Source: a virus. Taken from it: a DNA stretch of 59,152 nucleotides. A program made the translations under genes and the position numbers. The notes beneath the pieces are model-generated. The model made no database searches. It saw only the letters and a list, made by a program, of their open reading frames with translations, and was not told the DNA's origin. This document shows, piece by piece, positions 1 to 59,152 of this stretch (the stretch's first letter is position 1; each line of letters begins with the position of its first letter). Where the stretch lies: the IMG/VR virus record IMGVR_UViG_3300005290_000034, positions 1 to 59,152 of that record, one strand, 5' to 3'.

Positions 1-218
1 GGATCGCGCGAGTGGCTGGCGACGTTAGGATTCTGCACCAGCGGTCCCCACCAAGATACGACGTGCTTCGGCCCGCAGTTGTGCACCGCGCCAGACCTGT
101 GCTGATACAGGATGTAGACGCCCCAGCGATTGCAGCGGCTGACAACGTGCGTATTAAGCGAGACGCTGGGCAGCACAAGCTCGCGCTCGATCTCACCGGG
201 ACGCACGGCAGCGTTCAA
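1..218 (-). CDS. Hypothetical protein, 3' end off the window edge
   Basis: An open minus-strand frame runs off base 1 without a stop. It can start at TTG (216-218), overlapping the TGA of the upstream gene by a few bases, or at GTG (204-206). The readable part is about 70 residues, rich in Trp, Val and His, with no family I recognise. Continued across to base 59152 the frame stays open for eight more codons and stops at TAA (59128-59130), 18 bases before the small terminase start. That gives an 80-aa product (76 from the GTG) if the molecule is circular. Confidence 0.6.
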   Translation of the reverse strand, partial: MNAAVRPGEIERELVLPSVSLNTHVVSRCNRWGVYILYQHRSGAVHNCGPKHVVSWWGPLVQNPNVASHSRD

Positions 219-463
219 GGTTCCAATTTCTCGGGCAACGGTCGCGGCGGAACATGCCCTCTACCTGCGACATCCGTTTCCCACGGCGCCAGCTTCAAGC
301 TTTCATACGTGCAATTCTTGACCTCGGGCCTTCTATTGCTGCAGTCGACGAGAATTAGTTCGTCATCGCCCAATATCTCCACGATCAGCGCTCTCCATTC
401 CTTGTGGCTGACGCACTTGGAGAGTAGGTAAGTCTCGGCTCGCTTGCGGAGGTCGGGATTCAT
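215..463 (-). CDS. Hypothetical protein (82 aa)
   Basis: A compact 82-aa frame in a chain of overlapping minus-strand genes. The stop of the preceding gene and its ATG share bases (460-463). The N-terminal half looks helical and charged; the rest is short strands and a Pro-rich tail. No recognised family. Its place in the leftward operon, after the peptidase and nuclease genes and before the terminase, suggests an accessory early or middle gene. Confidence 0.6.
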   Translation of the reverse strand: MNPDLRKRAETYLLSKCVSHKEWRALIVEILGDDELILVDCSNRRPEVKNCTYESLKLAPWETDVAGRGHVPPRPLPEKLEP

Positions 464-744
464 TTCATAACCACAGGCTTATCCAATTCGGTCACCTGAA
501 GGCAAAGACCGCCCCAGCCATCAATCAAATGCCTTATGCCATCACCAGCGGCTAACTCCTCGTCGGTCTTTAACAGTAGTTCTTCCAAATACTTTGGAAT
601 CTCACCCTTTTCATAGTAACGATCAAACCAGCCTTTCGCGTTGTACGCCTTTACGAGATCAGGCAACTTATTTCGATCTAGAGTAGCCGAGAGGTCTTCT
701 GGACCGTACTCGTTATAACTCCACAAAAGGTAAACGTAGCTCAC
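460..744 (-). CDS. Hypothetical protein (94 aa), GTG start
   Basis: The frame is open further upstream, but the start is placed at GTG (742-744). This gives the 4-base GTGA overlap used throughout this operon and leaves the next gene undisturbed. The protein begins with an aromatic segment (SYVYLLWSYNEYGPEDL) followed by a charged helical region. The N-terminal pattern resembles small phage proteins that report on cell or DNA state, but I do not recognise a family. Confidence 0.6.
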   Translation of the reverse strand: MSYVYLLWSYNEYGPEDLSATLDRNKLPDLVKAYNAKGWFDRYYEKGEIPKYLEELLLKTDEELAAGDGIRHLIDGWGGLCLQVTELDKPVVMK

Positions 745-878
745 ACGCACTCCGGCCGCGGATTGATCCTCACCCCGTCGCGGTAATAGCCGAACGCCTT
801 CTTCAGCCTGCGGCGCACCAGAGCGCAGCGACGGCACTGGTAGCCGCCAGCAATTCGGAACCAGAAGTGCATTCTCAT
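741..878 (-). CDS. Small Cys/Arg-rich protein (45 aa)
   Basis: The ATG (876-878) overlaps the TGA of the upstream gene as ATGA, so the product is 45 aa. It carries a CxxC pair (QCRRCALVRRR) followed by a strongly basic helix and a terminal Cys, suggesting a small metal- or nucleic-acid-binding protein. Function unknown. Confidence 0.6.
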   Translation of the reverse strand: MRMHFWFRIAGGYQCRRCALVRRRLKKAFGYYRDGVRINPRPECV

Positions 879-1039
879 CCCGGCGGTCGCTTTACGAGAA
901 CGGTTCGCACATATTCGGCACGTTCGGCCGGATTCCATTCACGCGAGCCCCACAGTTTCTGCCCGTCAGGACCGATGTGCGTGGGATACCAGTCACGTTC
1001 GGGCGGTCGGTTATTGTCCATCGGCACGGTTTCGTTCAT
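875..1039 (-). CDS. Small hypothetical protein (54 aa)
   Basis: A 54-aa gene starting at ATG (1037-1039), which overlaps the stop of the peptidase gene (ATGA), and ending in an ATGA overlap with the next gene. The sequence holds a WYPTHIGPDGQKLWGSREW stretch typical of a compact folded domain, but no family was recognised. Support comes from two perfect 4-base overlaps and protein-like composition. Confidence 0.65.
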   Translation of the reverse strand: MNETVPMDNNRPPERDWYPTHIGPDGQKLWGSREWNPAERAEYVRTVLVKRPPG

Positions 1040-1731
1040 TTCGCCGGCTTCAGTTTCTGCTCGACCGCCGTCGCCGCCTCTCCGTCCTCGTGGATCAGCC
1101 GCTCGAGATCCTTGAAGCCGATGAAGCAGTCACCACCCTTAGACCAAGAGTCCGACCACGAATTGCTGAGTTGTGCGAGACCGCGTTTCGTGTCCGCGCC
1201 GCGCCACAGGATTGCATGGCCTCCTGCTATACGCGCCCGCGGCGTGATCTTGATAATGCCCTCGCTATCTGGGTTAAACGAATCGTACCAGTTGATCCCC
1301 AAAACCACCGGCCCTTGCGTCAGCACAAATTCAAGCGCCGGCTGCAGGCTGAACGCCCAGAGGTACGACTTCAGGCGCCCGAGGTTCGTTACCGCTTGAG
1401 CCCCAGCGCGCACGCTTGTGCCGGCCTGCAACTGGTCTTCCGGAAGCTCGATCTCGCGGTCGTTATCCGGGAACTCATCGAGCAGAATTGCCCGCCGGTA
1501 GATGTCGAACGGCGTCGGTCCTGCGCTCGTCTGAAGCGGCGCGCAACGTAGGAAGTTCTTCCACGCATGACCTACGCACGTTCCGGTCTGGCCCTGGTCC
1601 AGATTCTTCGACGCGATGCTCCACGTCTTCTTCGTTGGCAGCGGTGTGCCGGGTGCCTCAAGCCTGCGTGACATCAGGAAGGCGTGATCGCGTGCGTCAG
1701 GTGAGAATCGGCGGCCAAAGTGACGTTTCAT
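1036..1731 (-). CDS. Papain-like (C1) cysteine peptidase
   Basis: A 231-aa protein with the full papain triad in order: oxyanion Gln and catalytic Cys in DQGQTGTCVGHAW (Cys about residue 52), His in GGHAILWRG (about 172), and Asn in NSWSDSWSKGG (about 190). No signal peptide or propeptide is visible, so it probably acts in the cytoplasm. The start is placed at ATG 1729-1731 because GGGAGG lies 9 bases upstream; an earlier in-frame start lacks this. It follows the DUF1064 nuclease gene in the leftward operon. Substrate unknown: a host protein, a defence protein or a virion precursor are all possible. The fold assignment is strong, the role is open. Confidence 0.85.
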   Translation of the reverse strand: MKRHFGRRFSPDARDHAFLMSRRLEAPGTPLPTKKTWSIASKNLDQGQTGTCVGHAWKNFLRCAPLQTSAGPTPFDIYRRAILLDEFPDNDREIELPEDQLQAGTSVRAGAQAVTNLGRLKSYLWAFSLQPALEFVLTQGPVVLGINWYDSFNPDSEGIIKITPRARIAGGHAILWRGADTKRGLAQLSNSWSDSWSKGGDCFIGFKDLERLIHEDGEAATAVEQKLKPAK

Positions 1732-1735
1732 GTTT

Positions 1736-2209
1736 TCATACCTCCCGTATCTCAATGCCGTTGACGATCTGCATGAGCTTGCGCTTCAGTTTGTATACAG
1801 AAGTCTTAACACCCTTGGCATCCTCTACGATGACCATGCCGCCACTCTGGTATTCAAAATCCCCGACGTAAACGCATACCTTCTTTCCGTTCACGACAAT
1901 GGGATAACGCTTCTGCAATCGCAGGTTCGTGATCTCGCCCTGCTCTTGCATTGAGGCCAATACCGCATACCGTTTTGCCTCGCGCTTTGATGCGAACTTG
2001 TGCGCGCCTATTTCGGTAGGTTGATTGCCATACTTTCTCGGCACATTGCCTACTCTCTTGGCCTTCGCCGCCCTATTCGCCGCCGTAGCGTTCTTCTGCT
2101 CCGGATCCCCGTCCATGCCGCGCTGAACCAGCCGAGCCCCAACGATCTTCACGTCGCCGCGCTTCACCTTTACGTCCAGTTCCTCGGCAGTCCAGCGCAG
2201 GCCAGTCAT
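1736..2209 (-). CDS. DUF1064-family phage nuclease-like protein
   Basis: A 157-aa protein whose C-terminal two thirds match my knowledge of DUF1064: a KFASKREAKRYAVL helix, a short INTRxQ-like segment (EITNLRLQKRYPIVVNG), then VGDFEY and an IVEDAKG motif followed by a basic helix. In that family the acidic residues before the Lys resemble a PD-(D/E)xK nuclease core, and a resolvase-like or replication-associated nuclease role is proposed. The N-terminal about 60 residues are basic and probably bind DNA. It overlaps the upstream gene by 4 bases. Confidence 0.8.
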   Translation of the reverse strand: MTGLRWTAEELDVKVKRGDVKIVGARLVQRGMDGDPEQKNATAANRAAKAKRVGNVPRKYGNQPTEIGAHKFASKREAKRYAVLASMQEQGEITNLRLQKRYPIVVNGKKVCVYVGDFEYQSGGMVIVEDAKGVKTSVYKLKRKLMQIVNGIEIREV

Positions 2210-2421
2210 GCCGCCTCCACAATCGCCTGCAAGTGACGTAAGCGAGTCAAATGCTCGTCTAGGAATGCAACCTGTTTTTCTAAGTTATCAAACTCTTCTA
2301 CTTCTTCAGCCGTAAACGTCCGCTGAAAATCAACAAGTGCTATTTTGTTTAACTCAACCATGCGAGCAACAATCGCGCTACGCATGGTTTCCAGCCGGCG
2401 CTTAAATTCATCTAACTTCAT
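2206..2421 (-). CDS. Hypothetical helical protein (71 aa)
   Basis: Almost entirely predicted helix with heptad-like spacing (FKRRLETM, EEFDNLEKQVAFLDEHLTRL), so probably a small coiled-coil protein. It overlaps both neighbours by 4 bases. No known family. Confidence 0.6.
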   Translation of the reverse strand: MKLDEFKRRLETMRSAIVARMVELNKIALVDFQRTFTAEEVEEFDNLEKQVAFLDEHLTRLRHLQAIVEAA

Positions 2422-2534
2422 GCCGGCTCGACTCTCACCGCCACGTAGCTGAACTCCCCGTAGCTCCCGCTCGCCTGCGCGACCACCAGGCGCGAGGAGA
2501 TCACGCGGTAACGCTGGCCGGCAACCGTAATCAC
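2418..2534 (-). CDS. Small hypothetical protein (38 aa), GTG start
   Basis: Starts at GTG (2532-2534), overlapping the TGA of the helicase gene, and ends overlapping the next ATG. The 38 residues form a beta-rich chain (VITVAGQRYRVISSRLVV). A small folded domain or subunit is possible; function unknown. Confidence 0.5.
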   Translation of the reverse strand: MITVAGQRYRVISSRLVVAQASGSYGEFSYVAVRVEPA

Positions 2535-3454
2535 ATGCCCCACTCCATCAGTTCGATCGGATGCGGATCGGCGCCGAACTCGACGTATTGCATCGAGTCC
2601 CTGTGATACCAGAGACCGATTGACCCTTCCCAATCGAAGTTTCGTTGTTTGTCGCAAATCAGCATCGCGTCCGGCTTTTTCAGCATCTCGTCCGTAACCT
2701 GACCCTGCTCGCGTTGCGCTTCCTTCTTTTTGTTCCGCCATACCGTCATCACGTTGTCTGCTAGGTCGGTGATCGTGCCTGTTCCCTTCGCGTCGAATTT
2801 CCCCGGAGGCGCGAACTCGTCGTCTTTCTTCCGCGAGTGCATGACCAGATGCACATTCACCGCGTTATCGTTTTTGAAGGTGCAAAGCGCATCGAGGAAT
2901 GCTTTCTGCCCGTCGTAATCCGTCTCTGCGATACCGCAGCGCATGAGCGAGTCGATGACGATCTGCGTTATGCCGAGGTTCACGACCGACCACCGGCATA
3001 CCGCTATCAGATGGCGCCAGTTCACGCTTCCGATATGATCGTAAAGCCACACGCGATCATCCGACCATTCGTGAAACTCGCGACACGCTACCGGGCCCGG
3101 CTCGCGCTGCTTTGTCGCCTGCCGCGTCATGCGTTTGAGCGTCAGCACCGGCCGCATTTCCATTGAAGCGATCAGACACTTTTCGCCCTGCGCGGCCGCG
3201 CACAGCATGATCTGGTTCAGCACCAGCGATTTGCCATGACCGTTGATTCCAGGCCACAGGGTTAGCTCGTGCGGCCGCAACCGGAAAAGCGTCGACGTCT
3301 TGTTCCACGGCAGGTAAGTCCCCTGCTGTTCCGGCGGTAACGAGAAACTGTCGATAACCTGCTGTAGCCAGTAGGAAGCTGGCTTGACTACCTGCCTCGC
3401 TTCCGGCTCAACGTAGAACGAACTGAAGTCGATATCGTCAGCTATGAGCTGCAT
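2531..3454 (-). CDS. DnaB/gp4-like replicative helicase (SF4, RecA fold)
   Basis: A 307-aa RecA-fold ATPase: Walker A GINGHGKS (about 69-76), a SMEM segment typical of SF4 helicases, Walker B IVIDSL (Asp about 168), then an MHSRK motif and arginine-finger-like basic stretches near the C-terminus. It lacks a primase or DnaB N-terminal domain, so it resembles the helicase half of T7 gp4. The start is ATG 3452-3454 with AGAGGA 7 bases upstream. It lies directly downstream of the DUF1376 replication gene and a small partner gene, consistent with a replisome unit. Confidence 0.85.
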   Translation of the reverse strand: MQLIADDIDFSSFYVEPEARQVVKPASYWLQQVIDSFSLPPEQQGTYLPWNKTSTLFRLRPHELTLWPGINGHGKSLVLNQIMLCAAAQGEKCLIASMEMRPVLTLKRMTRQATKQREPGPVACREFHEWSDDRVWLYDHIGSVNWRHLIAVCRWSVVNLGITQIVIDSLMRCGIAETDYDGQKAFLDALCTFKNDNAVNVHLVMHSRKKDDEFAPPGKFDAKGTGTITDLADNVMTVWRNKKKEAQREQGQVTDEMLKKPDAMLICDKQRNFDWEGSIGLWYHRDSMQYVEFGADPHPIELMEWGM

Positions 3455-3752
3455 CAACGATCCTCTCGTGTTCGATTTCAGCGCCGCCAAAGTAGGTCAC
3501 AGCGAAGGCTCGCGGTTCAGCCGCGAGTATTTCCTGGCAGGTTCTCACGACTTTCGCCCGATCGAGGTAGGTGCAAAGGCCTACATTTAGCCCATGCAGC
3601 ACGCGCCAATCCTCGGTTTGATCGGGATTGAAAAGCACCGGGTAAAGGTCGCGTTGTCGAGCATTTCTGGCGATATCCCGCGACTCGGTGACGATCACCA
3701 TGCCGAGTGGCCGCGCGCCCCGCATCCGCATTCGTAGCAGGCTAGCCGGCAT
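3438..3752 (-). CDS. Hypothetical protein (104 aa) in replication block
   Basis: Starts at ATG (3750-3752), overlapping the TGA of the DUF1376 gene in TGATG, and overlaps the helicase start by 17 bases. The mid part (VIVTESRDIARNARQRDLYPVLFNPDQ) looks like an alpha/beta domain. Translational coupling between the initiator-like gene and the helicase suggests a loader or accessory role, but no family match was recognised. Confidence 0.6.
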   Translation of the reverse strand: MPASLLRMRMRGARPLGMVIVTESRDIARNARQRDLYPVLFNPDQTEDWRVLHGLNVGLCTYLDRAKVVRTCQEILAAEPRAFAVTYFGGAEIEHERIVDAAHS

Positions 3753-4432
3753 CAGACGGCGCCTCGCGTGTAATCCGACTCGCGCCCGTTTTTCTTCGGT
3801 TTACCCTGCAGGATACGCATGGCATACGACTTTGGATCGTTCGTCCCTCTCGCCTCCAAAATCGCGTCTTTAACCGTGTCCTCAGGCCAATCCTTCAGGC
3901 ACTTCGAAACCCAACTGCGTGACGTCTCCAGCGAGAGACCTGATTCCGTGAGAACGGTTCTAGCCTCATCCCAGATTCCACGCGGCGAAGCCGCTTCTTT
4001 TGACTTTGGTTTTACTTCTGGTATCTGGCTAGGGTTACGGTTCGGTTCTCGAATCGGTTTACGGTTCGGTTCTTTTTCCGAAACCGATTCGGTTAACGAT
4101 TCGGTTTTACGTGGTCGCCCTCCTTTCTTACCAAGTTCGCGGTTTATCGCAACCTGCTTTCCATGCTTCTCAATCTCCTCGTCGGCCCGTTTGTTGTGCC
4201 TGGTGCCGTCGCCATTCACTGGGAAAAACTCATCAGCGACTTTCTCTACCGCCTTGCGCTCCGCAGCACCGTGGGCGCCAGCAATGCGATACAGAGAATC
4301 GTTGTCGGGAGGAAGTGATCGTGCAGTCGAGTAATAATGGTCGAGCAGCGTGTTGTAGGCGCCCTTTTCAATCATGGAAAGGTGAGCTGTCTTGCGAGCG
4401 AAATCGCCCATGAATCGTTTGTAAAAGTTCAC
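3752..4432 (-). CDS. DUF1376 (YdaU-like) replication-associated protein
   Basis: A 226-aa protein starting at GTG. Residues 1-75 match the DUF1376 pattern (NFYKRFMGDFARKTAHLSM, then EKGAYNTLLDHYYST). A Lys/Arg/Gly patch (GKKGGRPRK) and a repetitive NRKP/NRNP linker follow, then a C-terminal helical domain (about 150-215) ending in KSYAMRILQGKPKK, typical of DNA-binding replication proteins. DUF1376 proteins commonly sit beside phage helicases and are treated as replication initiators. Its own coding DNA carries short direct repeats, described separately. Confidence 0.8.
   Translation of the reverse strand: MNFYKRFMGDFARKTAHLSMIEKGAYNTLLDHYYSTARSLPPDNDSLYRIAGAHGAAERKAVEKVADEFFPVNGDGTRHNKRADEEIEKHGKQVAINRELGKKGGRPRKTESLTESVSEKEPNRKPIREPNRNPSQIPEVKPKSKEAASPRGIWDEARTVLTESGLSLETSRSWVSKCLKDWPEDTVKDAILEARGTNDPKSYAMRILQGKPKKNGRESDYTRGAV
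4035..4106. repeat. Iteron-like direct repeats inside the DUF1376 gene
   Basis: A 15-base unit (TTACGGTTCGGTTCT) occurs at 4035-4049 and 4059-4073, with period 24. It is followed by GATTCGGTT at 4086-4094 and 4098-4106, with period 12. All four share the core TTCGGTT. Lambda places its replication origin iterons inside the O initiator gene; this arrangement is similar. The repeats also encode the low-complexity linker, so protein-level repetition is an alternative explanation. Confidence 0.5.
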
Positions 4433-4500
4433 TCACAATTCCCTTGTTCTTGCTCTCGTGCAGGGATTGAATCAGAGAAAATAGGATCAGCCCCAGCCCT

Positions 4501-4689
4501 TTATTTGAGTCCCATTTCGCGCTCCATTTTGTCGACCTGCGCCTTCGACCGTTCCCGATGGAGCCGGCACACTTCCAGCCAGAGTTCGATCGAGCGCTGC
4601 TTGTTGCCGATTGCTGCGGCGCAAACGCTCTCGTCCATGATGCGCTTTAGCTTCTGCTCGTGCGAGAGGTCGAGGAGATCTGAAATCAT
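4501..4689 (-). CDS. Hypothetical helical protein (62 aa)
   Basis: The ATG (4687-4689) overlaps the upstream TGA (ATGA). The product is nearly all helix (LLDLSHEQKLKRIMDES, WLEVCRLHRERSKAQVDKM) and may be a small coiled coil. A 68-base gap with a GGGAA ribosome-binding sequence separates it from the DUF1376 gene. Confidence 0.6.
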   Translation of the reverse strand: MISDLLDLSHEQKLKRIMDESVCAAAIGNKQRSIELWLEVCRLHRERSKAQVDKMEREMGLK

Positions 4690-4874
4690 TTTTTCTTCCG
4701 CTCGTAATACTGTCTGGAAGCTATGACATGACACTCCAAGCAACGGATGTAGAGCCGACCATCATTCGAAATGACATAGGAGTTAGAAGGCTTCTTTGGG
4801 TGCCCGCAGTTGAAGCGTCCGGTGCGCAGCGGCTTGCTCTGGAGCATCAGCAGTTCGTTGGCGGTCAGCGTCAT
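4686..4874 (-). CDS. Small zinc-ribbon protein (62 aa)
   Basis: A 62-aa product with Cys/His pairs FNCGHPK and RCLECH about 20 residues apart, a likely zinc ribbon, and a basic C-terminus (YYERKKK). Overlaps of 4 bases on both sides link it to the methyltransferase gene. Probably nucleic-acid binding; function not known. Confidence 0.65.
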   Translation of the reverse strand: MTLTANELLMLQSKPLRTGRFNCGHPKKPSNSYVISNDGRLYIRCLECHVIASRQYYERKKK

Positions 4875-5851
4875 GCGGCAAATTCGAAGTCGTGCTGTTG
4901 TTCGTCCTGCTTGCCCGCGCGGGCGGTCTCGAGGTTCCTGACGGCCTGCCGGTAGTAAGATGGCTTCAGTTCAAATCCGATGCCCTTACGACCAGCGCAG
5001 ACGGCGCTGTAGACCTCGGATCCAACTCCCATGAACGGCGTGAGCACCGTCTCGCCCGGATTGCTCCAGAGCGTCAGGATGCGGTCTATCACGTCGAGTT
5101 GGAGCGGGTGGACGTGCTTCTCGTCCTCTTCGTCGCGCGCCTCTTTGAACGGGAGAACGCGTCCGAGACGAATATCATCCCAGAATGCCGAGGCATACTG
5201 GCGCCAGATCCAATGCGAATAGCGGTTCTCGATCTGGTTTCCGGTCCATCCACGGTAAGCGAGGATTTCTGTCGGCGGCCGGCGCTCGCCCGCATAATCC
5301 AGCAATCCAACCGGGTGCGCGATGGGGATTTGATTCTCACCCTTGCGCCGAAACACTAGCAGGTAATCCGCACTGGCTGCCGAACACCGGGACGAGTCAT
5401 CTACGATCGTCTTGTGCGCGAGGTTCTTTGCCATCGTCCGGTTACGCACTGCGAGCGGTTCCTTCCACACGGCATAGCGCGCGATGTAGCGGAATCCGTT
5501 CTTCTCATGCAGTCGGATGATGTCGCCTGGGAAGTCGATTAGATAATCGGTCCCGCTATTACCGCTCGGGACGTCCATCGCGTGAACAGCGGTCATGCGG
5601 CCTGGAAGCGTGAGCCGGAACAGTTCCTGCACGACGAACGCGTAATGATCGAAGAACTGCGCGTAGTCTTTGGAATTCGACAGATCACGCTCGCTGGAGC
5701 TGTAGGTATAGAGTGCACCGGACGAGGTTGCGAACGGTGGAGAATAAATCGAGAGTGCCACCGATGAATCAGGCAACGCACGCATACCTTCGATCGCATC
5801 CCCGCAATAGATGGCGTATTTATCCGTGATGACTTGCTCTTGTACGCTCAT
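4871..5851 (-). CDS. N4/N6 DNA methyltransferase (beta-class order)
   Basis: A 326-aa protein with the catalytic motif IV SPPF (about residues 37-40) near the N-terminus and the AdoMet motif I (TPFMGVGSEVYSA, then GFELKPSYY) near the C-terminus, the order of beta-class amino-methyltransferases. A Ser before PP is typical of cytosine-N4 enzymes, but adenine-N6 cannot be excluded. The start is the ATG at 5849-5851, overlapping the HNH stop. No partner restriction endonuclease is adjacent, so it is an orphan enzyme, likely protecting phage DNA from host restriction or marking it. Confidence 0.85.
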   Translation of the reverse strand: MSVQEQVITDKYAIYCGDAIEGMRALPDSSVALSIYSPPFATSSGALYTYSSSERDLSNSKDYAQFFDHYAFVVQELFRLTLPGRMTAVHAMDVPSGNSGTDYLIDFPGDIIRLHEKNGFRYIARYAVWKEPLAVRNRTMAKNLAHKTIVDDSSRCSAASADYLLVFRRKGENQIPIAHPVGLLDYAGERRPPTEILAYRGWTGNQIENRYSHWIWRQYASAFWDDIRLGRVLPFKEARDEEDEKHVHPLQLDVIDRILTLWSNPGETVLTPFMGVGSEVYSAVCAGRKGIGFELKPSYYRQAVRNLETARAGKQDEQQHDFEFAA

Positions 5852-6324
5852 ACGTGGCTCCAAGAAATGCGGCGCACTATGCGATGCACGGACGTGGTAG
5901 CGATGCCGAACTGGAATGCAATCTTTTGTAAAGACAGTCCTGTCTCTCGCAGTTGCCGGATTCTCACCACATCTTGCTCTGATATGCGCGCTCGCGGGTT
6001 TTTATCTCCACGCTTGTCACGCGTGACCGACTGTTCGCGGAAAGCCGCTAGGCGCCCGTCCTCTGACATATGGCATCTGCGGCATAGGAATTCGATGTTG
6101 CGACGTGTGTTATTCGCAGTGTTGCCATCTTTGTGATGACGATCTGCTTTTTCATTGCCGCACTTTTCACATGACTGCGGAGAGTATGCCCGTAACGCCC
6201 GCGAGCGTCCGCCTCTTACCGATACGGAGTCGCCTGTGAAATGATGGTGTTCTGGTCCGCGCTTGATACGCTTTGCGATGTGCTCTGCGCTTTGCTTATA
6301 ACCACGCTTCGGTCCTACAGCCAT
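5848..6324 (-). CDS. HNH homing-type endonuclease with C-terminal HTH
   Basis: A 158-aa protein with an HNH core: CEKCG, RHHKDGNTANNTRRNIEFLC and RRCHM (two CxxC-type pairs framing the HH and N residues). A C-terminal helix-turn-helix follows (VVRIRQLRETGLSLQKIAFQ). A basic N-terminus with a HIAKRIKRG NUMOD-like segment is also present. It is wedged between the methyltransferase and SF2 helicase genes and overlaps both, as expected for a free-standing homing endonuclease that landed between essential genes. Confidence 0.85.
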   Translation of the reverse strand: MAVGPKRGYKQSAEHIAKRIKRGPEHHHFTGDSVSVRGGRSRALRAYSPQSCEKCGNEKADRHHKDGNTANNTRRNIEFLCRRCHMSEDGRLAAFREQSVTRDKRGDKNPRARISEQDVVRIRQLRETGLSLQKIAFQFGIATTSVHRIVRRISWSHV

Positions 6325-7733
6325 GCCGGCACCTGTTGTTTTGTATCGAACGTCCGCGTTTTACTCACTGCAATCGCATCGTTCATGTGTTTGACGAGGG
6401 ACGAAAACATGCGGTCGGCTTGCGTGGCTTTACGCTGTAGATTCTTCATCACACCGCGCTCGCCTTCGGTCGTTACGATGTCCACCGTGACCGGACGCTG
6501 TTGACCGAATCTCCAGCAGCGTCGAACGCCCTGGTAATACTGTTCGTATGAGTGGCTCGGGAAAAACGTAACGTGCGCGCAATGCTGGAGGTTCAATCCC
6601 CATGCGCCGATCTTCGGTTTCGTTACGAGAACGCGGGCTTGTCCACGAGCGAATGCAAGTAGCTTTTCTTCCTTTTTCTCATCCGAATCCTTGCCGCTGA
6701 CCTGAATCGCATCGGGGATCATCTTTTCAAGTAAATCACCCTCGGCGTTCATGTGACACCAGACGAGCGCCGGTTCTTTCGTCCCGTTGACGAGTTGCGC
6801 AACACGGTTGCAGCGTTCGACGATAGTGCGTTTGCGCTCTTCGCGCTGTTCATCCAGACCTACGGCCGGCAGCGCAAACAGCATTCCATCGGCTAGTGTT
6901 TCAGCTTTTACGATATGCTCGTGTTCGATAAGCGATGGCAGAACGAATCGGCCATCATCGCACCCGAGATCGGACGGTTTACGACAGGCGCGCGCCCATG
7001 ACGCGACCCACTTCCAGAACGGTTCCTCGGCGTGGCCTTTGAAGCGCCACTTATCCGTATGTCCGCCCGGAGGTTCATTTGTTCGCGGATATCCATGACC
7101 TGTATAGCGCATGGGTTTTACGGTATGTTGGTCATTCTTAAAAAATCTAGTCAGCATGTCGGTATAACCGAGTTCCCCGAGCGCCTCACTACTCGTGCCA
7201 AGTTCGATGTAGTCGTTCGGCGCCGCAGTGGCTGTGGCCAAAAGACGATAGGGAAGTTGACGCGCGAACTCGGTGACCGCGAAACGGGTTCGGCCATCGA
7301 ATGACTTCAGAATGCTCGATTCGTCGCAGACGATGCCGACGAAATCCTGCGGATTGAAATAGTGCAGGCGTTCATAGTTCGCGATGACGATTCCATCGTG
7401 TAACTCGCCCGCGTGCGACCGATGCACGTCCGCATCAACGCCGAATTTCTCGCACTCGGTAATGAACTGGTGCCCGACCGCGAGCGGCGTAAGCAGGAGA
7501 ACGCGCCCGCCGGTCTTGCGCACCACGTTCTCAGCCCATACGATCTCCTGTATGGACTTGCCGAGACCGCAATCCTCGAACAGAGCACAGCGGCCTTTGC
7601 GCACCGCCCAATCTACAAGTGACTTCTGAAAATCAAACAGGAAGTCGGGAAGATAGATCGGCGCAAATCCGGACTCGCCACCGCAATGCAGCTTCTGCTC
7701 GAGAAAACGTGTGTAATCGCTGATATCGCTCAT
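6315..7733 (-). CDS. SF2 (SNF2/DEAD-like) helicase
   Basis: A 472-aa DNA translocase or helicase with motif I EDCGLGKS, motif Ia LLLTPLAV, motif II CDESS (a DEAD-box variant), motif III ATATAAPND, and a second RecA domain with KIGAWGLNLQHC and the arginine-finger motif VI QGVRRCWRFGQQRP. The pattern is that of SNF2-type phage helicases. The start is placed at ATG 7731-7733; an in-frame GTG 6 bases upstream would overlap the preceding stop. Its 3' end overlaps the HNH gene by 10 bases. Likely role: replication-fork or recombination remodelling. Confidence 0.85.
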   Translation of the reverse strand: MSDISDYTRFLEQKLHCGGESGFAPIYLPDFLFDFQKSLVDWAVRKGRCALFEDCGLGKSIQEIVWAENVVRKTGGRVLLLTPLAVGHQFITECEKFGVDADVHRSHAGELHDGIVIANYERLHYFNPQDFVGIVCDESSILKSFDGRTRFAVTEFARQLPYRLLATATAAPNDYIELGTSSEALGELGYTDMLTRFFKNDQHTVKPMRYTGHGYPRTNEPPGGHTDKWRFKGHAEEPFWKWVASWARACRKPSDLGCDDGRFVLPSLIEHEHIVKAETLADGMLFALPAVGLDEQREERKRTIVERCNRVAQLVNGTKEPALVWCHMNAEGDLLEKMIPDAIQVSGKDSDEKKEEKLLAFARGQARVLVTKPKIGAWGLNLQHCAHVTFFPSHSYEQYYQGVRRCWRFGQQRPVTVDIVTTEGERGVMKNLQRKATQADRMFSSLVKHMNDAIAVSKTRTFDTKQQVPAWL

Positions 7734-7735
7734 GT

Positions 7736-7831
7736 TCACCCCACCACCGCCACAACCACCATCACGACCATCGTTACTAGCGCGACCGCTCTCAGGGCGG
7801 CCCAGAGAACGAGGTCGTAGGGTTCGCGCAT
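7736..7831 (-). CDS. Single-span membrane microprotein (31 aa)
   Basis: ATG at 7829-7831, stop at 7736-7738. After a short polar N-terminus (MREPYDLVLWAALRA) the remaining residues are almost all Val, Met and Ala, a clear transmembrane helix. It lies between the C5 methyltransferase and the helicase, spaced to fill the gap. Function unknown. Confidence 0.5.
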   Translation of the reverse strand: MREPYDLVLWAALRAVALVTMVVMVVVAVVG

Positions 7832-7883
7832 GGCGTTTGTCAATCGTCTCTGCCTGGGCCGAAAGCGCAGTCGCGGGCGGTTC

Positions 7884-8567
7884 TCATGTCAGATCGCAGT
7901 CTTTGATGGCTTGGAGGAAGATCGCTGCAATAGCGGGCACGATGGCATTTCCGAGAGCAGCGAGTCTGGCTCTAGGCGTGTCCAGCCTGCGGGATAGCCC
8001 ATGCGTCTCTCCCATTCCTCCGGGTCGATATTGGCGCCCTTGCACCCCGGCCACTTCTGCATTGACGCGCAATTCTGATTCGCCGTCGCAGTGGGTGTGG
8101 CCGAGAATCCAGTAGCGTGTGCGCCTATGGTCGAATCCGACGGCACAAGCCGGAACTTCAAACGTTTGCGTTTCGTAGCCGATGGAGTCCAGGTCAGAAA
8201 CCACTTGCTCGAGTGCCACGCTGTCGATGTGAGTAACGTTCTCACAGAGCACGCAAGCGGGCCGGCATGCTTTGACAACGCGCAACATTTCCGGCCAGAG
8301 GAAACGGTCATCTTCCGTGCCGTTGCGTCTCCCGCGACTGGCGGAACTGAACGGCTGACAGGGGAATCCTCCGGTGATAATGTCGCACTCGATTCGTTGA
8401 ACAGATCGAACGTCGTCATAGATCGGCACCCCGGGCCAGTGCTTCCGCAGGACTGCTTGGCAATACGGCTCGATCTCGCAGAAAGCTACAGTCTCGTAAC
8501 CGCCAACCATGCGCGCAGCCAGAGCAAATCCCCCGATCCCGCTGAACAGGTCTAGATGTCGAAGCAT
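7884..8567 (-). CDS. DNA cytosine-5 methyltransferase
   Basis: A 227-aa C5-methyltransferase: motif I LDLFSGIGGF at the N-terminus, motif IV GGFPCQPFS with catalytic Cys about 70, motif VI ENV (about 109-111), motif VIII RRTRYWILG, and motif X LGNAIVPAIAAIF at the C-terminus. The region between VIII and X is short, so the target-recognition domain is minimal. It is an orphan enzyme, presumably for modification of phage DNA against host restriction. A second long frame overlaps it on the same strand (see findings). Confidence 0.9.
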   Translation of the reverse strand: MLRHLDLFSGIGGFALAARMVGGYETVAFCEIEPYCQAVLRKHWPGVPIYDDVRSVQRIECDIITGGFPCQPFSSASRGRRNGTEDDRFLWPEMLRVVKACRPACVLCENVTHIDSVALEQVVSDLDSIGYETQTFEVPACAVGFDHRRTRYWILGHTHCDGESELRVNAEVAGVQGRQYRPGGMGETHGLSRRLDTPRARLAALGNAIVPAIAAIFLQAIKDCDLT

Positions 8568-8570
8568 GCT

Positions 8571-8747
8571 TCACGCGATGTGCACCAGCGCGACAATGGC
8601 GAGGGTAAGCATGAGCGTGAGCGCGGCGGCCTCGAGCCACTCGACGGTTACGCGCAGGCGATAGTCGGGCTCGAAATGAGGCACGGGGCGTGACCGCGGC
8701 CGCGGCTGGCGGGGATGTAAAGCGTGGTAAAGCCTGATACTGGCCAT
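8571..8747 (-). CDS. Small membrane protein (58 aa)
   Basis: The start is ATG 8745-8747, preceded by the purine-rich GGAAGGGTGGTAGGC. The N-terminal 35 residues are Arg/Pro-rich and cytoplasmic-looking; the C-terminal about 20 residues (AAALTLMLTLAIVALVHIA) form one transmembrane helix. It ends 3 bases before the methyltransferase ATG. Function unknown. Confidence 0.55.
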   Translation of the reverse strand: MASIRLYHALHPRQPRPRSRPVPHFEPDYRLRVTVEWLEAAALTLMLTLAIVALVHIA

Positions 8748-8865
8748 GCCTACCACCCTTCCGCGGTCTAATCGGCCGCAATGCCTTGTTGCGGATAGGG
8801 GCGAGTGGCTTTTAGAATCACCACAAGTCCCGTGCTCATGTTGCGATGACACGGTGATTCAGAAG

Positions 8866-8892
8866 CGGCTCGGAGCTACGCACTCCGGGCCG
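8866..8892. other. Intergenic hairpin
   Basis: An interrupted inverted repeat (CGGC-t-CGGAG / CTCCG-g-GCCG with a 7-base loop) lies in the 180-base gap between 8748 and 8927. On the plus strand it is followed by only three T residues. It could be a weak terminator or an RNA-processing structure; the rest of the gap shows no convincing gene. Confidence 0.3.
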
Positions 8893-8927
8893 TTTCGCTA
8901 TCTAGGGTATTACTCTTGCAGAGCCGC

Positions 8928-9284
8928 CTAATACTGACATTTTCTCACGCGAACGTCACGCCTTGGACTATACGGCGACTTCGCGTTGCTCCGCCCGAAT
9001 ATCAGCGCGGGACCACGCTTTTTATTGCACGATCGGCACAGCGGCACGACCGCCAACGGGCGCGTGTAGTCACGATGATCGTAAATCTGCGCGAAGGCTC
9101 CGCAATCCACACAATACGCGGTATCAATCGGAGGTAAATCACCGTTTTCTACGGCCTTCCGAACCGCGCTGTACGCGCGTGCTTTGTCTGCGTTCGTTCG
9201 TTTGACGCACGCCCAGCAGTAAACCGAATGCGGCTCTCGCTCGAAGGCCGATCCACAGCGCACGCAAAGGCTGATGACATTCAC
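8928..9284 (-). CDS. HNH-like zinc-binding protein (118 aa)
   Basis: Starts at GTG (9282-9284), overlapping the TGA of the HTH gene. It carries Cys pairs CVRCG, CWAC, CVDCG and CRSC plus YDHRDYTRPL, the layout of small phage HNH-type or zinc-ribbon proteins in which the histidine lies between the last two Cys pairs. It could be a nuclease or a structural zinc protein. It is the second gene of the leftward operon. Confidence 0.65.
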   Translation of the reverse strand: MNVISLCVRCGSAFEREPHSVYCWACVKRTNADKARAYSAVRKAVENGDLPPIDTAYCVDCGAFAQIYDHRDYTRPLAVVPLCRSCNKKRGPALIFGRSNAKSPYSPRRDVRVRKCQY

Positions 9285-9502
9285 AACCGCTTGCCTTTCT
9301 TCTGGGCTGGCTTCTGGCCCGTCAGCAGGTAGTTCCGGACGATCAAAAGCCGCCGATAGGACGGTTCCGAGGCGTAATCGTCCGCCCCGACTTTGGTAAT
9401 CCACGAGTAAGAGACCGCCGGGCGCAAATCATCGGCAATCTTCCTCCACTCGCCCCGGCGACTCCTGAGCGCCGCCGCCACTTCCGCAAATAGATCATCC
9501 AT
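9281..9502 (-). CDS. HTH DNA-binding regulator (Cro/CI-like)
   Basis: A 73-aa protein with a helix-turn-helix-like region (WRKIADDLRPAVSYSWITKV, then helical RRLLIVRNYL) and a basic tail. As first gene of the leftward operon, facing the rightward promoter, it is the natural candidate for the lytic or early switch regulator. The predicted -10 box at 9510-9515 places the transcript start within a base or two of the ATG (9500-9502), so the mRNA is probably leaderless. The assignment rests on position and the HTH pattern; no CI-like C-terminal domain exists. Confidence 0.6.
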   Translation of the reverse strand: MDDLFAEVAAALRSRRGEWRKIADDLRPAVSYSWITKVGADDYASEPSYRRLLIVRNYLLTGQKPAQKKGKRL

Positions 9503-9509
9503 ACGGCGG

Positions 9510-9539
9510 ATACTACCGTAAAATTTTGCGCGTGTGCAA
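9510..9539 (-). promoter_or_regulatory. Leftward sigma70-like promoter
   Basis: Read on the minus strand: -35 TTGCAC (9534-9539), 18-base spacer, -10 TAGTAT (9510-9515). Transcription would begin at about 9503, almost on the start codon of the HTH gene. Confidence 0.55.
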
Positions 9540-9563
9540 GCTATACATTAAAATAATGCTTGC
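9536..9563. promoter_or_regulatory. Inverted repeat, candidate operator
   Basis: GCAAGC-TATA-CATTA-AAA-TAATG-CTTGC is an inverted repeat centred between the divergent promoters, overlapping the -35 of each. TACCGTA (about 9514-9520) and TACGGTA (about 9594-9600) form a second, wider inverted pair. These are plausible operator sites for the adjacent HTH protein. Confidence 0.45.
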
Positions 9564-9588
9564 GTATCTGGTAAAACTTTGATAGTAT
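9560..9588 (+). promoter_or_regulatory. Rightward sigma70-like promoter
   Basis: -35 TTGCGT (9560-9565), 17-base spacer, -10 TAGTAT (9583-9588), or alternatively TATGAT at 9586-9591. It would drive the rightward early operon from 9622. A GGTAACAAA motif (9597-9605), shared with two other promoters here, lies just downstream. Confidence 0.5.
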
Positions 9589-9621
9589 GATTCTACGGTA
9601 ACAAACAAAGAGGCCAGCAAA

Positions 9622-9939
9622 ATGACACGCACACATACACCGTCCCCGTGGAAATTCAATACTGACGCAGACATTATCGAATCCTCGGACGAGCGACAGC
9701 TTGCGGCGGTATACGGTCCGAAAGCTGAGGCACATGCCAACGCCCGCCTGATCGCGGCGGCGCCGGATCTCGTCGAAACACTCGACGCCTTGGTGCAGAA
9801 ACTTGACATGATTGCGCCAAATATTGAAGCCGCAATTCTGTGCTGGCAGCGGCAATTTCCCCACCAATTGTTCATCGGTTATGCCGCCGAAATAACCGCG
9901 GCCCGTGACGCGCTCGCCAAGGCCGCGGCCGCAAAATAG
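9622..9939 (+). CDS. Early phage protein, HTPxPW/ANARLIAAAP family
   Basis: A 105-aa protein with the N-terminal HTPSPWKF and central ANARLIAAAPDLVETLDALV signatures of a very common small phage family of unknown function. First gene of the rightward operon, directly behind the divergent promoter. A paralogue lies at 11836-12147. Confidence 0.75.
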   Translation: MTRTHTPSPWKFNTDADIIESSDERQLAAVYGPKAEAHANARLIAAAPDLVETLDALVQKLDMIAPNIEAAILCWQRQFPHQLFIGYAAEITAARDALAKAAAAK

Positions 9940-9956
9940 TCCCGAAGCGTCATGCC

Positions 9957-9975
9957 AGGCAGGGAGACGAGATGA
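9957..9975 (+). repeat. Start-associated repeat, copy 1
   Basis: AGGCAGGGAGACGAGATGA: a 19-base sequence holding the ribosome-binding site and start codon of the following gene, repeated exactly at 10210, 10520 and 10750. Confidence 0.85.
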
Positions 9976-10196
9976 GTTATACGCCCCGCGCTGTGCGTCA
10001 AGCCATGCGACCCGACACACCAGAAGCGGTCGCCGAGCGCATCTATTACCGCCGCGTTGTGAAGCCGACTGTCGAACGCGAATTCGCGGATCGATATCCG
10101 ACCTTCCCTGAAGGCTTCACACGAGAGCAGGTCATGGAAGCGATTGACTGGCAAACGCGACGGCTCCAAGAGCTTGCCGCTCAGTGGAACACATGA
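9972..10196 (+). CDS. Hypothetical protein (74 aa)
   Basis: Starts within copy 1 of the 19-base start-associated repeat. The product is charged, with an aromatic-basic middle (ERIYYRRVVKPTVEREF) and a C-terminal helix (QVMEAIDWQTRRLQELAAQW). No family recognised. Confidence 0.65.
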   Translation: MSYTPRAVRQAMRPDTPEAVAERIYYRRVVKPTVEREFADRYPTFPEGFTREQVMEAIDWQTRRLQELAAQWNT

Positions 10197-10209
10197 ACGC
10201 ATTTTGTGC

Positions 10210-10228
10210 AGGCAGGGAGACGAGATGA
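10210..10228 (+). repeat. Start-associated repeat, copy 2
   Basis: Exact second copy of the 19-base sequence; its ATG (10225) starts the next small gene. Confidence 0.85.
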
Positions 10229-10341
10229 GCCTTTACGAAGTTTTCACGCGCGACGGCGAAACGTTTCTCGGCAAGCGTTGGCTTTGGTCGTGGCAGGCAG
10301 CGGAGCTGCGCGGTCGTGGTTACATCGTTGTTCTGTGGTGA
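10225..10341 (+). CDS. Small hypothetical protein (38 aa)
   Basis: Starts at the ATG inside copy 2 of the repeat. The product (SLYEVFTRDGETFLGKRWLW and so on) is a small beta-type chain rich in Trp. A longer in-frame extension upstream exists but overlaps the preceding gene; the repeat fixes the start here. Confidence 0.6.
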   Translation: MSLYEVFTRDGETFLGKRWLWSWQAAELRGRGYIVVLW

Positions 10342-10366
10342 CGCCGCCACTTTCTGGGAGATGGAG

Positions 10367-10483
10367 ATGACGAGACAGGAAGCTAGGGTAGTCCAATTTT
10401 TATCGATGATTCTTGGCTGCGTTCTGTGTGGGATTTTACTCTTATGCCTGACCGCGATCGTCGGCGTGACCAAGGTGTTGTGA
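10367..10483 (+). CDS. Single-span membrane microprotein (38 aa)
   Basis: ATG at 10367 behind GGGAGATGGAG, a degenerate version of the start-associated repeat. After a polar N-terminus (TRQEARVVQF) comes one transmembrane helix (LSMILGCVLCGILLLCLTAI). Function unknown. Confidence 0.5.
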   Translation: MTRQEARVVQFLSMILGCVLCGILLLCLTAIVGVTKVL

Positions 10484-10519
10484 AAAAACTAGCGCGATTC
10501 GCGAATGTCTCGCGAGGCA

Positions 10520-10538
10520 AGGCAGGGAGACGAGATGA
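10520..10538 (+). repeat. Start-associated repeat, copy 3
   Basis: Exact third copy of the 19-base sequence; its ATG (10535) starts the next gene. Confidence 0.85.
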
Positions 10539-10750
10539 GCCAGATCCAGTTTCTTCAAAAATGCGCCGCCGCGATGAACGGCTACCGTGAGCTGACGCAG
10601 GACGCTTCCTACGGTTCGCGTGTCGAGAACGGCCGCATGCAGCTCGTTCGCGTGACGTTCGATGAGCGCGGCAAGAGCCAGATCGAGGAATGCAGCGAGT
10701 GGATGCCGGTCGGCGAGTGGCTCGCGTTCATGGATTCGATTGCGGTCTGA
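10535..10750 (+). CDS. Hypothetical protein (71 aa)
   Basis: Start fixed by copy 3 of the repeat. An alpha/beta product with a Trp-rich C-terminus (EWMPVGEWLAFMDSIAV). Not recognised. Confidence 0.65.
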   Translation: MSQIQFLQKCAAAMNGYRELTQDASYGSRVENGRMQLVRVTFDERGKSQIEECSEWMPVGEWLAFMDSIAV

Positions 10751-10768
10751 GGCAGGGAGACGAGATGA
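10750..10768 (+). repeat. Start-associated repeat, copy 4
   Basis: Exact fourth copy, beginning on the last base of the preceding stop codon; its ATG (10765) starts the next gene. Confidence 0.85.
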
Positions 10769-10995
10769 ACGCGAGTTGCCTTTGCGGCGTGATCGAAAAA
10801 GGTCTGCCGCTTCCCGAGCGCGCCACATACGGCTCCATCGTCGGGACCTTGCGGCAGATGGAAGTCGGAGACAGCGCGTTCTTCCGCGGCGCCACGGTCA
10901 ACTCTATCAATTCCGGCGCGCGGTATGCGCTGGGAAGCGGGAATTACACGCTGCGCAAACTGAGCGGCGGCGTGCGCGTCTGGAGGACAACGTGA
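10765..10995 (+). CDS. Hypothetical protein (76 aa)
   Basis: Start fixed by copy 4 of the repeat. The product contains GTLRQMEVGDSAFFRG and a C-terminal TLRKLSGGVRVWRT, resembling small phage proteins with a beta-barrel-like fold that recur in early operons. Its stop overlaps a GTG start. Confidence 0.65.
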   Translation: MNASCLCGVIEKGLPLPERATYGSIVGTLRQMEVGDSAFFRGATVNSINSGARYALGSGNYTLRKLSGGVRVWRTT

Positions 10996-11216
10996 ACGCC
11001 TGTATGACGCCGCGCAAGCCCCACTTCTGGTTCAAGGACGGCAAGTGGCACGTGAAGACTAACTACTTTCTCGTTGATGGCGTATCGCCTGCCGACTGCT
11101 TCCTCAGCTTGTGCGGCGAAGAGAGTCAGGCTGGCGCGAGCGCGAATGCCCCGTGGGTAAAGCAGTCATCGATGCGCGCGATCGGGACAATTATGCGGCG
11201 GGGATTGTGGCGATGA
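10992..11216 (+). CDS. Hypothetical protein (74 aa), GTG start
   Basis: GTG at 10992 overlaps the preceding TGA; an ATG at 11004 is an alternative start. The first half is well formed (KPHFWFKDGKWHVKT, Trp-rich), while the last 25 residues look less protein-like. A neighbouring frame looks better over 11150-11212, so a small frameshift near 11120-11150 is possible. Confidence 0.5.
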   Translation: MNACMTPRKPHFWFKDGKWHVKTNYFLVDGVSPADCFLSLCGEESQAGASANAPWVKQSSMRAIGTIMRRGLWR

Positions 11217-11395
11217 ATAGCGACGGTAGCCCTACCCGCCTTGAGCTTGCCGCTGCTTACGAGGCCGAGCGGCGCCGACGCGAAGAGAAGAAGGACGATG
11301 CGCTCCGCACGGCGCGCGAATACCTGGAGGCGCTGCCGGAGGCGTATGACGTCGGGCCGGTGATCGAAACCATTGATGAGGCTTTGCAGCAATGA
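11213..11395 (+). CDS. Hypothetical helical protein (60 aa)
   Basis: ATG at 11213 overlaps the preceding TGA (ATGA). A highly charged helical product (AAAYEAERRRREEKKDDALR), probably a short coiled coil. Overlaps the next start by 4 bases. Confidence 0.55.
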   Translation: MNSDGSPTRLELAAAYEAERRRREEKKDDALRTAREYLEALPEAYDVGPVIETIDEALQQ

Positions 11396-11739
11396 TGGAG
11401 AAATACATTCTGGTCGATCGTGAACCGAAGCGTTGCGACGACATTCTAGAGTGGGGACGTTGGTATGAGACGGCCCAACGCCATATTGGCGACGACACGA
11501 TCAATGGCGTTCGTGTATCGACCGTGTTCCTCGGACTAGATCACAGTTTTAGTGAAGGAGATCCGATCCTATTCGAGACGATGGTATTCGGCGGCGAACA
11601 CAACGAATGGCAGGAACGCTATTTTACTTATGACGAAGCTGAAGCGGGACATAAGAATGTCGTCCGGCGGATTCGCCTAGGATTACACCCGAGTCGCGAG
11701 AACCTCATCGATGCCATTCGGGAAGGTAAGGCGCCATGA
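11392..11739 (+). CDS. Conserved phage protein (115 aa)
   Basis: A protein of a type I have seen in many proteobacterial phages: YILVDREPKRCDDILEWGRW, then RVSTVFLGLDHSF, then ILFETMVFGG and a C-terminal helix. Function not known; always in accessory early regions. The reading frame starts with ATG ATG over the preceding TGA. Confidence 0.75.
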   Translation: MMEKYILVDREPKRCDDILEWGRWYETAQRHIGDDTINGVRVSTVFLGLDHSFSEGDPILFETMVFGGEHNEWQERYFTYDEAEAGHKNVVRRIRLGLHPSRENLIDAIREGKAP

Positions 11740-11834
11740 TGGACCGCATCCTCTGGCTGATCCTGCCGACGTGCCTGCTGCTCGCGACGGTGTTCTTCAC
11801 GGCGGTTACGCTGCTTTCGATATTTGGGAGATGA
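11736..11834 (+). CDS. Single-span membrane microprotein (32 aa)
   Basis: ATG ATG over the preceding TGA at 11736. Nearly the whole peptide is one hydrophobic helix (LWLILPTCLLLATVFFTAVT). It is one of several such microproteins in this operon. Confidence 0.5.
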   Translation: MMDRILWLILPTCLLLATVFFTAVTLLSIFGR

Positions 11835-11835
11835 G

Positions 11836-12147
11836 ATGAAACATACGCCCGGACCGTGGGCAGTTCATTGGCCCGGTTATACGGTTGAGGCCGTTCATCC
11901 AGTTAGGAACGATGCAACGGGGAAAACTCCAGTCGCGTTCGTAACTGGATATTTTGCCGGTCAACAGACAGCTAACGCTCTTCTGATCGCCGCTGCGCCT
12001 GAACTATATGAGGCGCTACAGGCCATGCTGAACGGCGTCTATCACTACCATGATACCGCCGAACAGATTGCGGGGAACTGCGGAGAGTACCAGACCGTTA
12101 GACGTGCCCGCGCCGCTCTCGCCAAAGCCCAAGGAATATGCCGATGA
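11836..12147 (+). CDS. Early phage protein, HTPGPW family (paralogue)
   Basis: A 103-aa protein with KHTPGPWAVHW at the N-terminus, TANALLIAAAPELYEALQAML in the middle and a RARAALAKA helix at the end: the same family as the gene at 9622. The start is ATG 11836 behind GGGAGATGAG, which resembles the start-associated repeat. Confidence 0.75.
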   Translation: MKHTPGPWAVHWPGYTVEAVHPVRNDATGKTPVAFVTGYFAGQQTANALLIAAAPELYEALQAMLNGVYHYHDTAEQIAGNCGEYQTVRRARAALAKAQGICR

Positions 12148-12374
12148 CAAACGACGAAGTAAAGGTAGCTGCGGTGCTCGCGTTCCACCGCTTCTGCGCT
12201 GAGCAGAACATCGCCACATGCAACTTCGGCGACGAAGTGAAGATGGCGTGGATGGCCGCGTTCGTGGAAGGATGCCACTGGTCTGTGGATAAGACGACTA
12301 CGGAGGCCATCGAAATGCGGCGCCAGGAACACGAGGAAACGATGCGGCTGTTGCTGCAGGAAGGGAAAGCGTGA
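12144..12374 (+). CDS. Hypothetical protein (76 aa)
   Basis: ATG at 12144 overlaps the preceding TGA; another ATG 6 bases upstream is possible. Product helical, with a Trp/Cys-rich middle and an acidic-basic C-terminal helix. No family recognised. Confidence 0.6.
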   Translation: MTNDEVKVAAVLAFHRFCAEQNIATCNFGDEVKMAWMAAFVEGCHWSVDKTTTEAIEMRRQEHEETMRLLLQEGKA

Positions 12375-12652
12375 TGAAAGACGGCGGTCCAGCGTTTCCG
12401 AAATTATCACATTCAGATCATTACGTGAGTGAGGGTTACAGCATGCACGCCAGCTCCGATGGAATGTCCCTGCGCGACTACTTCGCGGCAGCGGCGCTCA
12501 ACGGGATTCTCTCTAACGATGAAACGATGCGCCAAGGAGTTCTGCTGACCAAGGACATGAAGGGCGTCGATTCGCTACAGACCGTAAATAGCCTACTTGC
12601 CTACGCCTATGCTGATGCCATGCTCAAGGCGCGCGCGTCAAACCGTGGATAA
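12371..12652 (+). CDS. Conserved phage protein, SLRDYFAA family (93 aa)
   Basis: Contains DGGPAFP near the start and GMSLRDYFAAAAL in the middle, then a helical C-terminus with AYADAMLKAR. This combination marks a widespread phage and prophage family of unknown function. GTG/ATG start overlapping the preceding TGA. Confidence 0.8.
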   Translation: MMKDGGPAFPKLSHSDHYVSEGYSMHASSDGMSLRDYFAAAALNGILSNDETMRQGVLLTKDMKGVDSLQTVNSLLAYAYADAMLKARASNRG

Positions 12653-12758
12653 TGAAGACGCGGGCATCTGGATCGGGATCGCCTGGTCGATTCTTTTCAG
12701 CGCGGGCTTGTGGCTGATCGGCGGGCTGATTCTGTGGTGGATATGGGAAGTCATGTGA
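12645..12758 (+). CDS. Membrane microprotein (37 aa), GTG start
   Basis: GTG at 12645 overlaps the end of the preceding gene by 8 bases. A Trp-rich hydrophobic stretch (LFSAGLWLIGGLILWWIW) forms one transmembrane helix. Function unknown. Confidence 0.45.
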   Translation: MDNEDAGIWIGIAWSILFSAGLWLIGGLILWWIWEVM

Positions 12759-12759
12759 C

Positions 12760-12948
12760 ATGACCTTAGAAGATCGAATCACGCAACTAGAAACAGAGTG
12801 TAAAGAAACGAGGCAAGCTCTGGAGTCTATCCTGCCATTCGTGGACGACGCGGAGGACGTGGCGAGCGTTTTCCCTGAGTCGGCGGCATCGGATCAATGT
12901 CGCGCCGCCGTGCAACTCGTGCGCGCTGTTCTGGCGAAATACCCATGA
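12760..12948 (+). CDS. Hypothetical coiled-coil protein (62 aa)
   Basis: N-terminal heptad-like helix (LEDRITQLETECKETRQAL) followed by an acidic middle and a helical C-terminus. Ends with an ATGA overlap. No family recognised. Confidence 0.6.
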   Translation: MTLEDRITQLETECKETRQALESILPFVDDAEDVASVFPESAASDQCRAAVQLVRAVLAKYP

Positions 12949-13028
12949 GCAACGTCCTGACCGTGCTCATGCTCTTGATCGCCGTCACGCTCATCGTGCT
13001 AGCGGCGACGGTGGGAGCCGCGACGTGA
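12945..13028 (+). CDS. Membrane microprotein (27 aa)
   Basis: ATG at 12945 overlaps the preceding TGA. A 27-aa peptide that is entirely hydrophobic after SNVL, one transmembrane helix. Its stop overlaps the next GTG, so both are likely translated in a coupled chain. Confidence 0.45.
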   Translation: MSNVLTVLMLLIAVTLIVLAATVGAAT

Positions 13029-13117
13029 ACGACTGGGCGCTTTTTGACGGAATACTCGTGCTGCTCGTGATGGTGGCTCTGTGGCTGATCGCGATGCACT
13101 ACGAAGGCAGAGAATGA
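13025..13117 (+). CDS. Membrane microprotein (30 aa)
   Basis: GTG at 13025 overlaps the preceding TGA. One transmembrane helix (ILVLLVMVALWLIAM) flanked by NDWALFDG and a charged tail HYEGRE. Paired with the preceding microprotein. Confidence 0.45.
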   Translation: MNDWALFDGILVLLVMVALWLIAMHYEGRE

Positions 13118-13140
13118 AACTTCTTCTACGGGAGGAATGT

Positions 13141-13668
13141 ATGAGTCTTTACAACGCACTTTTCGGCGTCAACAAAGCCGCGCCGCTATTGCTCGCGATG
13201 CTCGGGACCAAGCCAGACGATGTGCCGCGCTTTCGTGATTGCTTTTTACAAGACGGCCAGATTGTGATTCACACCAGAACGGGAGGCGGCAATCGAGATA
13301 GCTACGAAAATCCGGAGCGCCGTCGCGAAAGCTATCCAGACATCTATGACACGGAAGAAGCGGTTCAACAGGGGCCGTTCAACGAGGACTTGCGCCAATT
13401 ACCCGGCTACGTTTCCGACGAAGACGATGATTTCGATAGTACGTATGCCAACTTCTATTACGCGATACCGGAGCAATTCAAGCATCTGCTCGACAAGATA
13501 CCCGAGGGAGAAGACCCGGCGAAGCGCTGGCAAGACACATTCGCAAAACTCGAAGACGGCGACCTAAACGACCCTGTCGTAAAGCGTTGCATGGCTGTAA
13601 TGGAACCGATAGTAACAGAGATCAAAGACACACTCGACAACGGTAAGGGCGGCATCGTTTCGATATGA
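13141..13668 (+). CDS. Conserved phage protein (175 aa)
   Basis: Starts with SLYNALFGVNKAAPLLLAML and contains VPRFRDCF, VIHTRTGGGNRDSYEN and a DEDDDFDSTYANFYY segment. I recognise this as a conserved protein of phages and their hosts with unknown function. The GGGAGGAATGT before ATG 13141 supports this start over an in-frame ATG at 13114. Confidence 0.75.
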   Translation: MSLYNALFGVNKAAPLLLAMLGTKPDDVPRFRDCFLQDGQIVIHTRTGGGNRDSYENPERRRESYPDIYDTEEAVQQGPFNEDLRQLPGYVSDEDDDFDSTYANFYYAIPEQFKHLLDKIPEGEDPAKRWQDTFAKLEDGDLNDPVVKRCMAVMEPIVTEIKDTLDNGKGGIVSI

Positions 13669-13835
13669 ACAAACCATACCGCCTGCTCGATCCCGGTTTC
13701 GTCTACACGCCGAGCCATGCGAGCACCCCTGAACGCCTGCACGCCCGCATGAAGGAATGGCGCGAGCAGGCCAAGCAGAAGCGCAAGGAAGACGAGGAAG
13801 GTCACGCCGCTGAAAAAGAAAGTCGAATGCGATGA
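13665..13835 (+). CDS. Small basic helical protein (56 aa)
   Basis: ATGA overlap at both ends. N-terminus KPYRLLDPGFVYTPSHAS, then a long Lys/Arg/Glu helix. A common small phage protein of unknown function. Confidence 0.6.
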   Translation: MNKPYRLLDPGFVYTPSHASTPERLHARMKEWREQAKQKRKEDEEGHAAEKESRMR

Positions 13836-14044
13836 GTGACATCCCGAAGCCACGCATCTCGCGCTCATCTATCTTGCCCGGATGGGAATGTAGAGGCCAC
13901 GGCTATTCCGCTATGGGCTCGTGGGAGACGCCGCGCATGGCTTACCTCATGTGGCTAGAGAATTTCACACAGACAAACGCGGAATTTTATAAAGCACTTC
14001 AACGGATCAATCTAAAGGTATCGCAATGCAAAACGAAGTTGTAA
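13832..14044 (+). CDS. Hypothetical protein (70 aa)
   Basis: ATG overlaps the preceding stop; its 3' end overlaps the ERF gene by 19 bases. The product has a GWECRGHGYSAMGSW middle and a helical C-terminus. Not recognised; translational coupling to ERF is likely. Confidence 0.55.
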   Translation: MSDIPKPRISRSSILPGWECRGHGYSAMGSWETPRMAYLMWLENFTQTNAEFYKALQRINLKVSQCKTKL

Positions 14045-14760
14045 CGCCGCAAGAGACAACGACGGTTGCGACCGTGACGCCGATGCGCCTGCTGGAGATC
14101 GCCACGCAGCGGGGCGGTTCTATCGAGGAACTCTCTAAGCTGATGGATCTCGAGGAACGCTGGCAGAGGAACCGCGCCCGCGCTGCCTTCGATGAGGCAA
14201 TGGCCGCAGCTAAAGCCGATATCCCGGTAGTGAAGAAAAACAGAGAGGTCGATTTCGTATCGCAGAAAGGACGAACGAACTACCACTATGAGGACCTAGC
14301 TGAGATCGCCCGCACCATCGACCCGGTGTTATCGAAGCACGGCCTCTCCTACCGCTACCGCACAAGCTCCCAGCCTAACGAGCCAGTCACGGTAACGTGC
14401 ATCATCTCGCACCGTGGCGGGCATTCGGAGGAGAACACGCTATCGGCCGCTCGAGATGACTCTGGAAATAAGAACAGCATCCAAGCTATAGGCTCGACCA
14501 TCACATTTTTACAGAGGTATACGCTGAAAGCCGCTCTCGGGCTGGCTGCGGCGCAGGACGACGACGGGCAGACAGCCGAGAAACCTGCCGTCATTCCCGA
14601 TCCCGAAGGCAAGGCGAAACTGGAAGAGTGCGGCTCCATCCGCTCTTTGAATGAAACATGGAAGGCGCTTACAGGAAGTCAGCGCAAGACGCTTTCGGCA
14701 GTTGCCAATGAATGCCGCGAGCGTATCAAAGCGGCCGACAAGGAAGCCGCGCAAGCATGA
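14026..14760 (+). CDS. erf: ERF-family single-strand annealing protein
   Basis: A 244-aa ERF-superfamily recombinase. After an N-terminal helical segment comes the core: VKKNREVDFVSQKG, YHYEDLAEIARTIDPVLSKHGLSY, TCIISHRGGH, then IQAIGSTITFLQRYTLKAALGLAAAQDDD, which is the family's central motif. Such proteins anneal single strands for phage DNA recombination and circularisation. The YqaJ exonuclease one gene downstream forms the usual exonuclease/annealing pair; an HNH gene sits between them. Confidence 0.88.
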   Translation: MQNEVVTPQETTTVATVTPMRLLEIATQRGGSIEELSKLMDLEERWQRNRARAAFDEAMAAAKADIPVVKKNREVDFVSQKGRTNYHYEDLAEIARTIDPVLSKHGLSYRYRTSSQPNEPVTVTCIISHRGGHSEENTLSAARDDSGNKNSIQAIGSTITFLQRYTLKAALGLAAAQDDDGQTAEKPAVIPDPEGKAKLEECGSIRSLNETWKALTGSQRKTLSAVANECRERIKAADKEAAQA

Positions 14761-15200
14761 AGAACCGCGAACGCCTTCTGTTGATGCATATCTTCAATCA
14801 AATGAAGAAGCGATGCTACGACTCTACGCACAAACAATACAAAGATTATGGTGGACGTGGCATCACTATATGTGATCGATGGATTGCATCGTTCGATGCG
14901 TTTTACGCAGACATGTCACCCCGTCCCGCTGGCCTCTTGCTAGATCGGCGGGACAATGATGGTCCTTATTCGCCTGCCAATTGCCGGTGGGTTAGTAGAT
15001 CGGAATCTAATAGCAATCGGCGTAACTGCATTTATGTTTATTATCACGGTGAGCGCATCACTCTAAAAGAGGCGAGCCGTCGTGCTGGCTTGAAGTATCG
15101 GCGCGTCCATAAACGAATTATCGAGCATGGCTGGACAGTGGAAATGGCGCTTACTCTTCCGATAGGGCAAGCGTGGGGAACAAAACGGAGGGGCACGTGA
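14757..15200 (+). CDS. HNH-type homing endonuclease
   Basis: A 147-aa protein with YGGRGITICDRWIASFDAF, GLLLDRRDNDGPYSPANCRW and a trailing SNRRN, a pattern common in phage HNH/AP2-related homing nucleases. A C-terminal HTH-like region (ITLKEASRRAGLKYRRVHKR) follows. Inserted between the annealing protein and exonuclease genes, overlapping both by 4 bases. More AT-rich wording than its neighbours suggests recent transfer. Confidence 0.75.
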   Translation: MKNRERLLLMHIFNQMKKRCYDSTHKQYKDYGGRGITICDRWIASFDAFYADMSPRPAGLLLDRRDNDGPYSPANCRWVSRSESNSNRRNCIYVYYHGERITLKEASRRAGLKYRRVHKRIIEHGWTVEMALTLPIGQAWGTKRRGT

Positions 15201-15862
15201 GCGCCCCGCAAGGCAGCGCTGCTTGGCTTGCAGAAAGAGCCGGGGCGGCGACCTGTAGCCGCTTCAAGGATGTATTAGCCCGCACGAAGTCAGGAGAGGC
15301 CGCTACTCGGCGGAACTACAAAGCGCAGCTCGTCGTCGAGAGACTTACGGGCGAGCCTATGGAGAGTTACCAGAACGCGGCAATGGCGCACGGCACAGCA
15401 AGCGAGCCGCTCGCACGTGAGGCGTACGAGGCTTTCAGTGGGAACCTCGTCGAGCAAATCGGCTTCCGGCAGCACCCGACGATCGAATGGTGCGGCGGAT
15501 CGGTCGATGGACTGGTGGACGATGAAGGCATTATCGAGATAAAGGCGCCTTACGTGCCGAGCGTCCACTTAGACACACTGCTTAACGGCATGCCTCCAGA
15601 GCACATGCCACAGACGCAAGGGCTGATGCTTGTCCTGGATCGCCAGTGGTGCGATTTCATTTCCTGGGACGTGCGTTTCCCAGAGCATTTGCAGCTCTAC
15701 GTCGAGCGCGTCGAGAGAAACGATGCCTATATCGAAACCCTACAGAAAGAGGTCATTACCTTTCTCAAGGAAGTGCAATCGCTGCACGATCGCCTGATGA
15801 ACCGCACTCCGCTTATCGAGCAGCTTGCCGCGAGCCTGGACGTGGCTGGTTCGCAAGCATGA
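15197..15862 (+). CDS. YqaJ-type recombination exonuclease
   Basis: A 221-aa lambda-Exo-like nuclease. QGSAAWLAERAG near the start, GTASEPLAREAYEAF, GGSVDGLVDDEG (the catalytic acidic motif) and EIKAP (the Lys of the PD-(D/E)xK core) appear in the expected order. The start is GTG 15197, overlapping the preceding TGA. It would resect 5' strands for the ERF protein. Confidence 0.88.
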   Translation: MSAPQGSAAWLAERAGAATCSRFKDVLARTKSGEAATRRNYKAQLVVERLTGEPMESYQNAAMAHGTASEPLAREAYEAFSGNLVEQIGFRQHPTIEWCGGSVDGLVDDEGIIEIKAPYVPSVHLDTLLNGMPPEHMPQTQGLMLVLDRQWCDFISWDVRFPEHLQLYVERVERNDAYIETLQKEVITFLKEVQSLHDRLMNRTPLIEQLAASLDVAGSQA

Positions 15863-16029
15863 CACGCACAGACTTTTACATACTCGTGCGCGCTCTTGGT
15901 AAGGCATTGGATTTGGCCGATGCGCCCTTAGGCGAGTCGGCAGAGGATGAGTGGCGAGCCGCATACGCAACGCTGCGCATTATTGAGGCTGACTACAAGA
16001 AACGCTATTTGGCCCTTCCGCCAGAATGA
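15859..16029 (+). CDS. Small hypothetical protein (56 aa)
   Basis: ATG overlaps the exonuclease TGA, and the stop overlaps the NinB start. A helical, acidic 56-aa product (RALGKALDLADAPLGESAED). Position between exonuclease and NinB suggests an accessory recombination factor, but no family was recognised. Confidence 0.55.
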   Translation: MTRTDFYILVRALGKALDLADAPLGESAEDEWRAAYATLRIIEADYKKRYLALPPE

Positions 16030-16667
16030 CGAGTCTAATGTCAATTCTCCTGCCGCAGTCGCCGCCCGAGCCGAGAGGCGCGAGAGTGGTGACGTGGGAG
16101 ATACCAGAACCTCCGAAGCCGGAACCCAAACCGCAGCCGATACCCATGACGAACGCTGAGAGAGCCGCTAAACGCCGCCTCGCTACGAAAGCCTGGGCCG
16201 AGAGAAACACGGAACACAGGCTTGAATACAACCGCGAATACAAAGCTAAACGCAGGAGGAAAGGCGTGCCGTCCTTACACCGTCTATTCATATTGCACGA
16301 GACGCAGCACGTTGCGGGTGTCAGTTCGTTCCTGCAATCGAACTGGAAGGCGTTTGCGGATGCCGGCAAGCCGTTGCAGGTCGCGATAACTGAATACAAG
16401 TCGAAGCGTAGCGACGATCAGAACAAACGATACTGGGCTGTGCTGCGGGAGATTGCGGAAAAGGCGTGGATCAACGGCAAGCAATACTCGGACGAAGTCT
16501 GGCACGAACAGATGAAGCGGCAGTTTATCGGCATGGAGTCGCTGCCCAGCGGTGGGCATTACGGAATCTCGACCACGAAGCTCAGTGTGTCCGCATTTGC
16601 AGAATACATGACGCAAGTAGAACAATATGCTGCGTCAGAGCTGGGCGTGCAGTTCGATGCGTGCTGA
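16026..16667 (+). CDS. ninB: NinB/Orf-like recombination mediator
   Basis: Residues about 85-213 match NinB: LFILHETQHVAGVSSFL, a RSDDQNKRYWAVLREIAEKA core (the SxDQNxxLWAML motif of the family), SDEVWHEQMKRQF and a C-terminal GISTTKLSVSAFAEYM. NinB/Orf binds single-stranded DNA and SSB and loads annealing proteins. The N-terminal about 80 residues are an unusual Pro-rich then strongly basic extension (PEPPKPEPKPQPIP, KRRLATKAWAERN), perhaps a separate DNA-binding tail. Confidence 0.8.
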   Translation: MTSLMSILLPQSPPEPRGARVVTWEIPEPPKPEPKPQPIPMTNAERAAKRRLATKAWAERNTEHRLEYNREYKAKRRRKGVPSLHRLFILHETQHVAGVSSFLQSNWKAFADAGKPLQVAITEYKSKRSDDQNKRYWAVLREIAEKAWINGKQYSDEVWHEQMKRQFIGMESLPSGGHYGISTTKLSVSAFAEYMTQVEQYAASELGVQFDAC

Positions 16668-16950
16668 GGACCGCCACAAAGAGCGCGTGCATTCTGTCGG
16701 CTGCTCAGTCTGCCGTCGTCTCGGACGCGGTTACGTTCAGGCCCAAGCTCACCACGTTGCGGAACATACCGGCAAGCGTCACCCGTTCGCGCTGGCGAAT
16801 CTCTGCGAGGAGCACCACGATCCGCACCGGACAGGATCGGGCTTTCACGGCATGGGGACGAAACGCTTCTGTTCGATATTCAAAGTGCCGGGTGAAACTG
16901 AATGGGGTTTATTGGCGTGGGCGATTGAAGACTTGGAGAGATACGCATGA
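16657..16950 (+). CDS. Ref-like HNH recombination nuclease
   Basis: A 97-aa protein beginning at ATG 16657: HKERVHSVGCSVCRRLG, then AQAHHVAEHTGKRHPF, LCEEHHD and a GFHGMG segment. The CxxC, HH and HH pattern fits the phage P1 Ref-type HNH fold, a RecA-dependent nuclease family. It overlaps the NinB gene, as lambda-type recombination genes often do. Confidence 0.7.
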   Translation: MRAEDRHKERVHSVGCSVCRRLGRGYVQAQAHHVAEHTGKRHPFALANLCEEHHDPHRTGSGFHGMGTKRFCSIFKVPGETEWGLLAWAIEDLERYA

Positions 16951-17135
16951 TGGCTATCTGTGAGAAATGCGGCGCTCGCATTGAATGCGGACACCGGATT
17001 GAGGGCTGGCGCGGCATCCTGGTTACGGCGTTCTGGGACGTCGTCTTCACGCTCGTCTTTGCGGCGGTACTTCTGTACGTGTATTGCCCCGAGCCGCCGC
17101 TGCTCCCGCTTAACCCGAAGGTGACGTATGGCTGA
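16947..17135 (+). CDS. Membrane protein with N-terminal zinc pair (62 aa)
   Basis: CEKCG and EC near the N-terminus, then one transmembrane helix (VVFTLVFAAVLLYVYC) and a Pro-rich end. Start overlaps the preceding TGA. Function unknown. Confidence 0.55.
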   Translation: MMAICEKCGARIECGHRIEGWRGILVTAFWDVVFTLVFAAVLLYVYCPEPPLLPLNPKVTYG

Positions 17136-17208
17136 TCAACCGGGCTGGGTCAACATTCCGCGCTGGGCGTGGAACCATCAGCATCAACCGCAGGAGCAGT
17201 GGCGATGA
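17128..17208 (+). CDS. Trp-rich microprotein (26 aa)
   Basis: ATG at 17128, stop overlapping the next ATG. The 26-aa peptide has four Trp residues (GWVNIPRWAWNHQ). Supported only by its exact fit between neighbours; it could also be non-coding. Confidence 0.35.
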   Translation: MADQPGWVNIPRWAWNHQHQPQEQWR

Positions 17209-17867
17209 CTGACTTTCTGACGAAGAAAGCACGCGAAGTCGGACTCGCTTCCGACCCGGAGGCGATGAACGACGTGAGCGAACTGGTGCGGCGAATCGAG
17301 TCGCTTGCAGAGAAGGCGACGCCCGGTCCGTATTTCATCAGCGGTGATGATGCTGCGGATACGACGGCTCATCGCAACAGCGGACTTGCGCTGATCGATA
17401 CCGGGCGCAACGAGGACTGGCCTGTGCTGCGGCTTGGCGAATGGCCTACCACACGATTCATAGCGGAATTGCTCAACGCATGGCCTGAGATCAGAAAATT
17501 GCTGCTGGAGAAATCGTCTGCCACGGCCCGCGCCGAAGCGGCAGAGGAAGCACGCGATTCACACATGCGCCTTTGTATCGGTGAAATGCGACGCGCCGAA
17601 GCGGCAGAGCGGGCATGGATTCCGGTTAGCGAGAGGTTGCCAGACCCGATACCCGTTCACCCTGTCGGCAACTATTCAGCATACGTTCTCTGCTATTGCC
17701 GTGGATGGATACCGCCCACTTACGCTATGCAAGCGGCATTTAATGGAAATGGCGAGTTCATCGGATGGGTCGGTCAATCAGCACAGACAGATTGCGTTAC
17801 ACACTGGATGCCGCTTCCGGCTCCACCCGACGCCGCGCTAGCCGCCCCGCGCGAGGGAGGGAAATGA
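17205..17867 (+). CDS. DUF551-containing phage protein (220 aa)
   Basis: The C-terminal about 90 residues match DUF551: AWIPVSERLPDP at the start of the domain, a central VLCYCRGW strand and a closing THWMPLPAPP. The N-terminal about 60 residues contain a TPGPYF motif like the HTPGPW family in this operon, and the middle is a helical linker. DUF551 proteins are frequent in phage early operons; function unknown. ATGA overlap fixes the start. Confidence 0.75.
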   Translation: MTDFLTKKAREVGLASDPEAMNDVSELVRRIESLAEKATPGPYFISGDDAADTTAHRNSGLALIDTGRNEDWPVLRLGEWPTTRFIAELLNAWPEIRKLLLEKSSATARAEAAEEARDSHMRLCIGEMRRAEAAERAWIPVSERLPDPIPVHPVGNYSAYVLCYCRGWIPPTYAMQAAFNGNGEFIGWVGQSAQTDCVTHWMPLPAPPDAALAAPREGGK

Positions 17868-18043
17868 TGAACGAAGAATGTTCCGTGATCGTTCGTGCGG
17901 GGGCGGGTTACTACCGCTATACGTCCAAGCCGTCTAACTGTCAGCTAAAGGCAGTCGTTGAACGTGATGGACGATGGTGTTGCAAGCGCCACGATCCAGC
18001 CAAGCTCAAGCCCGCCCGGCGCGCTGACGAGAGGGACGCATGA
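17864..18043 (+). CDS. Small Cys-containing protein (59 aa)
   Basis: Start at ATG ATG behind GAGGGAGGG. Cys pairs (SNCQL, WCCKRHD) and a basic tail suggest a small zinc protein. A start-type sequence GAGAGGGACGCATGA spans its 3' end. Confidence 0.55.
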   Translation: MMNEECSVIVRAGAGYYRYTSKPSNCQLKAVVERDGRWCCKRHDPAKLKPARRADERDA

Positions 18044-18222
18044 TTGCTAAATATGTTCCGGCAGGAGACATGCCAAAAATGCCTCAGGGGATAAGGCTTT
18101 GGAGAGAACGCGCTGTCCGTAACTATGTTCTCGCAATGGCCGCTTATCTGCGGGCGAGGGAACCAACTGACGCAGCGTGTCAAAGGCAACGGGTTAGGGG
18201 ACGTGAACGGGAGCCTTGGTGA
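18040..18222 (+). CDS. Hypothetical protein (60 aa)
   Basis: Starts in GAGAGGGACGCATGA (18029-18043), a sequence repeated exactly at 18324-18338 before another gene. Helical middle (LWRERAVRNYVLAMAAYL), basic C-terminus. Not recognised. Confidence 0.5.
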   Translation: MIAKYVPAGDMPKMPQGIRLWRERAVRNYVLAMAAYLRAREPTDAACQRQRVRGREREPW

Positions 18223-18338
18223 TCTGGCGCCTGATCCACCACTGTATAGCTCACCCGTTGCTGCTCACATCAACGCAGCGGGCTATGAGATTCCATGATT
18301 GGACAGCCAGCAAAGGATGGGGAGAGAGGGACGCATGA
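18219..18338 (+). CDS. Small phage protein, AHPLL family (39 aa)
   Basis: GTG at 18219 overlaps the preceding TGA. The sequence IWRLIHHCIAHPLLLTS followed by FHDWTA matches a short motif seen in many phage microproteins. Function unknown. Confidence 0.5.
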   Translation: MIWRLIHHCIAHPLLLTSTQRAMRFHDWTASKGWGERDA

Positions 18339-18940
18339 GCACGCCGAGCGAGACGCTGAATGCTGTAGACATTGAGTTGCTACGTGACTTCCTGCTGCAT
18401 GGCCGGATGTTCTCGGACGAATGGCTGAAACTTATCAACCTAACATGTGATGCGGCTTTAGACCGAGCCCAGGCGCGCAGGGAGTTGGAGGAGGCGAAGC
18501 GTGTCATCGACGGACTTCGCATAACTGGAACTGTGCGTGTCGAAACCGAAGCACAGCACGCCCTCGTCTCCGCGCAGGCCGAGAACGAACGGCTGCGGAT
18601 AGCTCTCGAAATGCACGATGAGATAGAGAAGCGAACGAACGCTCGCGCCGACTCTCTCGCTGCCCTCGTAAAGCAACTGCAACTCGAACAGGATACTGCC
18701 ATCGAACGCGCCGACTCTCTCGCTCGCGAGCTGGAGACGATCAAAGATCTGTATGAGGCTGGCAAGAGGCACTGGAATCCAGTCTACGAGATTGTTCTGA
18801 ACGAGCGCGACAAGCTCAAGGCGGAGCTGGAGACGATTCGGGCAATACACGCAGACTGGAATATGAACGCGGATGTCACTGACCTGATGGCCATGATCCG
18901 CATAGACGCCGCCCTCCAGCCCCGAGGCGAACATGAGTGA
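18335..18940 (+). CDS. Coiled-coil protein (201 aa)
   Basis: Residues about 40-170 are continuous heptad-type helix (ARRELEEAKRVIDGL, ENERLRIALEMHDEIEKR, ERADSLARELETI), so a long coiled coil and probably an oligomer. ADSLA occurs twice, about 22 residues apart. Start in the second GAGAGGGACGCATGA copy. No enzymatic motif. Confidence 0.65.
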   Translation: MSTPSETLNAVDIELLRDFLLHGRMFSDEWLKLINLTCDAALDRAQARRELEEAKRVIDGLRITGTVRVETEAQHALVSAQAENERLRIALEMHDEIEKRTNARADSLAALVKQLQLEQDTAIERADSLARELETIKDLYEAGKRHWNPVYEIVLNERDKLKAELETIRAIHADWNMNADVTDLMAMIRIDAALQPRGEHE

Positions 18941-19253
18941 ACTGACGCGCGCAGATATTGCGAAGCTACTAGAGCGATGGTTGCACAGCGGGTGCCCAGA
19001 CTGCCTAGGCGATTGCGCGTCTGCCAATCCACCAGTGACTTGCTGCATTGTCCGAGAAACCTACGATGCCCTGCGCTCCCTCTCTGCGCCCGAGCGCGAG
19101 GGGTGGGTGAGCGTGCCGAAGGAACCGACAAGGGAAATGCTCGCGGCTGCGTTGGGCAAGCCCGGATTGCAGCTTTTGAACATGGATAGACTGCCCGCCG
19201 GTCAAATCGTAAAGATATGGAGCACCATGCTCGCCGCCCTATCAAATGAGTGA
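18933..19253 (+). CDS. Hypothetical protein (106 aa)
   Basis: A Cys cluster (GCPDCLGDC and CC) lies near residues 20-38, and a C-terminal segment WVSVPKEPTREMLAAAL follows, which resembles the DUF551-like SVPxEPT motif. Possibly a small zinc domain linked to a phage accessory domain. Confidence 0.6.
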   Translation: MSELTRADIAKLLERWLHSGCPDCLGDCASANPPVTCCIVRETYDALRSLSAPEREGWVSVPKEPTREMLAAALGKPGLQLLNMDRLPAGQIVKIWSTMLAALSNE

Positions 19254-19665
19254 GCTTAAAAGCTGTCCGTTCTGCGGCAGTGATCGAGTGGCTCTCTGGA
19301 AGCCGACCTGCAATCGTCAGTCACCCTATAACCCGGCCGATCGCGCTTACCCGGAGGTCGGGTGTCGCGACTGTTTCGCCTCGGCTCACGGGAAAGATTG
19401 GGACGAGACTGGGCGCACAGCCATAGCAGCCTGGAACCGTCGCGCGAGCGCGCAGGATGCGAGAGAGGCGGCAGACGCCGCGCGCTGGCAACATTTCGTG
19501 TCTCATATCAGTGGTGGACGTGACCCGCACGGACGCGAATGTTTCGTTATCGAGATTCCAGACCCACGTCCCGGCGTCAGCATCATGCGCGGCTCGGTTG
19601 CCGAACATTTCACCGACGCGATAGACGCCGCCCTTCGCGCCGCCGCGCCGAGCGGGGAGGACTAA
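19246..19665 (+). CDS. Lar-like zinc-ribbon protein
   Basis: N-terminus LKSCPFCGSDRVAL, then VGCRDCFAS and AIAAWNRRA, the signature of the Lar family (restriction alleviation protein fold). The C-terminal half (about 75-139) is a different, alpha/beta region. Lar of Rac prophage modulates type I restriction; here only the fold is inferred. Its TAA overlaps the TAG of the opposite-strand gene in CTAA. Confidence 0.7.
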   Translation: MSELKSCPFCGSDRVALWKPTCNRQSPYNPADRAYPEVGCRDCFASAHGKDWDETGRTAIAAWNRRASAQDAREAADAARWQHFVSHISGGRDPHGRECFVIEIPDPRPGVSIMRGSVAEHFTDAIDAALRAAAPSGED

Positions 19666-19817
19666 ATCCGCCCCAGCACCAGCAGCACCACCAGGACAAT
19701 GACGATGAGACCGATGGCGCCGACAGGTCCGTGGCCCCAGCCCGAGTGATAGCCGTAACCGCCGCCGCCGAGTAAGACGACGATGAGAAGAATCACCAGT
19801 AGCGTGGTTACGTTCAT
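19662..19817 (-). CDS. Opposite-strand small membrane protein (51 aa)
   Basis: On the minus strand inside the plus operon. ATG 19815-19817 with AGGAGG 8 bases upstream, stop TAG 19662-19664. Two hydrophobic helices (TLLVILLIVVLLGGGG and AIGLIVIVLVVLLVL) flank a glycine/aromatic turn (YGYHSGWGHG), the layout of small DUF3309-like membrane proteins. Could belong to the leftward lysis/late transcript. Confidence 0.7.
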   Translation of the reverse strand: MNVTTLLVILLIVVLLGGGGYGYHSGWGHGPVGAIGLIVIVLVVLLVLGRI

Positions 19818-19836
19818 GGGAGGTTCCTCCTAAATG
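19815..19836. promoter_or_regulatory. Bidirectional ribosome-binding palindrome 1
   Basis: CATGGGAGGTTCCTCCTAAATG: GGGAGG serves the plus-strand ATG at 19834, and the same arms read AGGAGG on the minus strand for the ATG at 19817. Two divergent start codons share one palindrome. Confidence 0.65.
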
Positions 19837-20025
19837 GCCGACATTTTCGTGGTTGAGAAAAGCACGGATCTGGAAATCTACAGGAACGATACCGGCTTTA
19901 ACTTGTGCGTAAATGACCCGGACTGGGGCGATAGCGAAAGCGGATGGGGATGCCGCGCGCGCATTCAACTCACCGATGTGGAAATGCGCGGACTGATTGA
20001 ATGGGCGACCAAACACTTAGCATGA
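19834..20025 (+). CDS. Hypothetical protein (63 aa)
   Basis: Beta-rich acidic product (VEKSTDLEIYRNDTGFNLCV) ending in a helix (EMRGLIEWATKH). Plus strand, directly after the bidirectional ribosome-binding site. Not recognised. Confidence 0.6.
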   Translation: MADIFVVEKSTDLEIYRNDTGFNLCVNDPDWGDSESGWGCRARIQLTDVEMRGLIEWATKHLA

Positions 20026-20216
20026 ACGATACGAACCTTATCCTGTGCAACATCTGGTGTGCTGCATCGCTTGTTTTATCAGCGAACGATTACCTGTGGC
20101 ATTCAGGGGCGGCGCTATTCTTAGCGTTGCTATTCATTGCCTCGCATCTATGGTCGCAAGGCACTCCGACGTCTGCTCAGACTACAGTCCAGACGGCACA
20201 GGCAACGGAACAGTAG
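20022..20216 (+). CDS. Small membrane protein (64 aa)
   Basis: ATG at 20022 overlaps the preceding TGA. Two hydrophobic segments (IWCAASLVLSA and ALFLALLFIASHLW) and a Gln/Thr-rich tail. Overlaps the end of the minus-strand lipoprotein gene by 35 bases. Confidence 0.6.
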   Translation: MNDTNLILCNIWCAASLVLSANDYLWHSGAALFLALLFIASHLWSQGTPTSAQTTVQTAQATEQ

Positions 20217-20391
20217 TGCCACCGAGCGGAACCATGCACTCAGCGAGAATGGTTACTTTGTTGCCGTCCCGCTTGTATTCAACCTTGGAGCAGTATTCGA
20301 AGCTCGGCGTATTTCCGACGATCTGCGAGCCGAGAGCGGAGCAGCCGGCCAGCGCCGCGATGACGATAACGAGAACGAGCGCATAACGCAT
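20182..20391 (-). CDS. Opposite-strand lipoprotein (69 aa)
   Basis: ATG 20389-20391, stop 20182-20184. The signal peptide MRYALVLVIVIAALAGCSAL has a clear lipobox (LAGC), giving a mature lipoprotein of about 54 residues with two later Cys. It lies just beyond the endolysin on the same strand, so an outer-membrane spanin-like or exclusion role is possible, though it is not especially Pro-rich as Rz1 proteins are. Confidence 0.75.
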   Translation of the reverse strand: MRYALVLVIVIAALAGCSALGSQIVGNTPSFEYCSKVEYKRDGNKVTILAECMVPLGGTTVPLPVPSGL

Positions 20392-20405
20392 GGAGGTTCC
20401 TTTTG
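20389..20405. promoter_or_regulatory. Bidirectional ribosome-binding region 2
   Basis: CATGGAGGTTCCTTTTG: GGAGG (plus) precedes the TTG start at 20403, while AAAGGAA (minus) precedes the lipoprotein ATG. It resembles the junction at 19815 (CATGGGAGGTTCCT), so both look derived from one arrangement. Confidence 0.55.
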
Positions 20406-20594
20406 ACGGACGAAAAACTGCGAGAGATTTGGGCGCTGTGTTTCGAGAACGACGAGGCAGATGATGTGAACGATATTCACGACCTGACAGCACATTGCCG
20501 CGCCCTGATAGCCGAAGTGCGGCGGCTGCAGGAACGCGTCAGGCAACTCGACCCATACGGACGAGGCGTAGTGTCCGCTAGCGAGGACTTCTAA
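20403..20594 (+). CDS. Hypothetical protein (63 aa), TTG start
   Basis: TTG at 20403 behind GGAGG. Helical, acidic N-half (TDEKLREIWALCFENDEADD) and a second helix (LIAEVRRLQERVRQL). Last gene of the rightward operon; its TAA overlaps the endolysin TAG in CTAA. Confidence 0.55.
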   Translation: MTDEKLREIWALCFENDEADDVNDIHDLTAHCRALIAEVRRLQERVRQLDPYGRGVVSASEDF

Positions 20595-21001
20595 CCCTCC
20601 CGCATCATCTGCGCTAACCGCTGCGCCCTAGCGCCTACCTGCACCGCCCACGCACTGGAGAGCATCGCGAGCGCCGCCTCGTCGTAGCGGCCCTCTTCAG
20701 CCAATGTCAAGGTATGGTGGAAGCCGAGCAGGCCCTTTACGCCGAGGTTAAATCCCATGTTAAGGAGCACCCGCTGCCTTACTTCGGACAGTTTGCGCCA
20801 CCACGGCAGAGCCTTGTCGAGTTCTTCCTCGACCTCGCGGATGTCGTTCTCGAGCAGGTACAGCGCCTCTTCGCTCGAGATGCCTTTGGCGTCGAGATTA
20901 CGGCCAATGCCCAAGGTCAAATGACCGGCGCTGCAATGATAGGGCTTGAGCCGGATGCCCTCGTCTCGGATCAGTTCGTCCTTTAGCCGCTCGTAGTCCA
21001 C
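20591..21001 (-). CDS. T4-type lysozyme endolysin (GH24)
   Basis: A 136-aa muramidase. The catalytic triad motif is visible as Glu14 (RDEG), Cys23 (PYHC) and Thr29 (HLT), the E-8-C-5-T variant of the T4 lysozyme E-8-D-5-T motif, followed by LGIGRNLD. The C-terminal half matches the helical lobe (QRVLLNMGFNLGVKGLLGF). No signal peptide, so it needs a holin. The membrane genes just upstream on this strand supply candidates. Confidence 0.88.
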   Translation of the reverse strand: MDYERLKDELIRDEGIRLKPYHCSAGHLTLGIGRNLDAKGISSEEALYLLENDIREVEEELDKALPWWRKLSEVRQRVLLNMGFNLGVKGLLGFHHTLTLAEEGRYDEAALAMLSSAWAVQVGARAQRLAQMMREG

Positions 21002-21528
21002 TAGTCTATTTCCGGTTTGACGGTAGTAACCTTGAGCGGACTATCGACGCCGGGGCCATTGACTACCTGCACAGGCATCGGTTCGGATGTTTTGGTAGCG
21101 GCTACCCGGTGCGCTTCAGCGATGACGTTGGCTGCTGCCACTGTCGCCTCTGCGATCAAGGCGCGCGCCTTTTCTTCGGCTGCATCCACCAGTGTCGACG
21201 CGGGCGGAGACGTACGCTCGCGTTCACGCTGCCTGTCCACTTCCTGAGCTGCGCCTCTTTGGATGAACACCTGCTCGAACAGACGCTTGAATTCGTCCAT
21301 GCGACTATTAACCGCCTGGTGCGTCTCGGCGGCTTGCTTATCCGCCTTCCCTGCTCGCAGGCTCGCCATTCCAGAAAATATTGCCGCGATGACGGTCCCG
21401 ATCGCCGCAATAGCGAGTGCGAGACCTTGCCAGTCGGTCTGAGCGCGCGCCGCTTGCGCTTCCATCAGCGCCTTTATCGCAGCTATCACCGCCGGGTCTG
21501 TTACTGCCGTGACTGTGTTGAGCTCCAT
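21001..21528 (-). CDS. Membrane-anchored coiled-coil protein (175 aa), lysis region
   Basis: One transmembrane helix (about residues 34-56, LALAIAAIGTVIAAIFSGMA), then a charged helical domain (ADKQAAETHQAVNSRMDEF, AAEEKARALIAEATVAAA). Translation overlaps the endolysin ATG. Could be a holin-like or inner-membrane lysis factor; family not recognised. Confidence 0.6.
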   Translation of the reverse strand: MELNTVTAVTDPAVIAAIKALMEAQAARAQTDWQGLALAIAAIGTVIAAIFSGMASLRAGKADKQAAETHQAVNSRMDEFKRLFEQVFIQRGAAQEVDRQRERERTSPPASTLVDAAEEKARALIAEATVAAANVIAEAHRVAATKTSEPMPVQVVNGPGVDSPLKVTTVKPEID

Positions 21529-21537
21529 ATCACGCCT

Positions 21538-21831
21538 CTATTTGAACGCCTTCACGTAGTCACGGAGCCATTTAACCTCACCAGGATCACACAGCGGCTC
21601 CGGTTTAAGTTCTATACCGTAGGTCCTTTCAACGAATTCGTGCTGCCGGTCTAGTTGAACGCAATGCAGGATCGTGTTGCGGGCGGAGCGATACTCTGCG
21701 GCAGTCGCGCGCCGCTCTGCTGCTGCTGCGATCTGCGTTGAATGATAAGAGAGCATGAGCGATGACATCGCGATCGCAGCGAGTGCGAGGCTGATCAGAA
21801 TCATCGCCCATAGTCGATTCGCTGGAGCCAT
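21538..21831 (-). CDS. Candidate inner-membrane spanin-like protein (97 aa)
   Basis: N-terminal membrane anchor (LWAMILISLALAAIAMSSLML), then a helical periplasmic part with two Cys. Size, topology and position between holin and endolysin fit an Rz-type i-spanin, though the sequence alone does not prove it. Confidence 0.5.
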   Translation of the reverse strand: MAPANRLWAMILISLALAAIAMSSLMLSYHSTQIAAAAERRATAAEYRSARNTILHCVQLDRQHEFVERTYGIELKPEPLCDPGEVKWLRDYVKAFK

Positions 21832-21832
21832 C

Positions 21833-22189
21833 TCACAGCGACCCTATTTTTTGCGAAATTTTATTTTTCCCGGTGACGTACATGGTCCGAATGGTCTCTC
21901 GCGAAAAAACACAGGCGAGCCCCGTCATAAAAAGCCAGATGACGATATTGGTAAACCAGCTTGGCTCGCTGTCGGTCCATATGACGCAGGCACGATAAAG
22001 AAGGTAGAAAAGCACGCCCAAAAAGAGCGCTCTAACCCATGAGACAAACAATTGCAGTATGCAGTTTTTCGTCCGGAGACCGGGCCGCACGCTTTCTATG
22101 TGACCGACCAGGCCTCCGAATAATGCCATCCCGCAAAACCAGAACAAATCCGGTGGAGCAGCAAGAACCATCGACGAGGGAATCAACAT
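21833..22189 (-). CDS. Putative holin (118 aa)
   Basis: Three to four hydrophobic segments (DLFWFCGMALFGGLVGHI, ALFLGVLFYLLYRA, NIVIWLFMTGLACVF) with a basic C-terminus (TGKNKISQKIGSL), the shape of class I/II phage holins, and sits at the head of the lysis genes. No exact family recognised. Confidence 0.65.
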   Translation of the reverse strand: MLIPSSMVLAAPPDLFWFCGMALFGGLVGHIESVRPGLRTKNCILQLFVSWVRALFLGVLFYLLYRACVIWTDSEPSWFTNIVIWLFMTGLACVFSRETIRTMYVTGKNKISQKIGSL

Positions 22190-22248
22190 TCACTTGGCGG
22201 TTCATCCGGTGAGTTGCCCAGCAGCCAGTCGATAAGAGGGAAATCCAC
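22183..22248 (-). CDS. Possible microprotein (21 aa)
   Basis: GTG (22246-22248) to TGA (22183-22185), fitting between the tailspike stop and the holin ATG with a short overlap. The 21-aa acidic peptide (DFPLIDWLLGNSPDEPPSE) may be a real coupled gene or chance. Confidence 0.3.
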   Translation of the reverse strand: MDFPLIDWLLGNSPDEPPSEC

Positions 22249-22249
22249 A

Positions 22250-23647
22250 CTAGGTGTCGGCCGAAACGACTTTCGTTACGTTATCGCCGAAGCGCACTTT
22301 CAGGTCGCCGTCTGCCGAGTCGATATAGAATCTCGCCTGACCTGCCGCCGCCGTCGGTGCTGTGACTCCATCCTTGAGCGTAAGATAGCCTGCAAGCTGG
22401 ACATTCAGCACACCGTTCGCATCCCACGCCAAGATCGCAACGTCTTGTAGTGTCCCGCCGGTCAGCAACTGGATTTTGATCGACGCTTGCTCATTTCCGT
22501 CTACAACAGAAGTGGCGGAAGCGACCAACTGTGCGAAGGGCAGCCATTCGTTGTTTGCGTTCTTCTGAATGAACGGGAGGGTAATCCCGGTGCCGGTGCC
22601 AGCGGAGTTTGTGCCGACAGAATGTGCAATCCCGCTTGGCCCTGCAATCGCACCCGAGGCTCCAATCAACGGATCCCCTGTGACTAGAGATCCATGCACC
22701 GAGCAGCCGGAATGCGTGAAGCTTGATCCGTTGACGCAGTTCACGGTGAAGATGCCCGAGCCCGCGAAGACGCAGGTATCGAGATCGACGCCCCACACTT
22801 TTGCAGTATTCCCGAGTCTGATACAGCCCTGCGTTGGAGGGATGCCGCTATATTCGAAATGACAGTTGATCTTGGCGTTGACGTCTCCCTGAGTCGACAT
22901 GTCGATTTCGATGCTGACCGCGGTTCCGCTCTCAATGTCAGATTGTCCGTCGACGGTGAGGCCAATGCTGTCCTTGAACCGCAGTGGTACGGTTCCGCCC
23001 AGCGTGCAGTGCGAAATGTGCAGGGTGTTCGTATTCGCTCCCGCATCGACTGCATAGCTCGCGGCGCCGAGGAGTTCGCTGTCGATGATGGACCAACCAA
23101 AGCAGGAATTAGGCGCGGTCCCGCCGGGATTGAACTGAACGTCTGTGTCGAAGCCTCTGATGGCGACGTCGTAGAGGCGCCCGTTTTGAGAGTTCGTGAC
23201 CTTGATGCCGCAGCCGGTCGGGTTCGCCGCGGTGCTGACGATCGCGATCGATTCAATGATCGGACAGTGCCGGTCGGTTATAACGATCACGTCGGCGCTG
23301 TCGATATCGGTCGTGATAATGACCGGCGGTCCGATGGTGTAATCCCCAGATCCTTCGCCCATCCATTTAGCGGCGCTGGTGTGCATGGAAAGGCAACCGT
23401 TTCCCGGCCCGGGCGGGACGACGTAATAGGTGCCCTTCTCAAACCATAGAATGCCGCCCGTGATGAGATCGGCGTCCGCGGCGTTGATGCCAGCGGTGTC
23501 GTTCGCTACGCCGTCGCCAACTACGCCGTAGTCCTCGTCCATGACAGCGACGATATGGCGCGCAGTCATGTAGGCACGCATGGCGGGCTTGTCGACGTTG
23601 CCGGTTGGGGCGGGAGCGTCTATCAGGAAATCTTCGGGTTTGCTCAT
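22250..23647 (-). CDS. Tailspike, pectate-lyase-like beta helix
   Basis: A 465-aa protein. Near residue 38 it has DYGVVGDGVANDTAGINAA, the entry motif of pectate_lyase_3/right-handed beta-helix tailspikes, followed by short-strand repeats up to about 330. The C-terminal about 70 residues (DGVTAPTAAAGQARFYIDS, VRFGDN) form a domain common at the ends of phage fibres, probably trimerising. It is likely a receptor-binding depolymerase of host surface polysaccharide. Last virion gene before lysis. Confidence 0.75.
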   Translation of the reverse strand: MSKPEDFLIDAPAPTGNVDKPAMRAYMTARHIVAVMDEDYGVVGDGVANDTAGINAADADLITGGILWFEKGTYYVVPPGPGNGCLSMHTSAAKWMGEGSGDYTIGPPVIITTDIDSADVIVITDRHCPIIESIAIVSTAANPTGCGIKVTNSQNGRLYDVAIRGFDTDVQFNPGGTAPNSCFGWSIIDSELLGAASYAVDAGANTNTLHISHCTLGGTVPLRFKDSIGLTVDGQSDIESGTAVSIEIDMSTQGDVNAKINCHFEYSGIPPTQGCIRLGNTAKVWGVDLDTCVFAGSGIFTVNCVNGSSFTHSGCSVHGSLVTGDPLIGASGAIAGPSGIAHSVGTNSAGTGTGITLPFIQKNANNEWLPFAQLVASATSVVDGNEQASIKIQLLTGGTLQDVAILAWDANGVLNVQLAGYLTLKDGVTAPTAAAGQARFYIDSADGDLKVRFGDNVTKVVSADT

Positions 23648-23655
23648 TCTTATCC

Positions 23656-23694
23656 TTTGTTACAATTTGTTACACTTTACCTTGTTGCTATATA
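23656..23694 (+). promoter_or_regulatory. Moron A promoter with tandem TTTGTTACA sites
   Basis: TTTGTTACA occurs at 23656-23664 and 23666-23674, one helical turn apart. -35 TTGTTA (23667-23672), 16-base spacer, -10 TATATA (23689-23694). CACCATAGACA follows at 23716-23726, as in the second cassette. The repeats overlap the -35, suggesting repressor control. Confidence 0.65.
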
Positions 23695-23745
23695 TGTAGC
23701 TCGGTGATACATTAACACCATAGACAAACGAACCGGAGACGAAAA

Positions 23746-23997
23746 ATGACAACCATCCTGATAACCAAGCAAATCGAATCCGAACACGGTTTCTACTTCG
23801 AAGCGACCTGCGGCAAAACGACTGCGCAAGTAGCCATTCATTCAGACCGCGTGCAAGTAATCTGCTTAAACGCAATGCATAAAGTCGCGCGCGGTCCCGG
23901 TCGGGTTTTCCCGTCAGTCTCTGCCGCAATCCAAGGCTACAAAAAAGCCGAAATGCGCGCCATTATTGAAGCCGCCGCAGATGCGGTTTCTCACTGA
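23746..23997 (+). CDS. Moron A gene 1, hypothetical (83 aa)
   Basis: First gene of a plus-strand cassette inserted in the minus-strand tail region. A small alpha/beta product (TILITKQIESEHGFYFEATC, then SVSAAIQGYKKAEMRAII), DUF1508-like in feel but not certain. Driven by the promoter at about 23667-23694. Confidence 0.65.
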   Translation: MTTILITKQIESEHGFYFEATCGKTTAQVAIHSDRVQVICLNAMHKVARGPGRVFPSVSAAIQGYKKAEMRAIIEAAADAVSH

Positions 23998-23998
23998 T

Positions 23999-24256
23999 AT
24001 GACAATAGTTCTGTGGCACGATCCGACCGAATCCACGGTCGAGCTTTATCCGCATTGGGATATGGATGCCGGAGACTTCGTTTCGGTAGAGACTGGCCCT
24101 CCCATAATCCCGCTCATTCAGTTAAATACGGTCCTAATGGATTCCGGCAGGATATGGGCTTGCATTCAGCATGACGGCGATACCACCCATGCTGGCTTCA
24201 TCGACACGTTCGAACCCTGCCGTAGCTGGTTCGAACCCGTAGAGGATGAAATCTGA
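23999..24256 (+). CDS. Moron A gene 2, hypothetical (85 aa)
   Basis: ATG at 23999 overlaps the end of gene 1. Beta-rich, Trp-containing product (TIVLWHDPTESTVELYPHWD, GRIWACIQHDGDT). Not recognised. Confidence 0.6.
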   Translation: MTIVLWHDPTESTVELYPHWDMDAGDFVSVETGPPIIPLIQLNTVLMDSGRIWACIQHDGDTTHAGFIDTFEPCRSWFEPVEDEI

Positions 24257-24375
24257 TGCTTAATCCATATCAGGAAGGCTTTAACGCTGGCTGCGAACAC
24301 GTCAGGCGTAACGAGGTTGAGATGTTGATTGAATCCGTTAAGGATCTAATCCGCGTTTTTGAGCAATATCTATAA
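24256..24375 (+). CDS. Moron A gene 3, 39 aa, possibly truncated by an in-frame stop
   Basis: ATG at 24256 (overlap with gene 2) to TAA 24373-24375. The product is helical (EVEMLIESVKDLIRVFEQYL). The same frame stays open and protein-like for 39 further codons to TAA 24493-24495 (DYEGVIDNAKQILGEMPKKS), without its own start. The gene may be a 79-codon frame interrupted by one nonsense codon. Confidence 0.5.
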   Translation: MLNPYQEGFNAGCEHVRRNEVEMLIESVKDLIRVFEQYL

Positions 24376-24505
24376 ACTGGCCGAGGAGACTATGAAGGCG
24401 TTATAGACAATGCCAAACAAATCCTCGGAGAAATGCCAAAAAAGAGCATCTACGCTCAGCCTCGGGCCAATCGTCCCTTCTGGACAAAGCCGTAAGAGTA
24501 AAAGC

Positions 24506-24712
24506 GTGCCATCCCCTACAGACATTCGATCGGCCAGAGAACGAACCGGCCTTACTCAAACCGAGGCCGCCGCTTTAATCGGCGTTTCTCGCGTTACGTG
24601 GACCCGCTGGGAGACTGGTATCACCCCGCCTCCCGCAGAGCCGCTGTGGCGATTCTGGCTGCACGTCGCGGGTCTGGAGCGCATTCCCTTCAGCGCGGCC
24701 TCTTCCAAATGA
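24506..24712 (+). CDS. Moron A XRE-type HTH regulator (68 aa)
   Basis: Helix-turn-helix GLTQTEAAALIGVSRVTWTRW followed by ETG and WRFWLHVAGLERIPF. The start is placed at GTG 24506-24508, where the protein aligns end to end with the 68-aa paralogue of moron B (both open with P-x-P-x-x-IRS); an ATG at 24410 would add an unmatched N-terminus. Likely represses its own cassette promoter. Confidence 0.75.
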   Translation: MPSPTDIRSARERTGLTQTEAAALIGVSRVTWTRWETGITPPPAEPLWRFWLHVAGLERIPFSAASSK

Positions 24713-24869
24713 GAGGGACGCGGTTAAAGCCGACGACTGGCCGCGGTAGAGTGCGCTTGAATGCTTCTGCTATAGCGTTGGCGACGGGCTTTGGTTCTGC
24801 GCGGATCGCTTCGTCGAAGTAGGGCTGGCCGCGCTTCGTTATGTCGGGTTTATAGGGTGCGTGTGGCAT
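24690..24869 (-). CDS. Small hypothetical protein (59 aa)
   Basis: Minus strand, ATG 24867-24869 to TGA 24690-24692. The product (PHAPYKPDITKRGQPYFDEA, LPRPVVGFNRVPLIW) has convincing protein composition. Convergent with the XRE gene, overlapping its 3' end by 23 bases. Continues the leftward tail operon past the moron. Confidence 0.55.
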   Translation of the reverse strand: MPHAPYKPDITKRGQPYFDEAIRAEPKPVANAIAEAFKRTLPRPVVGFNRVPLIWKRPR

Positions 24870-24981
24870 AATTCAGGTGAGCGGCCAAATAAGGCAGACA
24901 TGCGCCTCTTCTTCGTGGCGCGTTCTCCGGGGTCGTTGTCCAGTGCGTCTTTGCCGAATAGATTGGACGCCGCTCACTCAT
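24850..24981 (-). CDS. Small hypothetical protein (43 aa)
   Basis: ATG 24979-24981 overlaps the tail-tip stop by 8 bases. The product is short and basic (SERRPIYSAKTHWTTTPENA); it overlaps the next small gene by 20 bases. Modest support. Confidence 0.35.
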   Translation of the reverse strand: MSERRPIYSAKTHWTTTPENAPRRRGACLPYLAAHLNYATRTL

Positions 24982-27238
24982 CCCCCGACCTTTCGGGCGG
25001 AAGACTTCCCCCACTCCCGGCTCCCGCTCCGGTAAGGATGAACGCCGCCGACATGTCCGAGATATTTCCCGCCGCAGTAACCGAGCGCATGGTGTAAGAG
25101 CCATCGTTGAGGCCTGCAATAATGGTAGGCGAGATCGGCACCGCATCGTTCCATATCGCGCCGTCCTTGAATAACTGGTAGTGATCGGCACCGGTGCCAG
25201 TCGTCCACTCGAGCTGACCGATGGTTGAGCTCGTCAAGCCGGTCGGCGGACTCGGGGCGAGGTCCGTGGTCCAGGTTGAAGTTAAGGCGCCAACGGTCCG
25301 GATGCGTATGTCCTGCGGCGGCGTGCGCGGAATGTAAGTCTTGAGTTCATCGCCCGCCGGGATAATCCCGGACGAGGTCCACGTCGCGATCCCCTGCGAG
25401 CGATACTGAACCTCGTAACCGCTGCTGCCCGGGCCAGCGGTCGCGGTCCATGTGACGAATAAATGATCTGGAGCGACATCTGTTGGCGTGCTGACCGAAA
25501 TCACCGGAGGAACGGCAGCACTATCCGGCAGCACCACGCCCTGAAGTTCGGCTGCGTCCTGCTCGTCTGCGATCGACCAGTCCCAGACGCTCGCATCTTC
25601 CTCTTGCAAGGTCAGGTCGATGCCGCTGAAGTTCTCGGCCAGCGCCCATGATATGACTCGGAATGTGTGCCCGTTGACCATCGGAAAACGCGATGAGTTT
25701 AGCGTCACGCAGTCCCACGCCTGCACCCGAAAGCCGGAGAGGTTTACGGGCCAGTGAACAGTCAGTTGTTGCCTGTTGCGACCGAGTGCGACCTTCATCA
25801 ACCGCTGTGCTGTCGGCCCCGAAGTCGTGAACGGAAGCCGTATGTCCTCGATCAGTTCCGCGTCATTGTCCTCGGCCAGGAGTTCGGGCGTAGGCAATAA
25901 TGGCGGAGCATCTGTCGGCTGCCAGTTCGCGTCCGGCGAGACATAGACCGCCCGCACCCCATTCATGCGATCGCGCATAGACCGCTTGGGGATAATCTCG
26001 GGCTCGTCGCGCAAGTCTCGGTCTGTGAATTCGACCGTTGCGAATCCTGGAGCGCCGGCATGGATGAACCACACGCCACCGATGTAGATCACCTGCCCCG
26101 CCATCGCGGTCAGGAGTTGCTGCAGGACTTCGCCTTTCTCGGCGTCGAGCGTGAACGAGCCGTTCAGCTTGTATCTGGCCTCATCCCATGTGGTGAGCGT
26201 AAGCGTGCCAGAGCCGATGTCCGCCGGAACGATAGCGGCTTCGGCAAAAGCGCCAGATACGTTAGCCGCAAGGCGGTAAGTGTTGTTCGCCGACGGGATC
26301 ACGTAATACGTCGTGTCCGCGGCAAAGCGCGTGGGCAAGGCACCAGAGGAACTCAGCCGCACGCCGTCGCCCCAGTCCAGCACCCGCGCACTCGACTGGT
26401 CGAGGCTCAGAGATCCGTCTGCTGCGATAAAGAACTCGACGTCCTTCGGCTTGACCGCAACGCGCTCGTCGCAACGATTGGCGCTCGCTATCAGGGTATC
26501 TTCGTCCAGATCCTCCCACGCGAGTGCCATGCCGAAGGGCGCAATCAGCCAGCGGGCGACGAGTAAGGCAGCATTGTTGCTGAACGCGAAAATGTTAGTC
26601 CGCGGATCAAATACCTTGTCATCTCCGTCCACCATCCACGACAGGTTCGGCAGGCCCGCGCTGAAGGCCGTCTGATCGAAGATAAGCTTCGAGGCAACAT
26701 AGGCGCGGCCGCGCAACCGGTGCTGGTCAGTCCACGCCCCGGCGGTCTCGGCTACCAGCATGTCGTCGGCCAGTTGGTCGTCTTCTCCCAAATGCTTTGA
26801 GAACGCGACTTGATGAACGAATTGGGGATCAATCGACAGCGTTTGATTCAGATACGTGTCGCCGATGCGCTTGACGTGCGTGGCAGCCAGACCGTGGACG
26901 AAATAAAGAAAGCCGTTAGGACGCCCGTTCGGGTCGTTCTCCGAATCAGTAAAGAGCATCGGCCCCGAAGTTTTGAGTCGCCCAAATGGAATTGAATGCG
27001 GCGCGATCGGCTCGCGGATTTGCTGGGTGCGACCGCCGCCAGCAGCGTTGAGAGGAGAGGTAAGGTCGGTCGACTTTGGATGCGAGAGAAGAGATTGCGC
27101 CAGTGTTGACGCCGCCATTGCCGCCGCGCTTACTATAACCGTAGCGGCGAGGGTGCCAGCTATCGCTGTTCCAGCGATGACTGCCCCAGCCCCATAGGCC
27201 GCAGCAGCAGCGACGACAACCGGAACTGCCATCGGCAT
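24974..27238 (-). CDS. Central tail tip / host-specificity protein (754 aa)
   Basis: N-terminal about 50 residues are hydrophobic Ala/Val-rich. The segment IREPIAPHSIPFGRLKTSGP, then GRPNGFLYFVHGLAATHV, is typical of siphovirus tip proteins of the lambda J / baseplate hub type. The middle (about 350-560) holds mixed beta domains. The C-terminal third contains two fibronectin-III-like modules (VISVSTPTDVAPDHLFVTWT, then PSPPTGLTSSTIGQLEW). It forms the tail tip and probably contacts the host. Immediately upstream lies the moron B cassette on the other strand. Confidence 0.8.
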   Translation of the reverse strand: MPMAVPVVVAAAAAYGAGAVIAGTAIAGTLAATVIVSAAAMAASTLAQSLLSHPKSTDLTSPLNAAGGGRTQQIREPIAPHSIPFGRLKTSGPMLFTDSENDPNGRPNGFLYFVHGLAATHVKRIGDTYLNQTLSIDPQFVHQVAFSKHLGEDDQLADDMLVAETAGAWTDQHRLRGRAYVASKLIFDQTAFSAGLPNLSWMVDGDDKVFDPRTNIFAFSNNAALLVARWLIAPFGMALAWEDLDEDTLIASANRCDERVAVKPKDVEFFIAADGSLSLDQSSARVLDWGDGVRLSSSGALPTRFAADTTYYVIPSANNTYRLAANVSGAFAEAAIVPADIGSGTLTLTTWDEARYKLNGSFTLDAEKGEVLQQLLTAMAGQVIYIGGVWFIHAGAPGFATVEFTDRDLRDEPEIIPKRSMRDRMNGVRAVYVSPDANWQPTDAPPLLPTPELLAEDNDAELIEDIRLPFTTSGPTAQRLMKVALGRNRQQLTVHWPVNLSGFRVQAWDCVTLNSSRFPMVNGHTFRVISWALAENFSGIDLTLQEEDASVWDWSIADEQDAAELQGVVLPDSAAVPPVISVSTPTDVAPDHLFVTWTATAGPGSSGYEVQYRSQGIATWTSSGIIPAGDELKTYIPRTPPQDIRIRTVGALTSTWTTDLAPSPPTGLTSSTIGQLEWTTGTGADHYQLFKDGAIWNDAVPISPTIIAGLNDGSYTMRSVTAAGNISDMSAAFILTGAGAGSGGSLPPERSGDE

Positions 27239-27267
27239 TTAGTCGCCTCTCGCGTTTTTAGTATGCA

Positions 27268-27297
27268 AATTGTTACAATTCTCCGCTTGCATATATT
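27268..27297 (+). promoter_or_regulatory. Moron B promoter with AATTGTTACAATT palindrome
   Basis: AATTGT-T-ACAATT (27268-27280) is a perfect palindrome overlapping -35 TTGTTA (27270-27275); a 16-base spacer leads to -10 TATATT (27292-27297). CACCATAGACA at 27318-27328 repeats the moron A leader. Same spacing as moron A. Confidence 0.65.
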
Positions 27298-27351
27298 GTT
27301 GCATTAGGCTACAGTATCACCATAGACAGAGAAACCAGACAGGAAACCAAA

Positions 27352-27564
27352 ATGAAAACCCAAACCTTCCAAGCACGTAGTCCGGTATTCGGTATTCAAC
27401 GCTTCCGCATCGGTTCGACCGTCCGCGTAACAAACGAACGTGAGCCGGTTACGGTCACAGGCATCGACGAAAAAGACGGCATGATGATCGTCGACTACAC
27501 GGATCCGAGCGGCGCATGGGTCTGGGCATGGGCCGACAGCATTAGTCAAGTAATCAAACTCTAA
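27352..27564 (+). CDS. Moron B gene 1, hypothetical (70 aa)
   Basis: Small beta-rich protein (FRIGSTVRVTNEREPVTVTG, IVDYTDPSGAWVWAWAD), perhaps an SH3-like fold. First gene behind the cassette promoter, followed without a gap by the HTH gene. Confidence 0.65.
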   Translation: MKTQTFQARSPVFGIQRFRIGSTVRVTNEREPVTVTGIDEKDGMMIVDYTDPSGAWVWAWADSISQVIKL

Positions 27565-27770
27565 TGCCTAACCCCGCCCAGATCCGGTCCTGCCGCAAAG
27601 TGATCGGACTCACTCAAGCCCAAGCCGCCGAACTGATTTCCGTGGATCGGGTGACGTGGGCGAAATGGGAAACCGGAAAACGACCGATGCCGCTCCATAC
27701 ATGGCGCTACTGGCTTCATCTCGCCGGAGTCGAGCGCCTTCCCTTTCACCGCACTGGAGAACCAAAATGA
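27564..27770 (+). CDS. Moron B XRE-type HTH regulator (68 aa)
   Basis: HTH with GLTQAQAAELISVDRVTWAKWE, then ETGKRPMPLHTWRYWLHLAG and VERLPF. A clear paralogue of the moron A regulator (24506-24712) with the same length and domain. Start ATG 27564 overlaps the preceding stop. Confidence 0.8.
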   Translation: MPNPAQIRSCRKVIGLTQAQAAELISVDRVTWAKWETGKRPMPLHTWRYWLHLAGVERLPFHRTGEPK

Positions 27771-28111
27771 GAACCGCCGCCCTTGTAACGTGCCTTTTGC
27801 TCGCCGGCTGCGCTGCCACGCCGACCCAAGTCGTAGAGACCGGCCAACAGTCCACCTATGCGCTAAAGAACGCGCCTGAAGTCGCGGCTGGTTGTATGGC
27901 TCGGAATGTCGAAAAACACTATGAAGGGAACCTGCAGGCCATCGTCCGCCGGCTGGAAAAACCAGAATCCTATGAAGTCGTCGTGCGCAACTTCCCTGAG
28001 TTCACGTTCGTTTACGCCATCGCGGAACCGCAAAAGGCCACCGTCTGGGTGCGCGAGCAATGGTTCTCTGGTCGTGACACTATCGCCGCCACAATGACCG
28101 CCGGCTGCTAG
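27767..28111 (+). CDS. Moron B lipoprotein (114 aa)
   Basis: Signal peptide MRTAALVTCLLLAGCAATP with lipobox LAGC; mature protein about 100 residues with two Cys (AAGCMAR and terminal AGC) and a helical/beta mix. Phage-encoded lipoproteins in morons often mediate superinfection exclusion; that role is inferred only from context. Confidence 0.75.
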   Translation: MRTAALVTCLLLAGCAATPTQVVETGQQSTYALKNAPEVAAGCMARNVEKHYEGNLQAIVRRLEKPESYEVVVRNFPEFTFVYAIAEPQKATVWVREQWFSGRDTIAATMTAGC

Positions 28112-28123
28112 ACCCGCCACGCC

Positions 28124-28522
28124 ATGACGACCTCGAAGTATCCCGTCAAACGTACCGTTATCATACGAACTGCCGAGCGTTGGGACTGCGGCCTCGGACA
28201 TAATCACACTACCAAAGAGATCGCCCTTTCTTGCATAAAAACCCACGATCGCCCTAAACGGAACGTCGTCAACTGGACCAGAGAGGAGTATTTCAACGTT
28301 CTGTTAATGCGCGAAAGAGACGGTCTCACCTTCAGTAAGATCGGAACGCATTACGGACTCTCTTCGGGGCGCATTGCACAGGTCTATGCCAAAGCATGTC
28401 GAATGCGGCGCCGCGACATAACCCGTCTCACTGGCATACAGTTCAAATGGGATGGAACCGACTATTCCATACCGCTAGACCCGCCAGCAGATCACGACCT
28501 CAGACAGCGGAATGGTGTGTAG
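28124..28522 (+). CDS. Moron B HTH protein (132 aa)
   Basis: N-terminal CGLGH with two His (possible metal site), then an HTH-like segment (LLMRERDGLTFSKIGTHYGL, then SSGRIAQVYAKACRMRRRD), reminiscent of a sigma-70 region 4 HTH. Convergent with the tail peptidase gene, overlapping it by 48 bases. Confidence 0.6.
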   Translation: MTTSKYPVKRTVIIRTAERWDCGLGHNHTTKEIALSCIKTHDRPKRNVVNWTREEYFNVLLMRERDGLTFSKIGTHYGLSSGRIAQVYAKACRMRRRDITRLTGIQFKWDGTDYSIPLDPPADHDLRQRNGV

Positions 28523-28840
28523 TCCGGACTTCCCCAAAAACGCGGCGTAGCGGCCCGTACAGACGCCCAATGTCGGCTCGGGTAGGGATGCCAGCACCAC
28601 ATCCCCCGGACGCGCCAAAGAGCGCCTAATGCGCGGGAAATAGGTATCTGCGGTCTCGACCAACGTCCCGCTCAATTCCGTTGGTAATTCCCGCCCGGTA
28701 ATGGCTTGAACGCAGGCCCGGGCGAACAGGGCACAGTTCCACGTTCCAGCATCGAACTCCCGCGTACGCGCTTCGTCCAGCACGACCGCGAGACGGGACT
28801 CCCAGCCCGGGAGCCTCAATTCGGACTCGGCGTGCCCCAA
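28475..28840 (-). CDS. Tail-associated NlpC/P60-like protein (DUF6950-type)
   Basis: A 121-aa protein with RLPGWESRLAVVLDEARTRE, then GTWNCALFARACV, the small phage-tail domain in which the Cys aligns with the NlpC/P60 nucleophile; a HTIPLSEV segment carries a possible His. It sits just after the tail-tip scaffolding gene, where lambda-like phages keep the K/I-type peptidase used in tail tip assembly or cell-wall opening. Confidence 0.7.
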   Translation of the reverse strand: MGHAESELRLPGWESRLAVVLDEARTREFDAGTWNCALFARACVQAITGRELPTELSGTLVETADTYFPRIRRSLARPGDVVLASLPEPTLGVCTGRYAAFLGKSGLHTIPLSEVVICWRV

Positions 28841-29616
28841 GTTATAGAAACCGATTGCATCGCCGGAACCGCATCGCAGCCCGCATCTGATTCGAATTCA
28901 GATCTTTGGTCAGACGGCGTCCAGCGCCGCGACTTGGTCCGCTGCAAGTCCAATAATGCGCTTTCGACCGTGAACATCAATTCGGACGACTTCAAACTCA
29001 TCTGATCCATTTTCCCGGCGAAGATCCGGATCGGGCGCCCGACAAAGCGTCGCGAGTCGTTCAGTACGGCGAAGTAGATCCGCACCGCGCGCCCCTGCCA
29101 CGTCTCGTCCATCACGATCTCGGAAAGCTTCCGCCCGTCCGAAGCCGCTAGATCGAGCGGCAAGCCGGACAATTTGAGCTGCACGCCGACGGCCCTGATT
29201 TCGGTCGTCTCCTCCACCGGCCCGATCGAGCCGAAGACGCCGGAGCCATACCAAGGGACTCCGTTCCACTGCAGGATGCCGATGCCGGACCAAAAACGCA
29301 CCCAGTCGGAGAACTGCATTTCCACCATGCCGATCGGCTGCAGGCTCGATCCGACCAGAGCCGTAGCAGTCGCCGGATGCAGGCCCTTGCGCTGATAGGT
29401 CGGAACCGCAGCGACATTGACAATCTCGGGCGCTGCCGGCGGAATGATGACCGGCGGAATGATGACCGGCACATCGACGACCAAGACGCCCCACGACGTC
29501 CCCCACGCTTCGCCAAAAGCCAGGCCCCACGCCGAAGGTTCCGGCAGCGTGGTTGATGCGTTGTCCCACGAGACGCCCCAGGCTGTGCCCCAGGCGGTTC
29601 CCCACGGTGAATCCAT
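28816..29616 (-). CDS. Tail protein with Trp-Gly N-terminal repeats (266 aa)
   Basis: The first about 45 residues are a WGxxWG repeat (SPWGTAWGTAWGVSWD, AFGEAWGTSWGV), followed by Pro/Ile linkers. The body (about 90-240) resembles the DUF2163-like tail proteins found next to NlpC genes, with a RAVRIYFAVLNDSRRFVGRP core. It likely forms part of the tail tip or baseplate. The repeats are unusual and might mediate assembly. Confidence 0.6.
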   Translation of the reverse strand: MDSPWGTAWGTAWGVSWDNASTTLPEPSAWGLAFGEAWGTSWGVLVVDVPVIIPPVIIPPAAPEIVNVAAVPTYQRKGLHPATATALVGSSLQPIGMVEMQFSDWVRFWSGIGILQWNGVPWYGSGVFGSIGPVEETTEIRAVGVQLKLSGLPLDLAASDGRKLSEIVMDETWQGRAVRIYFAVLNDSRRFVGRPIRIFAGKMDQMSLKSSELMFTVESALLDLQRTKSRRWTPSDQRSEFESDAGCDAVPAMQSVSITWGTPSPN

Positions 29617-30063
29617 CTACGGGTGCCAGGGATCGCCGCTCGAGCCGGCGCCGAGGATCGCTTGGCCTTTTATGTAGCGCGTGTTGGCGTTCACTTCGTT
29701 TGACACGGTGAATACGAACTTGTCGGTCTGCGCCTTGATCGCCGCGACGTCGCTATTCACTGCTGCCTGCACCGTGAATATCACCGCCGGCACACCGACC
29801 ACCACAATATTCGCCGTCACTGACTTCGCTGTAATCGCCAGCGTGTCCGCATTCGTTTCGGCTTGGCTTAGATCGAAGAGGTAATAGCCTGCTGCGTTTG
29901 TAGCGTCAACCTGTGTTGCGGACGTGTCCGTCAGCACTGTCGCCGAACCGTAGTCCTTCTGCACATACGCGGTGATATTCGCCTGATCGCCCGTTTTCGG
30001 AAGTCCGGTCGTGGTATCGAACGCGAAGACGTAAGCCTTTTGGCTGGCCGTATTTTTAAACAT
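29617..30063 (-). CDS. Virion structural protein (148 aa)
   Basis: Beta-rich chain with SQKAYVFAFDTTTGLPKTGD near the start and GYYLFDLSQAETNADTLAIT, followed by a helix. Short phage proteins of this type occur beside fibre genes and may decorate the tail. C-terminal about 40 residues form a helical stalk. Confidence 0.6.
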   Translation of the reverse strand: MFKNTASQKAYVFAFDTTTGLPKTGDQANITAYVQKDYGSATVLTDTSATQVDATNAAGYYLFDLSQAETNADTLAITAKSVTANIVVVGVPAVIFTVQAAVNSDVAAIKAQTDKFVFTVSNEVNANTRYIKGQAILGAGSSGDPWHP

Positions 30064-30804
30064 TCATGCTCCTATCAGCCGGTCGTAATAAAGCCTAGTG
30101 CGCGCAACCGTCGCGTCCTTGTTCACCACATCGGTCCAGTTCCGGCCCGCCCCAGCGTTGTAAAGCCACATCCGGTCTCCAGAGCTCGGGATCGTCTTGC
30201 TGAAGCCAAAGCTGTCCATCTGCCCATCCATGTACCATTGATCGATCCGAATGAGCGAACCGAATAGCACCTCTGTAGTCCCATCCCAACCTGCGCCCGG
30301 TGCTGATACTTGGTCGACGGTGCTGTTATTCACGCACCCATACATGTTCGTGCCGTCGAGCCAGAATTGCAGGAAATACCAATTGTTGATGAGCGGACTA
30401 CCGAAGTTATTGAGCGTAAGCCGCACGTTTCCCGCACCACTCGCGCCGGTCCACGTATCAAAAACGAAGCGGTCAGATCCCTCGAAATATTTCTGGAAAT
30501 ACTCGCGCGCCGAACTACCTTCGTCTTTGGCAATGAACGTCTTGCCCAGCAGATCCTTCGAGAACAGCTTCACCCAATAACACCAGTAAGCGTCCGTGCC
30601 GCCGAGGCTGAAGTTCGCGTTGTCATTGATGCTGAAATACTGCGCGCTCGCATCATCGAACTGCGCTGCGTTTCCGACCTTGCCGCTGATGCTCGTGACC
30701 GTGTTGTTATTCGTCAGCGTGTTGCCGTTACCGGTCGCGTCGGTCGTTAATGAACCTGATTCGAAGTCATACCAATAGAGAAAGGTCGAACTCAGTGCGC
30801 TCAT
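30064..30804 (-). CDS. LamG/concanavalin-like lectin-fold protein (246 aa)
   Basis: Early segment STFLYWYDFESGSLTTDATGN and GKVGNAAQFDDASAQYFSI match the N-terminal pattern of phage LamG/ConA-like lectin domains, and a YWCYWVKLFSK strand and QWYMDGQMDSFGFSK end the domain. Probable carbohydrate-binding tail component. Confidence 0.7.
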   Translation of the reverse strand: MSALSSTFLYWYDFESGSLTTDATGNGNTLTNNNTVTSISGKVGNAAQFDDASAQYFSINDNANFSLGGTDAYWCYWVKLFSKDLLGKTFIAKDEGSSAREYFQKYFEGSDRFVFDTWTGASGAGNVRLTLNNFGSPLINNWYFLQFWLDGTNMYGCVNNSTVDQVSAPGAGWDGTTEVLFGSLIRIDQWYMDGQMDSFGFSKTIPSSGDRMWLYNAGAGRNWTDVVNKDATVARTRLYYDRLIGA

Positions 30805-31085
30805 AAGAGCTTCGCCAAGTCGATCTCGAACCAGTCGTGCGTGATGCCGTAGGCGTCCTGCCCCTGCATCTTGCGATCTAGAGAATTTCCGACCTGCTTA
30901 TCAATGATGATGGTGCGGCCGTCTCCGTTCGGCCCGACGTGAATATGAACCTCAACTACCAAGTTAGGATCCTCTGGCGAAGGGCCGCGAATGACTTGCG
31001 GGAAACGCCCATTGACACGGCCCTGTGCGGACAGTCGGTTGATGGCAGCGATTGCGCGCCCGCGCTCTTGTGGAGTTACGGCCAT
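30801..31085 (-). CDS. Hypothetical protein (94 aa)
   Basis: Helical N-terminus (PQERGRAIAAINRLSAQ) and a beta part (VVEVHIHVGPNGDGRTIIID). Located between the two fibre genes; no family recognised. May be a fibre chaperone or attachment factor. Confidence 0.6.
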   Translation of the reverse strand: MAVTPQERGRAIAAINRLSAQGRVNGRFPQVIRGPSPEDPNLVVEVHIHVGPNGDGRTIIIDKQVGNSLDRKMQGQDAYGITHDWFEIDLAKLL

Positions 31086-31089
31086 CGCT

Positions 31090-34005
31090 TTACCCGAAGA
31101 GATACACTGACTCGGCGCCCCACTTCGCCAGCGTCCGCGGGTCGCCGCGGTTGTTGCCGTATCCGCTCATGGCATGGCCCCGCAGCGCATACAGATTCGC
31201 CTGGTTGTAAGCGCCCTGGTTGTAATGCTGGGGAGAGAGTCCATCGACTGCGAACCCGCCGATTGCCAGATTCTGCCCGTTCGCTTCCAACGCTCTTGAC
31301 CCGCTCGGGTAACGCCCTTGCGATCCATCTGAGTCGATCGGATAGGACTCCACCGCCGCGTTGTAGTCTGGAGCGATCTGATACGCGCCTTCGATTCGCA
31401 CGTTCTGCACATTGTCCTGCACGTTGATTCCTGTCTTCGTAACACACCCGCCGCGCACGTAATCGAGTTGGCGAATCGTGTGACGGCGAATGGTGTTACC
31501 GAGCGCCGCGTATTGCGCTCCGATGTTTGCGTTTGCGTTCAGGCATGGCTGGAACGGGCTGTGATAGCTATATGGGAAACAACTGTCCTTCGTCAGGATC
31601 TGAGTGCAGTCCTCGATCAGACACAAGCCCGCATTGTTCAGGCTCATGTTGAAATTCGTGAGCGTGCATCGAATGAAGAAGCCGGTCTGTGAGACAAACT
31701 GTTCTGTCCCTGCCGCGGAGTAAGTCGATGTCAACTCGCAGTCCTGCATTCCGGAGTTGTCGGAGTTGTAATGGCCACAACCCCATCCATCGTAGCCATT
31801 CGACTTGCAGTCTATGGTCCCTTTGGAATTGCGCGTTACCCAGTTGTTGCAGTAGGAAGTCCCAAACATCTGGTTAAAGTAGTTATGCACCCATACCCGC
31901 TCGACCAGTCCATTCGTGTTCTGATAGCCGCATACGCCTTGCGGGATGGTCGACGTGCGGCGCGTGTTGTAATCGGAATAATCGTTGATCCCGATGAATG
32001 TCCCGAAGGTTGGCCATGGCAAGGTAGGCGCACCATCTGAAAAGTTAAGCCCATACCAGTCCGGATCGTTGTTCGAATTTCGATAGTTATTGCTGGTAAT
32101 CCTGAAGTCCTTGAACTGAACATCATGGATTCCAGGCATGGCGCTGACGCCAACAGGGACAACGCCTTTCGGACTAAAGAACTCAGTCGACGTCATTCCA
32201 GACGCAGTCAGGATGAAGTTGTTCCGATTGATCCACAGTATCCCAGCACCAGGATACTGACCCGCCGGCATGTCGTAACCCGTCGCCCCACCCGGCAGCG
32301 CGTTTATGATGTCGGTGAGGATCGGGATGACGTTCAAGTAGACATTCGTGTTGGTCATGCCGACCTGACACGAGATCAGATTGCCGTTGAAGTCCTCTAG
32401 CCAAAGCTCGTTGCCCGCGTTTTTCGAGCGAATGCGCGCGTGGATGGAACGAGCGATAACGAGCGAGTCGAGATAGCGATTGATCGTGTTGTTCCAGTCG
32501 TTATCCCACCAGTAATTTCCACTGCCGTCGTTGCGACACTCCCATACATGCCCATTGTCCCGTGTCCAGAAACGCGTAGCAGGAGTCTGTCCGCTCGCAT
32601 TCGGCAATGCCCCTGAATTCGCGAACGAGGTCATCGGATACGAACCACCCGGACCTATGCCAGAGCCACGGCCCATTGCACTTGTGATCTCGACGATCAC
32701 ATAGTCGCCGACCAGAAAATCCGCATAGGCTGCTGCTGGAACGGTGAGGCGATACGAGCCGAGCGGGATGCTTCCAGTCGTCACGATGTAACGCAGCGGA
32801 CCGCCAGGCTGGATCGGCGGTTGAGTCGGATCTCGAGTCCCGTAGTACGCCAGCGCGTTCATGGCGCCGGAGCCGTCCTGCAATCCACCGAACAACCACC
32901 AGTTCCCCGTGTTATCGACCCAATACAGCCGATCGTTATAGATCACATACTCCACGGCCGAGGATCCCTGAAAGCGTAGGCCCTCGCGCAGCGCTTCGAA
33001 TCCCTCTGCAGTCGAGGCCCCGCGCGTCCACGTCTGCCCATCCGGGAATACGACGCTGGTTCCTCGGGTTCCGTTCGGGCTGCGTGTCGCCCACGCTGCT
33101 CCGGTATACGGATCAGCCTGACCGTTGCCTGGTGAATTCCACGGAATGTAAGCGTCCGACCCTCTTACCGTTTCCTTCATCCAGATCCGGATGCCAACAC
33201 CCTTGTGCGTAACGATGTCATTCGCCATCAGCAGGCACGACGCCCACGCACTCGTCCCAACGCCGTTCTTGTAGACGACGTTATTCGATAGATCGATCAT
33301 CCACGTATCGCCAAAGCGATCGACAACCGTCTGCCCTCTGACCCCATTGGCACTTCCAAGGATGACCGGAACGATCAAGCCTTCGTCTACCCAGCTTGTC
33401 CCATTCCAGGCATAGCGATGACCATCGATACTGTCGCGCTTGACGATGTGCGTAACGATGCGCAGCACCGTTGCGGTAACAGCCATGCTCACGCCATCGC
33501 GCAGCACGAGGCTTGTTCCTGCCTGAATGGTCCACGTCTTTAGTGCCGAGTCGATGATCTGGCTCGCGGGTGGAACTATCGTCCCTTCGGGACTTTCAAC
33601 CAACGTGGGAAGAATCGAACCCTCGTCCGTCCACGCGGTTCCGCTCCACGCATAACGGTGGCTGTCGAGGCCGATGATCTTGACAATATGACCGACCACC
33701 ATGAAGAGCGAGGAGGCTGCCTTGCCGGTCGAAGTCCCGTTCTTCAGGACAAGCTGCGTGAGCGCCTGAATTGTCCAGATGTCTTTGTTTGAATCGACCA
33801 GATCAGGTCCGTTTGTTGGAACAGTCCAACCGGCAGGACTCTCTGCGCGAACGGCCGCCGAGGTCAGGACGAGAGTATCCCCGACAACCTTGTAAGTGTT
33901 CCCGGCTTCGTCGACGAGATACACAACACCGTCGACGTAACTCAGCATGACGCCGAGCCCGTCATCGAACCACGTACCGTCTTTTAGGAGTCTCTTATTT
34001 GCCAT
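31090..34005 (-). CDS. Large tail fibre/tailspike (971 aa)
   Basis: The N-terminal about 280 residues contain three to four tandem modules of 70-80 residues with a WTIQ...LVLK and HIVK...HRYAW...TW pattern (DSHRYAWSGTAWTDEGS and IDGHRYAWNGTSWVDEG). After about 400 comes a long right-handed beta-helix region with many short Asn/Gly-rich turns (SNNYRNSNNDPDWYG), ending near 960. It looks like a modular fibre with a receptor-binding or depolymerase tip. Confidence 0.75.
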   Translation of the reverse strand: MANKRLLKDGTWFDDGLGVMLSYVDGVVYLVDEAGNTYKVVGDTLVLTSAAVRAESPAGWTVPTNGPDLVDSNKDIWTIQALTQLVLKNGTSTGKAASSLFMVVGHIVKIIGLDSHRYAWSGTAWTDEGSILPTLVESPEGTIVPPASQIIDSALKTWTIQAGTSLVLRDGVSMAVTATVLRIVTHIVKRDSIDGHRYAWNGTSWVDEGLIVPVILGSANGVRGQTVVDRFGDTWMIDLSNNVVYKNGVGTSAWASCLLMANDIVTHKGVGIRIWMKETVRGSDAYIPWNSPGNGQADPYTGAAWATRSPNGTRGTSVVFPDGQTWTRGASTAEGFEALREGLRFQGSSAVEYVIYNDRLYWVDNTGNWWLFGGLQDGSGAMNALAYYGTRDPTQPPIQPGGPLRYIVTTGSIPLGSYRLTVPAAAYADFLVGDYVIVEITSAMGRGSGIGPGGSYPMTSFANSGALPNASGQTPATRFWTRDNGHVWECRNDGSGNYWWDNDWNNTINRYLDSLVIARSIHARIRSKNAGNELWLEDFNGNLISCQVGMTNTNVYLNVIPILTDIINALPGGATGYDMPAGQYPGAGILWINRNNFILTASGMTSTEFFSPKGVVPVGVSAMPGIHDVQFKDFRITSNNYRNSNNDPDWYGLNFSDGAPTLPWPTFGTFIGINDYSDYNTRRTSTIPQGVCGYQNTNGLVERVWVHNYFNQMFGTSYCNNWVTRNSKGTIDCKSNGYDGWGCGHYNSDNSGMQDCELTSTYSAAGTEQFVSQTGFFIRCTLTNFNMSLNNAGLCLIEDCTQILTKDSCFPYSYHSPFQPCLNANANIGAQYAALGNTIRRHTIRQLDYVRGGCVTKTGINVQDNVQNVRIEGAYQIAPDYNAAVESYPIDSDGSQGRYPSGSRALEANGQNLAIGGFAVDGLSPQHYNQGAYNQANLYALRGHAMSGYGNNRGDPRTLAKWGAESVYLFG

Positions 34006-34206
34006 TTATTGCTCTAGCGTGAACTTCGTGCCTAGGTCGGTAACGATCGCTTCGCCCTTCGTGCCCGATGGACTTGGAATTACAAACTCGACCTTCACAT
34101 CTGGGGGAACCACAACATCGACGCCGCGCGATCGATCCTGCGGTTTGCGATACTTGATGCTTCCTTTGGTGCAATCGGCCGGCAGAAAAATGCGAGCAGT
34201 CGTCAT
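34006..34206 (-). CDS. Hypothetical protein (66 aa)
   Basis: Beta-rich, with KGSIKYRKPQDRSRGVDVVV. Sits between the fibre and the tail protein gene, directly adjacent to both. Possibly a fibre-attachment factor. Confidence 0.55.
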   Translation of the reverse strand: MTTARIFLPADCTKGSIKYRKPQDRSRGVDVVVPPDVKVEFVIPSPSGTKGEAIVTDLGTKFTLEQ

Positions 34207-35028
34207 CTAACGCAGACTCCATATTTTCCCGGTTGCATCGACGATGAAATCGCCCTGCGCACCGTTTTCGCTTTCTCCAAACTGTGGCGCAGCGGAGTAG
34301 ACCATCGTCGGCTCATTCAAAAAAAAAAGCTCTTCGAACGAGAGCGTGTATTCGCGAACAGGTCTCAAGGCATCGCTACTTCGCTTCGACTGATCGTCGT
34401 CGACTAACCTCATCGGAGTGCGCGCGTTGCGCGTCACCATTGAGGATCCGTGATCTACGGATTCCATCAACCCACGATTGAGTTCCAGATAAGCGCGGTT
34501 CAATCCATCCGCCACCGCGTCCTCTGTCAACCTGTAGAGGTAGTTCCCGAGCTGCACGTTGTCGCCGGCATAAAGCGGTAGCGAACGCTGCGGGGCGCCG
34601 TAGATCAGCACATGACGCGCACCGAGCGGCCAGTTGCCATAGACCGCCAACGTCTGCGAGCCGCCAGAGAAAAATGATCCGTCCGCAAAACCGCTGGTGT
34701 CTGTGAACTTGACCTGGCCCAGCGTGGTTACATCGGACTGCGGCCCGAGCGCATGGCCCATATCCGCAAAGTCCGGGACGTAGGCGTAATTCACCGCCCC
34801 TTTCATCTGGTCCACGAATCCTTCGAACTGCTGTGCCTTTCGTCGATGCTCTGGCGTATGCACCGGAAGTCGAAACGATCCGGTCCCGACCCACATCTGC
34901 CCCTGCCCCTCCATCGCCTGCGTGGTGCGCGTGACAGGACTCCTGAATACCTGCGAGTTCGGCCGCAGATAGAACTCCCACGCATATGGGATGAAGTCGA
35001 GCGGCCAGAGGCCAACGGAAACGCTCAT
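34207..35028 (-). CDS. Distal tail-like protein (273 aa)
   Basis: N-terminus GLWPLDFIPYAWEFYLRPNS, then QGQMWVGTGSFRLP, the style of siphovirus distal tail or tail-to-tip proteins encoded right after the tape measure. The start overlaps the tape measure TGA. Beta-rich throughout; family identity not certain. Confidence 0.6.
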   Translation of the reverse strand: MSVSVGLWPLDFIPYAWEFYLRPNSQVFRSPVTRTTQAMEGQGQMWVGTGSFRLPVHTPEHRRKAQQFEGFVDQMKGAVNYAYVPDFADMGHALGPQSDVTTLGQVKFTDTSGFADGSFFSGGSQTLAVYGNWPLGARHVLIYGAPQRSLPLYAGDNVQLGNYLYRLTEDAVADGLNRAYLELNRGLMESVDHGSSMVTRNARTPMRLVDDDQSKRSSDALRPVREYTLSFEELFFLNEPTMVYSAAPQFGESENGAQGDFIVDATGKIWSLR

Positions 35029-37169
35029 CGAGTCGGTCGGCGGCGCGTGAGATCTTCCATTGCTGCGACTGCCTGCACCTTCGCTACCTGCATGCTGTGC
35101 GAAATGCTGGAGATATCCGAGCGCGAGTCGTTGCGGATGTTCTGCACGATCGTTACACCTCCGCCCCAGCCGGTGTTATCCGCTGCTGGAATGACCGCTT
35201 CGCCCTGGTGCAGGAGATAAGGGCCAGTGCGTGGGACATAGTTCGTCCCAGTCGCATAGCCTTCGTAAACGCCGCTGCTGCCGATGCCGTAGCCCATCGA
35301 TGAGGTAGCGACTGCCGTCCCACCACCGCCTCCAGCCATGCCTTTAAACAGACTACCGAAGACACCCGTCAGTCCCGCCGCGAGCGGCTCAGTGACCGTT
35401 TTGCGCAGGAAGATGCGGGCGATGTCCTGAGCGAGGCCCTTCAGCACGTCGCCGAACTTTTTCCCATCTAGGATCGCCTGCTCGAATGCGCTTGAGAACG
35501 TAAGCCCAAGATCGCGCGCCGCATCGGTCATTCTGTCGGTCGCGCTTTTGCCTTTGTCCATCTGCTCGAGCGCTGACTTGAATGCGGTATCCATCTGCTG
35601 ATCGGTCAGCAGACCCTGCTCCCACTGACGCTGTATCGCCTGAAACAGATTCTCAGTCGGCTGCAATAGTCCGCGAATGCGCGCGTCGAGTTTGGCAAAG
35701 TTTGCATCGGCCTGTGTTACGCCTTTAAAGCCGATCGCGTCGTCAAACTTTTCGGCTTCAAGTGTTGCCTGCCGCAGAGGATCCACAAGATTCAGGATCT
35801 TTTCTGCCATCTTCTCTTGCGTCTCCTGCCATGAATCGCCAGAGGCAGCAGCCTTATCCATCGCCTCGGCATCAGCGAACACCGCATCCGCATGGGCAAT
35901 CCAGCCCTTGATGCCATCTTCGAGTAGCTTCTTCTGTTCGGCGAGGCTTCGCTTCGCCGCTTCGAAATCACCGCCGACGACCTTCGGCATGGTGATCGTC
36001 ACGTCTAGCGCGTTGCCAACCTTTTGCGTTTCTTCGAAGAGGCGCTTTAGTTCCTCCAGTTGCTTTGTGTAATCCTTGATGGGCGTGTTGTCTGGAAGCT
36101 TCGGCGCCTTCGTCTTGACTGTCCCAAAAAGATCGAAGTTGTCTTTTTCTCCTGTCTTCGTTGCTAGTTGCGTCAGGAACTCGCGCCGCTTCTCCAGCGT
36201 CTTGATCTGTGTGTCGATTAGTTCGAGATCGCCTTTCGTCCCCAGGAACGGAAGGCCACGAAGCGCGCTGCGGTTAGCAGCGGATCCCTCAATATCTTTT
36301 TTCTGCTGCTTGAGCGTCTCCAGCTTCTTCGTGATTTCAGTCAGTGTTCCTATCGGATCGCCAGTAGGCGTCGTGAGAAACAACAGCAGACCTTTTGCCG
36401 TACCGCCTGCGAGATCGCGCGCAATTAACAACTGTTGCACTACGTTATTCAGCGAAGGTAGGAAGTCATTGGCAAGAGCCAATCCAGCGCCGTGGGATGC
36501 TTCTTTCAACCGCGTTAAATTGTCGTTGAACTCCTCTGCCGCCTTTGCTGCCTCGGTCGAAATAACGATGCCGAACTTGCGCGCCTCTTCTGCGTTTTCG
36601 CGCAAACCTCTCGAGCCCTGATTCAGTAGCGGGATCATTTCCGATCCAGCGCGCCCAAAAAGCTTCACCGCTATTGCGGTCTTCCCTGCGCCGTCTTCCA
36701 TCTTCGCGAAACTATCGGCGATCTCAGATACCACTTTTTCGTTGCTTAGAAGATTCCCCCCAGTATCGGTTACCGCAATGCCGAGCGCCTCAAATGCCGC
36801 CTTCGCTTCTCCCGCTCCGGCCTGTGTGTCGAGCATGTTCACAGAGAGCTTCTTCATGCTCTGCTGCAACGTCTCGAACGACACGTCAGAGAGTTTTGCA
36901 GAATACGCAAGCTCGGACAGTGCCGCGGTCGATGTTCCTATGCGCTGCGCAACCTTGCCGATCTCATCCTGTAGATCGATCGCGCCCTTTATCATCGATG
37001 CAAAGGCACCGGCTGACACACCAACGCCGAGAGTCGCGAGCGTTGCGCCCAATGCCGAGAACGATCGCTGCATTCCACCGACGAGCGTATCGGCCTTCTT
37101 GTTCATCTGTTCGAGCTGATCGCCGAACTTGGCAAAACGCGCCTCGACGTCTATAAAAAGTTGCGGCAC
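35025..37169 (-). CDS. Tail tape measure protein (714 aa)
   Basis: N-terminus LFIDVEARFAKFGDQLEQMN then GMQRSFSALGATLATLGVG, a typical tape measure opening. Long helical coiled-coil stretches follow to about 560, then FSSAFEQAILDGKKFGDVLK and a glycine-rich tail (SLFKGMAGGGGGTAVA). The length fits a siphovirus tail of roughly 100 nm by the usual rule of about 0.15 nm per residue. Follows the chaperone frames directly. Confidence 0.85.
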   Translation of the reverse strand: MPQLFIDVEARFAKFGDQLEQMNKKADTLVGGMQRSFSALGATLATLGVGVSAGAFASMIKGAIDLQDEIGKVAQRIGTSTAALSELAYSAKLSDVSFETLQQSMKKLSVNMLDTQAGAGEAKAAFEALGIAVTDTGGNLLSNEKVVSEIADSFAKMEDGAGKTAIAVKLFGRAGSEMIPLLNQGSRGLRENAEEARKFGIVISTEAAKAAEEFNDNLTRLKEASHGAGLALANDFLPSLNNVVQQLLIARDLAGGTAKGLLLFLTTPTGDPIGTLTEITKKLETLKQQKKDIEGSAANRSALRGLPFLGTKGDLELIDTQIKTLEKRREFLTQLATKTGEKDNFDLFGTVKTKAPKLPDNTPIKDYTKQLEELKRLFEETQKVGNALDVTITMPKVVGGDFEAAKRSLAEQKKLLEDGIKGWIAHADAVFADAEAMDKAAASGDSWQETQEKMAEKILNLVDPLRQATLEAEKFDDAIGFKGVTQADANFAKLDARIRGLLQPTENLFQAIQRQWEQGLLTDQQMDTAFKSALEQMDKGKSATDRMTDAARDLGLTFSSAFEQAILDGKKFGDVLKGLAQDIARIFLRKTVTEPLAAGLTGVFGSLFKGMAGGGGGTAVATSSMGYGIGSSGVYEGYATGTNYVPRTGPYLLHQGEAVIPAADNTGWGGGVTIVQNIRNDSRSDISSISHSMQVAKVQAVAAMEDLTRRRPTR

Positions 37170-37171
37170 GT

Positions 37172-37408
37172 TTACTTCCTCGTCATCGCCGAGAAGTGCG
37201 TGAACGGGTCGACTTCGACAGGCTTATGGTCCGGATCGAAATCGAGAATGAACTCATTCAGCGGCACGTCTTTTCCTTTCTGTAGTGTCTTGCCGCTGAA
37301 GTTCACGACCGCGTATGGAATCTGCGCAAGGTAAGCGGACATAAATCGCTCGCCCCACGGATGCGTTCGATACTCGCGCGCCCAGAGTTCGTATTCCTCG
37401 ACGCTCAT
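37172..37408 (-). CDS. Tail chaperone downstream frame (gpT-like, DUF4035)
   Basis: Begins SVEEYELWAREYRTHPWGER, the DUF4035 motif of lambda T-type chaperone extensions. The frame is open upstream back through a slippery site, with coding-like sequence (RLLICRTLGCTLAELDERM). It is therefore probably expressed only as a fusion to the upstream gene by -1 frameshifting, giving a product of about 205 aa. An internal start at 37408 is a weaker alternative. Confidence 0.8.
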   Translation of the reverse strand: MSVEEYELWAREYRTHPWGERFMSAYLAQIPYAVVNFSGKTLQKGKDVPLNEFILDFDPDHKPVEVDPFTHFSAMTRK

Positions 37409-37788
37409 TCGCTCGTCGAGTTCTGCGAGCGTACATCCGAGTGTTCGGCAGATGAGGAGTCGGAAGGCGAGCTCTGGATCTCGCCCTGCGCGTTTTTTTC
37501 GGCACCGTTCAGGCCATACATATCGAGCGCCTGTATGACCAGATCATTGAAGCGAGCCGATTCCGCTCCCGAAAAAATGTCCCAACTCTCCTCCAACCAG
37601 ACCGGCTCTCCCGACTCTCCGACAACACATTCTGAAAGCAACCGTATACCGACCTGCCACCCAGTCAAATCCTGGATACGCTCCACAAGCGCCGCCTTCT
37701 CGCTGAGTTTTGGCGATTGAATGAACGCCGTCTCTTTACACTCCGGAAGTTCGATTGCTTCACGCTTACGTTGCGCTGGTGTTGCCAA
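37405..37788 (-). CDS. Tail assembly chaperone (gpG-like, 127 aa)
   Basis: N-terminal KREAIELPECKETAFI, a middle LTGWQVGIRLLSECV, then WDIFSGAESARFNDLV, consistent with gpG-type chaperones that coat the tape measure. The frame contains A AAA AAC at 37492-37498 (codons 97-99), after which the -1 frame stays open to 37172. Zero-frame termination gives 127 aa. Confidence 0.75.
   Translation of the reverse strand: MATPAQRKREAIELPECKETAFIQSPKLSEKAALVERIQDLTGWQVGIRLLSECVVGESGEPVWLEESWDIFSGAESARFNDLVIQALDMYGLNGAEKNAQGEIQSSPSDSSSAEHSDVRSQNSTSE
37492..37498 (-). promoter_or_regulatory. Slippery heptamer for programmed -1 frameshift
   Basis: A AAA AAC in zero frame on the minus strand (seven A residues in total), a canonical -1 slippage site. 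Downstream the -1 frame is open across to the DUF4035 frame. Confidence 0.8.
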
Positions 37789-37800
37789 ATTCCCTCCTTA

Positions 37801-38463
37801 TCAGCTCGAGAACGCTGTGGGGGTACCGAACATCGTAATAGCGATCGGCGTGATGACCTTGTCGAGAGCGGAGCCGGTCGGAATCATCGAGCAGGCGACG
37901 TAGCCGTTGAATACAACCTTCGCCCCGCTCGAGAACGCAAACATGATCGCGCGCACAGACTTCGCATCCGATGCTGCCTTCAGGGCAATAAGCCCCGTAT
38001 CGCCCGGATCCCAGATCGACTCGCAGGTATAGGTTCCCGGTGCCGATGGCCCCGGAATCTGCGTGCGTGATGTCTGGTGAATCGTTGTCGTATCGATGAA
38101 GTCGAAGTCACCGCCCGATCCTGAAAGGCCCGTGATCGTGTTGATGGTCGTGCCGAACGTGATGAGTTGCGCCGTTCCGGACGAAAACGTGTTGTAGCTC
38201 GTCGTGTTCTCGTTTTCGAGCTGCAGCGTGTAAGTCGTCGGGCTGGCCACGCGGAAAACGCGGTTGTCGACCTGATCCATGCCGAGCGTATCCAGCACGA
38301 TATAGCTGCCGGATGCCAATCCGTGCGCGCCCGGTGACGGGCTGCCATAGTCGGTACTGACGACGCCCGGGCTTGCCTTCGTGATGCTCGCAATGCTTAT
38401 CGCGGTGCCGAGCGCGGACTGAATAGAGACCGTGACGCCCGACCATGTGTTTACATTGGCCAT
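37801..38463 (-). CDS. Major tail (tube) protein (220 aa)
   Basis: Position (directly before the chaperones) and size fit the tail tube subunit. Beta-rich: NVNTWSGVTVSIQSALG, then VFRVASPTTYTLQLEN, and a central GSGGDFDFIDTTTIHQTSR segment typical of siphovirus tube proteins. An intrinsic-terminator-like hairpin lies 19 bases before its ATG. Confidence 0.8.
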   Translation of the reverse strand: MANVNTWSGVTVSIQSALGTAISIASITKASPGVVSTDYGSPSPGAHGLASGSYIVLDTLGMDQVDNRVFRVASPTTYTLQLENENTTSYNTFSSGTAQLITFGTTINTITGLSGSGGDFDFIDTTTIHQTSRTQIPGPSAPGTYTCESIWDPGDTGLIALKAASDAKSVRAIMFAFSSGAKVVFNGYVACSMIPTGSALDKVITPIAITMFGTPTAFSS

Positions 38464-38481
38464 GCTTTGCTCCTATGGACG

Positions 38482-38505
38482 AAAAAAAACCGCCGGGAGG
38501 CGGTT
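38482..38505 (-). terminator. Terminator-like hairpin before tail tube gene
   Basis: On the minus strand: AACCGCC-TCCC-GGCGGTT followed by eight T residues. The T-run and CGTC are shared with the hairpin at 57130-57154. The downstream ATG lies only about 19 bases away, so no promoter can fit between. Confidence 0.75.
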
Positions 38506-38541
38506 CGTTGCTGGCGTCACCCGCTCGCGCAGGCTGCTCGA

Positions 38542-38916
38542 CTACTCTTCTGTTTCGTAGAACTCGAATGTCAATACGACGGCATAGGCGCCTGAATCAG
38601 CGTCGTATGAATGTGACTTGTTGGTCCACGCAATCGCTTTGTTCACCGACATTACACGGCGCGCCGCATTTGCCAGTGAGTCGGCCTGCGGAAACTGTGC
38701 TGCGACACAGAACACATCAAACGTGACATGTGCGGCCCACGCATTACCGCTGATCGTGTTGACCGGCTCGGTATTGACCCGCTGATACGCAATCGCGGGA
38801 AGTGGTTTGCCTTCTGGCACGATGACGGGATAGATCACCGTCCCGACCAGTGCGACGACTTCGTTCGCTGGTGATCCTGCCGTCAATGCGGCATAGAGGA
38901 TCTCTTCGCCCAGCAT
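38542..38916 (-). CDS. Tail completion/terminator protein (DUF3168-like)
   Basis: A 124-aa protein with EEILYAALTAGSPANEV and IYPVIVPEGKPLPAIAYQRV near the start and a TFDVFCVAAQF strand, matching the DUF3168/gpU-like pattern. It caps the tail tube at the head end. Last gene before the hairpin. Confidence 0.75.
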   Translation of the reverse strand: MLGEEILYAALTAGSPANEVVALVGTVIYPVIVPEGKPLPAIAYQRVNTEPVNTISGNAWAAHVTFDVFCVAAQFPQADSLANAARRVMSVNKAIAWTNKSHSYDADSGAYAVVLTFEFYETEE

Positions 38917-39461
38917 CAGCGTTTAGTGTTCTCTTTGTCGATACGCGCCTGGACGTTCTCGTTGAACTTTTTCAGCGCGTTCAACTGTTCGATCTGGAAT
39001 GCGGGCTGCAGGAATGGATAAGCCCGGACTCGGCCGCCTCCCTGTGCGTCGTGTCTCGCGCGCAGTAACGCTTTGACCCGGCGCCCGCCGCTGATACCTT
39101 GTCCTGGCTGACGAATGCGATGCCCGAGTTCAACGAAGCGCCAATAAAACGCGTCTGCCGATCCGCCTTTGCGACCCCGCTCCGCCTTGCCTTGACGCAC
39201 GCCGACGAAGTAATGCTCCAGCCCCTGCTTCGAATCTTTGGCCCGCTTGATGTAGATCGCGCGGCGTAATGTACCTGGGTTTTCACCTCTGCGGACGGGA
39301 CTCAAACGGGGACGGCTCAGGACACGCTGCACGCCGTTACGGAATATCCGCGCCGCAGCCGCCACGCCATTCCTGAATACCTTCTTCTCCATGTCGTAGC
39401 CGAACTCACGAACCTGGCGTTTGAAATCAGGCAGGTTGGAGACCACCTTTACGTCAGGCAT
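38916..39461 (-). CDS. HK97 gp10-like head-tail joining protein
   Basis: A 181-aa protein: LPDFKRQVREFGYDMEKKV at the start, a basic middle and RAYPFLQPAFQIEQLNALKK at the end, the terminal motif of HK97 gp10-type tail completion proteins. Overlaps both neighbours. Confidence 0.75.
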   Translation of the reverse strand: MPDVKVVSNLPDFKRQVREFGYDMEKKVFRNGVAAAARIFRNGVQRVLSRPRLSPVRRGENPGTLRRAIYIKRAKDSKQGLEHYFVGVRQGKAERGRKGGSADAFYWRFVELGHRIRQPGQGISGGRRVKALLRARHDAQGGGRVRAYPFLQPAFQIEQLNALKKFNENVQARIDKENTKR

Positions 39462-39792
39462 TGACGGTCGTCCTGCAGTTTAGTTCTAGCCATTGCTTGC
39501 GCGCGTTCACGTCGATCGGCGGACTCGTGATCTCGTAGACATCGCCGCGCCACACGATCCTCGCATCCGGAGTAATCCCGGTCCGGTAGTGGATCGTGAA
39601 TATGATGTCGATCTCGCTTTCCAACTGCTGCATGGCCACGAACTCGCGACCGCGGAGAGGCCTTGCATTAGCGTATATCGAAGAGTCATCCTGCCATGTC
39701 ACCGACTCTGCGCCCGTTGTCGGATCCTGCGTAGCGACCTTGCGGCGAATATTTATGATCTGATCCAACATTCCGCTGTGCATCAATGCCAC
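39454..39792 (-). CDS. Head closure/stopper protein (gp16-like)
   Basis: A 112-aa protein with MLDQIINIRRKVATQDPTTG and IIFTIHYRTGITPDARIVWR, then GDVYEITSP, the SPP1 gp16/head-closure knob pattern. Start may be one of two early codons. Confidence 0.75.
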   Translation of the reverse strand: MALMHSGMLDQIINIRRKVATQDPTTGAESVTWQDDSSIYANARPLRGREFVAMQQLESEIDIIFTIHYRTGITPDARIVWRGDVYEITSPPIDVNARKQWLELNCRTTVNA

Positions 39793-40010
39793 CGCGTGCT
39801 GAGAAGGTTCACGAACTCAGGCGTCACGTCGTATCTGATCTGTCTGTAGTGCCCGTCCATGAGTCCCACGCACCCACCGCACATCCAGCCGTCCAGCGTC
39901 CACCGACCTTCGTTGTTCACGTCGAGATAGCGCGGCGCGTTGCATCCGTATAGCGAACCCTTGCACCGCGTCGTGAAGTCGTCCTCACGCGAAGCCGAAG
40001 TCGACGACAT
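39783..40010 (-). CDS. Zinc-ribbon-like protein (75 aa)
   Basis: ATG placed at 40008-40010 (overlapping the connector gene by 26 bases) because the four Cys that form a probable zinc site (CKGSLYGC and MCGGC) all lie downstream of it. No other convincing start is in frame. Lies between the connector genes; function unknown. Confidence 0.5.
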   Translation of the reverse strand: MSSTSASREDDFTTRCKGSLYGCNAPRYLDVNNEGRWTLDGWMCGGCVGLMDGHYRQIRYDVTPEFVNLLSTRWH

Positions 40011-40614
40011 AGGGCTTGCAGAGGTTAGCAGCCACTTCAAGAATCTTGTCCATCATCCGCTCGTCACGGGTATGAATGGCTTCGGCGTGAAACATGATCG
40101 CGGTGCGAAGGTTCTCGGGCACAAGACTATCGTCCTGGGTCGGGGATGCACTGGTATCAACAAAGCCCGCTCTCCACCGCACCCTCAAATAGTTCGGCGT
40201 CCCTGAAAACGACCACGAGACTCCTGAAGCAGGAGTCAGCCTCGGCGCCTTTGCTCTCGTGTCAATCACGTACTGATCCGCGGCAATCGCCTGGTATGTC
40301 CCGTCGAGATAGTCAAAGGAAACCACGTCGATCAACGGTCCTCTGAGCGTAATCATTCCGCCGGCTGGATAGCTGTCGAGATACATCTCCAGCGTCTGAG
40401 AGACCAGTGCAAGGCCGGTGTATTTCTCGACCCACTGGCGAGCGCCCCGAATGAGGTTTGTGAGATAGGAGTCGAGATCCGGTAAATCAATGCGCAGATG
40501 AGTCTTCAGCTCTTCCAGCGTCACCGGCTCGCGCACCGGCTCCACGATCACGTCCTGTTCCGGTATCTGTCGGGGCGGGTAGAGAAGCCATCCTTCGCGC
40601 GGGTAGGTATACAT
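39985..40614 (-). CDS. Head-tail connector (gp6-like)
   Basis: A 209-aa protein: LEELKTHLRIDLPDLDSYLT, then LIRGARQWVEKYTGLALVSQT and VRWRAGF, the pattern of phage head-tail connector gp6 proteins. Start ATG 40612-40614 overlaps the preceding TGA. The gene marks the return to the core head-tail module after the glycan island. Confidence 0.82.
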   Translation of the reverse strand: MYTYPREGWLLYPPRQIPEQDVIVEPVREPVTLEELKTHLRIDLPDLDSYLTNLIRGARQWVEKYTGLALVSQTLEMYLDSYPAGGMITLRGPLIDVVSFDYLDGTYQAIAADQYVIDTRAKAPRLTPASGVSWSFSGTPNYLRVRWRAGFVDTSASPTQDDSLVPENLRTAIMFHAEAIHTRDERMMDKILEVAANLCKPYVVDFGFA

Positions 40615-41333
40615 CAGAATGTCAGTATGTGATCGCCGCCCATGTTGCGGATGAGTTTCATGCCCCACGACTGCAGGAGCTTCGACGCTGCATCTTCCTC
40701 GTCGCCGTAAGCACTCTCGTTTTTCTTCTGCTCGACCACGATCACCGGCTTGGCGGTGCGGATCAGTTTCTCGCCTCCAGCGATGACGGCCCGCTCGACG
40801 CCTTCGACATCGATCTTGATGAAGCCGACGTCTTCAAGGTCCGGGATATCGTCCAACCGCATGACCTTCACACCCTGTATCACGTAATGGTCATCTGGGT
40901 TCGGGACATGCCTTGTTCCTGGATGGCGCTTACCAAGAGCAACGTGTGCATTGCCTGTCGTCTCCAGCGGGATCTCCATGTCGATAACCGCTTCAGTCTC
41001 ACCGAGCGCATGCCTGCGGAGATCGCATGTTTCCATTTCCACGTTCGCTTCGAACAAGCAAGCGTGAGTCGGAACCGGCTCAAACGCAACGACCCGATCA
41101 AACCGCTTCACCAGATGCGTCGACCATTCACCGCAATGACCACCGCAATCAAGCGCCAGCTTGAAGTTAGTTACGTGAGAAAGAGCGGCTTCCAGTTTGC
41201 GAAATTGATAGCTCGCGATACCGTCGACGAACTGCGTCTTAGGCCCGCTATTCAGCATGACGTCAACGAAATGGACTTCCGTTTTAGGCTGCCAGAATCC
41301 GCCGACCAGTTTTCCGACCTCTTCTTTTGTCAC
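40614..41333 (-). CDS. FkbM-family methyltransferase
   Basis: A 239-aa protein with LALDCGGHCGEWSTHL (AdoMet motif I), VVAFEPVPTHACLFEANV, and VGFIKIDVEGVERAVIAGGE, the characteristic pattern of FkbM methyltransferases (O-methylation of sugars and related targets). GTG start 41331-41333 overlaps the glycosyltransferase TGA. Lies at the downstream end of an island of sugar-related enzymes. Likely methylates a glycan made by, or attached to, phage or host surface. Confidence 0.85.
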   Translation of the reverse strand: MTKEEVGKLVGGFWQPKTEVHFVDVMLNSGPKTQFVDGIASYQFRKLEAALSHVTNFKLALDCGGHCGEWSTHLVKRFDRVVAFEPVPTHACLFEANVEMETCDLRRHALGETEAVIDMEIPLETTGNAHVALGKRHPGTRHVPNPDDHYVIQGVKVMRLDDIPDLEDVGFIKIDVEGVERAVIAGGEKLIRTAKPVIVVEQKKNESAYGDEEDAASKLLQSWGMKLIRNMGGDHILTF

Positions 41334-42181
41334 AGTAGCCTCAATGCCTCCGTCTCGACCTTCTCCGGCGTGATATCCCGCATCGCTTTCTCGCAGTGAT
41401 CGCACGGCACCCGCATGCCGCAGCCGAGACCGTCACCCACGAACAGGTTTACTTGATCCTCGTAACCAGTGACTGCCGGCGATATGAATCCGCCGAAGAT
41501 CACGACTGCCTTTGTCCTGTAAACCGCGGCCAGATGATGACAGCCACCTTCCTGCGTAATGAGAAGCCGCGCCTTCGATATCACCGCCGCAGCGTGCCTA
41601 AAGTCCCTTGTTTCGATGAACTCGACCGCATCAATCAGCGGCGTTCCGGACGGCCCGATCTGCGTCACCTTGAGCCCGCGGTTTTGCAGCAACCACGCAA
41701 GCTTGTTCCAGTAACGCCACGGCCACGATTTATTGACCGCGTCCGGCCGATGCTTTAACTGAGGCTGCAAAATCAAACGGCCCGAGTTCATCGAGCCGTA
41801 TTCGGTCTGTTCCCTGTTTAAGCAGATGTCCCCGCGCGGAGGTCGATACTCTCGCCACGTCCACTGCCTCTGTGACTTCGCTTCGATATACGGCCGCGCG
41901 TTCGAACCGTTGGTAATCGAATCGCACTCGCCTGAATCGTTCGGCCCGTAGATATACGGAAGCCCGGTCCAAAGCTCATGCCAACGCGCCTGCCCGTTGG
42001 CGCCGCGAATCATTACCTTGCGGCCAGTCTTCTGATTGAGCTTCTTCGCCTCGCCTGCAGCGATAAGCTCGTCGCCTAAACCGATGTCTACACCACATAC
42101 TCGCCGCCACGCCCGAAGTAATCGTAGGCGTTGACGAGCGCAACCGTTATCACAAACCCTTACGCACACTGAACCCGTCAT
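41330..42181 (-). CDS. GT9-like glycosyltransferase (start uncertain)
   Basis: From about residue 30 the protein reads as a GT-B enzyme: GVDIGLGDELIAAGEAKKL and GNARWHELW-type start, a middle GRLILQPQLKHRP, then ARLLITQEGGCHHLAAVYRT and VVIFGGFISPAVTG, matching the C-terminal donor-binding lobe of heptosyltransferase-type (GT9) enzymes. The N-terminal 30 residues look out of frame: an ATG at 42179-42181 and GTG at 42167-42169 are the only starts, and a 2-base deletion near 42090-42095 would explain a lost MWGVDIG-type start. Confidence 0.75.
   Translation of the reverse strand: MTGSVCVRVCDNGCARQRLRLLRAWRRVCGVDIGLGDELIAAGEAKKLNQKTGRKVMIRGANGQARWHELWTGLPYIYGPNDSGECDSITNGSNARPYIEAKSQRQWTWREYRPPRGDICLNREQTEYGSMNSGRLILQPQLKHRPDAVNKSWPWRYWNKLAWLLQNRGLKVTQIGPSGTPLIDAVEFIETRDFRHAAAVISKARLLITQEGGCHHLAAVYRTKAVVIFGGFISPAVTGYEDQVNLFVGDGLGCGMRVPCDHCEKAMRDITPEKVETEALRLL
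42088..42153 (-). pseudogene. Possible remnant of another glycosyltransferase gene
   Basis: GTG 42151-42153 to TAG 42088-42090 encodes 21 residues (VITVALVNAYDYFGRGGEYV) resembling the first strand and turn of phage sugar-transferase genes (CVVTV...GRGxEYV). It starts in a GTGA overlap and stops where homology to the GT9-like protein begins. It could be the scar of a deletion fusing two genes. Confidence 0.4.
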
Positions 42182-42320
42182 CTGGCGGCGGCGCAGGCGC
42201 TCTCTCCCGCCATCCAATCGACTGGAGCCGATCCTTTACAGCCGCCAGAATCTGTTCTGCATCTTTCGATTCTTCTTCCATCTCTACTATTAGCAGCAGC
42301 ACTTCCTCTACAACACTCAC
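42150..42320 (-). CDS. Small hypothetical protein (56 aa)
   Basis: GTG 42318-42320 overlaps the methyltransferase TGA. Acidic helix (VVEEVLLLIVEMEEESKDAE) then a short C-terminal tail. Possibly a small coiled-coil partner. Confidence 0.5.
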   Translation of the reverse strand: MSVVEEVLLLIVEMEEESKDAEQILAAVKDRLQSIGWRERAPAPPPDDGFSVRKGL

Positions 42321-42877
42321 GCTCGCCTCCAATACTGCGCGGTCTCTTGCCTCGACCGCGGCAGAATCTTCTCAAGCTTGAACCCGCACTCCTCCATGAT
42401 CTCGTAGACGTTGCACGTATTTTCTGGATAGTGCTTGCTGCGCATAACGCCCGACGCAAATTCCTCTCGCGCTGAGAATCCGAACACGACCAGATCATTG
42501 GCGGCGCGGGCCGAGTAACGCACGCCCATATCTGGAAACTTGAGTTTGTGACACACACCGAGCGACAGCACGATGTCGAACTTCAACACCGGAAACTCTC
42601 TCGCCAGCGCATTTAGGTCCGCGCGGATGAACCGCATCGGCAGTCCTGCACACTGCTTGCGTGCCACTTTTAGATGATCCTCGACATACTCAATGCCAAC
42701 GACACCGCTGGCGCCGGCTCGCGCAAACTCACGGCCGATGAGACCTTCAGCCGTGCCGAGATCTAAAACGGACTTGCCGGCGCACTCCGCTAAGGCAGGC
42801 CCCAAGCCTTTGATCTGATCCTCGAGCGTGCGGTCTCCTTCCTGCACTCCTTCGATAGCAAACCATCCTTTAGGCAA
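42317..42877 (-). CDS. Class I SAM methyltransferase (186 aa)
   Basis: Opens at TTG 42875-42877 with PKGWFAIEGVQEGDRTLEDQ, then KSVLDLGTAEGLIGREFARAG (motif I) and VVGIEYVEDHLKVARK; FDIVLSLGVCHKL matches motif IV. The pattern is of small-molecule or sugar methyltransferases found in phage glycan islands. The TTG start is chosen because homologues I recall begin near this point; a GTG 11 codons later is an alternative. Confidence 0.75.
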   Translation of the reverse strand: MPKGWFAIEGVQEGDRTLEDQIKGLGPALAECAGKSVLDLGTAEGLIGREFARAGASGVVGIEYVEDHLKVARKQCAGLPMRFIRADLNALAREFPVLKFDIVLSLGVCHKLKFPDMGVRYSARAANDLVVFGFSAREEFASGVMRSKHYPENTCNVYEIMEECGFKLEKILPRSRQETAQYWRRA

Positions 42878-43520
42878 GCAATCCTCGCATCTCTCCGCGC
42901 CGCATCTCGTCCAGCGTCCACTGATTATCGGCAAGGCAACTCGCCCACTTGCGCCGATCATCTACGGCATACGTCGCACAGCACTCTGGCGCGCACACCA
43001 CCCACACGCCCTCCAGAAGCGCCGTCACGGCTGCGGCAGACGACCAAGTGACCAGCAGGCCTGCGTGTTTCAGATCATCCGCCAGGGGCCGTCCTATGCC
43101 CTTCCTGCGCAGGATGACGCGGTTCATTCCGTACTGCCGGCGAAGATTGGCAGTTACCCGTTCCCTCCATCCCGGATCGCCCATGATCTCCATGAACTCG
43201 TCGGACTGCGCTGCCACGACTACCGTCTCGCCGTCGCGCATTGGCTTTATCTGGATACCGAGTTCCGCGAAACGCTTTCCGTCCGACTCACCTATTCCCG
43301 TAGGCTGCAATCGGTTCTTTGCGATGCGAAAGTAACGCTCGCGCGCGCAATCAAACAGACTGTTGTCCACGTAGTACCACGTCCGCCCTTCCGCCTTCGC
43401 CTGATCCCAGACGTGCTTCCATGCCATCCGCACGCCGTAGAACACGACCTCCTGTGAATCGTCTAGCGGCTCGAGCACCGAACGAAGATGCCCGCCGCAG
43501 CCTTGAGCCACGGCAGACAT
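42870..43520 (-). CDS. GT-B-like glycosyltransferase (216 aa)
   Basis: Contains EVVFYGVRMAWKHVW, TWYYVDNSLFD, YFRIAKNRLQPTGIG and LLVTWSSAAAVTALLEGVWVV; the last is typical of the donor-binding part of GT-B enzymes. The start is placed at ATG 43518-43520; an earlier TTG (43569-43571) would overlap the neighbouring gene. It shares its SSAAxVxALxxGxxV motif with the next gene, so the two may be related. Confidence 0.6.
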   Translation of the reverse strand: MSAVAQGCGGHLRSVLEPLDDSQEVVFYGVRMAWKHVWDQAKAEGRTWYYVDNSLFDCARERYFRIAKNRLQPTGIGESDGKRFAELGIQIKPMRDGETVVVAAQSDEFMEIMGDPGWRERVTANLRRQYGMNRVILRRKGIGRPLADDLKHAGLLVTWSSAAAVTALLEGVWVVCAPECCATYAVDDRRKWASCLADNQWTLDEMRRGEMRGLLA

Positions 43521-43533
43521 GATGCGAACGCTT

Positions 43534-44337
43534 TTAGGCTTCCACGGCTCGACGAGACAGCAGATGCTCAAACGCCACGCCGCTTTGAATCTCCTCGACG
43601 TGCCATTGACTCCAAGCTAAGGCACACATCGCGTCGTATCGTTTCTGCGAATCGAGTTGGATCGAATCCAATCCCGGGCTGGATGCTGACTTCGCAATCC
43701 ACGACGGGCTCTCGCACACGACCGGAATGCCTTTTACCAAAGCCTGAACCCCAGCGCTTGAACCCCAGATTACGCATGCGTAGGCACCCTCCAGATCGCG
43801 TTCTAGCGGCGTTTTAGGCGGTTCGTTTCCCGGATGGGGTCTTATCCGTATCGGGCGGTCCGAAAGCTTCCTGAGCCGTTCTGCCGCGTCCTGTGCCCAC
43901 GTCGGCGCCATTGCTGTTCCAGGCCGGCCAAACGGGCGGTTGGGGCAGATAACGATTTGCTCGCCCGTAACTCGCCACGGCTCCAGCGCTACGCCTAAGG
44001 CTTGCCATCTTTCAGACCCTCCGACGTTCCATTTTCCGGAACCGTTATGCCCGCCGATCGCCAGCGCGAACCACTCGCGCGGGTTCTGGCTGTGCGGGGA
44101 TATGCCTCCCGGGCCGAGGTAGCCGTTTTCAGCCACCACCACAACGCCGCCCCGCGCCTCGAAAGCTGTCGCCGTCTCATGTACGCCCAGATATCTGTTC
44201 CAGCAACATAAAACGTCCCCGGGACTGACGACTGTCGGCGGCCCTGCTATGTAGTCGTATCCGGCGGCCTTCAAGCCAGCGATAAACGCCTCATGCCGAT
44301 AGACAGGAAGCGGCCGGATAAGACTCCACGCCCTCAC
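43534..44337 (-). CDS. GT-B-like glycosyltransferase (267 aa)
   Basis: N-terminus AWSLIRPLPVYRHEAFIAGL and GDVLCCWNRYLGVHETATAF; the C-terminal lobe contains RPIRIRPHPGNEPPKTPLER, then ACVIWGSSAGVQALVKGIPV, a nucleotide-sugar donor pocket of GT-B type. A Gly/Ser-rich middle (GGHNGSGKWNVGG) is unusual. GTG start overlaps the preceding gene (GTGA). Confidence 0.65.
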   Translation of the reverse strand: MRAWSLIRPLPVYRHEAFIAGLKAAGYDYIAGPPTVVSPGDVLCCWNRYLGVHETATAFEARGGVVVVAENGYLGPGGISPHSQNPREWFALAIGGHNGSGKWNVGGSERWQALGVALEPWRVTGEQIVICPNRPFGRPGTAMAPTWAQDAAERLRKLSDRPIRIRPHPGNEPPKTPLERDLEGAYACVIWGSSAGVQALVKGIPVVCESPSWIAKSASSPGLDSIQLDSQKRYDAMCALAWSQWHVEEIQSGVAFEHLLSRRAVEA

Positions 44338-44540
44338 GCAGCCGGCGTGTTCGCCGCGATAGCGTCCGCGAGTCCCTTCGCTTTCTGGTCGAGTTCAGTC
44401 GCCAACGCGATCGACTTCGCCCGATCACCCGCCGCATCCCGAACCTGGGCCGCTACACCCGTGATAAACGCGACCGCCGAATCCACTACGGCATTCATTT
44501 CCCCAACTTCCTTCTGCAGGTTGTCCATCTCGACACTCAT
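44334..44540 (-). CDS. Small helical protein (68 aa)
   Basis: Helical product: EVGEMNAVVDSAVAFITGVA, Ala-rich middle, then AKGLADAIAANTPAA. A short type found with phage capsid and fibre genes (N-terminal stalk then AxxNTPAA end). Overlaps the next gene by 4 bases. Confidence 0.6.
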   Translation of the reverse strand: MSVEMDNLQKEVGEMNAVVDSAVAFITGVAAQVRDAAGDRAKSIALATELDQKAKGLADAIAANTPAA

Positions 44541-44710
44541 GGTTTTGCTCCTTCGTTGATTGCTTGGGACAGTGCTTCGCGTTTTGCGGCAAGCTTCTTC
44601 CGCATCTCTTCGATCTTTTGTGAATCGGATATCAGCGTCTCGATCATGGCCTCAAGCCGATCCAGCCGCTCCTCAATCCTAGGCCACTGGATGTAGAGTT
44701 TGAATTTCAA
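44537..44710 (-). CDS. Coiled-coil microprotein (57 aa), TTG start
   Basis: TTG 44708-44710 has GGAGGA 6 bases upstream. Product all helix (IEERLDRLEAMIETLI, QKIEEMRKKLAAKREAL). Overlaps the DUF115-like gene by 32 bases and the next ATG by 4, so it looks like a coupled small gene. Confidence 0.55.
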   Translation of the reverse strand: MKFKLYIQWPRIEERLDRLEAMIETLISDSQKIEEMRKKLAAKREALSQAINEGAKP

Positions 44711-45338
44711 AAAAGTCCTCCAGTCTTACCTTCGGAAACGCATTCAATGCTGTCCCCGGCGTTGCATTCAGGACTTCAATCCCGAGCTCGATCAGCTTGT
44801 TCTCGATCGAACTGAACTTCTGCGCGTAGCCGACGAGGTGATTCTCAAACGATGGCACCGGATGATCGCCGCCTGGGAAATGTGCCCGACCGTTGTCAAA
44901 GCGGTAATCGTATCCCAGAAGAATGATCCGCTTCGCACCGAGTAAGACAGCGAGATTTAGCGCCTGATAGCCGCTGTTGCAGCCTGTTTTCAGTCCCGTC
45001 GGATCAAGCGAGAGCCCCGTCGGATCGCCTTTATCCAAGTTCCGCAGAACGTGAACGTCGAGCGGAAACTCCACCTTCATGTGCTGCTCGATCGAAACCT
45101 TGTAAGCCGGCAGCTTCAACGCCTGCGGATTCCAGCCCCACCACCTCGCGTCAGCGGCGTAAATGATATCGGCCCACGGACAGAACAGGTATGCGTTGTT
45201 GACCGCGATCGTATTCAGGCTTCGAACTGCGTTGCACTGCTCCTGCGTAAGGCTCGGTCCGCTTCCGATCAGCGCAACCGTTTCACCTTCCCACTCTCTA
45301 AGAACCCTAGAGAACCCATCCGCAATCCGGACGATCAC
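44679..45338 (-). CDS. DUF115/MptE-like putative glycosyltransferase
   Basis: A 219-aa protein with TVALIGSGPSLTQEQC, then NTIAVNNAYLFCPWADIIY (DUF115/MptE-like motif, related to motility-associated and sialyl-type transferases) and NLAVLLGAKRIILLGYDYR. It would transfer or activate a sugar-like residue. It heads the sugar-modification island and is co-transcribed with the collagen-like fibre gene upstream. Confidence 0.75.
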   Translation of the reverse strand: MIVRIADGFSRVLREWEGETVALIGSGPSLTQEQCNAVRSLNTIAVNNAYLFCPWADIIYAADARWWGWNPQALKLPAYKVSIEQHMKVEFPLDVHVLRNLDKGDPTGLSLDPTGLKTGCNSGYQALNLAVLLGAKRIILLGYDYRFDNGRAHFPGGDHPVPSFENHLVGYAQKFSSIENKLIELGIEVLNATPGTALNAFPKVRLEDFFEIQTLHPVA

Positions 45339-46228
45339 TTACCTTTTCCGTCCTTGCCATCGCGACCTTTTTTAGCGATGAGTTTCCACGGTGATGTGCC
45401 GCCGTGGTTGTATTTCGGCTCGATCATTGTCTTGTCCTCAGTGCAATACCAGGACTCCCCGCCCCAAGTGACGATGTCGCCCTTGAAGTATTCCTTCTCC
45501 GCGAGGTAGATCCCCTGATACTGGATCGAGCCGGTCTGATACGACCGCACCCACGGCGGGCCGGAGGTATAACGCGTCGTTTTGATGATCGTGCGGCCGT
45601 CTTCCGAGATTTCCTCTGACTCGTCCGCTATGCCGTTTAAAACGACCTCCCAGCCACTCTTCTCGACTTCAGCTAGGTTGATAGCATCCGTGTCCCGGAA
45701 GGCCCGTATAAGCCCGCCTGCGTGCCGTGCGTAGGTGTTTCTGGCATACCGTCGTTCCGGATCGACACCGGAGAGGATCTCGAGCTGCGGAGCGTCTTTG
45801 CCGTCGCGGCCCGCCTCGCCCTTCGCGCCGTCGATCCCGTTCTGCGGACGCGGAATCGAAGCCATCGCCGCGGCAACCATATCATCCACCATGCGCTGCA
45901 CTTGTTCCGCTTCGACACTCTCGCCGTCTTTTCCGGGATCACCAGGCGGACCCGCAACAGGGGCGGGTATGCTGTCTATAACTGACTCGACTCGCTGAAC
46001 TAGACCAGCCTTGAACACGTTTAGATCGCCGATTGCCTCTTGAACGATAGGCAGCAAGTCTTCTAGAGAAACGCTCGTCCCATCTTTTCCATCCGCCCCG
46101 GGCGGTCCCGCAACCAGCGCGCGGCTCTCGAGCGCGTCTATCCGATCCGCAAACGACTGCATGCTCCGCCCGACATACACCTTCACGGCGTCCAGCATCT
46201 GCATTCCGAGGTCTTTACCTGACGCCAT
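45335..46228 (-). CDS. Collagen-like fibre protein with CBM-like domain (297 aa)
   Basis: Starts at ATG 46226-46228, with GAGGG 8 bases upstream. N-terminal helix (DAVKVYVGRSMQSFADRI), three Gly-X-Y collagen blocks (GPPGADGKDG, GPPGDPGKDG, GIDGAKGEAG) separated by helices, then a C-terminal domain with EYFKGDIVTWGGESWYC, a carbohydrate-binding-module type motif. A trimeric fibre with sugar affinity is likely. Related to the 131-aa collagen-like gene at 53067. Confidence 0.75.
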   Translation of the reverse strand: MASGKDLGMQMLDAVKVYVGRSMQSFADRIDALESRALVAGPPGADGKDGTSVSLEDLLPIVQEAIGDLNVFKAGLVQRVESVIDSIPAPVAGPPGDPGKDGESVEAEQVQRMVDDMVAAAMASIPRPQNGIDGAKGEAGRDGKDAPQLEILSGVDPERRYARNTYARHAGGLIRAFRDTDAINLAEVEKSGWEVVLNGIADESEEISEDGRTIIKTTRYTSGPPWVRSYQTGSIQYQGIYLAEKEYFKGDIVTWGGESWYCTEDKTMIEPKYNHGGTSPWKLIAKKGRDGKDGKGK

Positions 46229-46256
46229 CAATGAAGCCCTCGGAAAGTTATCAACA

Positions 46257-46550
46257 TCAGGCAACCGACAAGGTGACGCGCTCTTCCAGCGTTCGCGGCG
46301 TAGAGGTAACAATCCGCCACGTCGTTATGTAGAGCACGTTTTCAACGCCGCCAATCAATAGATGCGAGACAATATTTCCGTTCACCGATGTAATGCCGGA
46401 AAGCATTACGCTAGCGTTCGGATCAGCCGCAAGATTCTTCGATGTAATGAATACCTCGGCACTCGCGATCGTCTCGCCATTGGCCAGGACGCGACTCCAG
46501 TCCGTCCCTGCATACACGCGTTCGGCAGGATGCTTGGTCGGGAAGCTCAT
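46257..46550 (-). CDS. Fibre-tail adaptor-like protein (97 aa)
   Basis: ATG 46548-46550 (overlapping the repeat-protein stop). The TKHPAERVYAGTDWSRVLAN, then IASAEVFITSK pattern matches phage fibre-tail adaptor proteins. Sits at the end of the fibre block. Confidence 0.65.
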   Translation of the reverse strand: MSFPTKHPAERVYAGTDWSRVLANGETIASAEVFITSKNLAADPNASVMLSGITSVNGNIVSHLLIGGVENVLYITTWRIVTSTPRTLEERVTLSVA

Positions 46551-49009
46551 ACTCGATGCACCCAATCCCGACGGCCTACCATCGATACCCACGGCCGTTC
46601 TTCAACCATCTGCGTCCAATTTCTAGGCATCACGAGAGACAGCCAATCTTCATCAGGCATAACAAAGCCCGTCGTGTCTACAATCGTCACGAGGCTGTCC
46701 CCGGCTTCCTGCACACTGAGGCTTGCGCTAATTGCTGCCGTACCTGATGCGACAACAATGTCGCCCGCCTCGATAACGGCCATGACCGCCGCCATGCGGA
46801 CGGTTGAGGCCGAGACAACTGAATCTCCAGCTTCTGTAACGCTGACGCTTGCCGCTGACTGACCATGATCCGCAGCTGCGGAGATCGCGTCTGCTGCCTC
46901 TGTCTTGCTTAGGGCGGCGCGGTTCGCAATAGACGCTGTGGCGCTGACGGTATCGACATCTGTCGCCGCTACGTTTGCCCTGTTCGCAATCGTCGCGGCT
47001 GCGCTGATCGTATCGACATCGCCTACCGATACGACTGCGGCCACTGCATTCGTCGTCGCCGACGTGATACTGTCGTTTGCTTCTACGATCGACGCATTCG
47101 CGATCGTCTGCTGCACCGTCGATGCAATGATCGTATCGGCCGCTTCGGTCTTCGACAGCGCTGCCGCAATTGCCAGCGTGCCCGCAACCGTTTTCGTATC
47201 GGCTGCTTCAGTTACAACACTCGTCGCAGCGATTGCCAGCTTCGCCGCGGCGCTAACCGTATCGGACGCTTCCGTAACCGACAGCGTTGCCTGCCGCCCA
47301 GTGCTTAGAATCCGCAGTCCAGACCACATCGGATCCCAGGCCGATGCGTGTCCCGGCGGTCCTGCGGCCTCTGCTAACAGAACATCCGTTGACTCGGTAA
47401 TCGAGACCGAAGCCGTGATCGGGTGCGTCGCCGCGCTGGTGAGCGCATCGCCGGCTTCTGTAACCGCTACCTGCGCGGTATTGCCAACGATCCCTTCGAC
47501 CTCGACCCACGTAACGACAGCACGCGTCGTTGCTGGATTGGTTCCCGCAGACGAGATCGTGTCGACAGCCTCAACGATCGCTGCGCTGGCGACAATACTG
47601 TTCGCCACTGCTGCCGCAATCGTATCCGCTGCTTCGGTAATAGTCGCGGATGCCGTAATACCGACATTGCCTTCTACTTCTGCCCAAGTTACTACCGCCT
47701 GCACCTGGGCCGATTGCAGCGTCGCGACAATGGTATCTGCCGCTTCGGTTAATGCTGCAGTCCCAGCTATGGCGTTCGTCGCCGCCGCAGCCTGCGTATC
47801 AGCCGCTTCGGTGATGCCCGCACTCGCCGCAAGCGCCAGTGCCGCAGCACTCGATATCGCATCCGCCGCTTCGGCAATGCCTGCGTTCGCTACAATCGCC
47901 GCCGCCGATGTTACTGCGCCAGTGTCACTCGTCTCCGTCCGTGAAAGCGCAGCGACGTTGGCATTAGTCGCTGCTGCGTTGATCGTGTCCGCTGCTTCGC
48001 TTACCGCAACCGACGCGGTAATCCCGCCGCCGATTGTCGCAGTAATCGCATCGGCAGCTTCGGTTACTGATACCGTCGCCGCAATCGCAACCGTAGCGGC
48101 AATACTCTTTGTATCCGCCGCTTCTGTTATTGCTGCCGCCGCAACCGCCGCAACCGCGGCCGCGGATACAACCGTGTCACCGGCTTCTGTTTTGGCCGCC
48201 GTCGCAACGATGGCCGCCGTAGCCGCCGACGCTACGGTGTCAGCTGCCTCGCTAATCGCAACGTCTGCTGTAATTCCTGTGTTACCTTCAACTTCGACCC
48301 ATGTCACTACCACCTGCTGGCTCGGCACCGTCGCCGTTGCCGCAATCGTATCCGCCGCTTCCGTAAGAGCCGCGGTCGCCAGATTGAGAAAATCCGGCGT
48401 GACCAGCGTGTACGCGCTGCCGACCCTGAAATCGACGTCTTGCGTGGTGCCGCCACCAGCAGACGTAACCTCAATCCCAACGTTGACGAATAGATACTCG
48501 TTCGTCAGATTTTTCGTGGCACCAGGAGACCACGTAACCGTAACCGTCGTGTCTGCGGACGTCGACAAGTTCGCGCTGGTCGCCGCCGATGCTACGCGAG
48601 CAGATGTGAGCTCTACCGGACTCGTGCCATTCTGGTTCGCTGACCTCCAGACGCGAACCGCTAGTTTTAGCCTGCCTGTAAAAGCCGCTGTGACTGAACG
48701 AATGCCAAAGGTGAACGTCCAGTCGGTATTGGCGAACGTGCCGGTAATTGCGTTTTCAGACCGCCAGCAATCTCCTATAGTCTGAGACGGTGCGGCCGAT
48801 GGCTGAAGGGTCGTTCCCCAATTGCCACCTGTACGCGAATACTCTGTGCCTCCGGTCTGAATGCACGACTGCCCAGTGACATTCGTTCCCGCTACCCACC
48901 CCGTCGTCGTTGTGGCTGCGGTCGGAGCCGAACCACCGTCCTGCAATGACCGGTGCAGCGTTGCACCAGTCGGAACTGCGTCCTTTAAGTAATAGGTTTT
49001 CGCCGCCAC
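46547..49009 (-). CDS. Giant tandem-repeat fibre-like protein (820 aa)
   Basis: Residues about 1-215 are a beta-rich head. Residues about 215-770 are some 25 tandem units of about 18-20 residues with the motif ITEAADTIxAxATxAIAA, interrupted three times by a VVTWVEVEGxxGIT insert (higher-order repeat). The C-terminus (VMPDEDWLSLVMPRNWTQMV) is Trp-rich. Starts at GTG. It looks like a fibrous shaft or decoration; the Ala/Thr/Asp-rich repeat recurs in phages I remember, without known function. Confidence 0.7.
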   Translation of the reverse strand: MAAKTYYLKDAVPTGATLHRSLQDGGSAPTAATTTTGWVAGTNVTGQSCIQTGGTEYSRTGGNWGTTLQPSAAPSQTIGDCWRSENAITGTFANTDWTFTFGIRSVTAAFTGRLKLAVRVWRSANQNGTSPVELTSARVASAATSANLSTSADTTVTVTWSPGATKNLTNEYLFVNVGIEVTSAGGGTTQDVDFRVGSAYTLVTPDFLNLATAALTEAADTIAATATVPSQQVVVTWVEVEGNTGITADVAISEAADTVASAATAAIVATAAKTEAGDTVVSAAAVAAVAAAAITEAADTKSIAATVAIAATVSVTEAADAITATIGGGITASVAVSEAADTINAAATNANVAALSRTETSDTGAVTSAAAIVANAGIAEAADAISSAAALALAASAGITEAADTQAAAATNAIAGTAALTEAADTIVATLQSAQVQAVVTWAEVEGNVGITASATITEAADTIAAAVANSIVASAAIVEAVDTISSAGTNPATTRAVVTWVEVEGIVGNTAQVAVTEAGDALTSAATHPITASVSITESTDVLLAEAAGPPGHASAWDPMWSGLRILSTGRQATLSVTEASDTVSAAAKLAIAATSVVTEAADTKTVAGTLAIAAALSKTEAADTIIASTVQQTIANASIVEANDSITSATTNAVAAVVSVGDVDTISAAATIANRANVAATDVDTVSATASIANRAALSKTEAADAISAAADHGQSAASVSVTEAGDSVVSASTVRMAAVMAVIEAGDIVVASGTAAISASLSVQEAGDSLVTIVDTTGFVMPDEDWLSLVMPRNWTQMVEERPWVSMVGRRDWVHRV

Positions 49010-49012
49010 GAT

Positions 49013-50023
49013 CTACGGGTTCGCGCAGAACTCGACGAACAGGTTGTCCCTATCCGTGATCGCAGTGAATGCCGCTCCGCTTACTGTCTGTTGCGCTATT
49101 ACAGATCCAGTGCCAATGTCGCTATGCGTCCAGATTCCACGTTCAGTGGTGCCTTCCAGCAACCGCGCCCGCAGATTCAGTACACCCGTTCCGCCTGTTT
49201 CAGACTTGTAATACTCATAGCGAAAGGAGAGCGAGGTTGGCGTAATCGTAAGGTTATTGAGTCCGAGCTTGCAGACATCCGCTACCGGGTTCACGCCCGA
49301 TATGATGTAACTTGATCCGATCGGAGATCCTGCTTCATTTACCGCCGTGTGCAGATCGCTGCCACCGAGATTCGTCAGCCAATTACCCGCTGCGCTCGTC
49401 GCATCGGGCCGCATGATTGTGACGGTTCCGCCCAAATCAAGCGTCGGGTTGTCTCCGGCGTCAAACGTCGCGCCGCTGTTCGTATAAGTGCCAGCCCCGC
49501 TTATCAGGCTTTCATAATCTACTATCGCACTAGCGTGGACGAGATTTGGCGCTTTCGTCAGGAGATCTGTGAGGTCTGTCGAATCGAGCAGAACGTTATA
49601 GGCGCAAGCATGCGCGAGATTTCCTTCCCATGGCTGGGAAAATGATCCGCTCAGCATCCGCGATCCAACTACCAGCCGGTCGAAGGTCGGCGTCTTGGTC
49701 GAAGTCTGCGCAGACCCAGACGTGCTATTCACGCGGGCAATCCGGCTCGACGTACTCGCGGCCAGCACGACTCCTAGGTTCCAGACGCCAGGAGTGAAAG
49801 ATGGGCCAGTCGCAAATGTCTCCGACCCGGTCTCTCTTATCGTGAAATAGAAAACGTTATCGTTCCACGGCTCGAGGCCACCGTAGCTATCCGCGCTCGA
49901 GCTTCCCGGCCCGAACGCTGTCCCGGCCCAAGATCCCTTGAACCAGATCACGAGACTGTAAGGAGCCGTCAGCCCCGCAATTGTCTTAACAAGATGGCTC
50001 CCGCCGTCGAAGATCGCACTCAT
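49013..50023 (-). CDS. LamG/lectin-like fibre protein (336 aa)
   Basis: ATG 50021-50023 with GAGGAACTAAAGAA before it. Residues about 5-170 resemble a ConA-like lectin domain (SAIFDGGSHLVKTIAGLTAP, then LVIWFKGSWAGTA, VVGSRMLSGSF), followed by a beta region (TPTSLSFRYEYYKSETGGTG). A probable carbohydrate-binding virion fibre. Confidence 0.65.
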   Translation of the reverse strand: MSAIFDGGSHLVKTIAGLTAPYSLVIWFKGSWAGTAFGPGSSSADSYGGLEPWNDNVFYFTIRETGSETFATGPSFTPGVWNLGVVLAASTSSRIARVNSTSGSAQTSTKTPTFDRLVVGSRMLSGSFSQPWEGNLAHACAYNVLLDSTDLTDLLTKAPNLVHASAIVDYESLISGAGTYTNSGATFDAGDNPTLDLGGTVTIMRPDATSAAGNWLTNLGGSDLHTAVNEAGSPIGSSYIISGVNPVADVCKLGLNNLTITPTSLSFRYEYYKSETGGTGVLNLRARLLEGTTERGIWTHSDIGTGSVIAQQTVSGAAFTAITDRDNLFVEFCANP

Positions 50024-50027
50024 TTCT

Positions 50028-52181
50028 TTAGTTCCTCGGGAGCACAGCCCACTTCGGGCAGGTTTCTTTATCGCCAATCACGTCATATCCGTTCGTCTTG
50101 ACCCAATCCCACGCTGTATCACCTCCTGTGTATTGCGCGATGAACGATGCTGCACACGTCGCTATATAGAGGTAGGCGTTATCGATGTTGCTCGCGTCAT
50201 ACCCCAGCCAGTCCGTTGCTGTTTTCGATTGATCCGTTGACAGCGCCCACGTCTTAACGCTCGACCACGCACTGAAGAACGCGCCGGAGTCGAGCGGACT
50301 CGGTCCGGTCGCTTGGCGGTAATCACTGATCTGATACGGATTGAATCCAGCATCCGTAACCATCCCGGTCATCCAGTCACAGAGCCAGTTCAGCCAAGCA
50401 TCCGACGCGTAACCCATCTCTTTTGCACGTCCCGCCGCGTAGATATTGAAATTCACCATCCACGGAGATTGACCGCCGCCCACGGAAGCATTAACCACCG
50501 GCCGCATGTCCGAGTTTTTCTCGACCATATGCAGCGGGTTCGTGTCAGGGAACGGCGTGAGGTCATGCTGCCACGTCCATTGCGTGTTCGCGTGGAACGT
50601 GCCCGTCGTTATGCCAAACCTGCCCTCCAGCGTCGCGAGAAGATCATCGATCATCTGCTCGAAGTAAGGCTTCATCGGATCGGTGTCCGGCGACCAGAAC
50701 GCAACAAGGCAGCGGTTCCGAAGCTGCCAAGCCCAAGAGCGGACCTGGCTCATTATCCCGCCCTCTGCCCCTGTCGGACCGCGCCCATAAAAGGCATCAG
50801 TCGGGCCTCCATTAGAGAAATGCACCAGAGCCGCGGCCCACATTTGCATCTGCTCAAGGTAGAACGGATCTCCGGTCAAGACGTATTGGGTAGAGAATGC
50901 ATCTGGTGTATGTGCGTTGTCCGGCTCCCAATCGCCGTGCGCGGCTTGCGAGCCGATGACTTTTAGTGCATCGCCGGTGACTCCAGCGTCGAGGGTATTC
51001 GCAACGATGACGGTAGTCTTACGGTCCGTCGCTGAAATCGGTAGGCCAAAGCCAGTCCCGGAGTTCACTGTGTCCGAACGCAAAAGCCGCTTCGTCGTAA
51101 TGCTTTCCCTGAAGTGCAGCATCCACGACCCGGCGAGGTCGGCTTGGCCGAGTGCGAGCTCCCGCATCCGATAGTCGCCGGTGTAGAGCCACAGGGCTGT
51201 CTGGGTCGGCATCGGGCCAATATCCAATCTCCCGCCCGTATTCGCCATGAAGGGAAGCCAGAGTCCCTCGTCGTAAATGTCCTTCGGTGCGGCAGTCCAC
51301 TCCGTATACCGATCGCTCAGTGTCCCTTCGTCTGGCACGAGGTCGGTATCGAAGTTAGCGAACGCGTTCGCGTCTTTGAGATACGAAAGGTTGTGATTGA
51401 AATTCACCTGAGTGGCAGGAGCGGTCCCAATCCAGAACCGCTTGATCCACCGCGTTCCGAGATACATCACGAAACTGGATTTCGTGTAAGCCGTGGTCGG
51501 AGACGCACTCCCTTTGGTAATCGTCAGCGTCGTTACGCTGAGATCGCCCAAGGCTTCCGCGTTCGACTGCTCACAGATCGCCGAGACCTCAACCTTGTTC
51601 AAGTCCTTCCAGAACGTCGCGACGAAAATCGGTCGCGCCGGCACGCTGCTCCACGTCATGTCATACGCATGACTGGAGCTATGATCGGCAATGATGACCG
51701 TCGTCGCGATTTGGTTAGCGCACCAGACGGTGTACTTGTCAGCGGTCAGCATCGTGCGCGCCGATGCGGTATGCGTAACACCTCCCACCGTCATGCTAAT
51801 TACGGCGTCAAAGTCGAACGCCAGCATTTCGCTCTTCGTCAGCGCCGTATTCGACTCGGCCTGATTCTGGAACGTGAGCGCCTTCGCCACGTTGTTCGTC
51901 ATCGAACCCACGACGGTCGAGAGGATCGCGTGTTTGACCGATCCGTCTCCCCACCGGCTTTTAACGTCTGAGCCAGTTGTCTGCGAAACGCCGTCGATCA
52001 GTACCTGCGGCGCATTCGCTATCTCGCCTTGCGCAAAGACCCGAGCAAAGCGCAGCGGGTAATCCGTTACCGTGCTGCCGGATACATTCTTAAGCGTTGC
52101 CGTGTTCGCGGCGTTCGGGGCACCGCCACCAGACCCGTAAAGCGCGGCAACCTGACTCGCCGCAATCGCCGCAGACAGCAA
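50028..52181 (-). CDS. PcRGLX/lyase-like surface protein (717 aa)
   Basis: The N-terminal beta region has ATLKNVSGSTVTDYPLRFAR and DVKSRWGDGSVKHAILSTVV, a pattern of exo-rhamnogalacturonan-lyase-like (PcRGLX/YetA) proteins. A large central part with WLYTGDYRMRELALGQADLA and LVAFWSPDTDPMKPYFEQMI looks like an (alpha/alpha) barrel. Suggests a polysaccharide lyase on the virion. The start is uncertain: TTG 52181 is given; an ATG at 52241 would overlap the neighbouring gene by 58 bases. Confidence 0.55.
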   Translation of the reverse strand: MLSAAIAASQVAALYGSGGGAPNAANTATLKNVSGSTVTDYPLRFARVFAQGEIANAPQVLIDGVSQTTGSDVKSRWGDGSVKHAILSTVVGSMTNNVAKALTFQNQAESNTALTKSEMLAFDFDAVISMTVGGVTHTASARTMLTADKYTVWCANQIATTVIIADHSSSHAYDMTWSSVPARPIFVATFWKDLNKVEVSAICEQSNAEALGDLSVTTLTITKGSASPTTAYTKSSFVMYLGTRWIKRFWIGTAPATQVNFNHNLSYLKDANAFANFDTDLVPDEGTLSDRYTEWTAAPKDIYDEGLWLPFMANTGGRLDIGPMPTQTALWLYTGDYRMRELALGQADLAGSWMLHFRESITTKRLLRSDTVNSGTGFGLPISATDRKTTVIVANTLDAGVTGDALKVIGSQAAHGDWEPDNAHTPDAFSTQYVLTGDPFYLEQMQMWAAALVHFSNGGPTDAFYGRGPTGAEGGIMSQVRSWAWQLRNRCLVAFWSPDTDPMKPYFEQMIDDLLATLEGRFGITTGTFHANTQWTWQHDLTPFPDTNPLHMVEKNSDMRPVVNASVGGGQSPWMVNFNIYAAGRAKEMGYASDAWLNWLCDWMTGMVTDAGFNPYQISDYRQATGPSPLDSGAFFSAWSSVKTWALSTDQSKTATDWLGYDASNIDNAYLYIATCAASFIAQYTGGDTAWDWVKTNGYDVIGDKETCPKWAVLPRN

Positions 52182-52183
52182 CT

Positions 52184-52645
52184 TTAGGTGAAGCGCCCGA
52201 ATGCGACCGCCGATACGTTCGTTCCGGTCGTCACTTTCCACGCGCCAGCAGTGGACCGTGTGTTACCCAAGTACACGAAGAACGGAACGAGCGCACTGAC
52301 GGATGAGGTGCCGCCTGTAAAAACAGTAATCGCGCTGCCCGCACCATCTTTGATCGAGACCGCGCCTGGTGACGTCGTTGCAGGAACGACGAGAAGGCCC
52401 GTCAGCATGTCTCCCGTCGCTCCCGTCGCCCCGAGCGCCTGATCGGTCGCAGACGCAGCCACGGTCTCGTAATGCCCGCCCTGCGAGACCACCGGCAACG
52501 GATTGGATTGATCGACCTGCGTCGCAACGCCAGCTCCGCCGTATTCGAGCTTGTAATGCGGATGCTTCTTCGCGTCTCCAACATCGGTCGCACGGAATAT
52601 CGCTCCGTCCGCCGTTCCGGCAGAGACTTGGATGTCGTCAGCCAT
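52184..52645 (-). CDS. Virion structural protein (153 aa)
   Basis: Beta-rich with DDIQVSAGTADGAIFRATDV and DQSNPLPVVSQGGHYETVAA, a type common among phage minor structural genes located after the portal. Function unknown. Confidence 0.6.
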   Translation of the reverse strand: MADDIQVSAGTADGAIFRATDVGDAKKHPHYKLEYGGAGVATQVDQSNPLPVVSQGGHYETVAASATDQALGATGATGDMLTGLLVVPATTSPGAVSIKDGAGSAITVFTGGTSSVSALVPFFVYLGNTRSTAGAWKVTTGTNVSAVAFGRFT

Positions 52646-52654
52646 GATCTACGA

Positions 52655-53062
52655 TCAGGCGTTGCCGGCCGTTAATGTGAACGTGTTCACGGTAACAACC
52701 TGCGCAGCTGCGATCGAAGTATTATCGACGGTCATATCGCCCCCGCCGCCCGTCGCCGTCACGGTGCCCTGTATATGGCAAAGCGACGGACTGCCAGCGA
52801 CGAAGATGCGGAAGTAGCCGATCGTTCCAGAAGCCACTCCGGTCGTCGTCCACGTACCAGTCTTAGCAACTGCACCGGCAGCCGCTGTAGCGAGCCAGTC
52901 CGAAGGCAACGATGCGGTTGCGAGCAATGACCCGCTCGAGGCTGTTGACGTGCCGGCGGGTGGACTCCCGGACCACAACTCGAGAATCGGAGTCGTTCCG
53001 ATCGTTGTTTCAATCGTTGCCATCTTCGCGGTGCGGACTTCTACTGAATATTGGAGCGCCAT
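52655..53062 (-). CDS. Virion structural protein (135 aa)
   Basis: Beta-rich: QYSVEVRTAKMATIETTIGT, then GTIGYFRIFVAGSPSLCH, GDMTVDNTSIAAAQVVTVN. A recurrent small structural type in phages; often beside the portal and fibre genes. Function unknown. Confidence 0.6.
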   Translation of the reverse strand: MALQYSVEVRTAKMATIETTIGTTPILELWSGSPPAGTSTASSGSLLATASLPSDWLATAAAGAVAKTGTWTTTGVASGTIGYFRIFVAGSPSLCHIQGTVTATGGGGDMTVDNTSIAAAQVVTVNTFTLTAGNA

Positions 53063-53066
53063 ATCA

Positions 53067-53462
53067 TTACCTCGTCATGTTGGCCGCATCGTCCGACAGG
53101 CCGCGGCAGAATGTATCTACGAACTCGTTCAGATCGAACTCCGCATCCTTGCCGTCTCGACCATCCTTCGGCATCGGCATAGATTTGATCGCGTCAGCAA
53201 CGGCCACGTTGATGAGCGGCTGCACGTCGTCAAGGCTTACGCTGGTGCCATCTGCTCCAGGCGGCCCCTGAACGCTCTGGCCGTCCTTACCCGCTGGCCC
53301 CTGCGGCCCGACTAACGGCTCACGCTTCTCCAGCGTCTCCAGCCTCTGCCCCAGTCCCTTGATCTGCTCGCCGAATGCCCCGACCGAGCGCGCGACATAC
53401 TCTCGAACCTGCAGGACGATCTGATCGCCCAACGCGGCACCGTCAAAGAGTTTCAAGCGCAA
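53067..53462 (-). CDS. Collagen-like protein (131 aa)
   Basis: N-terminal helix (DQIVLQVREYVARSVGAFGE) and coiled coil (LGQRLETLEKR), then Gly-X-Y repeats (GPQGPAGKDG, GPPGADGTS, then PKDGRDGKD). Architecture as in the 297-aa gene at 45335: helix, coiled coil, collagen. Overlaps the portal gene by 20 bases. Likely a short trimeric fibre or stalk. Confidence 0.7.
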   Translation of the reverse strand: MRLKLFDGAALGDQIVLQVREYVARSVGAFGEQIKGLGQRLETLEKREPLVGPQGPAGKDGQSVQGPPGADGTSVSLDDVQPLINVAVADAIKSMPMPKDGRDGKDAEFDLNEFVDTFCRGLSDDAANMTR

Positions 53463-54873
53463 GGCCTTTCGTCAGTCTGTCCATAAGCGCTGCGGCCTCT
53501 TTTGCTGCGTCTGCCGGTGCGTCTGCCGGTGCGTTGTCGGGTGGCTGCGGCGCTGGCTGCGGCTTGGCTGCTGCAGGCGCGAAGGGATCTTCTTTCGCAT
53601 CACGTTTAGCGAGGGCCGCGAGTGAATAGTTTTGTTGCTGTAAATAGCAACTGTCTCCACCCGGCACAGAAGGCAAGTTCTCATCGAACCGCGCTTCATC
53701 TATTTGCTTGATGCCGGCCCCGGTCAACATTGCATGAACTCGAGCGCGCGTCTCGCCGTCCATCCGGAGCAATCCCTCAAGATCGAGTTCAACGTGATAA
53801 CCGCTCGGCAAGCTCAATCCTTCTTCCAGGAGCAATTCAATATCCTCAATGTGCTTCTGAAGACACTCGCTGTAATACTCCTGGTTGTATTGCGCCGCAT
53901 TGGCCACCGTCGGATTGCCAGCGCCTATCTTGTAAAGAGGCATCTTAAACGGACGCGCACAGTCTTCAACCGTCCACCGTTGTTGCTCGATAAGCTGCGC
54001 TTGTTCGGCGGGAATCGTGAAAGCTTCGTATTTCAGTCCGTCTCCAGAAACGAACGTGCGCCCGAGGTTGCGACCGCTATAGGATTGCTCCCATACCTGC
54101 TTCAGTCTTGCTGCGGTTTCATTATCTATCTTGTGCGGAGCGGTCAGCATCCCGGACGGTCGACTCATGTTTTCGAAGAACTGCGCCGAGTTATTCTGAA
54201 TACGGCGTCCCTGTGTCGCTGAGATGCTCGCTGCGTACAGCGGAGAAATCCCCACTAGAGGATGGAACAACGTTTTCATCCGGTCGTGAATGATTTCGGA
54301 CGCGGGAATTACAGGGTGATTTTTTTGCTGAGGCGACTCCGGATCCGGGTAAACCCGCGCGAGACTGTCTGCGGTCACTTGATACAAAACCTCGCCGTCA
54401 CCCGTAACCATCGGCGTTACCGACCGCGAGTCCAGCACGTACATCTCAGTGATAATTCCCCTCAAGTCCCGCTCTTTGTAAACATACGTGTTGCCGTAGA
54501 TGAGCTTTGATGTCATCCACTGGGACAGAAATTGAATGCGGGTCTGATACGGATTCGGCTTACGCAAGACCGGCAGGAAAGGTGAACCCTGCGTGATCTC
54601 CTCCCAGATACCATTCACGTCCTCGCACAGCTTGATTCTTAGCTTCGCGATGTCGTCTGAAATGATAGAAATGCACGCGTCGATCGTGCTGAAACGTAGA
54701 ATGTTCTCGGTATGATCTATCGCTATGTCGCGCTGCCACGCCCCAGCAAACGGCTCGAGGATCGGGCCAAAGACGTTGCTCATCCAGTTAGAGACCGGAG
54801 CTGCATATTCCTTGGTCACTAACTCGCCGGACGGCCCCATCTCGAGCGCGGCCTTCATCGGAAAAAGCGCCAT
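53443..54873 (-). CDS. HK97-type portal protein (476 aa)
   Basis: Canonical portal pattern: STIDACISIISDDIAKLRIK, then TRIQFLSQWMTSKLIYGNTY and VYKERDLRGIITEMYVLD; EIIHDRMKTLFHPLVGISPL, and VANAAQYNQEYYSECLQKHI follow. C-terminal about 60 residues are Pro/Ala-rich with an ADAP repeat. Unusually the gene lies downstream of the capsid gene instead of upstream of it. Confidence 0.9.
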   Translation of the reverse strand: MALFPMKAALEMGPSGELVTKEYAAPVSNWMSNVFGPILEPFAGAWQRDIAIDHTENILRFSTIDACISIISDDIAKLRIKLCEDVNGIWEEITQGSPFLPVLRKPNPYQTRIQFLSQWMTSKLIYGNTYVYKERDLRGIITEMYVLDSRSVTPMVTGDGEVLYQVTADSLARVYPDPESPQQKNHPVIPASEIIHDRMKTLFHPLVGISPLYAASISATQGRRIQNNSAQFFENMSRPSGMLTAPHKIDNETAARLKQVWEQSYSGRNLGRTFVSGDGLKYEAFTIPAEQAQLIEQQRWTVEDCARPFKMPLYKIGAGNPTVANAAQYNQEYYSECLQKHIEDIELLLEEGLSLPSGYHVELDLEGLLRMDGETRARVHAMLTGAGIKQIDEARFDENLPSVPGGDSCYLQQQNYSLAALAKRDAKEDPFAPAAAKPQPAPQPPDNAPADAPADAAKEAAALMDRLTKGLALETL

Positions 54874-55062
54874 CTATTCTTCGGCCTTCATGTCGCGGCG
54901 GTTATAAGTCCGCTTCGGTTTTTCCTGAACGTCCTCTGCATGCCCAATGGTGCGGAATACCTCGGCATCCTTCTCCGAGTCCGCATCGAACTCGTCGCCC
55001 GATTTGATCTCGCGATTGAGGTAACGGCCGGGAAAATCCCGCAAGGCTTTCATTCTTGGCAT
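54874..55062 (-). CDS. Small hypothetical protein (62 aa)
   Basis: Short charged product (KALRDFPGRYLNREIKSGDE, then RTYNRRDMKAEE). It follows the hairpin behind the capsid gene, only 12 bases after it, and is adjacent to the portal. Possibly a capsid or portal accessory. Confidence 0.6.
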   Translation of the reverse strand: MPRMKALRDFPGRYLNREIKSGDEFDADSEKDAEVFRTIGHAEDVQEKPKRTYNRRDMKAEE

Positions 55063-55073
55063 AAGACGCTCAG

Positions 55074-55104
55074 AAAAAAGGCCGGCGAGAGAGGGACGCC
55101 GGCC
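55074..55104 (-). terminator. Terminator-like hairpin after capsid gene
   Basis: Minus-strand GGCCGGC-11-base loop-GCCGGCC followed by six T residues, 30 bases past the capsid stop. The next gene starts 12 bases after it, so no separate promoter can fit. Confidence 0.75.
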
Positions 55105-55135
55105 AAACTGCGTGAGGAACGCAGGGGAGGATCTG

Positions 55136-57115
55136 TTACACGTACGCCGCAGCTTGGATAAACGCTGCAGCTTGCGTGCGGGCTTTGGCCCAAGTGATAA
55201 AGCGGATTGCGCGCACCGCCAGCGAGTCGGTCTGGAACATCGACACGACCGTCGTCGGCGCCGTGCTGGACGTGCTCTGGTTCGTTGGGTTGTCCAAAAG
55301 CTGGATGCTCGCCTCGTTCGATACCGAGATCGTCACCCCGCCTTCGTCCGCCAGGAAGATCGCGCTCGGGAAAATCGCCACGATCATTTCGCCATACTGC
55401 GGCGAGCCCGACACATTGGCCAGAGACGACACGACGACCGGCCGCCCGAAGAACGTACCACCGTTGACCGACATGCCCGGGTAATTCTGCTGGCCCAGAG
55501 AATTCAGGCTGAGTGACAGCGCCAGGGCAGTGCTCGCCGACATGACCCACACGACCTCTTGAACGTCGAGTTCCGCTGCGATCGCAGTCGAGAACAGCGT
55601 CTTGATGTCGGCCGCCATATTGGCGTAGGCCGTTCCCGTCGGCGTTACCGGAGTAAGACCGTAGGTGATCGCCGCCGGGCTCACATTAGCTACACCACCA
55701 TAATTCGGGTTAATGAATTGCGTGTCGACGGTGACTTGGACCGCCCGCGCCAGTTCATTACGAACCAGCAATTCAGCCGACGGCGAGGAGCTCATTGCAA
55801 GTTCCTGCGTGATCGAAGCCAATCCCGCCGCCTTCATAATTCCGAGCGTGGCCGAGCCGGTCGTCATCTTCGAGACAGGAATCGGCAGACCCTGCCCCAC
55901 CCAGTAACCCGTGGTCCCGCCCGTCGCTGAACCGACCCGAACATTGAACGGCACCGGAATCATTCCCGGGATCCGACCGATGATCGTTTTGGGCCTCAGG
56001 AATTCGATGAACTGGTTCGCGATGTTCTGCGCATACACCAGTTCCGACGCCCAGCCGGTCGTCGTCGTATCGCCTGCCGCTACCGCGGTCTTGGCGACCA
56101 GCGCCAGCTCGGGAGAAGTGTCCATCCACCCCTTATTGTTCTGGATGATCGCGAGCGCTTCGCTCAGATTACCGCGCGCCCTGACTTGCGCCATCACCCA
56201 GCGCCCCATCGTCTGGCCCTGCTCGAGATTCGCCTTGACAAACTGGATGCCGCTGTTCTGACGGACAGGAACACTCACGCCGGCCGGCATATTGATGCCG
56301 ACGTCCTGCGGGAGCGCTTGAACCGGCGCCGCTTTGGCCAGTTCCAGCATGCGTCGTACGCGAACGATCTGATCGTCGACCGCCTTCACTTCCACGTCGA
56401 GCGTGTCGAATTCGTTCTGCTCTTCCGGATTGAATGTCTCGCCCCGGTCGGTTGCTTGTTTGTCGATTTCACCCATACGGGCGATGTCGGAGGCGCGCTT
56501 GGCTTCCAAAGCGCCCAGTCTTTCTGCGTTTGTCATGATTTGCCTCGGGATAATTGAAATAGAAACTGACTTGCGTCCCGAAGCGCCGGGAGATTTAGTC
56601 CAAGACGTCGATACCGTCAGTTCGTCAGTGCCAAGCGCGGCCAGAACCGACTGATCGATGCTCTTGATGGAAAGGATTGATGCGTCCTGATTTGCGGGAA
56701 CCGTCACCAGCGACAACTCGAGGACTTCGGTTTCGAGGAATCGAAGCCCGCCGTCCTTCATGCGTTCGACCGCGTCGTGGATCGGACGAAAGCCAATCGA
56801 CACGCCGCGGATAAGTCCGAGTTTCACCGACTGCCAAGCCTCATCGAGCCGGTTCTTCACCGGACCGTCTTCAGCGGCAAATATCTCGGCTTCGAATTCA
56901 ACGCCGGCCTTCGTCGGTCGCTTGAACCGCGCCTGCCCGACCGGCTGCTTTGAGTCGTGATGCAGGAGCAACGGCAACGGATTCTTGAAGTGCACGCCCA
57001 GCGGCTCGACAATATCGCCCATGCGATCGGCCGTCGGCGTCGTCGCCATCCCGAAAAGCTGGCGTTTGCCATCGTCGAACGTCTTTACCTCGAGAACGGC
57101 ATACGCTCGATCCAT
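55136..57115 (-). CDS. Fused HK97-type prohead protease and major capsid protein
   Basis: A single 659-aa frame. Residues 1 to about 160 are the prohead protease (DRMGDIVEPLGVHFKNPLP, LLLHHDSKQPVG with the catalytic His, IRGVSIGFRP with the Ser). Residues about 195-260 form a coiled coil like the HK97 delta domain (EQNEFDTLDVEVKAVDDQIV). Residues about 290-659 are the HK97-fold capsid (IGRIPGMIPVPFNVRVGSAT, then SSPSAELLVRNELARAV, GRPVVVSSLANV). The protease would cut itself free. Confidence 0.9.
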   Translation of the reverse strand: MDRAYAVLEVKTFDDGKRQLFGMATTPTADRMGDIVEPLGVHFKNPLPLLLHHDSKQPVGQARFKRPTKAGVEFEAEIFAAEDGPVKNRLDEAWQSVKLGLIRGVSIGFRPIHDAVERMKDGGLRFLETEVLELSLVTVPANQDASILSIKSIDQSVLAALGTDELTVSTSWTKSPGASGRKSVSISIIPRQIMTNAERLGALEAKRASDIARMGEIDKQATDRGETFNPEEQNEFDTLDVEVKAVDDQIVRVRRMLELAKAAPVQALPQDVGINMPAGVSVPVRQNSGIQFVKANLEQGQTMGRWVMAQVRARGNLSEALAIIQNNKGWMDTSPELALVAKTAVAAGDTTTTGWASELVYAQNIANQFIEFLRPKTIIGRIPGMIPVPFNVRVGSATGGTTGYWVGQGLPIPVSKMTTGSATLGIMKAAGLASITQELAMSSSPSAELLVRNELARAVQVTVDTQFINPNYGGVANVSPAAITYGLTPVTPTGTAYANMAADIKTLFSTAIAAELDVQEVVWVMSASTALALSLSLNSLGQQNYPGMSVNGGTFFGRPVVVSSLANVSGSPQYGEMIVAIFPSAIFLADEGGVTISVSNEASIQLLDNPTNQSTSSTAPTTVVSMFQTDSLAVRAIRFITWAKARTQAAAFIQAAAYV

Positions 57116-57129
57116 AGAAACTCCAGACG

Positions 57130-57154
57130 AAAAAAAAGCCCACCGAAGTGGGCT
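57130..57154 (-). terminator. Terminator-like hairpin before protease-capsid gene
   Basis: Minus-strand AGCCCAC-TTCG-GTGGGCT followed by eight T residues and CGTC. It has a UUCG-type loop. It lies between the terminase stop (57177) and the capsid ATG (57115), about 15 bases before the latter, leaving no room for a new promoter. Confidence 0.8.
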
Positions 57155-57176
57155 AAGGGATGGACTGCGAAAACTG

Positions 57177-58826
57177 CTAAATTACGAAAGCGTCAAACGT
57201 CCTGCGCATTGGTTCCGGATTCATCGACATGAGCGCGACTGCATCCAACAAGGCCATCAACGGATCGATCTTGGCCGAACCTGACGCCTGCTTCGTGATG
57301 AGAATGGCATTGCCTCTCGGCTCGACCTTCGCGTTGCCCACGCACCACGCCATCATTGCGGATCCGCCGTGGTGAAAGGCACCCTCGGCTAACTTCCGCT
57401 CGGTCGTCTTTATGGCCCCATTCATGCGCCAGCCCTGCGGAATGCCGACAATGCGCTCGGGCTCAATCTCCAGCGCGTCCAGAATCGCACCGATGCCAGC
57501 TTGGTCAACGCCAATCTTAAAGAGTAAGCCCGACGCTTCGACCTTATCCACGATGCCCACGAGCTCGTCCACGTCCTCGCCGATCTGATCCACTAGTGTG
57601 AGATCGCCGTCCTTCTCAAAGTCGTGGAACCGCGCGGCCTCAATCTTCCGCCGCTCAAGCACCGACGGATGCGCCCACGCATGACCCCAGTGCAGCCAGT
57701 TGCCGGTCTCCCGCTCCCGCCCGACCACCGCGAGCCCTAACAGGTCATCCAGCCCGCCGCCGTCAATCCCGATCGCCACCACCTCGCAGCGGCTCAGGAG
57801 ATCGTCCAGGCTTAAAAGCGTGCCCTGCGTCTCCCAGAAGTCAGCCCCGGCCCAGCGGTTCGAACGCAGCGCTAGCCCGATCTCGACGTTCAGATGCTTG
57901 GCATAGAAGCCAATCAGCGACTCCTCGCCCGCCTCGTCTGCCTTCGCCAGTTCGCGTACCAGAAACTCTTCGTTGACCGATGCCCCGAGGTTGGGGTTCG
58001 TCACGAAAAACCACTTGCGATCGCGGTAATCCTTATCCTTCAACATCCGGTCCGGCCAGTCATAAAGCACCGGCAAAAACCGATTGTCCTTGATCCGACC
58101 GTCCCTGACCCCTCGCGCATAGTCCAGCTTCTGCTTGAACACCCCAGCCGGCGCTTCGTCCGATTGAGTGGTCAGGTAGATGACGAAGCCTTCCGGTCTT
58201 GAAGCCAGCCCGCCCATCGCCTCCCGGAACATGTTCTCGGCGTTCGGCCGCTTACCGAACTGCCACAATTCGTCGACCAGGATCCCCGTCGCCTTCTTGC
58301 CGCCGACCGTCTCGTTCTCCGCGGCGACAACCTTCAGACTCGCCCCGTTACGGCGACTCGTAATGGTCCGGTAATGCTCCTGCACGTGGAACAGCGCCGA
58401 CAGCTCGGCGTCCCGCTTCACCATGTCTCGAGCCGGGTAAAACGAGTTATTCGCGATTTCGATCGTCGGCGCCAAGACCAGGAACTCCGCCGACTCCCGC
58501 CAGTTCCGGACCAAGGCAGTCAGCATGATCGCCGCGGCCGTCGTGCTCTTGCTGTTCTTCTTCGACACACTCAGCATGAATTCCTGAATGTGCTGCCGGC
58601 CAATATCGGGCTCATACGCCCCGAATATCGCACTCACGAAATCCTTGATCCACGGCCGGCAGATCGCACCCATCATCGGGCTGCCCGCCACGTCCGCCAC
58701 CCGGAGCTCGTTGAATACCGCTAATGCAGACTCAGCCGACTCCGGAAACAACGGCCCGAACGGGATCAGCGACTTACCGGCGAGGATGCGTGCTTCCCAG
58801 TCTTTGCAACTCGTCGACCAGTCCAC
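57177..58826 (-). CDS. terL: Terminase large subunit (549 aa)
   Basis: HK97-type packaging motor: Walker A-like SVSKKNSKST, Walker B GILVDELW with the catalytic Glu, and FVIYLTTQSDEAP (coupling motif). The nuclease domain carries VAIGIDGGGLDD and KIGVDQAGIGAI acidic residues. GTG start at 58826. Order small-large terminase then capsid is conserved. Confidence 0.92.
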   Translation of the reverse strand: MDWSTSCKDWEARILAGKSLIPFGPLFPESAESALAVFNELRVADVAGSPMMGAICRPWIKDFVSAIFGAYEPDIGRQHIQEFMLSVSKKNSKSTTAAAIMLTALVRNWRESAEFLVLAPTIEIANNSFYPARDMVKRDAELSALFHVQEHYRTITSRRNGASLKVVAAENETVGGKKATGILVDELWQFGKRPNAENMFREAMGGLASRPEGFVIYLTTQSDEAPAGVFKQKLDYARGVRDGRIKDNRFLPVLYDWPDRMLKDKDYRDRKWFFVTNPNLGASVNEEFLVRELAKADEAGEESLIGFYAKHLNVEIGLALRSNRWAGADFWETQGTLLSLDDLLSRCEVVAIGIDGGGLDDLLGLAVVGRERETGNWLHWGHAWAHPSVLERRKIEAARFHDFEKDGDLTLVDQIGEDVDELVGIVDKVEASGLLFKIGVDQAGIGAILDALEIEPERIVGIPQGWRMNGAIKTTERKLAEGAFHHGGSAMMAWCVGNAKVEPRGNAILITKQASGSAKIDPLMALLDAVALMSMNPEPMRRTFDAFVI

Positions 58827-58827
58827 C

Positions 58828-59109
58828 TCAGGCCACTAACCTAGGCACTACCTGCGGCGCAAACCGCCCCGTCCCAGCCTCCTCGGCAGCCTTCTCCACC
58901 TCTTCCTTCTTCCCACCCTCACCCCTCTTGGGGTGCACATACTGCGCAGCCGCTACCGCCGCCCGGATCCGCGTATTCGCGTCTAGTTTCTCGTCATTCA
59001 TGGCGGTAAGCAGGAATTCTAGGGGCGTCTGGTTCCCCGGCATCCCGTTCAACTCCACCTTCGGCTTCGGCTTCCTGCCGGCCCCAGGTCTAAAGCCACC
59101 TTTCGGCAT
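58828..59109 (-). CDS. terS: Terminase small subunit (93 aa)
   Basis: N-terminal GGFRPGAGRKPK (an AT-hook-like basic motif common in small terminases), then NDEKLDANTRIRAAVAAAQY, helical, and an acidic tail. Directly upstream of the large subunit. It recognises the packaging site. Confidence 0.75.
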   Translation of the reverse strand: MPKGGFRPGAGRKPKPKVELNGMPGNQTPLEFLLTAMNDEKLDANTRIRAAVAAAQYVHPKRGEGGKKEEVEKAAEEAGTGRFAPQVVPRLVA

Positions 59110-59127
59110 GTCTATGATTGTTTCTGA

Positions 59128-59152
59128 TTAACGGAGATTTTGTCCGGATGTG
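59128..59152 (-). CDS. 3' end of the edge-spanning gene (circular continuation)
   Basis: If bases 59152 and 1 are adjacent, the frame that runs off base 1 continues here as PTSGQNLR and stops at TAA 59128-59130. The small terminase ATG (59109) follows 18 bases later. Only valid if the molecule is circular or permuted. Confidence 0.5.

What the first reader, a model, noticed from the sequence alone, without database searches (positions are those of the whole stretch)
9957..10768. A 19-base start-associated sequence repeated exactly before four consecutive early genes
AGGCAGGGAGACGAGATGA, which includes the ribosome-binding site and ATG, occurs unchanged at 9957, 10210, 10520 and 10750; weaker versions occur at about 10356 and 11825. 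Exact conservation extends beyond what translation needs, like the start-associated sequences of some mycobacteriophages. It could be a regulator or RNA-binding target, or a recombination seam that lets small genes be shuffled.
Basis: seen in the sequence. Interest (0 to 1): 0.65.

Follow-up and report, generated by a model that had tools for sequence, protein, structure and literature searches.

The report
Repeated gene-start sequence, likely gene-swap seam
A bacterial virus carries the same 19-letter gene-start sequence in front of four unrelated small genes, and comparison with other viruses suggests it is both a ribosome landing site and a seam at which small genes are gained, lost or swapped, although this virus itself has no close relative in which a swap can be seen.

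Summary
AGGCAGGGAGACGAGATGA occurs exactly four times in 59 kb (0.01 expected even at 3 mismatches), each time ending in the ATG of a small early gene. Identity spans -15 to +4 and stops sharply on both sides; the four genes are not paralogues. The element holds an ordinary Shine-Dalgarno (GGGAG), but most conserved bases lie outside it.

The exact 19-mer was found in no other virus contig. A relative (L016/G003, Erf 63% identical) has a longer start-associated repeat before four consecutive small genes, one copy matching the 19-mer at 18 of 19 bases. Against a sister phage (G002) this repeat forms 31-36-bp islands of near-identity between non-homologous genes.

As yardsticks: in Felix O1-like phages (Mordin group) 18 of 26 gene-gain/loss junctions fall on their start-associated repeat; in cluster K mycobacteriophages 0 of 21 do. 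So such repeats seem to split into seam-type and fixed regulatory-type.

The relatives point to seam-type, but the window's own element cannot be tested directly because no close relative was found. Best reading: a ribosome-binding start element doubling as a homology seam for small-gene cassettes, probably used by the phage's Erf/YqaJ system. A new member of a known kind.

The parts
9957..9975 (+). element copy 1 (RBS + ATG of gene 9972-10196)
   Evidence: exact 19-mer; columns -15..+4 invariant
10210..10228 (+). element copy 2 (RBS + ATG of gene 10225-10341)
   Evidence: exact 19-mer
10520..10538 (+). element copy 3 (RBS + ATG of gene 10535-10750)
   Evidence: exact 19-mer
10750..10768 (+). 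element copy 4 (RBS + ATG of gene 10765-10995); its first base is the last base of the stop codon of the gene before
   Evidence: exact 19-mer
10356..10370 (+). degenerate copy GGGAGATGGAGATGA before gene 10367-10483
   Evidence: read from the sequence
11826..11839 (+). degenerate copy GGGAGATGAGATGA before gene 11836-12147; lacks AGGCA
   Evidence: read from the sequence
9972..10196 (+). small gene, 74 aa, unknown function
   Evidence: ORF; one weak PHROG hit, E 0.07; no Pfam match
10225..10341 (+). small gene, 38 aa, unknown function
   Evidence: reading frame open from the ATG; no PHROG or Pfam match
10535..10750 (+). small gene, 71 aa, unknown function
   Evidence: reading frame open from the ATG; no PHROG or Pfam match
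10765..10995 (+). small gene, 76 aa, unknown function
   Evidence: reading frame open from the ATG; no PHROG or Pfam match
14026..14760 (+). Erf-type single-strand annealing recombinase, proposed actor of the seam
   Evidence: PF04404, E 1.3e-25; phrog_155; its role here is inferred
15173..15862 (+). YqaJ-type exonuclease, likely partner of Erf
   Evidence: PF09588, E 9e-17; its role here is inferred

Best explanation
The 19-mer is a translation-initiation element (Shine-Dalgarno GGGAG, spacer, ATG) that also serves as a short homology seam. Small early genes behave as cassettes of the form [element + ORF], gained, lost or exchanged by annealing-type homologous recombination between elements, probably by the phage's own Erf/YqaJ system. 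Each acquired gene then has a working start site, and the copies stay alike through repeated exchange. Shown: four exact copies with sharp edges before unrelated genes; encoded Erf and YqaJ; in relatives with a matching element, islands of identity between different genes; in an unrelated phage group with a comparable repeat, gene indels that end on the repeat. Inferred: that the window's own copies recombine, that Erf does it, and that translation uses the predicted Shine-Dalgarno.
For: Four identical copies, random flanks, unrelated genes. One copy of the L016/G003 repeat matches at 18 of 19 bases although no neighbouring gene is clearly shared; the only hint is one weak pairing at the reporting cut-off. 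G001/G003 against G002: 35/36 and 31/32 identity islands at the element while the adjoining genes are non-homologous, and G002's first element combines the left arm of G003 element 1 with the right arm of G003 element 2 (27/27). G001 and L016 overlap by exactly 127 bp starting at the first base of the island, which suggests an assembly fork there (inference). Felix O1-like phages: 18 of 26 distinct gene-indel junctions lie within 15 bases of the start-associated core, a zone of about 3-6% of the sequence, with overlaps up to 97 bp; Sf14 lacks three genes present in Sf16 and keeps one repeat. The window has Erf and YqaJ, and G002 a Rad52-type annealing protein. The Erf of phage D3 is an active recombinase, and Red beta needs only 23-27 bp (PMC3945230).
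Against: No close relative of the window was found, so no indel at its own copies has been seen. 19 bp (22 of 23 for the best pair) is slightly below the 23-27 bp quoted for Red beta. The G002/G003 comparison is one pair of phages. Junctions in the Felix O1-like set share ancestry, and nearly every gene in that region carries the repeat, so a junction at any gene boundary would tend to touch it. Cluster K SAS are not seams.
Confidence: 0.5

Rival explanations
1. A regulatory start-associated sequence in the strict cluster K sense: a phage or host protein or RNA binds the 19-mer in mRNA or DNA and co-regulates the four genes. Conservation reflects that binding, not recombination.
For: Exact conservation of bases not needed for Shine-Dalgarno pairing (AGGCA, ACGAG); same position and orientation as SAS; confined to early genes.
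Against: Cluster K SAS stay put while genes come and go elsewhere (0 of 21 junctions), whereas in the relatives of this element the adjoining genes differ. Only 4 of the many genes in the arm carry it, and a second, different start repeat lies in the same arm. No RNA structure beyond chance. No binding factor is known.
Confidence: 0.22
2. A single burst of copying: one start region was copied to its neighbours recently (local duplication or gene conversion) and has no continuing role as a seam or binding site; only its use as an RBS is selected.
For: The four copies are perfectly identical and share G at a position where the matching copies in L016/G003 and G002 have A, i.e. homogenised in this lineage. 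The exact 19-mer is in no other virus contig.
Against: Identity stops sharply at the same base on both sides in all four, with no remnant of duplicated coding sequence. A related repeat array in another phage with a different gene set suggests recurrence.
Confidence: 0.14
3. Plain convergence on a good ribosome-binding site, with no role beyond ordinary translation.
For: The element contains GGGAG at a normal spacing and predicted pairing is stronger than the median start (-8.2 to -8.8 against -6.6).
Against: Other starts are as strong or stronger with unrelated flanks; anchored identity over 20 upstream bases is 15-18 among the four against a mean of 6.2; 0.01 copies expected by chance.
Confidence: 0.05

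Closest known systems
Start-Associated Sequences (SAS, 5'-GGGATAGGAGCCC) of cluster K mycobacteriophages (PMC3203893; PMC12699233)
   Same: Short, asymmetric, one orientation, RBS position just before ATG, several copies in the non-structural arm, conserved beyond Shine-Dalgarno pairing, function unknown.
   Different: Different sequence, and conservation reaches through the ATG. Fewer copies (4 against 11-19). No extended inverted-repeat part found. Cluster K SAS do not coincide with gene-indel junctions (0 of 21), whereas the relatives of this element have different genes on either side of it.
26-bp start-associated repeat of Citrobacter phage Mordin and other Felix O1-like phages (PMC4611695)
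   Same: Start-associated, one orientation, before many small genes of unknown function; gene presence or absence changes at the repeat, as in G002/G003.
   Different: Unrelated sequence; part of a longer intergenic unit (overlaps up to 97 bp); many more copies (7-16 cores per stretch); unrelated phage group.
Boundary sequences of lambdoid phages (Susskind and Botstein 1978; Clark et al. 2001, cited in PMC3029335)
   Same: Short conserved sequences at gene junctions proposed as sites of homologous exchange of modules.
   Different: Those are shared between different phages at a given junction; here one sequence is repeated within a genome and always includes the start site. The primary papers were not read here.
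PeSL cassettes (promoter early stem-loops) of T4-type phages (Arbiol et al. 2010; Comeau et al. 2014, cited in PMC4503421)
   Same: A repeated regulatory sequence said to mediate shuffling of small early genes.
   Different: PeSLs are promoter-terminator units; the window's element shows no promoter and no hairpin and is a translation-start element.

Membership tests
Cluster K SAS | repeated sequence a few bases before start codons, in RBS position, one orientation | tested here: met
   four copies, all +, each running into an ATG
Cluster K SAS | 13-bp consensus GGGATAGGAGCCC | tested here: not met
   the window's 19-mer is a different sequence (against PMC3203893)
Cluster K SAS | extended SAS: 17-bp inverted repeats upstream of about half the copies | tested here: not met
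   no inverted-repeat pair lies upstream of the copies and no structure beyond chance
Cluster K SAS | stays with the same genes rather than marking gene indels | tested here: inconclusive
   cluster K: 0 of 21 junctions at a SAS; relatives of this element: different genes at the element; the window itself has no close relative
Seam-type start repeat (Mordin-like) | gene-presence differences between close relatives end on the repeat, leaving one copy | tested here: inconclusive
   met in Felix O1-like phages (18 of 26) and suggested in G002 against G003; not testable on the window's own copies
Seam-type start repeat (Mordin-like) | repeat long enough for the phage's recombinase | tested here: inconclusive
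   19 bp exact, 22 of 23 for the best pair, against 23-27 bp for Red beta (PMC3945230); the value for this Erf is unknown
PeSL cassette | promoter plus stem-loop terminator in the repeat | tested here: not met
   no promoter-like site in 9200-12200 and no + strand terminator at the copies; no hairpin

The most novel reading that the evidence does not exclude
Phages in several unrelated groups use their translation-start sequence as a standard docking seam: a lineage-specific RBS repeat is kept identical across a genome, and between co-occurring phages, so that small-gene cassettes can be exchanged by the phage's annealing recombinase and always arrive ready to be translated. Start-associated repeats would then fall into two functional classes, seams (this element, Mordin type) and fixed regulatory sites (cluster K type).
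Probability: 0.38. Interest if true: 0.65.

Novelty: new member of a known kind. Interest (0 to 1): 0.45.

Why it matters
The function of start-associated repeats has been open since they were named in 2011. A simple comparative test (do gene gains and losses end on the repeat?) separates two behaviours, 18 of 26 junctions in Felix O1-like phages against 0 of 21 in cluster K. That makes the question directly testable and would link a translation signal to the way phages collect small genes of unknown function.

Tried and rejected
Coding explanation: the element reads in frame as RQGDE-M in the window, but spacer length differs between copies in the relative, so there is no conserved frame. Hairpin or RNA structure: z-scores near 0 for the window copies. 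Known RNA family: none. Promoter: none found. Paralogous genes: rejected. Exact 19-mer elsewhere: none in virus contigs. A 17-base core gave 9 virus contigs, none with a comparable array; the two-copy case L080 lies in a longer coding repeat. An 18-mer gave 6 isolated chromosomal hits, about what chance would give. Full records of 40 terminase relatives had no match at up to 2 mismatches, and 40 Erf relatives (L016 not among them) had only weak single matches at 3 mismatches. The start repeats of L029/L030 could not be tested for shuffling because the two records are near-identical; the L022 repeat occurs in no other virus contig. Searches with two of the small proteins found no relatives. The primary PeSL paper was not held.

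Full report
Observation. The 19-mer AGGCAGGGAGACGAGATGA is present four times, exactly, at the stated places. No other match exists at up to three mismatches, and shuffled sequence gives 0.01. Each copy ends in the ATG of a small ORF on the + strand: 74, 38, 71 and 76 aa. Aligned on the ATG, columns -15 to +4 are invariant and the columns outside look random. A fifth small gene (10367) with a degenerate element lies between copies 2 and 3, and the gene at 11836 has another degenerate element. The first gene of the operon, 9622, has none.

Setting. The window is a linear virus record of 59,152 bases. Its terminase is about 60% identical to those of Pseudomonas phages and has both TerL domains. 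The + strand arm that starts at about 9600 holds many small genes of unknown function, then an Erf annealing recombinase (14026, PF04404) and a YqaJ exonuclease (15173, PF09588). The four genes have no Pfam match and at best one weak PHROG match, and they are not paralogues of one another.

More than an RBS. The Shine-Dalgarno part is GGGAG with a 5-nt spacer. Its predicted pairing energy (-8.2 to -8.8) is stronger than the median of 25 starts I listed by hand (-6.6), but several other starts are as strong or stronger with unrelated flanks. Mean anchored identity over 20 upstream bases is 6.2 among all start pairs and 15-18 among the four. There is no RNA structure beyond chance, no promoter-like site in the region and no Rfam family in the window. 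A second, different start-associated repeat exists in the same arm: GAGAGGGACGCATGA at 18029 and 18324, and GAGAGATACGCATGA at 16936.

Relatives. The exact 19-mer occurs in no other virus contig searched, and no DNA-level relative of the region was found among 50,697 phage records. Erf brought in 68 relatives. A de novo scan of these for repeats at gene starts found, besides the window, L016 (four copies), L029/L030 (three copies of AGGATGAGGGAAATG) and L022 (two copies inside a repeat of about 57 bp, 484 bp apart); L063/L064/L067 show only a generic AAGGAGA-type start. L016 is the informative one: ACAAGCAGGCAGGA[AC]GA...ATG precedes four consecutive small genes, and the fourth copy matches the window's 19-mer with one mismatch. 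I estimate that roughly 3e-4 such matches would be expected by chance in the DNA scanned; a count in 257 billion bases of genomes, 6 hits for the 18-mer, is about the chance number, so the motif is not generally common.

The natural experiment. L016 (G003) overlaps the end of the 52-kb record G001 by exactly 127 bp, so the two are most likely one phage. G002 is a sister phage from the same metagenome. The gene upstream of the first element is 93% identical between them. Its 3' end then differs, a 36-bp island (35/36, one gap) carrying the stop codon and the element follows, and after that the genes differ completely. The last element is likewise a 31/32 island with non-homologous genes on both sides. 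G002's first element has the left arm of G003 element 1 and, over 27/27 bases, the right arm of G003 element 2, the pattern expected from exchange inside the element. The G001/L016 overlap starts exactly where the identity island starts. With a 127-base assembly k-mer (assumed, from general knowledge of such assemblies), this suggests a further variant that diverges just upstream of the element; that step is inference.

Yardsticks. In Felix O1-like phages the 26-bp start-associated repeat noted in Mordin (PMC4611695) was compared across 11 phages. Of 26 distinct junctions of gene-size indels, 18 fall within 15 bases of the repeat core, a zone covering about 3-6% of the sequence, with overlaps of up to 97 bp. 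For example, Sf14 lacks three whole genes (1,366 bp) present in the closely related Sf16 and keeps one repeat. In seven cluster K mycobacteriophages, the group in which SAS were named (PMC3203893), 0 of 21 junctions touch a SAS, and SAS sites keep similar positions from phage to phage. Limits: junctions within a phage group share ancestry and are not independent; nearly all genes in the Mordin region carry the repeat, so a junction at any gene boundary would tend to touch one (the long overlaps, not the position alone, are the argument); and only the last 12.8 kb of the cluster K genomes was tested.

Mechanism. Best supported: a start element that doubles as a seam. Phage Rad52-like recombinases, including the Erf of phage D3, recombine short and diverged homologies, and a minimal efficient segment of 23-27 bp is quoted for Red beta (PMC3945230). 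G003's element (about 27-36 bp) and L022's repeat (about 57 bp) exceed this; the window's 19 bp (22 of 23 for the best pair) is slightly below it. That is the main weakness, together with the absence of a close relative of the window. A bound regulator remains possible and would explain why the AGGCA and ACGAG bases stay exact.

Verdict. A real feature and a new member of a known kind (start-associated repeats), probably of the seam type rather than the cluster K type. Moderate interest: the element itself is small, but the junction test turns an old open question into a computation.

Noticed in passing
window 18029-18043, 18324-18338, 16936-16950 (+): A second, different start-associated repeat, GAGAGGGACGCATGA (two exact copies, one with 2 mismatches), before three other genes of the same arm.
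   Followed up: partly
window 9622-9939 and 11836-12147 (+): Two paralogous genes of family phrog_1273 bracket the element-bearing genes; only the second has a degenerate element.
   Followed up: no
window 46547-49009 (-): An 820-aa ORF built of many short degenerate repeats of the type ITEAADT...A, with a long mirror ORF on the other strand.
   Followed up: no
window 41330-45338 (-): A run of ORFs between the structural genes that look, by eye, like methyltransferases and sugar- or surface-modifying enzymes; unusual place for them in a phage.
   Followed up: no
L022, about 4859-5400 (-): A 57-bp exact repeat that includes stop-side sequence, RBS, ATG and the first codons, before two different genes 484 bp apart.
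   Followed up: partly
L194 (Shigella phage Sf14) 4628-4679 against L195 (Sf16): Three whole genes (1,366 bp) absent in Sf14 with one start-associated repeat left at the junction; a clean case for a follow-up on Felix O1-like phages.
   Followed up: yes
L100 (G002) 4494-5165 (-): G002 carries a Rad52_Rad22-type annealing protein where its sister phage G003 has Erf: the recombinase module itself has been swapped.
   Followed up: no

Follow-up and report, generated by a model that had tools for sequence, protein, structure and literature searches.

Two plus-strand moron cassettes with a common control region and Aca10-like regulators within the tail genes of a virus

What is the role of two short operons that run against the tail genes of a virus, and are they under a common control? 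The window analysed here is the complete 59,152-base virus record IMGVR_UViG_3300005290_000034. Its minus strand carries the late genes (terminase, portal, capsid, tape measure, gpJ-like tail fibre, tail spike, holin and endolysin), and an early block with ERF, YqaJ, NinB and Lar occupies 9.6-19.8 kb of the plus strand. Cassettes A (23667-24712) and B (27270-28522) are on the plus strand inside the minus-strand tail block, as a first-pass annotation of this DNA had claimed. No tRNA genes were detected in the record.

Several features elsewhere in the record were also recorded. The exact 18-mer GGCAGGGAGACGAGATGA occurs at 9958, 10211, 10521 and 10751 on the plus strand, where it overlaps the starts of four early genes; 0.04 occurrences are expected within 3 mismatches, and the repeat resembles start-associated repeats in some phages. 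The Shine-Dalgarno sequence of the first gene of cassette A (23735-23742) has GGAGACGA in common with this 18-mer. A 73-aa protein without a family match (9281-9502, minus strand) is divergent from the early operon over a short AT-rich region (9500-9620) and is possibly an early regulator. The record has two DNA methylase genes (4871-5851 and 7884-8567, both on the minus strand; N6/N4 type and short C5 type) as well as a gene for Lar-type restriction alleviation (19246-19665, plus strand), and the phage looks well equipped to withstand restriction.

Gene content and insertion position of the cassettes

Cassette A comprises, all on the plus strand, two small proteins without a family match, A1 (83 aa, 23746-23997) and the acidic A2 (85 aa, pI 4.1, 23999-24256), followed by the 39-aa ORF A3 (24256-24375) and the 68-aa regulator XRE-A (24506-24712, GTG start). 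A3 ends at an in-frame TAA (24373-24375), past which its frame stays open to 24495 and meets a second stop immediately ahead of XRE-A; a gene broken in two, or else a sequencing difference, is the probable explanation. Cassette B, likewise on the plus strand, starts with B1 (70 aa, 27352-27564), which has no family match and a low-confidence beta-rich model. The ATG start of the 68-aa XRE-B (27564-27770) overlaps the B1 stop (TAATG). Two further genes follow, a 114-aa lipoprotein (27767-28111) with the lipobox LLAGC and a weak match to phrog_914, a family of unknown function, and a second HTH protein of the sigma-70 region 4 type (132 aa, 28124-28522; PF04545, 5.7e-6, 26.2 bits against a cut-off of 24.1). 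The lipobox and the PF04545 score bear out the lipoprotein and the second HTH protein that had been proposed for this cassette.

Three tail genes on the minus strand surround the cassettes. The tail spike-like gene (22250-23647) flanks cassette A and starts 19 bp from its -35 element, the gpJ-like central tail fibre gene (24974-27238; phrog_5616, 2e-73; phrog_31, 2e-44) lies between the cassettes, and a DUF6950 tail gene (28475-28840; PF22262, 2.9e-26) flanks cassette B, its 3' end overlapping the last gene of that cassette. No convincing terminator was found at the cassette ends. Between gpJ and cassette A, a minus-strand 59-aa ORF (24690-24869) runs into the 3' end of XRE-A, and both cassettes terminate within a converging ORF (this one for A, DUF6950 for B).

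At most 4 bp separate gpJ from the gene before it in five distant relatives: Roseobacter phages CRP-821 and CRP-406, in which the preceding gene carries the name DUF6950, Acinetobacter phage IMEAB3, Serratia phage Opt-155 and Klebsiella phage VLCpiS6a. For VLCpiS6a, an annotated 235-bp gap disappears if the ATG at L027:3827 is taken as the gpJ start, and the product from this ATG resembles the N-terminus of the gpJ in the window. With ~27-30% gpJ identity, these relatives show the usual gene order rather than the exact parent. A search for gpJ in records with the same portal, run without a positive control, did not find it. In the window, the DUF6950-gpJ junction is split by 1.2 kb containing cassette B. 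GC3 averages 0.60 in the cassette genes, against higher values of 0.67 in early and 0.71 in late genes. The cassettes thus show what defines a moron, namely an own promoter, insertion between genes that adjoin in relatives, and atypical composition.

A common promoter, leader and palindrome

Both cassettes start with matched promoters, TTGTTA-N16-TATATA in A (23667-23694, plus strand; -35 at 23667-23672, -10 at 23689-23694) and TTGTTA-N16-TATATT in B (27270-27297, plus strand; -35 at 27270-27275, -10 at 27292-27297), each followed by the leader box CACCATAGACA (plus strand, 23716-23726 in A and 27318-27328 in B), which has no other exact match in the record. This correspondence, noted from the letters in the first-pass annotation, holds up statistically. 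The local alignment of the two promoter-plus-leader regions scores 191, and the maximum over 2000 dinucleotide shuffles is 117 (0/2000 reach the observed score); the leader by itself also aligns above every one of 2000 dinucleotide shuffles. The pattern TTGTTACA-N39..43-CACCATAGACA, which combines promoter and leader, occurs twice in the record and in none of 100 shuffles. When two mismatches are allowed, CACCATAGACA occurs at chance level, and only the exact pair in its context is informative. A sigma-70 consensus scan found 3 sites against 5.9 expected, thus no excess, and only the B promoter passed its filter. Since such a scan is weak evidence when taken alone, the case for the promoters rests on the match between A and B.

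We found homologous palindromes right after the -10 element in both cassettes, TGTAGC-TCGGT-GATACA in A (23695-23711, plus strand) and TGTTGC-ATTAG-GCTACA in B (27297-27313, plus strand), with the consensus TGT(A/T)GC-N5-G(A/C)TACA. These candidate operators end just upstream of CACCATAGACA, at an equal distance in A and B. Across the four half-sites, 22 of 24 letters agree, which was reached in 16 of 1000 column shuffles when all positions and gaps were considered at that arm length; with longer arms, 58 to 84 of 1000 column shuffles equal the observed agreement. A second element, a tandem TTGTTACA(A/C) overlapping the -35 in A (23657-23675, plus strand), has within it the 9-bp palindrome TTGTTACAA, which overlaps the -35 in B as well (27270-27278). 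In single-sequence shuffles neither TTGTTACAA nor the palindrome after the -10 is significant. The signal for the shared palindrome as an operator is modest and suggestive. The inverted repeats bound by Aca proteins lie inside or adjoining the core promoter, and the palindrome after the -10 is close to this reported position (PMC9410906).

The first-pass annotation described the two XRE proteins as members of one family, and named XRE proteins of differing families on a profile search as a refuting result. The profile search came out in its favour: both proteins exceed the Pfam cut-off for HTH_31 (9.5e-12 for XRE-A, 9e-9 for XRE-B), and the paralogous pair is 59% identical over 63 residues. 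At synonymous sites the two genes are saturated (NG86 dS ~2.8, dN 0.36), with identical letters at only 7 of 23 four-fold sites (30%), and are under purifying selection as judged from these rates. By comparison, 30 of the 39 positions of the leader (77%) are identical between A and B (Fisher p 0.0005 against the four-fold sites), and the difference persists when the half-site and the Shine-Dalgarno part are removed from the leader (18 of 23 identical, p 0.003). Given the synonymous saturation of the XRE genes and the 77% identical leader, the cassettes appear to be old relatives whose regulatory DNA was kept. This DNA looks selectively maintained in the two copies compared, and gene conversion of the non-coding part is another way in which the identity of the leader could have arisen. 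The leader RNA shows no structure signal and has no Rfam match.

Of the proposal that a regulatory chassis was duplicated and its cargo swapped, the chassis with swapped cargo is well supported, and duplication within this phage is not shown. With synonymous sites saturated, two separate acquisitions of related cassettes fit equally well. A search for the same chassis in other phage genomes had been suggested as a check; viral contigs were searched and no relative of the cassettes was accepted. Among 2.9 million viral contigs, the XRE pair has no relative with the same cassette and three HTH-level relatives in other contexts, and in GTDB genomes it has one match, judged to be due to chance. 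The promoter-plus-leader pattern yielded no credible further copy across viral contigs. Four matches to it were rejected, as they lie in apparently unrelated coding DNA and their count is near the estimated chance level. Because no relatives carry the cassettes, the conservation is that of two copies.

Regulators and cargo compared with the Aca10 system

The profile of the XRE pair, compared with all solved structures, matches best 7xi5 (E 2.8e-10), which is Aca10; this entry code appears in the Aca10 structure paper, and the residue numbers of the paper fit the chain (PMC9410881). XRE-A and XRE-B are 43-44% identical to Aca10 over ~50 residues. Aca3 is also matched, weakly. The XRE proteins carry the C-terminal motif WR(F/Y)WLH(V/L)AG. 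The structure models of XRE-B and B1 are poor (pLDDT 60.7 and 57.8) and unsuitable as structure-search queries. Matches to XafT, MqsA and RstR were set aside as generic HTH matches below the curated cut-offs.

Aca10 represses the acrIC7-acrIC6-aca10 operon via a promoter palindrome; in this operon, a palindrome-bearing TTGCAA-N16-TATTCT promoter is followed by two small acr genes and, after these, by aca (PMC9410881). More generally, an acr-aca operon combines small acr genes with an aca gene and has a strong early promoter along with one or two inverted repeats (PMC9410906). Residue Q22 of Aca10 is conserved in both XRE proteins, and its critical DNA-contact residue R44 corresponds to R40 in XRE-B and T40 in XRE-A. 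The dimer residues G49 and E52 are fully conserved among Aca10 homologs (PMC9410881); in the alignment with XRE-A and XRE-B they are absent, G49 being replaced by E and H and E52 by R in both. With E52 absent from both proteins, the pair is Aca10-like and does not belong to Aca10. Both are small HTH proteins in an operon with small phage genes, as Aca proteins are defined in general.

None of the cargo genes matched an Acr or toxin family in Pfam or NCBIfam or any defence model, and no known acr gene is present in either operon; in the literature, known acr genes accompany only 15% of Aca-like genes. For A1, A2, B1 and the lipoprotein, no match in Pfam, PHROGs, NCBIfam or PADLOC goes below E 0.001. 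Together with the second HTH protein, they also have no relative among 50,697 phage records, and in IMG/VR no close relatives were found for gpJ, DUF6950, A1 and the second HTH protein. The cassette genes of no known family make good candidates for host-disarming proteins.

Proposed mechanism, alternatives and known systems

We somewhat favour reading the cassettes as acr-aca-type accessory (moron) operons under autorepression, which would be switched on early and then shut themselves off, with lead genes directed against the host. Both operons would have been inserted antisense at tail-gene junctions. Once the DNA enters the cell, host sigma-70 polymerase would read the TTGTTA-N16-TATAT promoter, giving early constitutive expression, and A1, A2 and B1 would act immediately on some function of the host, with a defence as the most likely one. 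The Aca10-like XRE proteins would build up and, as dimers, occupy TGTWGC-N5-GMTACA, which lies between the -10 and the leader; the operon would in this way be silenced ahead of the transcription of the late tail operon across the opposite strand. Each XRE may also act on the partner operon, given the matching palindromes. On the sequence evidence, autorepression by the XRE proteins is probable, and the chance that the cargo is anti-defence is about even. In favour of an acr-aca reading count the XRE paralogy with purifying selection, the conserved leader, the shared palindrome, the Aca10 match and the similar operon plan, the small unique lead genes without relatives, the low GC3 of the cassette genes and the junction split by cassette B. 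Counted against it are the position of XRE-B as the second of four genes rather than the last, the commonness of short XRE proteins, the lack of E52 in both proteins and of R44 in XRE-A, the modest palindrome signal, a conservation seen in two copies, and the lack of an Acr match. An extended version, in which diverged, cross-acting Aca10-like repressors, one operator and one leader, the latter perhaps also an element of RNA-level control, form a two-operon anti-defence regulon with pluggable unrelated cargo, including new anti-defence families, is tentative and considerably less probable.

The first-pass annotation proposed expression independent of the lytic programme, and independence from the late operon is plausible from strand and promoter. 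Expression during lysogeny is unsupported, given that neither a tyrosine (PF00589) nor a serine (PF00239) integrase was found in the record, which may be incomplete; all or nearly all control genomes were positive. An HTH_3 search of the record found the two cassette XRE proteins only and no CI-like repressor. These results weigh against the unlikely alternative that the cassettes are lysogenic-conversion morons, whose expression from a prophage would alter the host surface, with the lipoprotein serving in superinfection exclusion and the XRE proteins tuning the level. The clean lipobox of the cassette B lipoprotein and the own promoters opposite to the late genes speak for this alternative, as does the placement of cassette A after gpJ, where lom sits in lambda.

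Still less probable is a role in controlling the tail genes themselves, by which the XRE proteins and the sigma-70 region 4 protein would bind the divergent regions before tail spike and gpJ, with a contribution of antisense transcripts. The -35 elements are 19-31 bp from the starts of these two genes, the TTGTAACAA palindrome adjoins the start of the spike gene, and DNA-binding proteins make up 3 of the 8 cassette genes. However, gpJ is directly joined to its neighbours, without such an element, in the five relatives, and A1, A2, B1 and the lipoprotein would remain unexplained. Toxin-antitoxin modules, with the XRE as antitoxin and a small neighbour as toxin, are the least probable, as the HTH similarity to MqsA, PezA and HipB-type antitoxins is generic and below curated cut-offs, no neighbour matches a Pfam or NCBIfam toxin family, and the partner genes of the XRE differ between A and B.

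If the acr-aca-type reading is correct, the shared promoter, operator and leader would provide a sequence handle to counter-defence genes that have no relatives, and those lead and cargo genes that lack database relatives would offer concrete candidates for novel anti-defence proteins. The phage would then keep two separate accessory operons on one regulatory design, in which cargo can be swapped and the control remains unchanged. The new elements here are evidence that a shared control region has been maintained, the resemblance to Aca10 and the insertion position.

Four known systems share part of this plan. The morons lom and bor of lambda are independent transcription units, one adjoining gpJ and the other with lipoprotein cargo, features that are found here too; unlike lom and bor, the cassettes carry XRE regulators and run opposite to the late genes, and no integrase was found in the record. 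The VC1465/XafT family of the Vibrio TLC phage has an HTH ~41% identical to that of the cassette XRE proteins, in an alignment that extends into the C-terminal part, but is longer (a 111-position model) and acts in Xer recombination activation; the two XRE proteins score 39.5 and 35.1 bits with its model NF040522, below the cut-off of 70, and are not members. Pseudomonas phage Sirocco (OR683410; L016 2317-2893), a cultured phage with a similar cassette plan, has a hypothetical gene and an HTH gene that lie between P2-like tail genes and run opposite to them, with 40% HTH identity over 45 residues; it differs in having a single cassette and a longer HTH protein (~115 aa). Finally, the acrIC7-acrIC6-aca10 operon of Pseudomonas citronellolis differs in the sequence and place of the palindrome and in its acr genes, which have no match here. 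Like the cassettes, it has small lead genes that precede a short XRE repressor of similar length with 43-44% identity in the HTH, and a sigma-70 promoter with a 16-bp spacer and a palindrome in the promoter region, a plan that is found here in two operons of a single phage.
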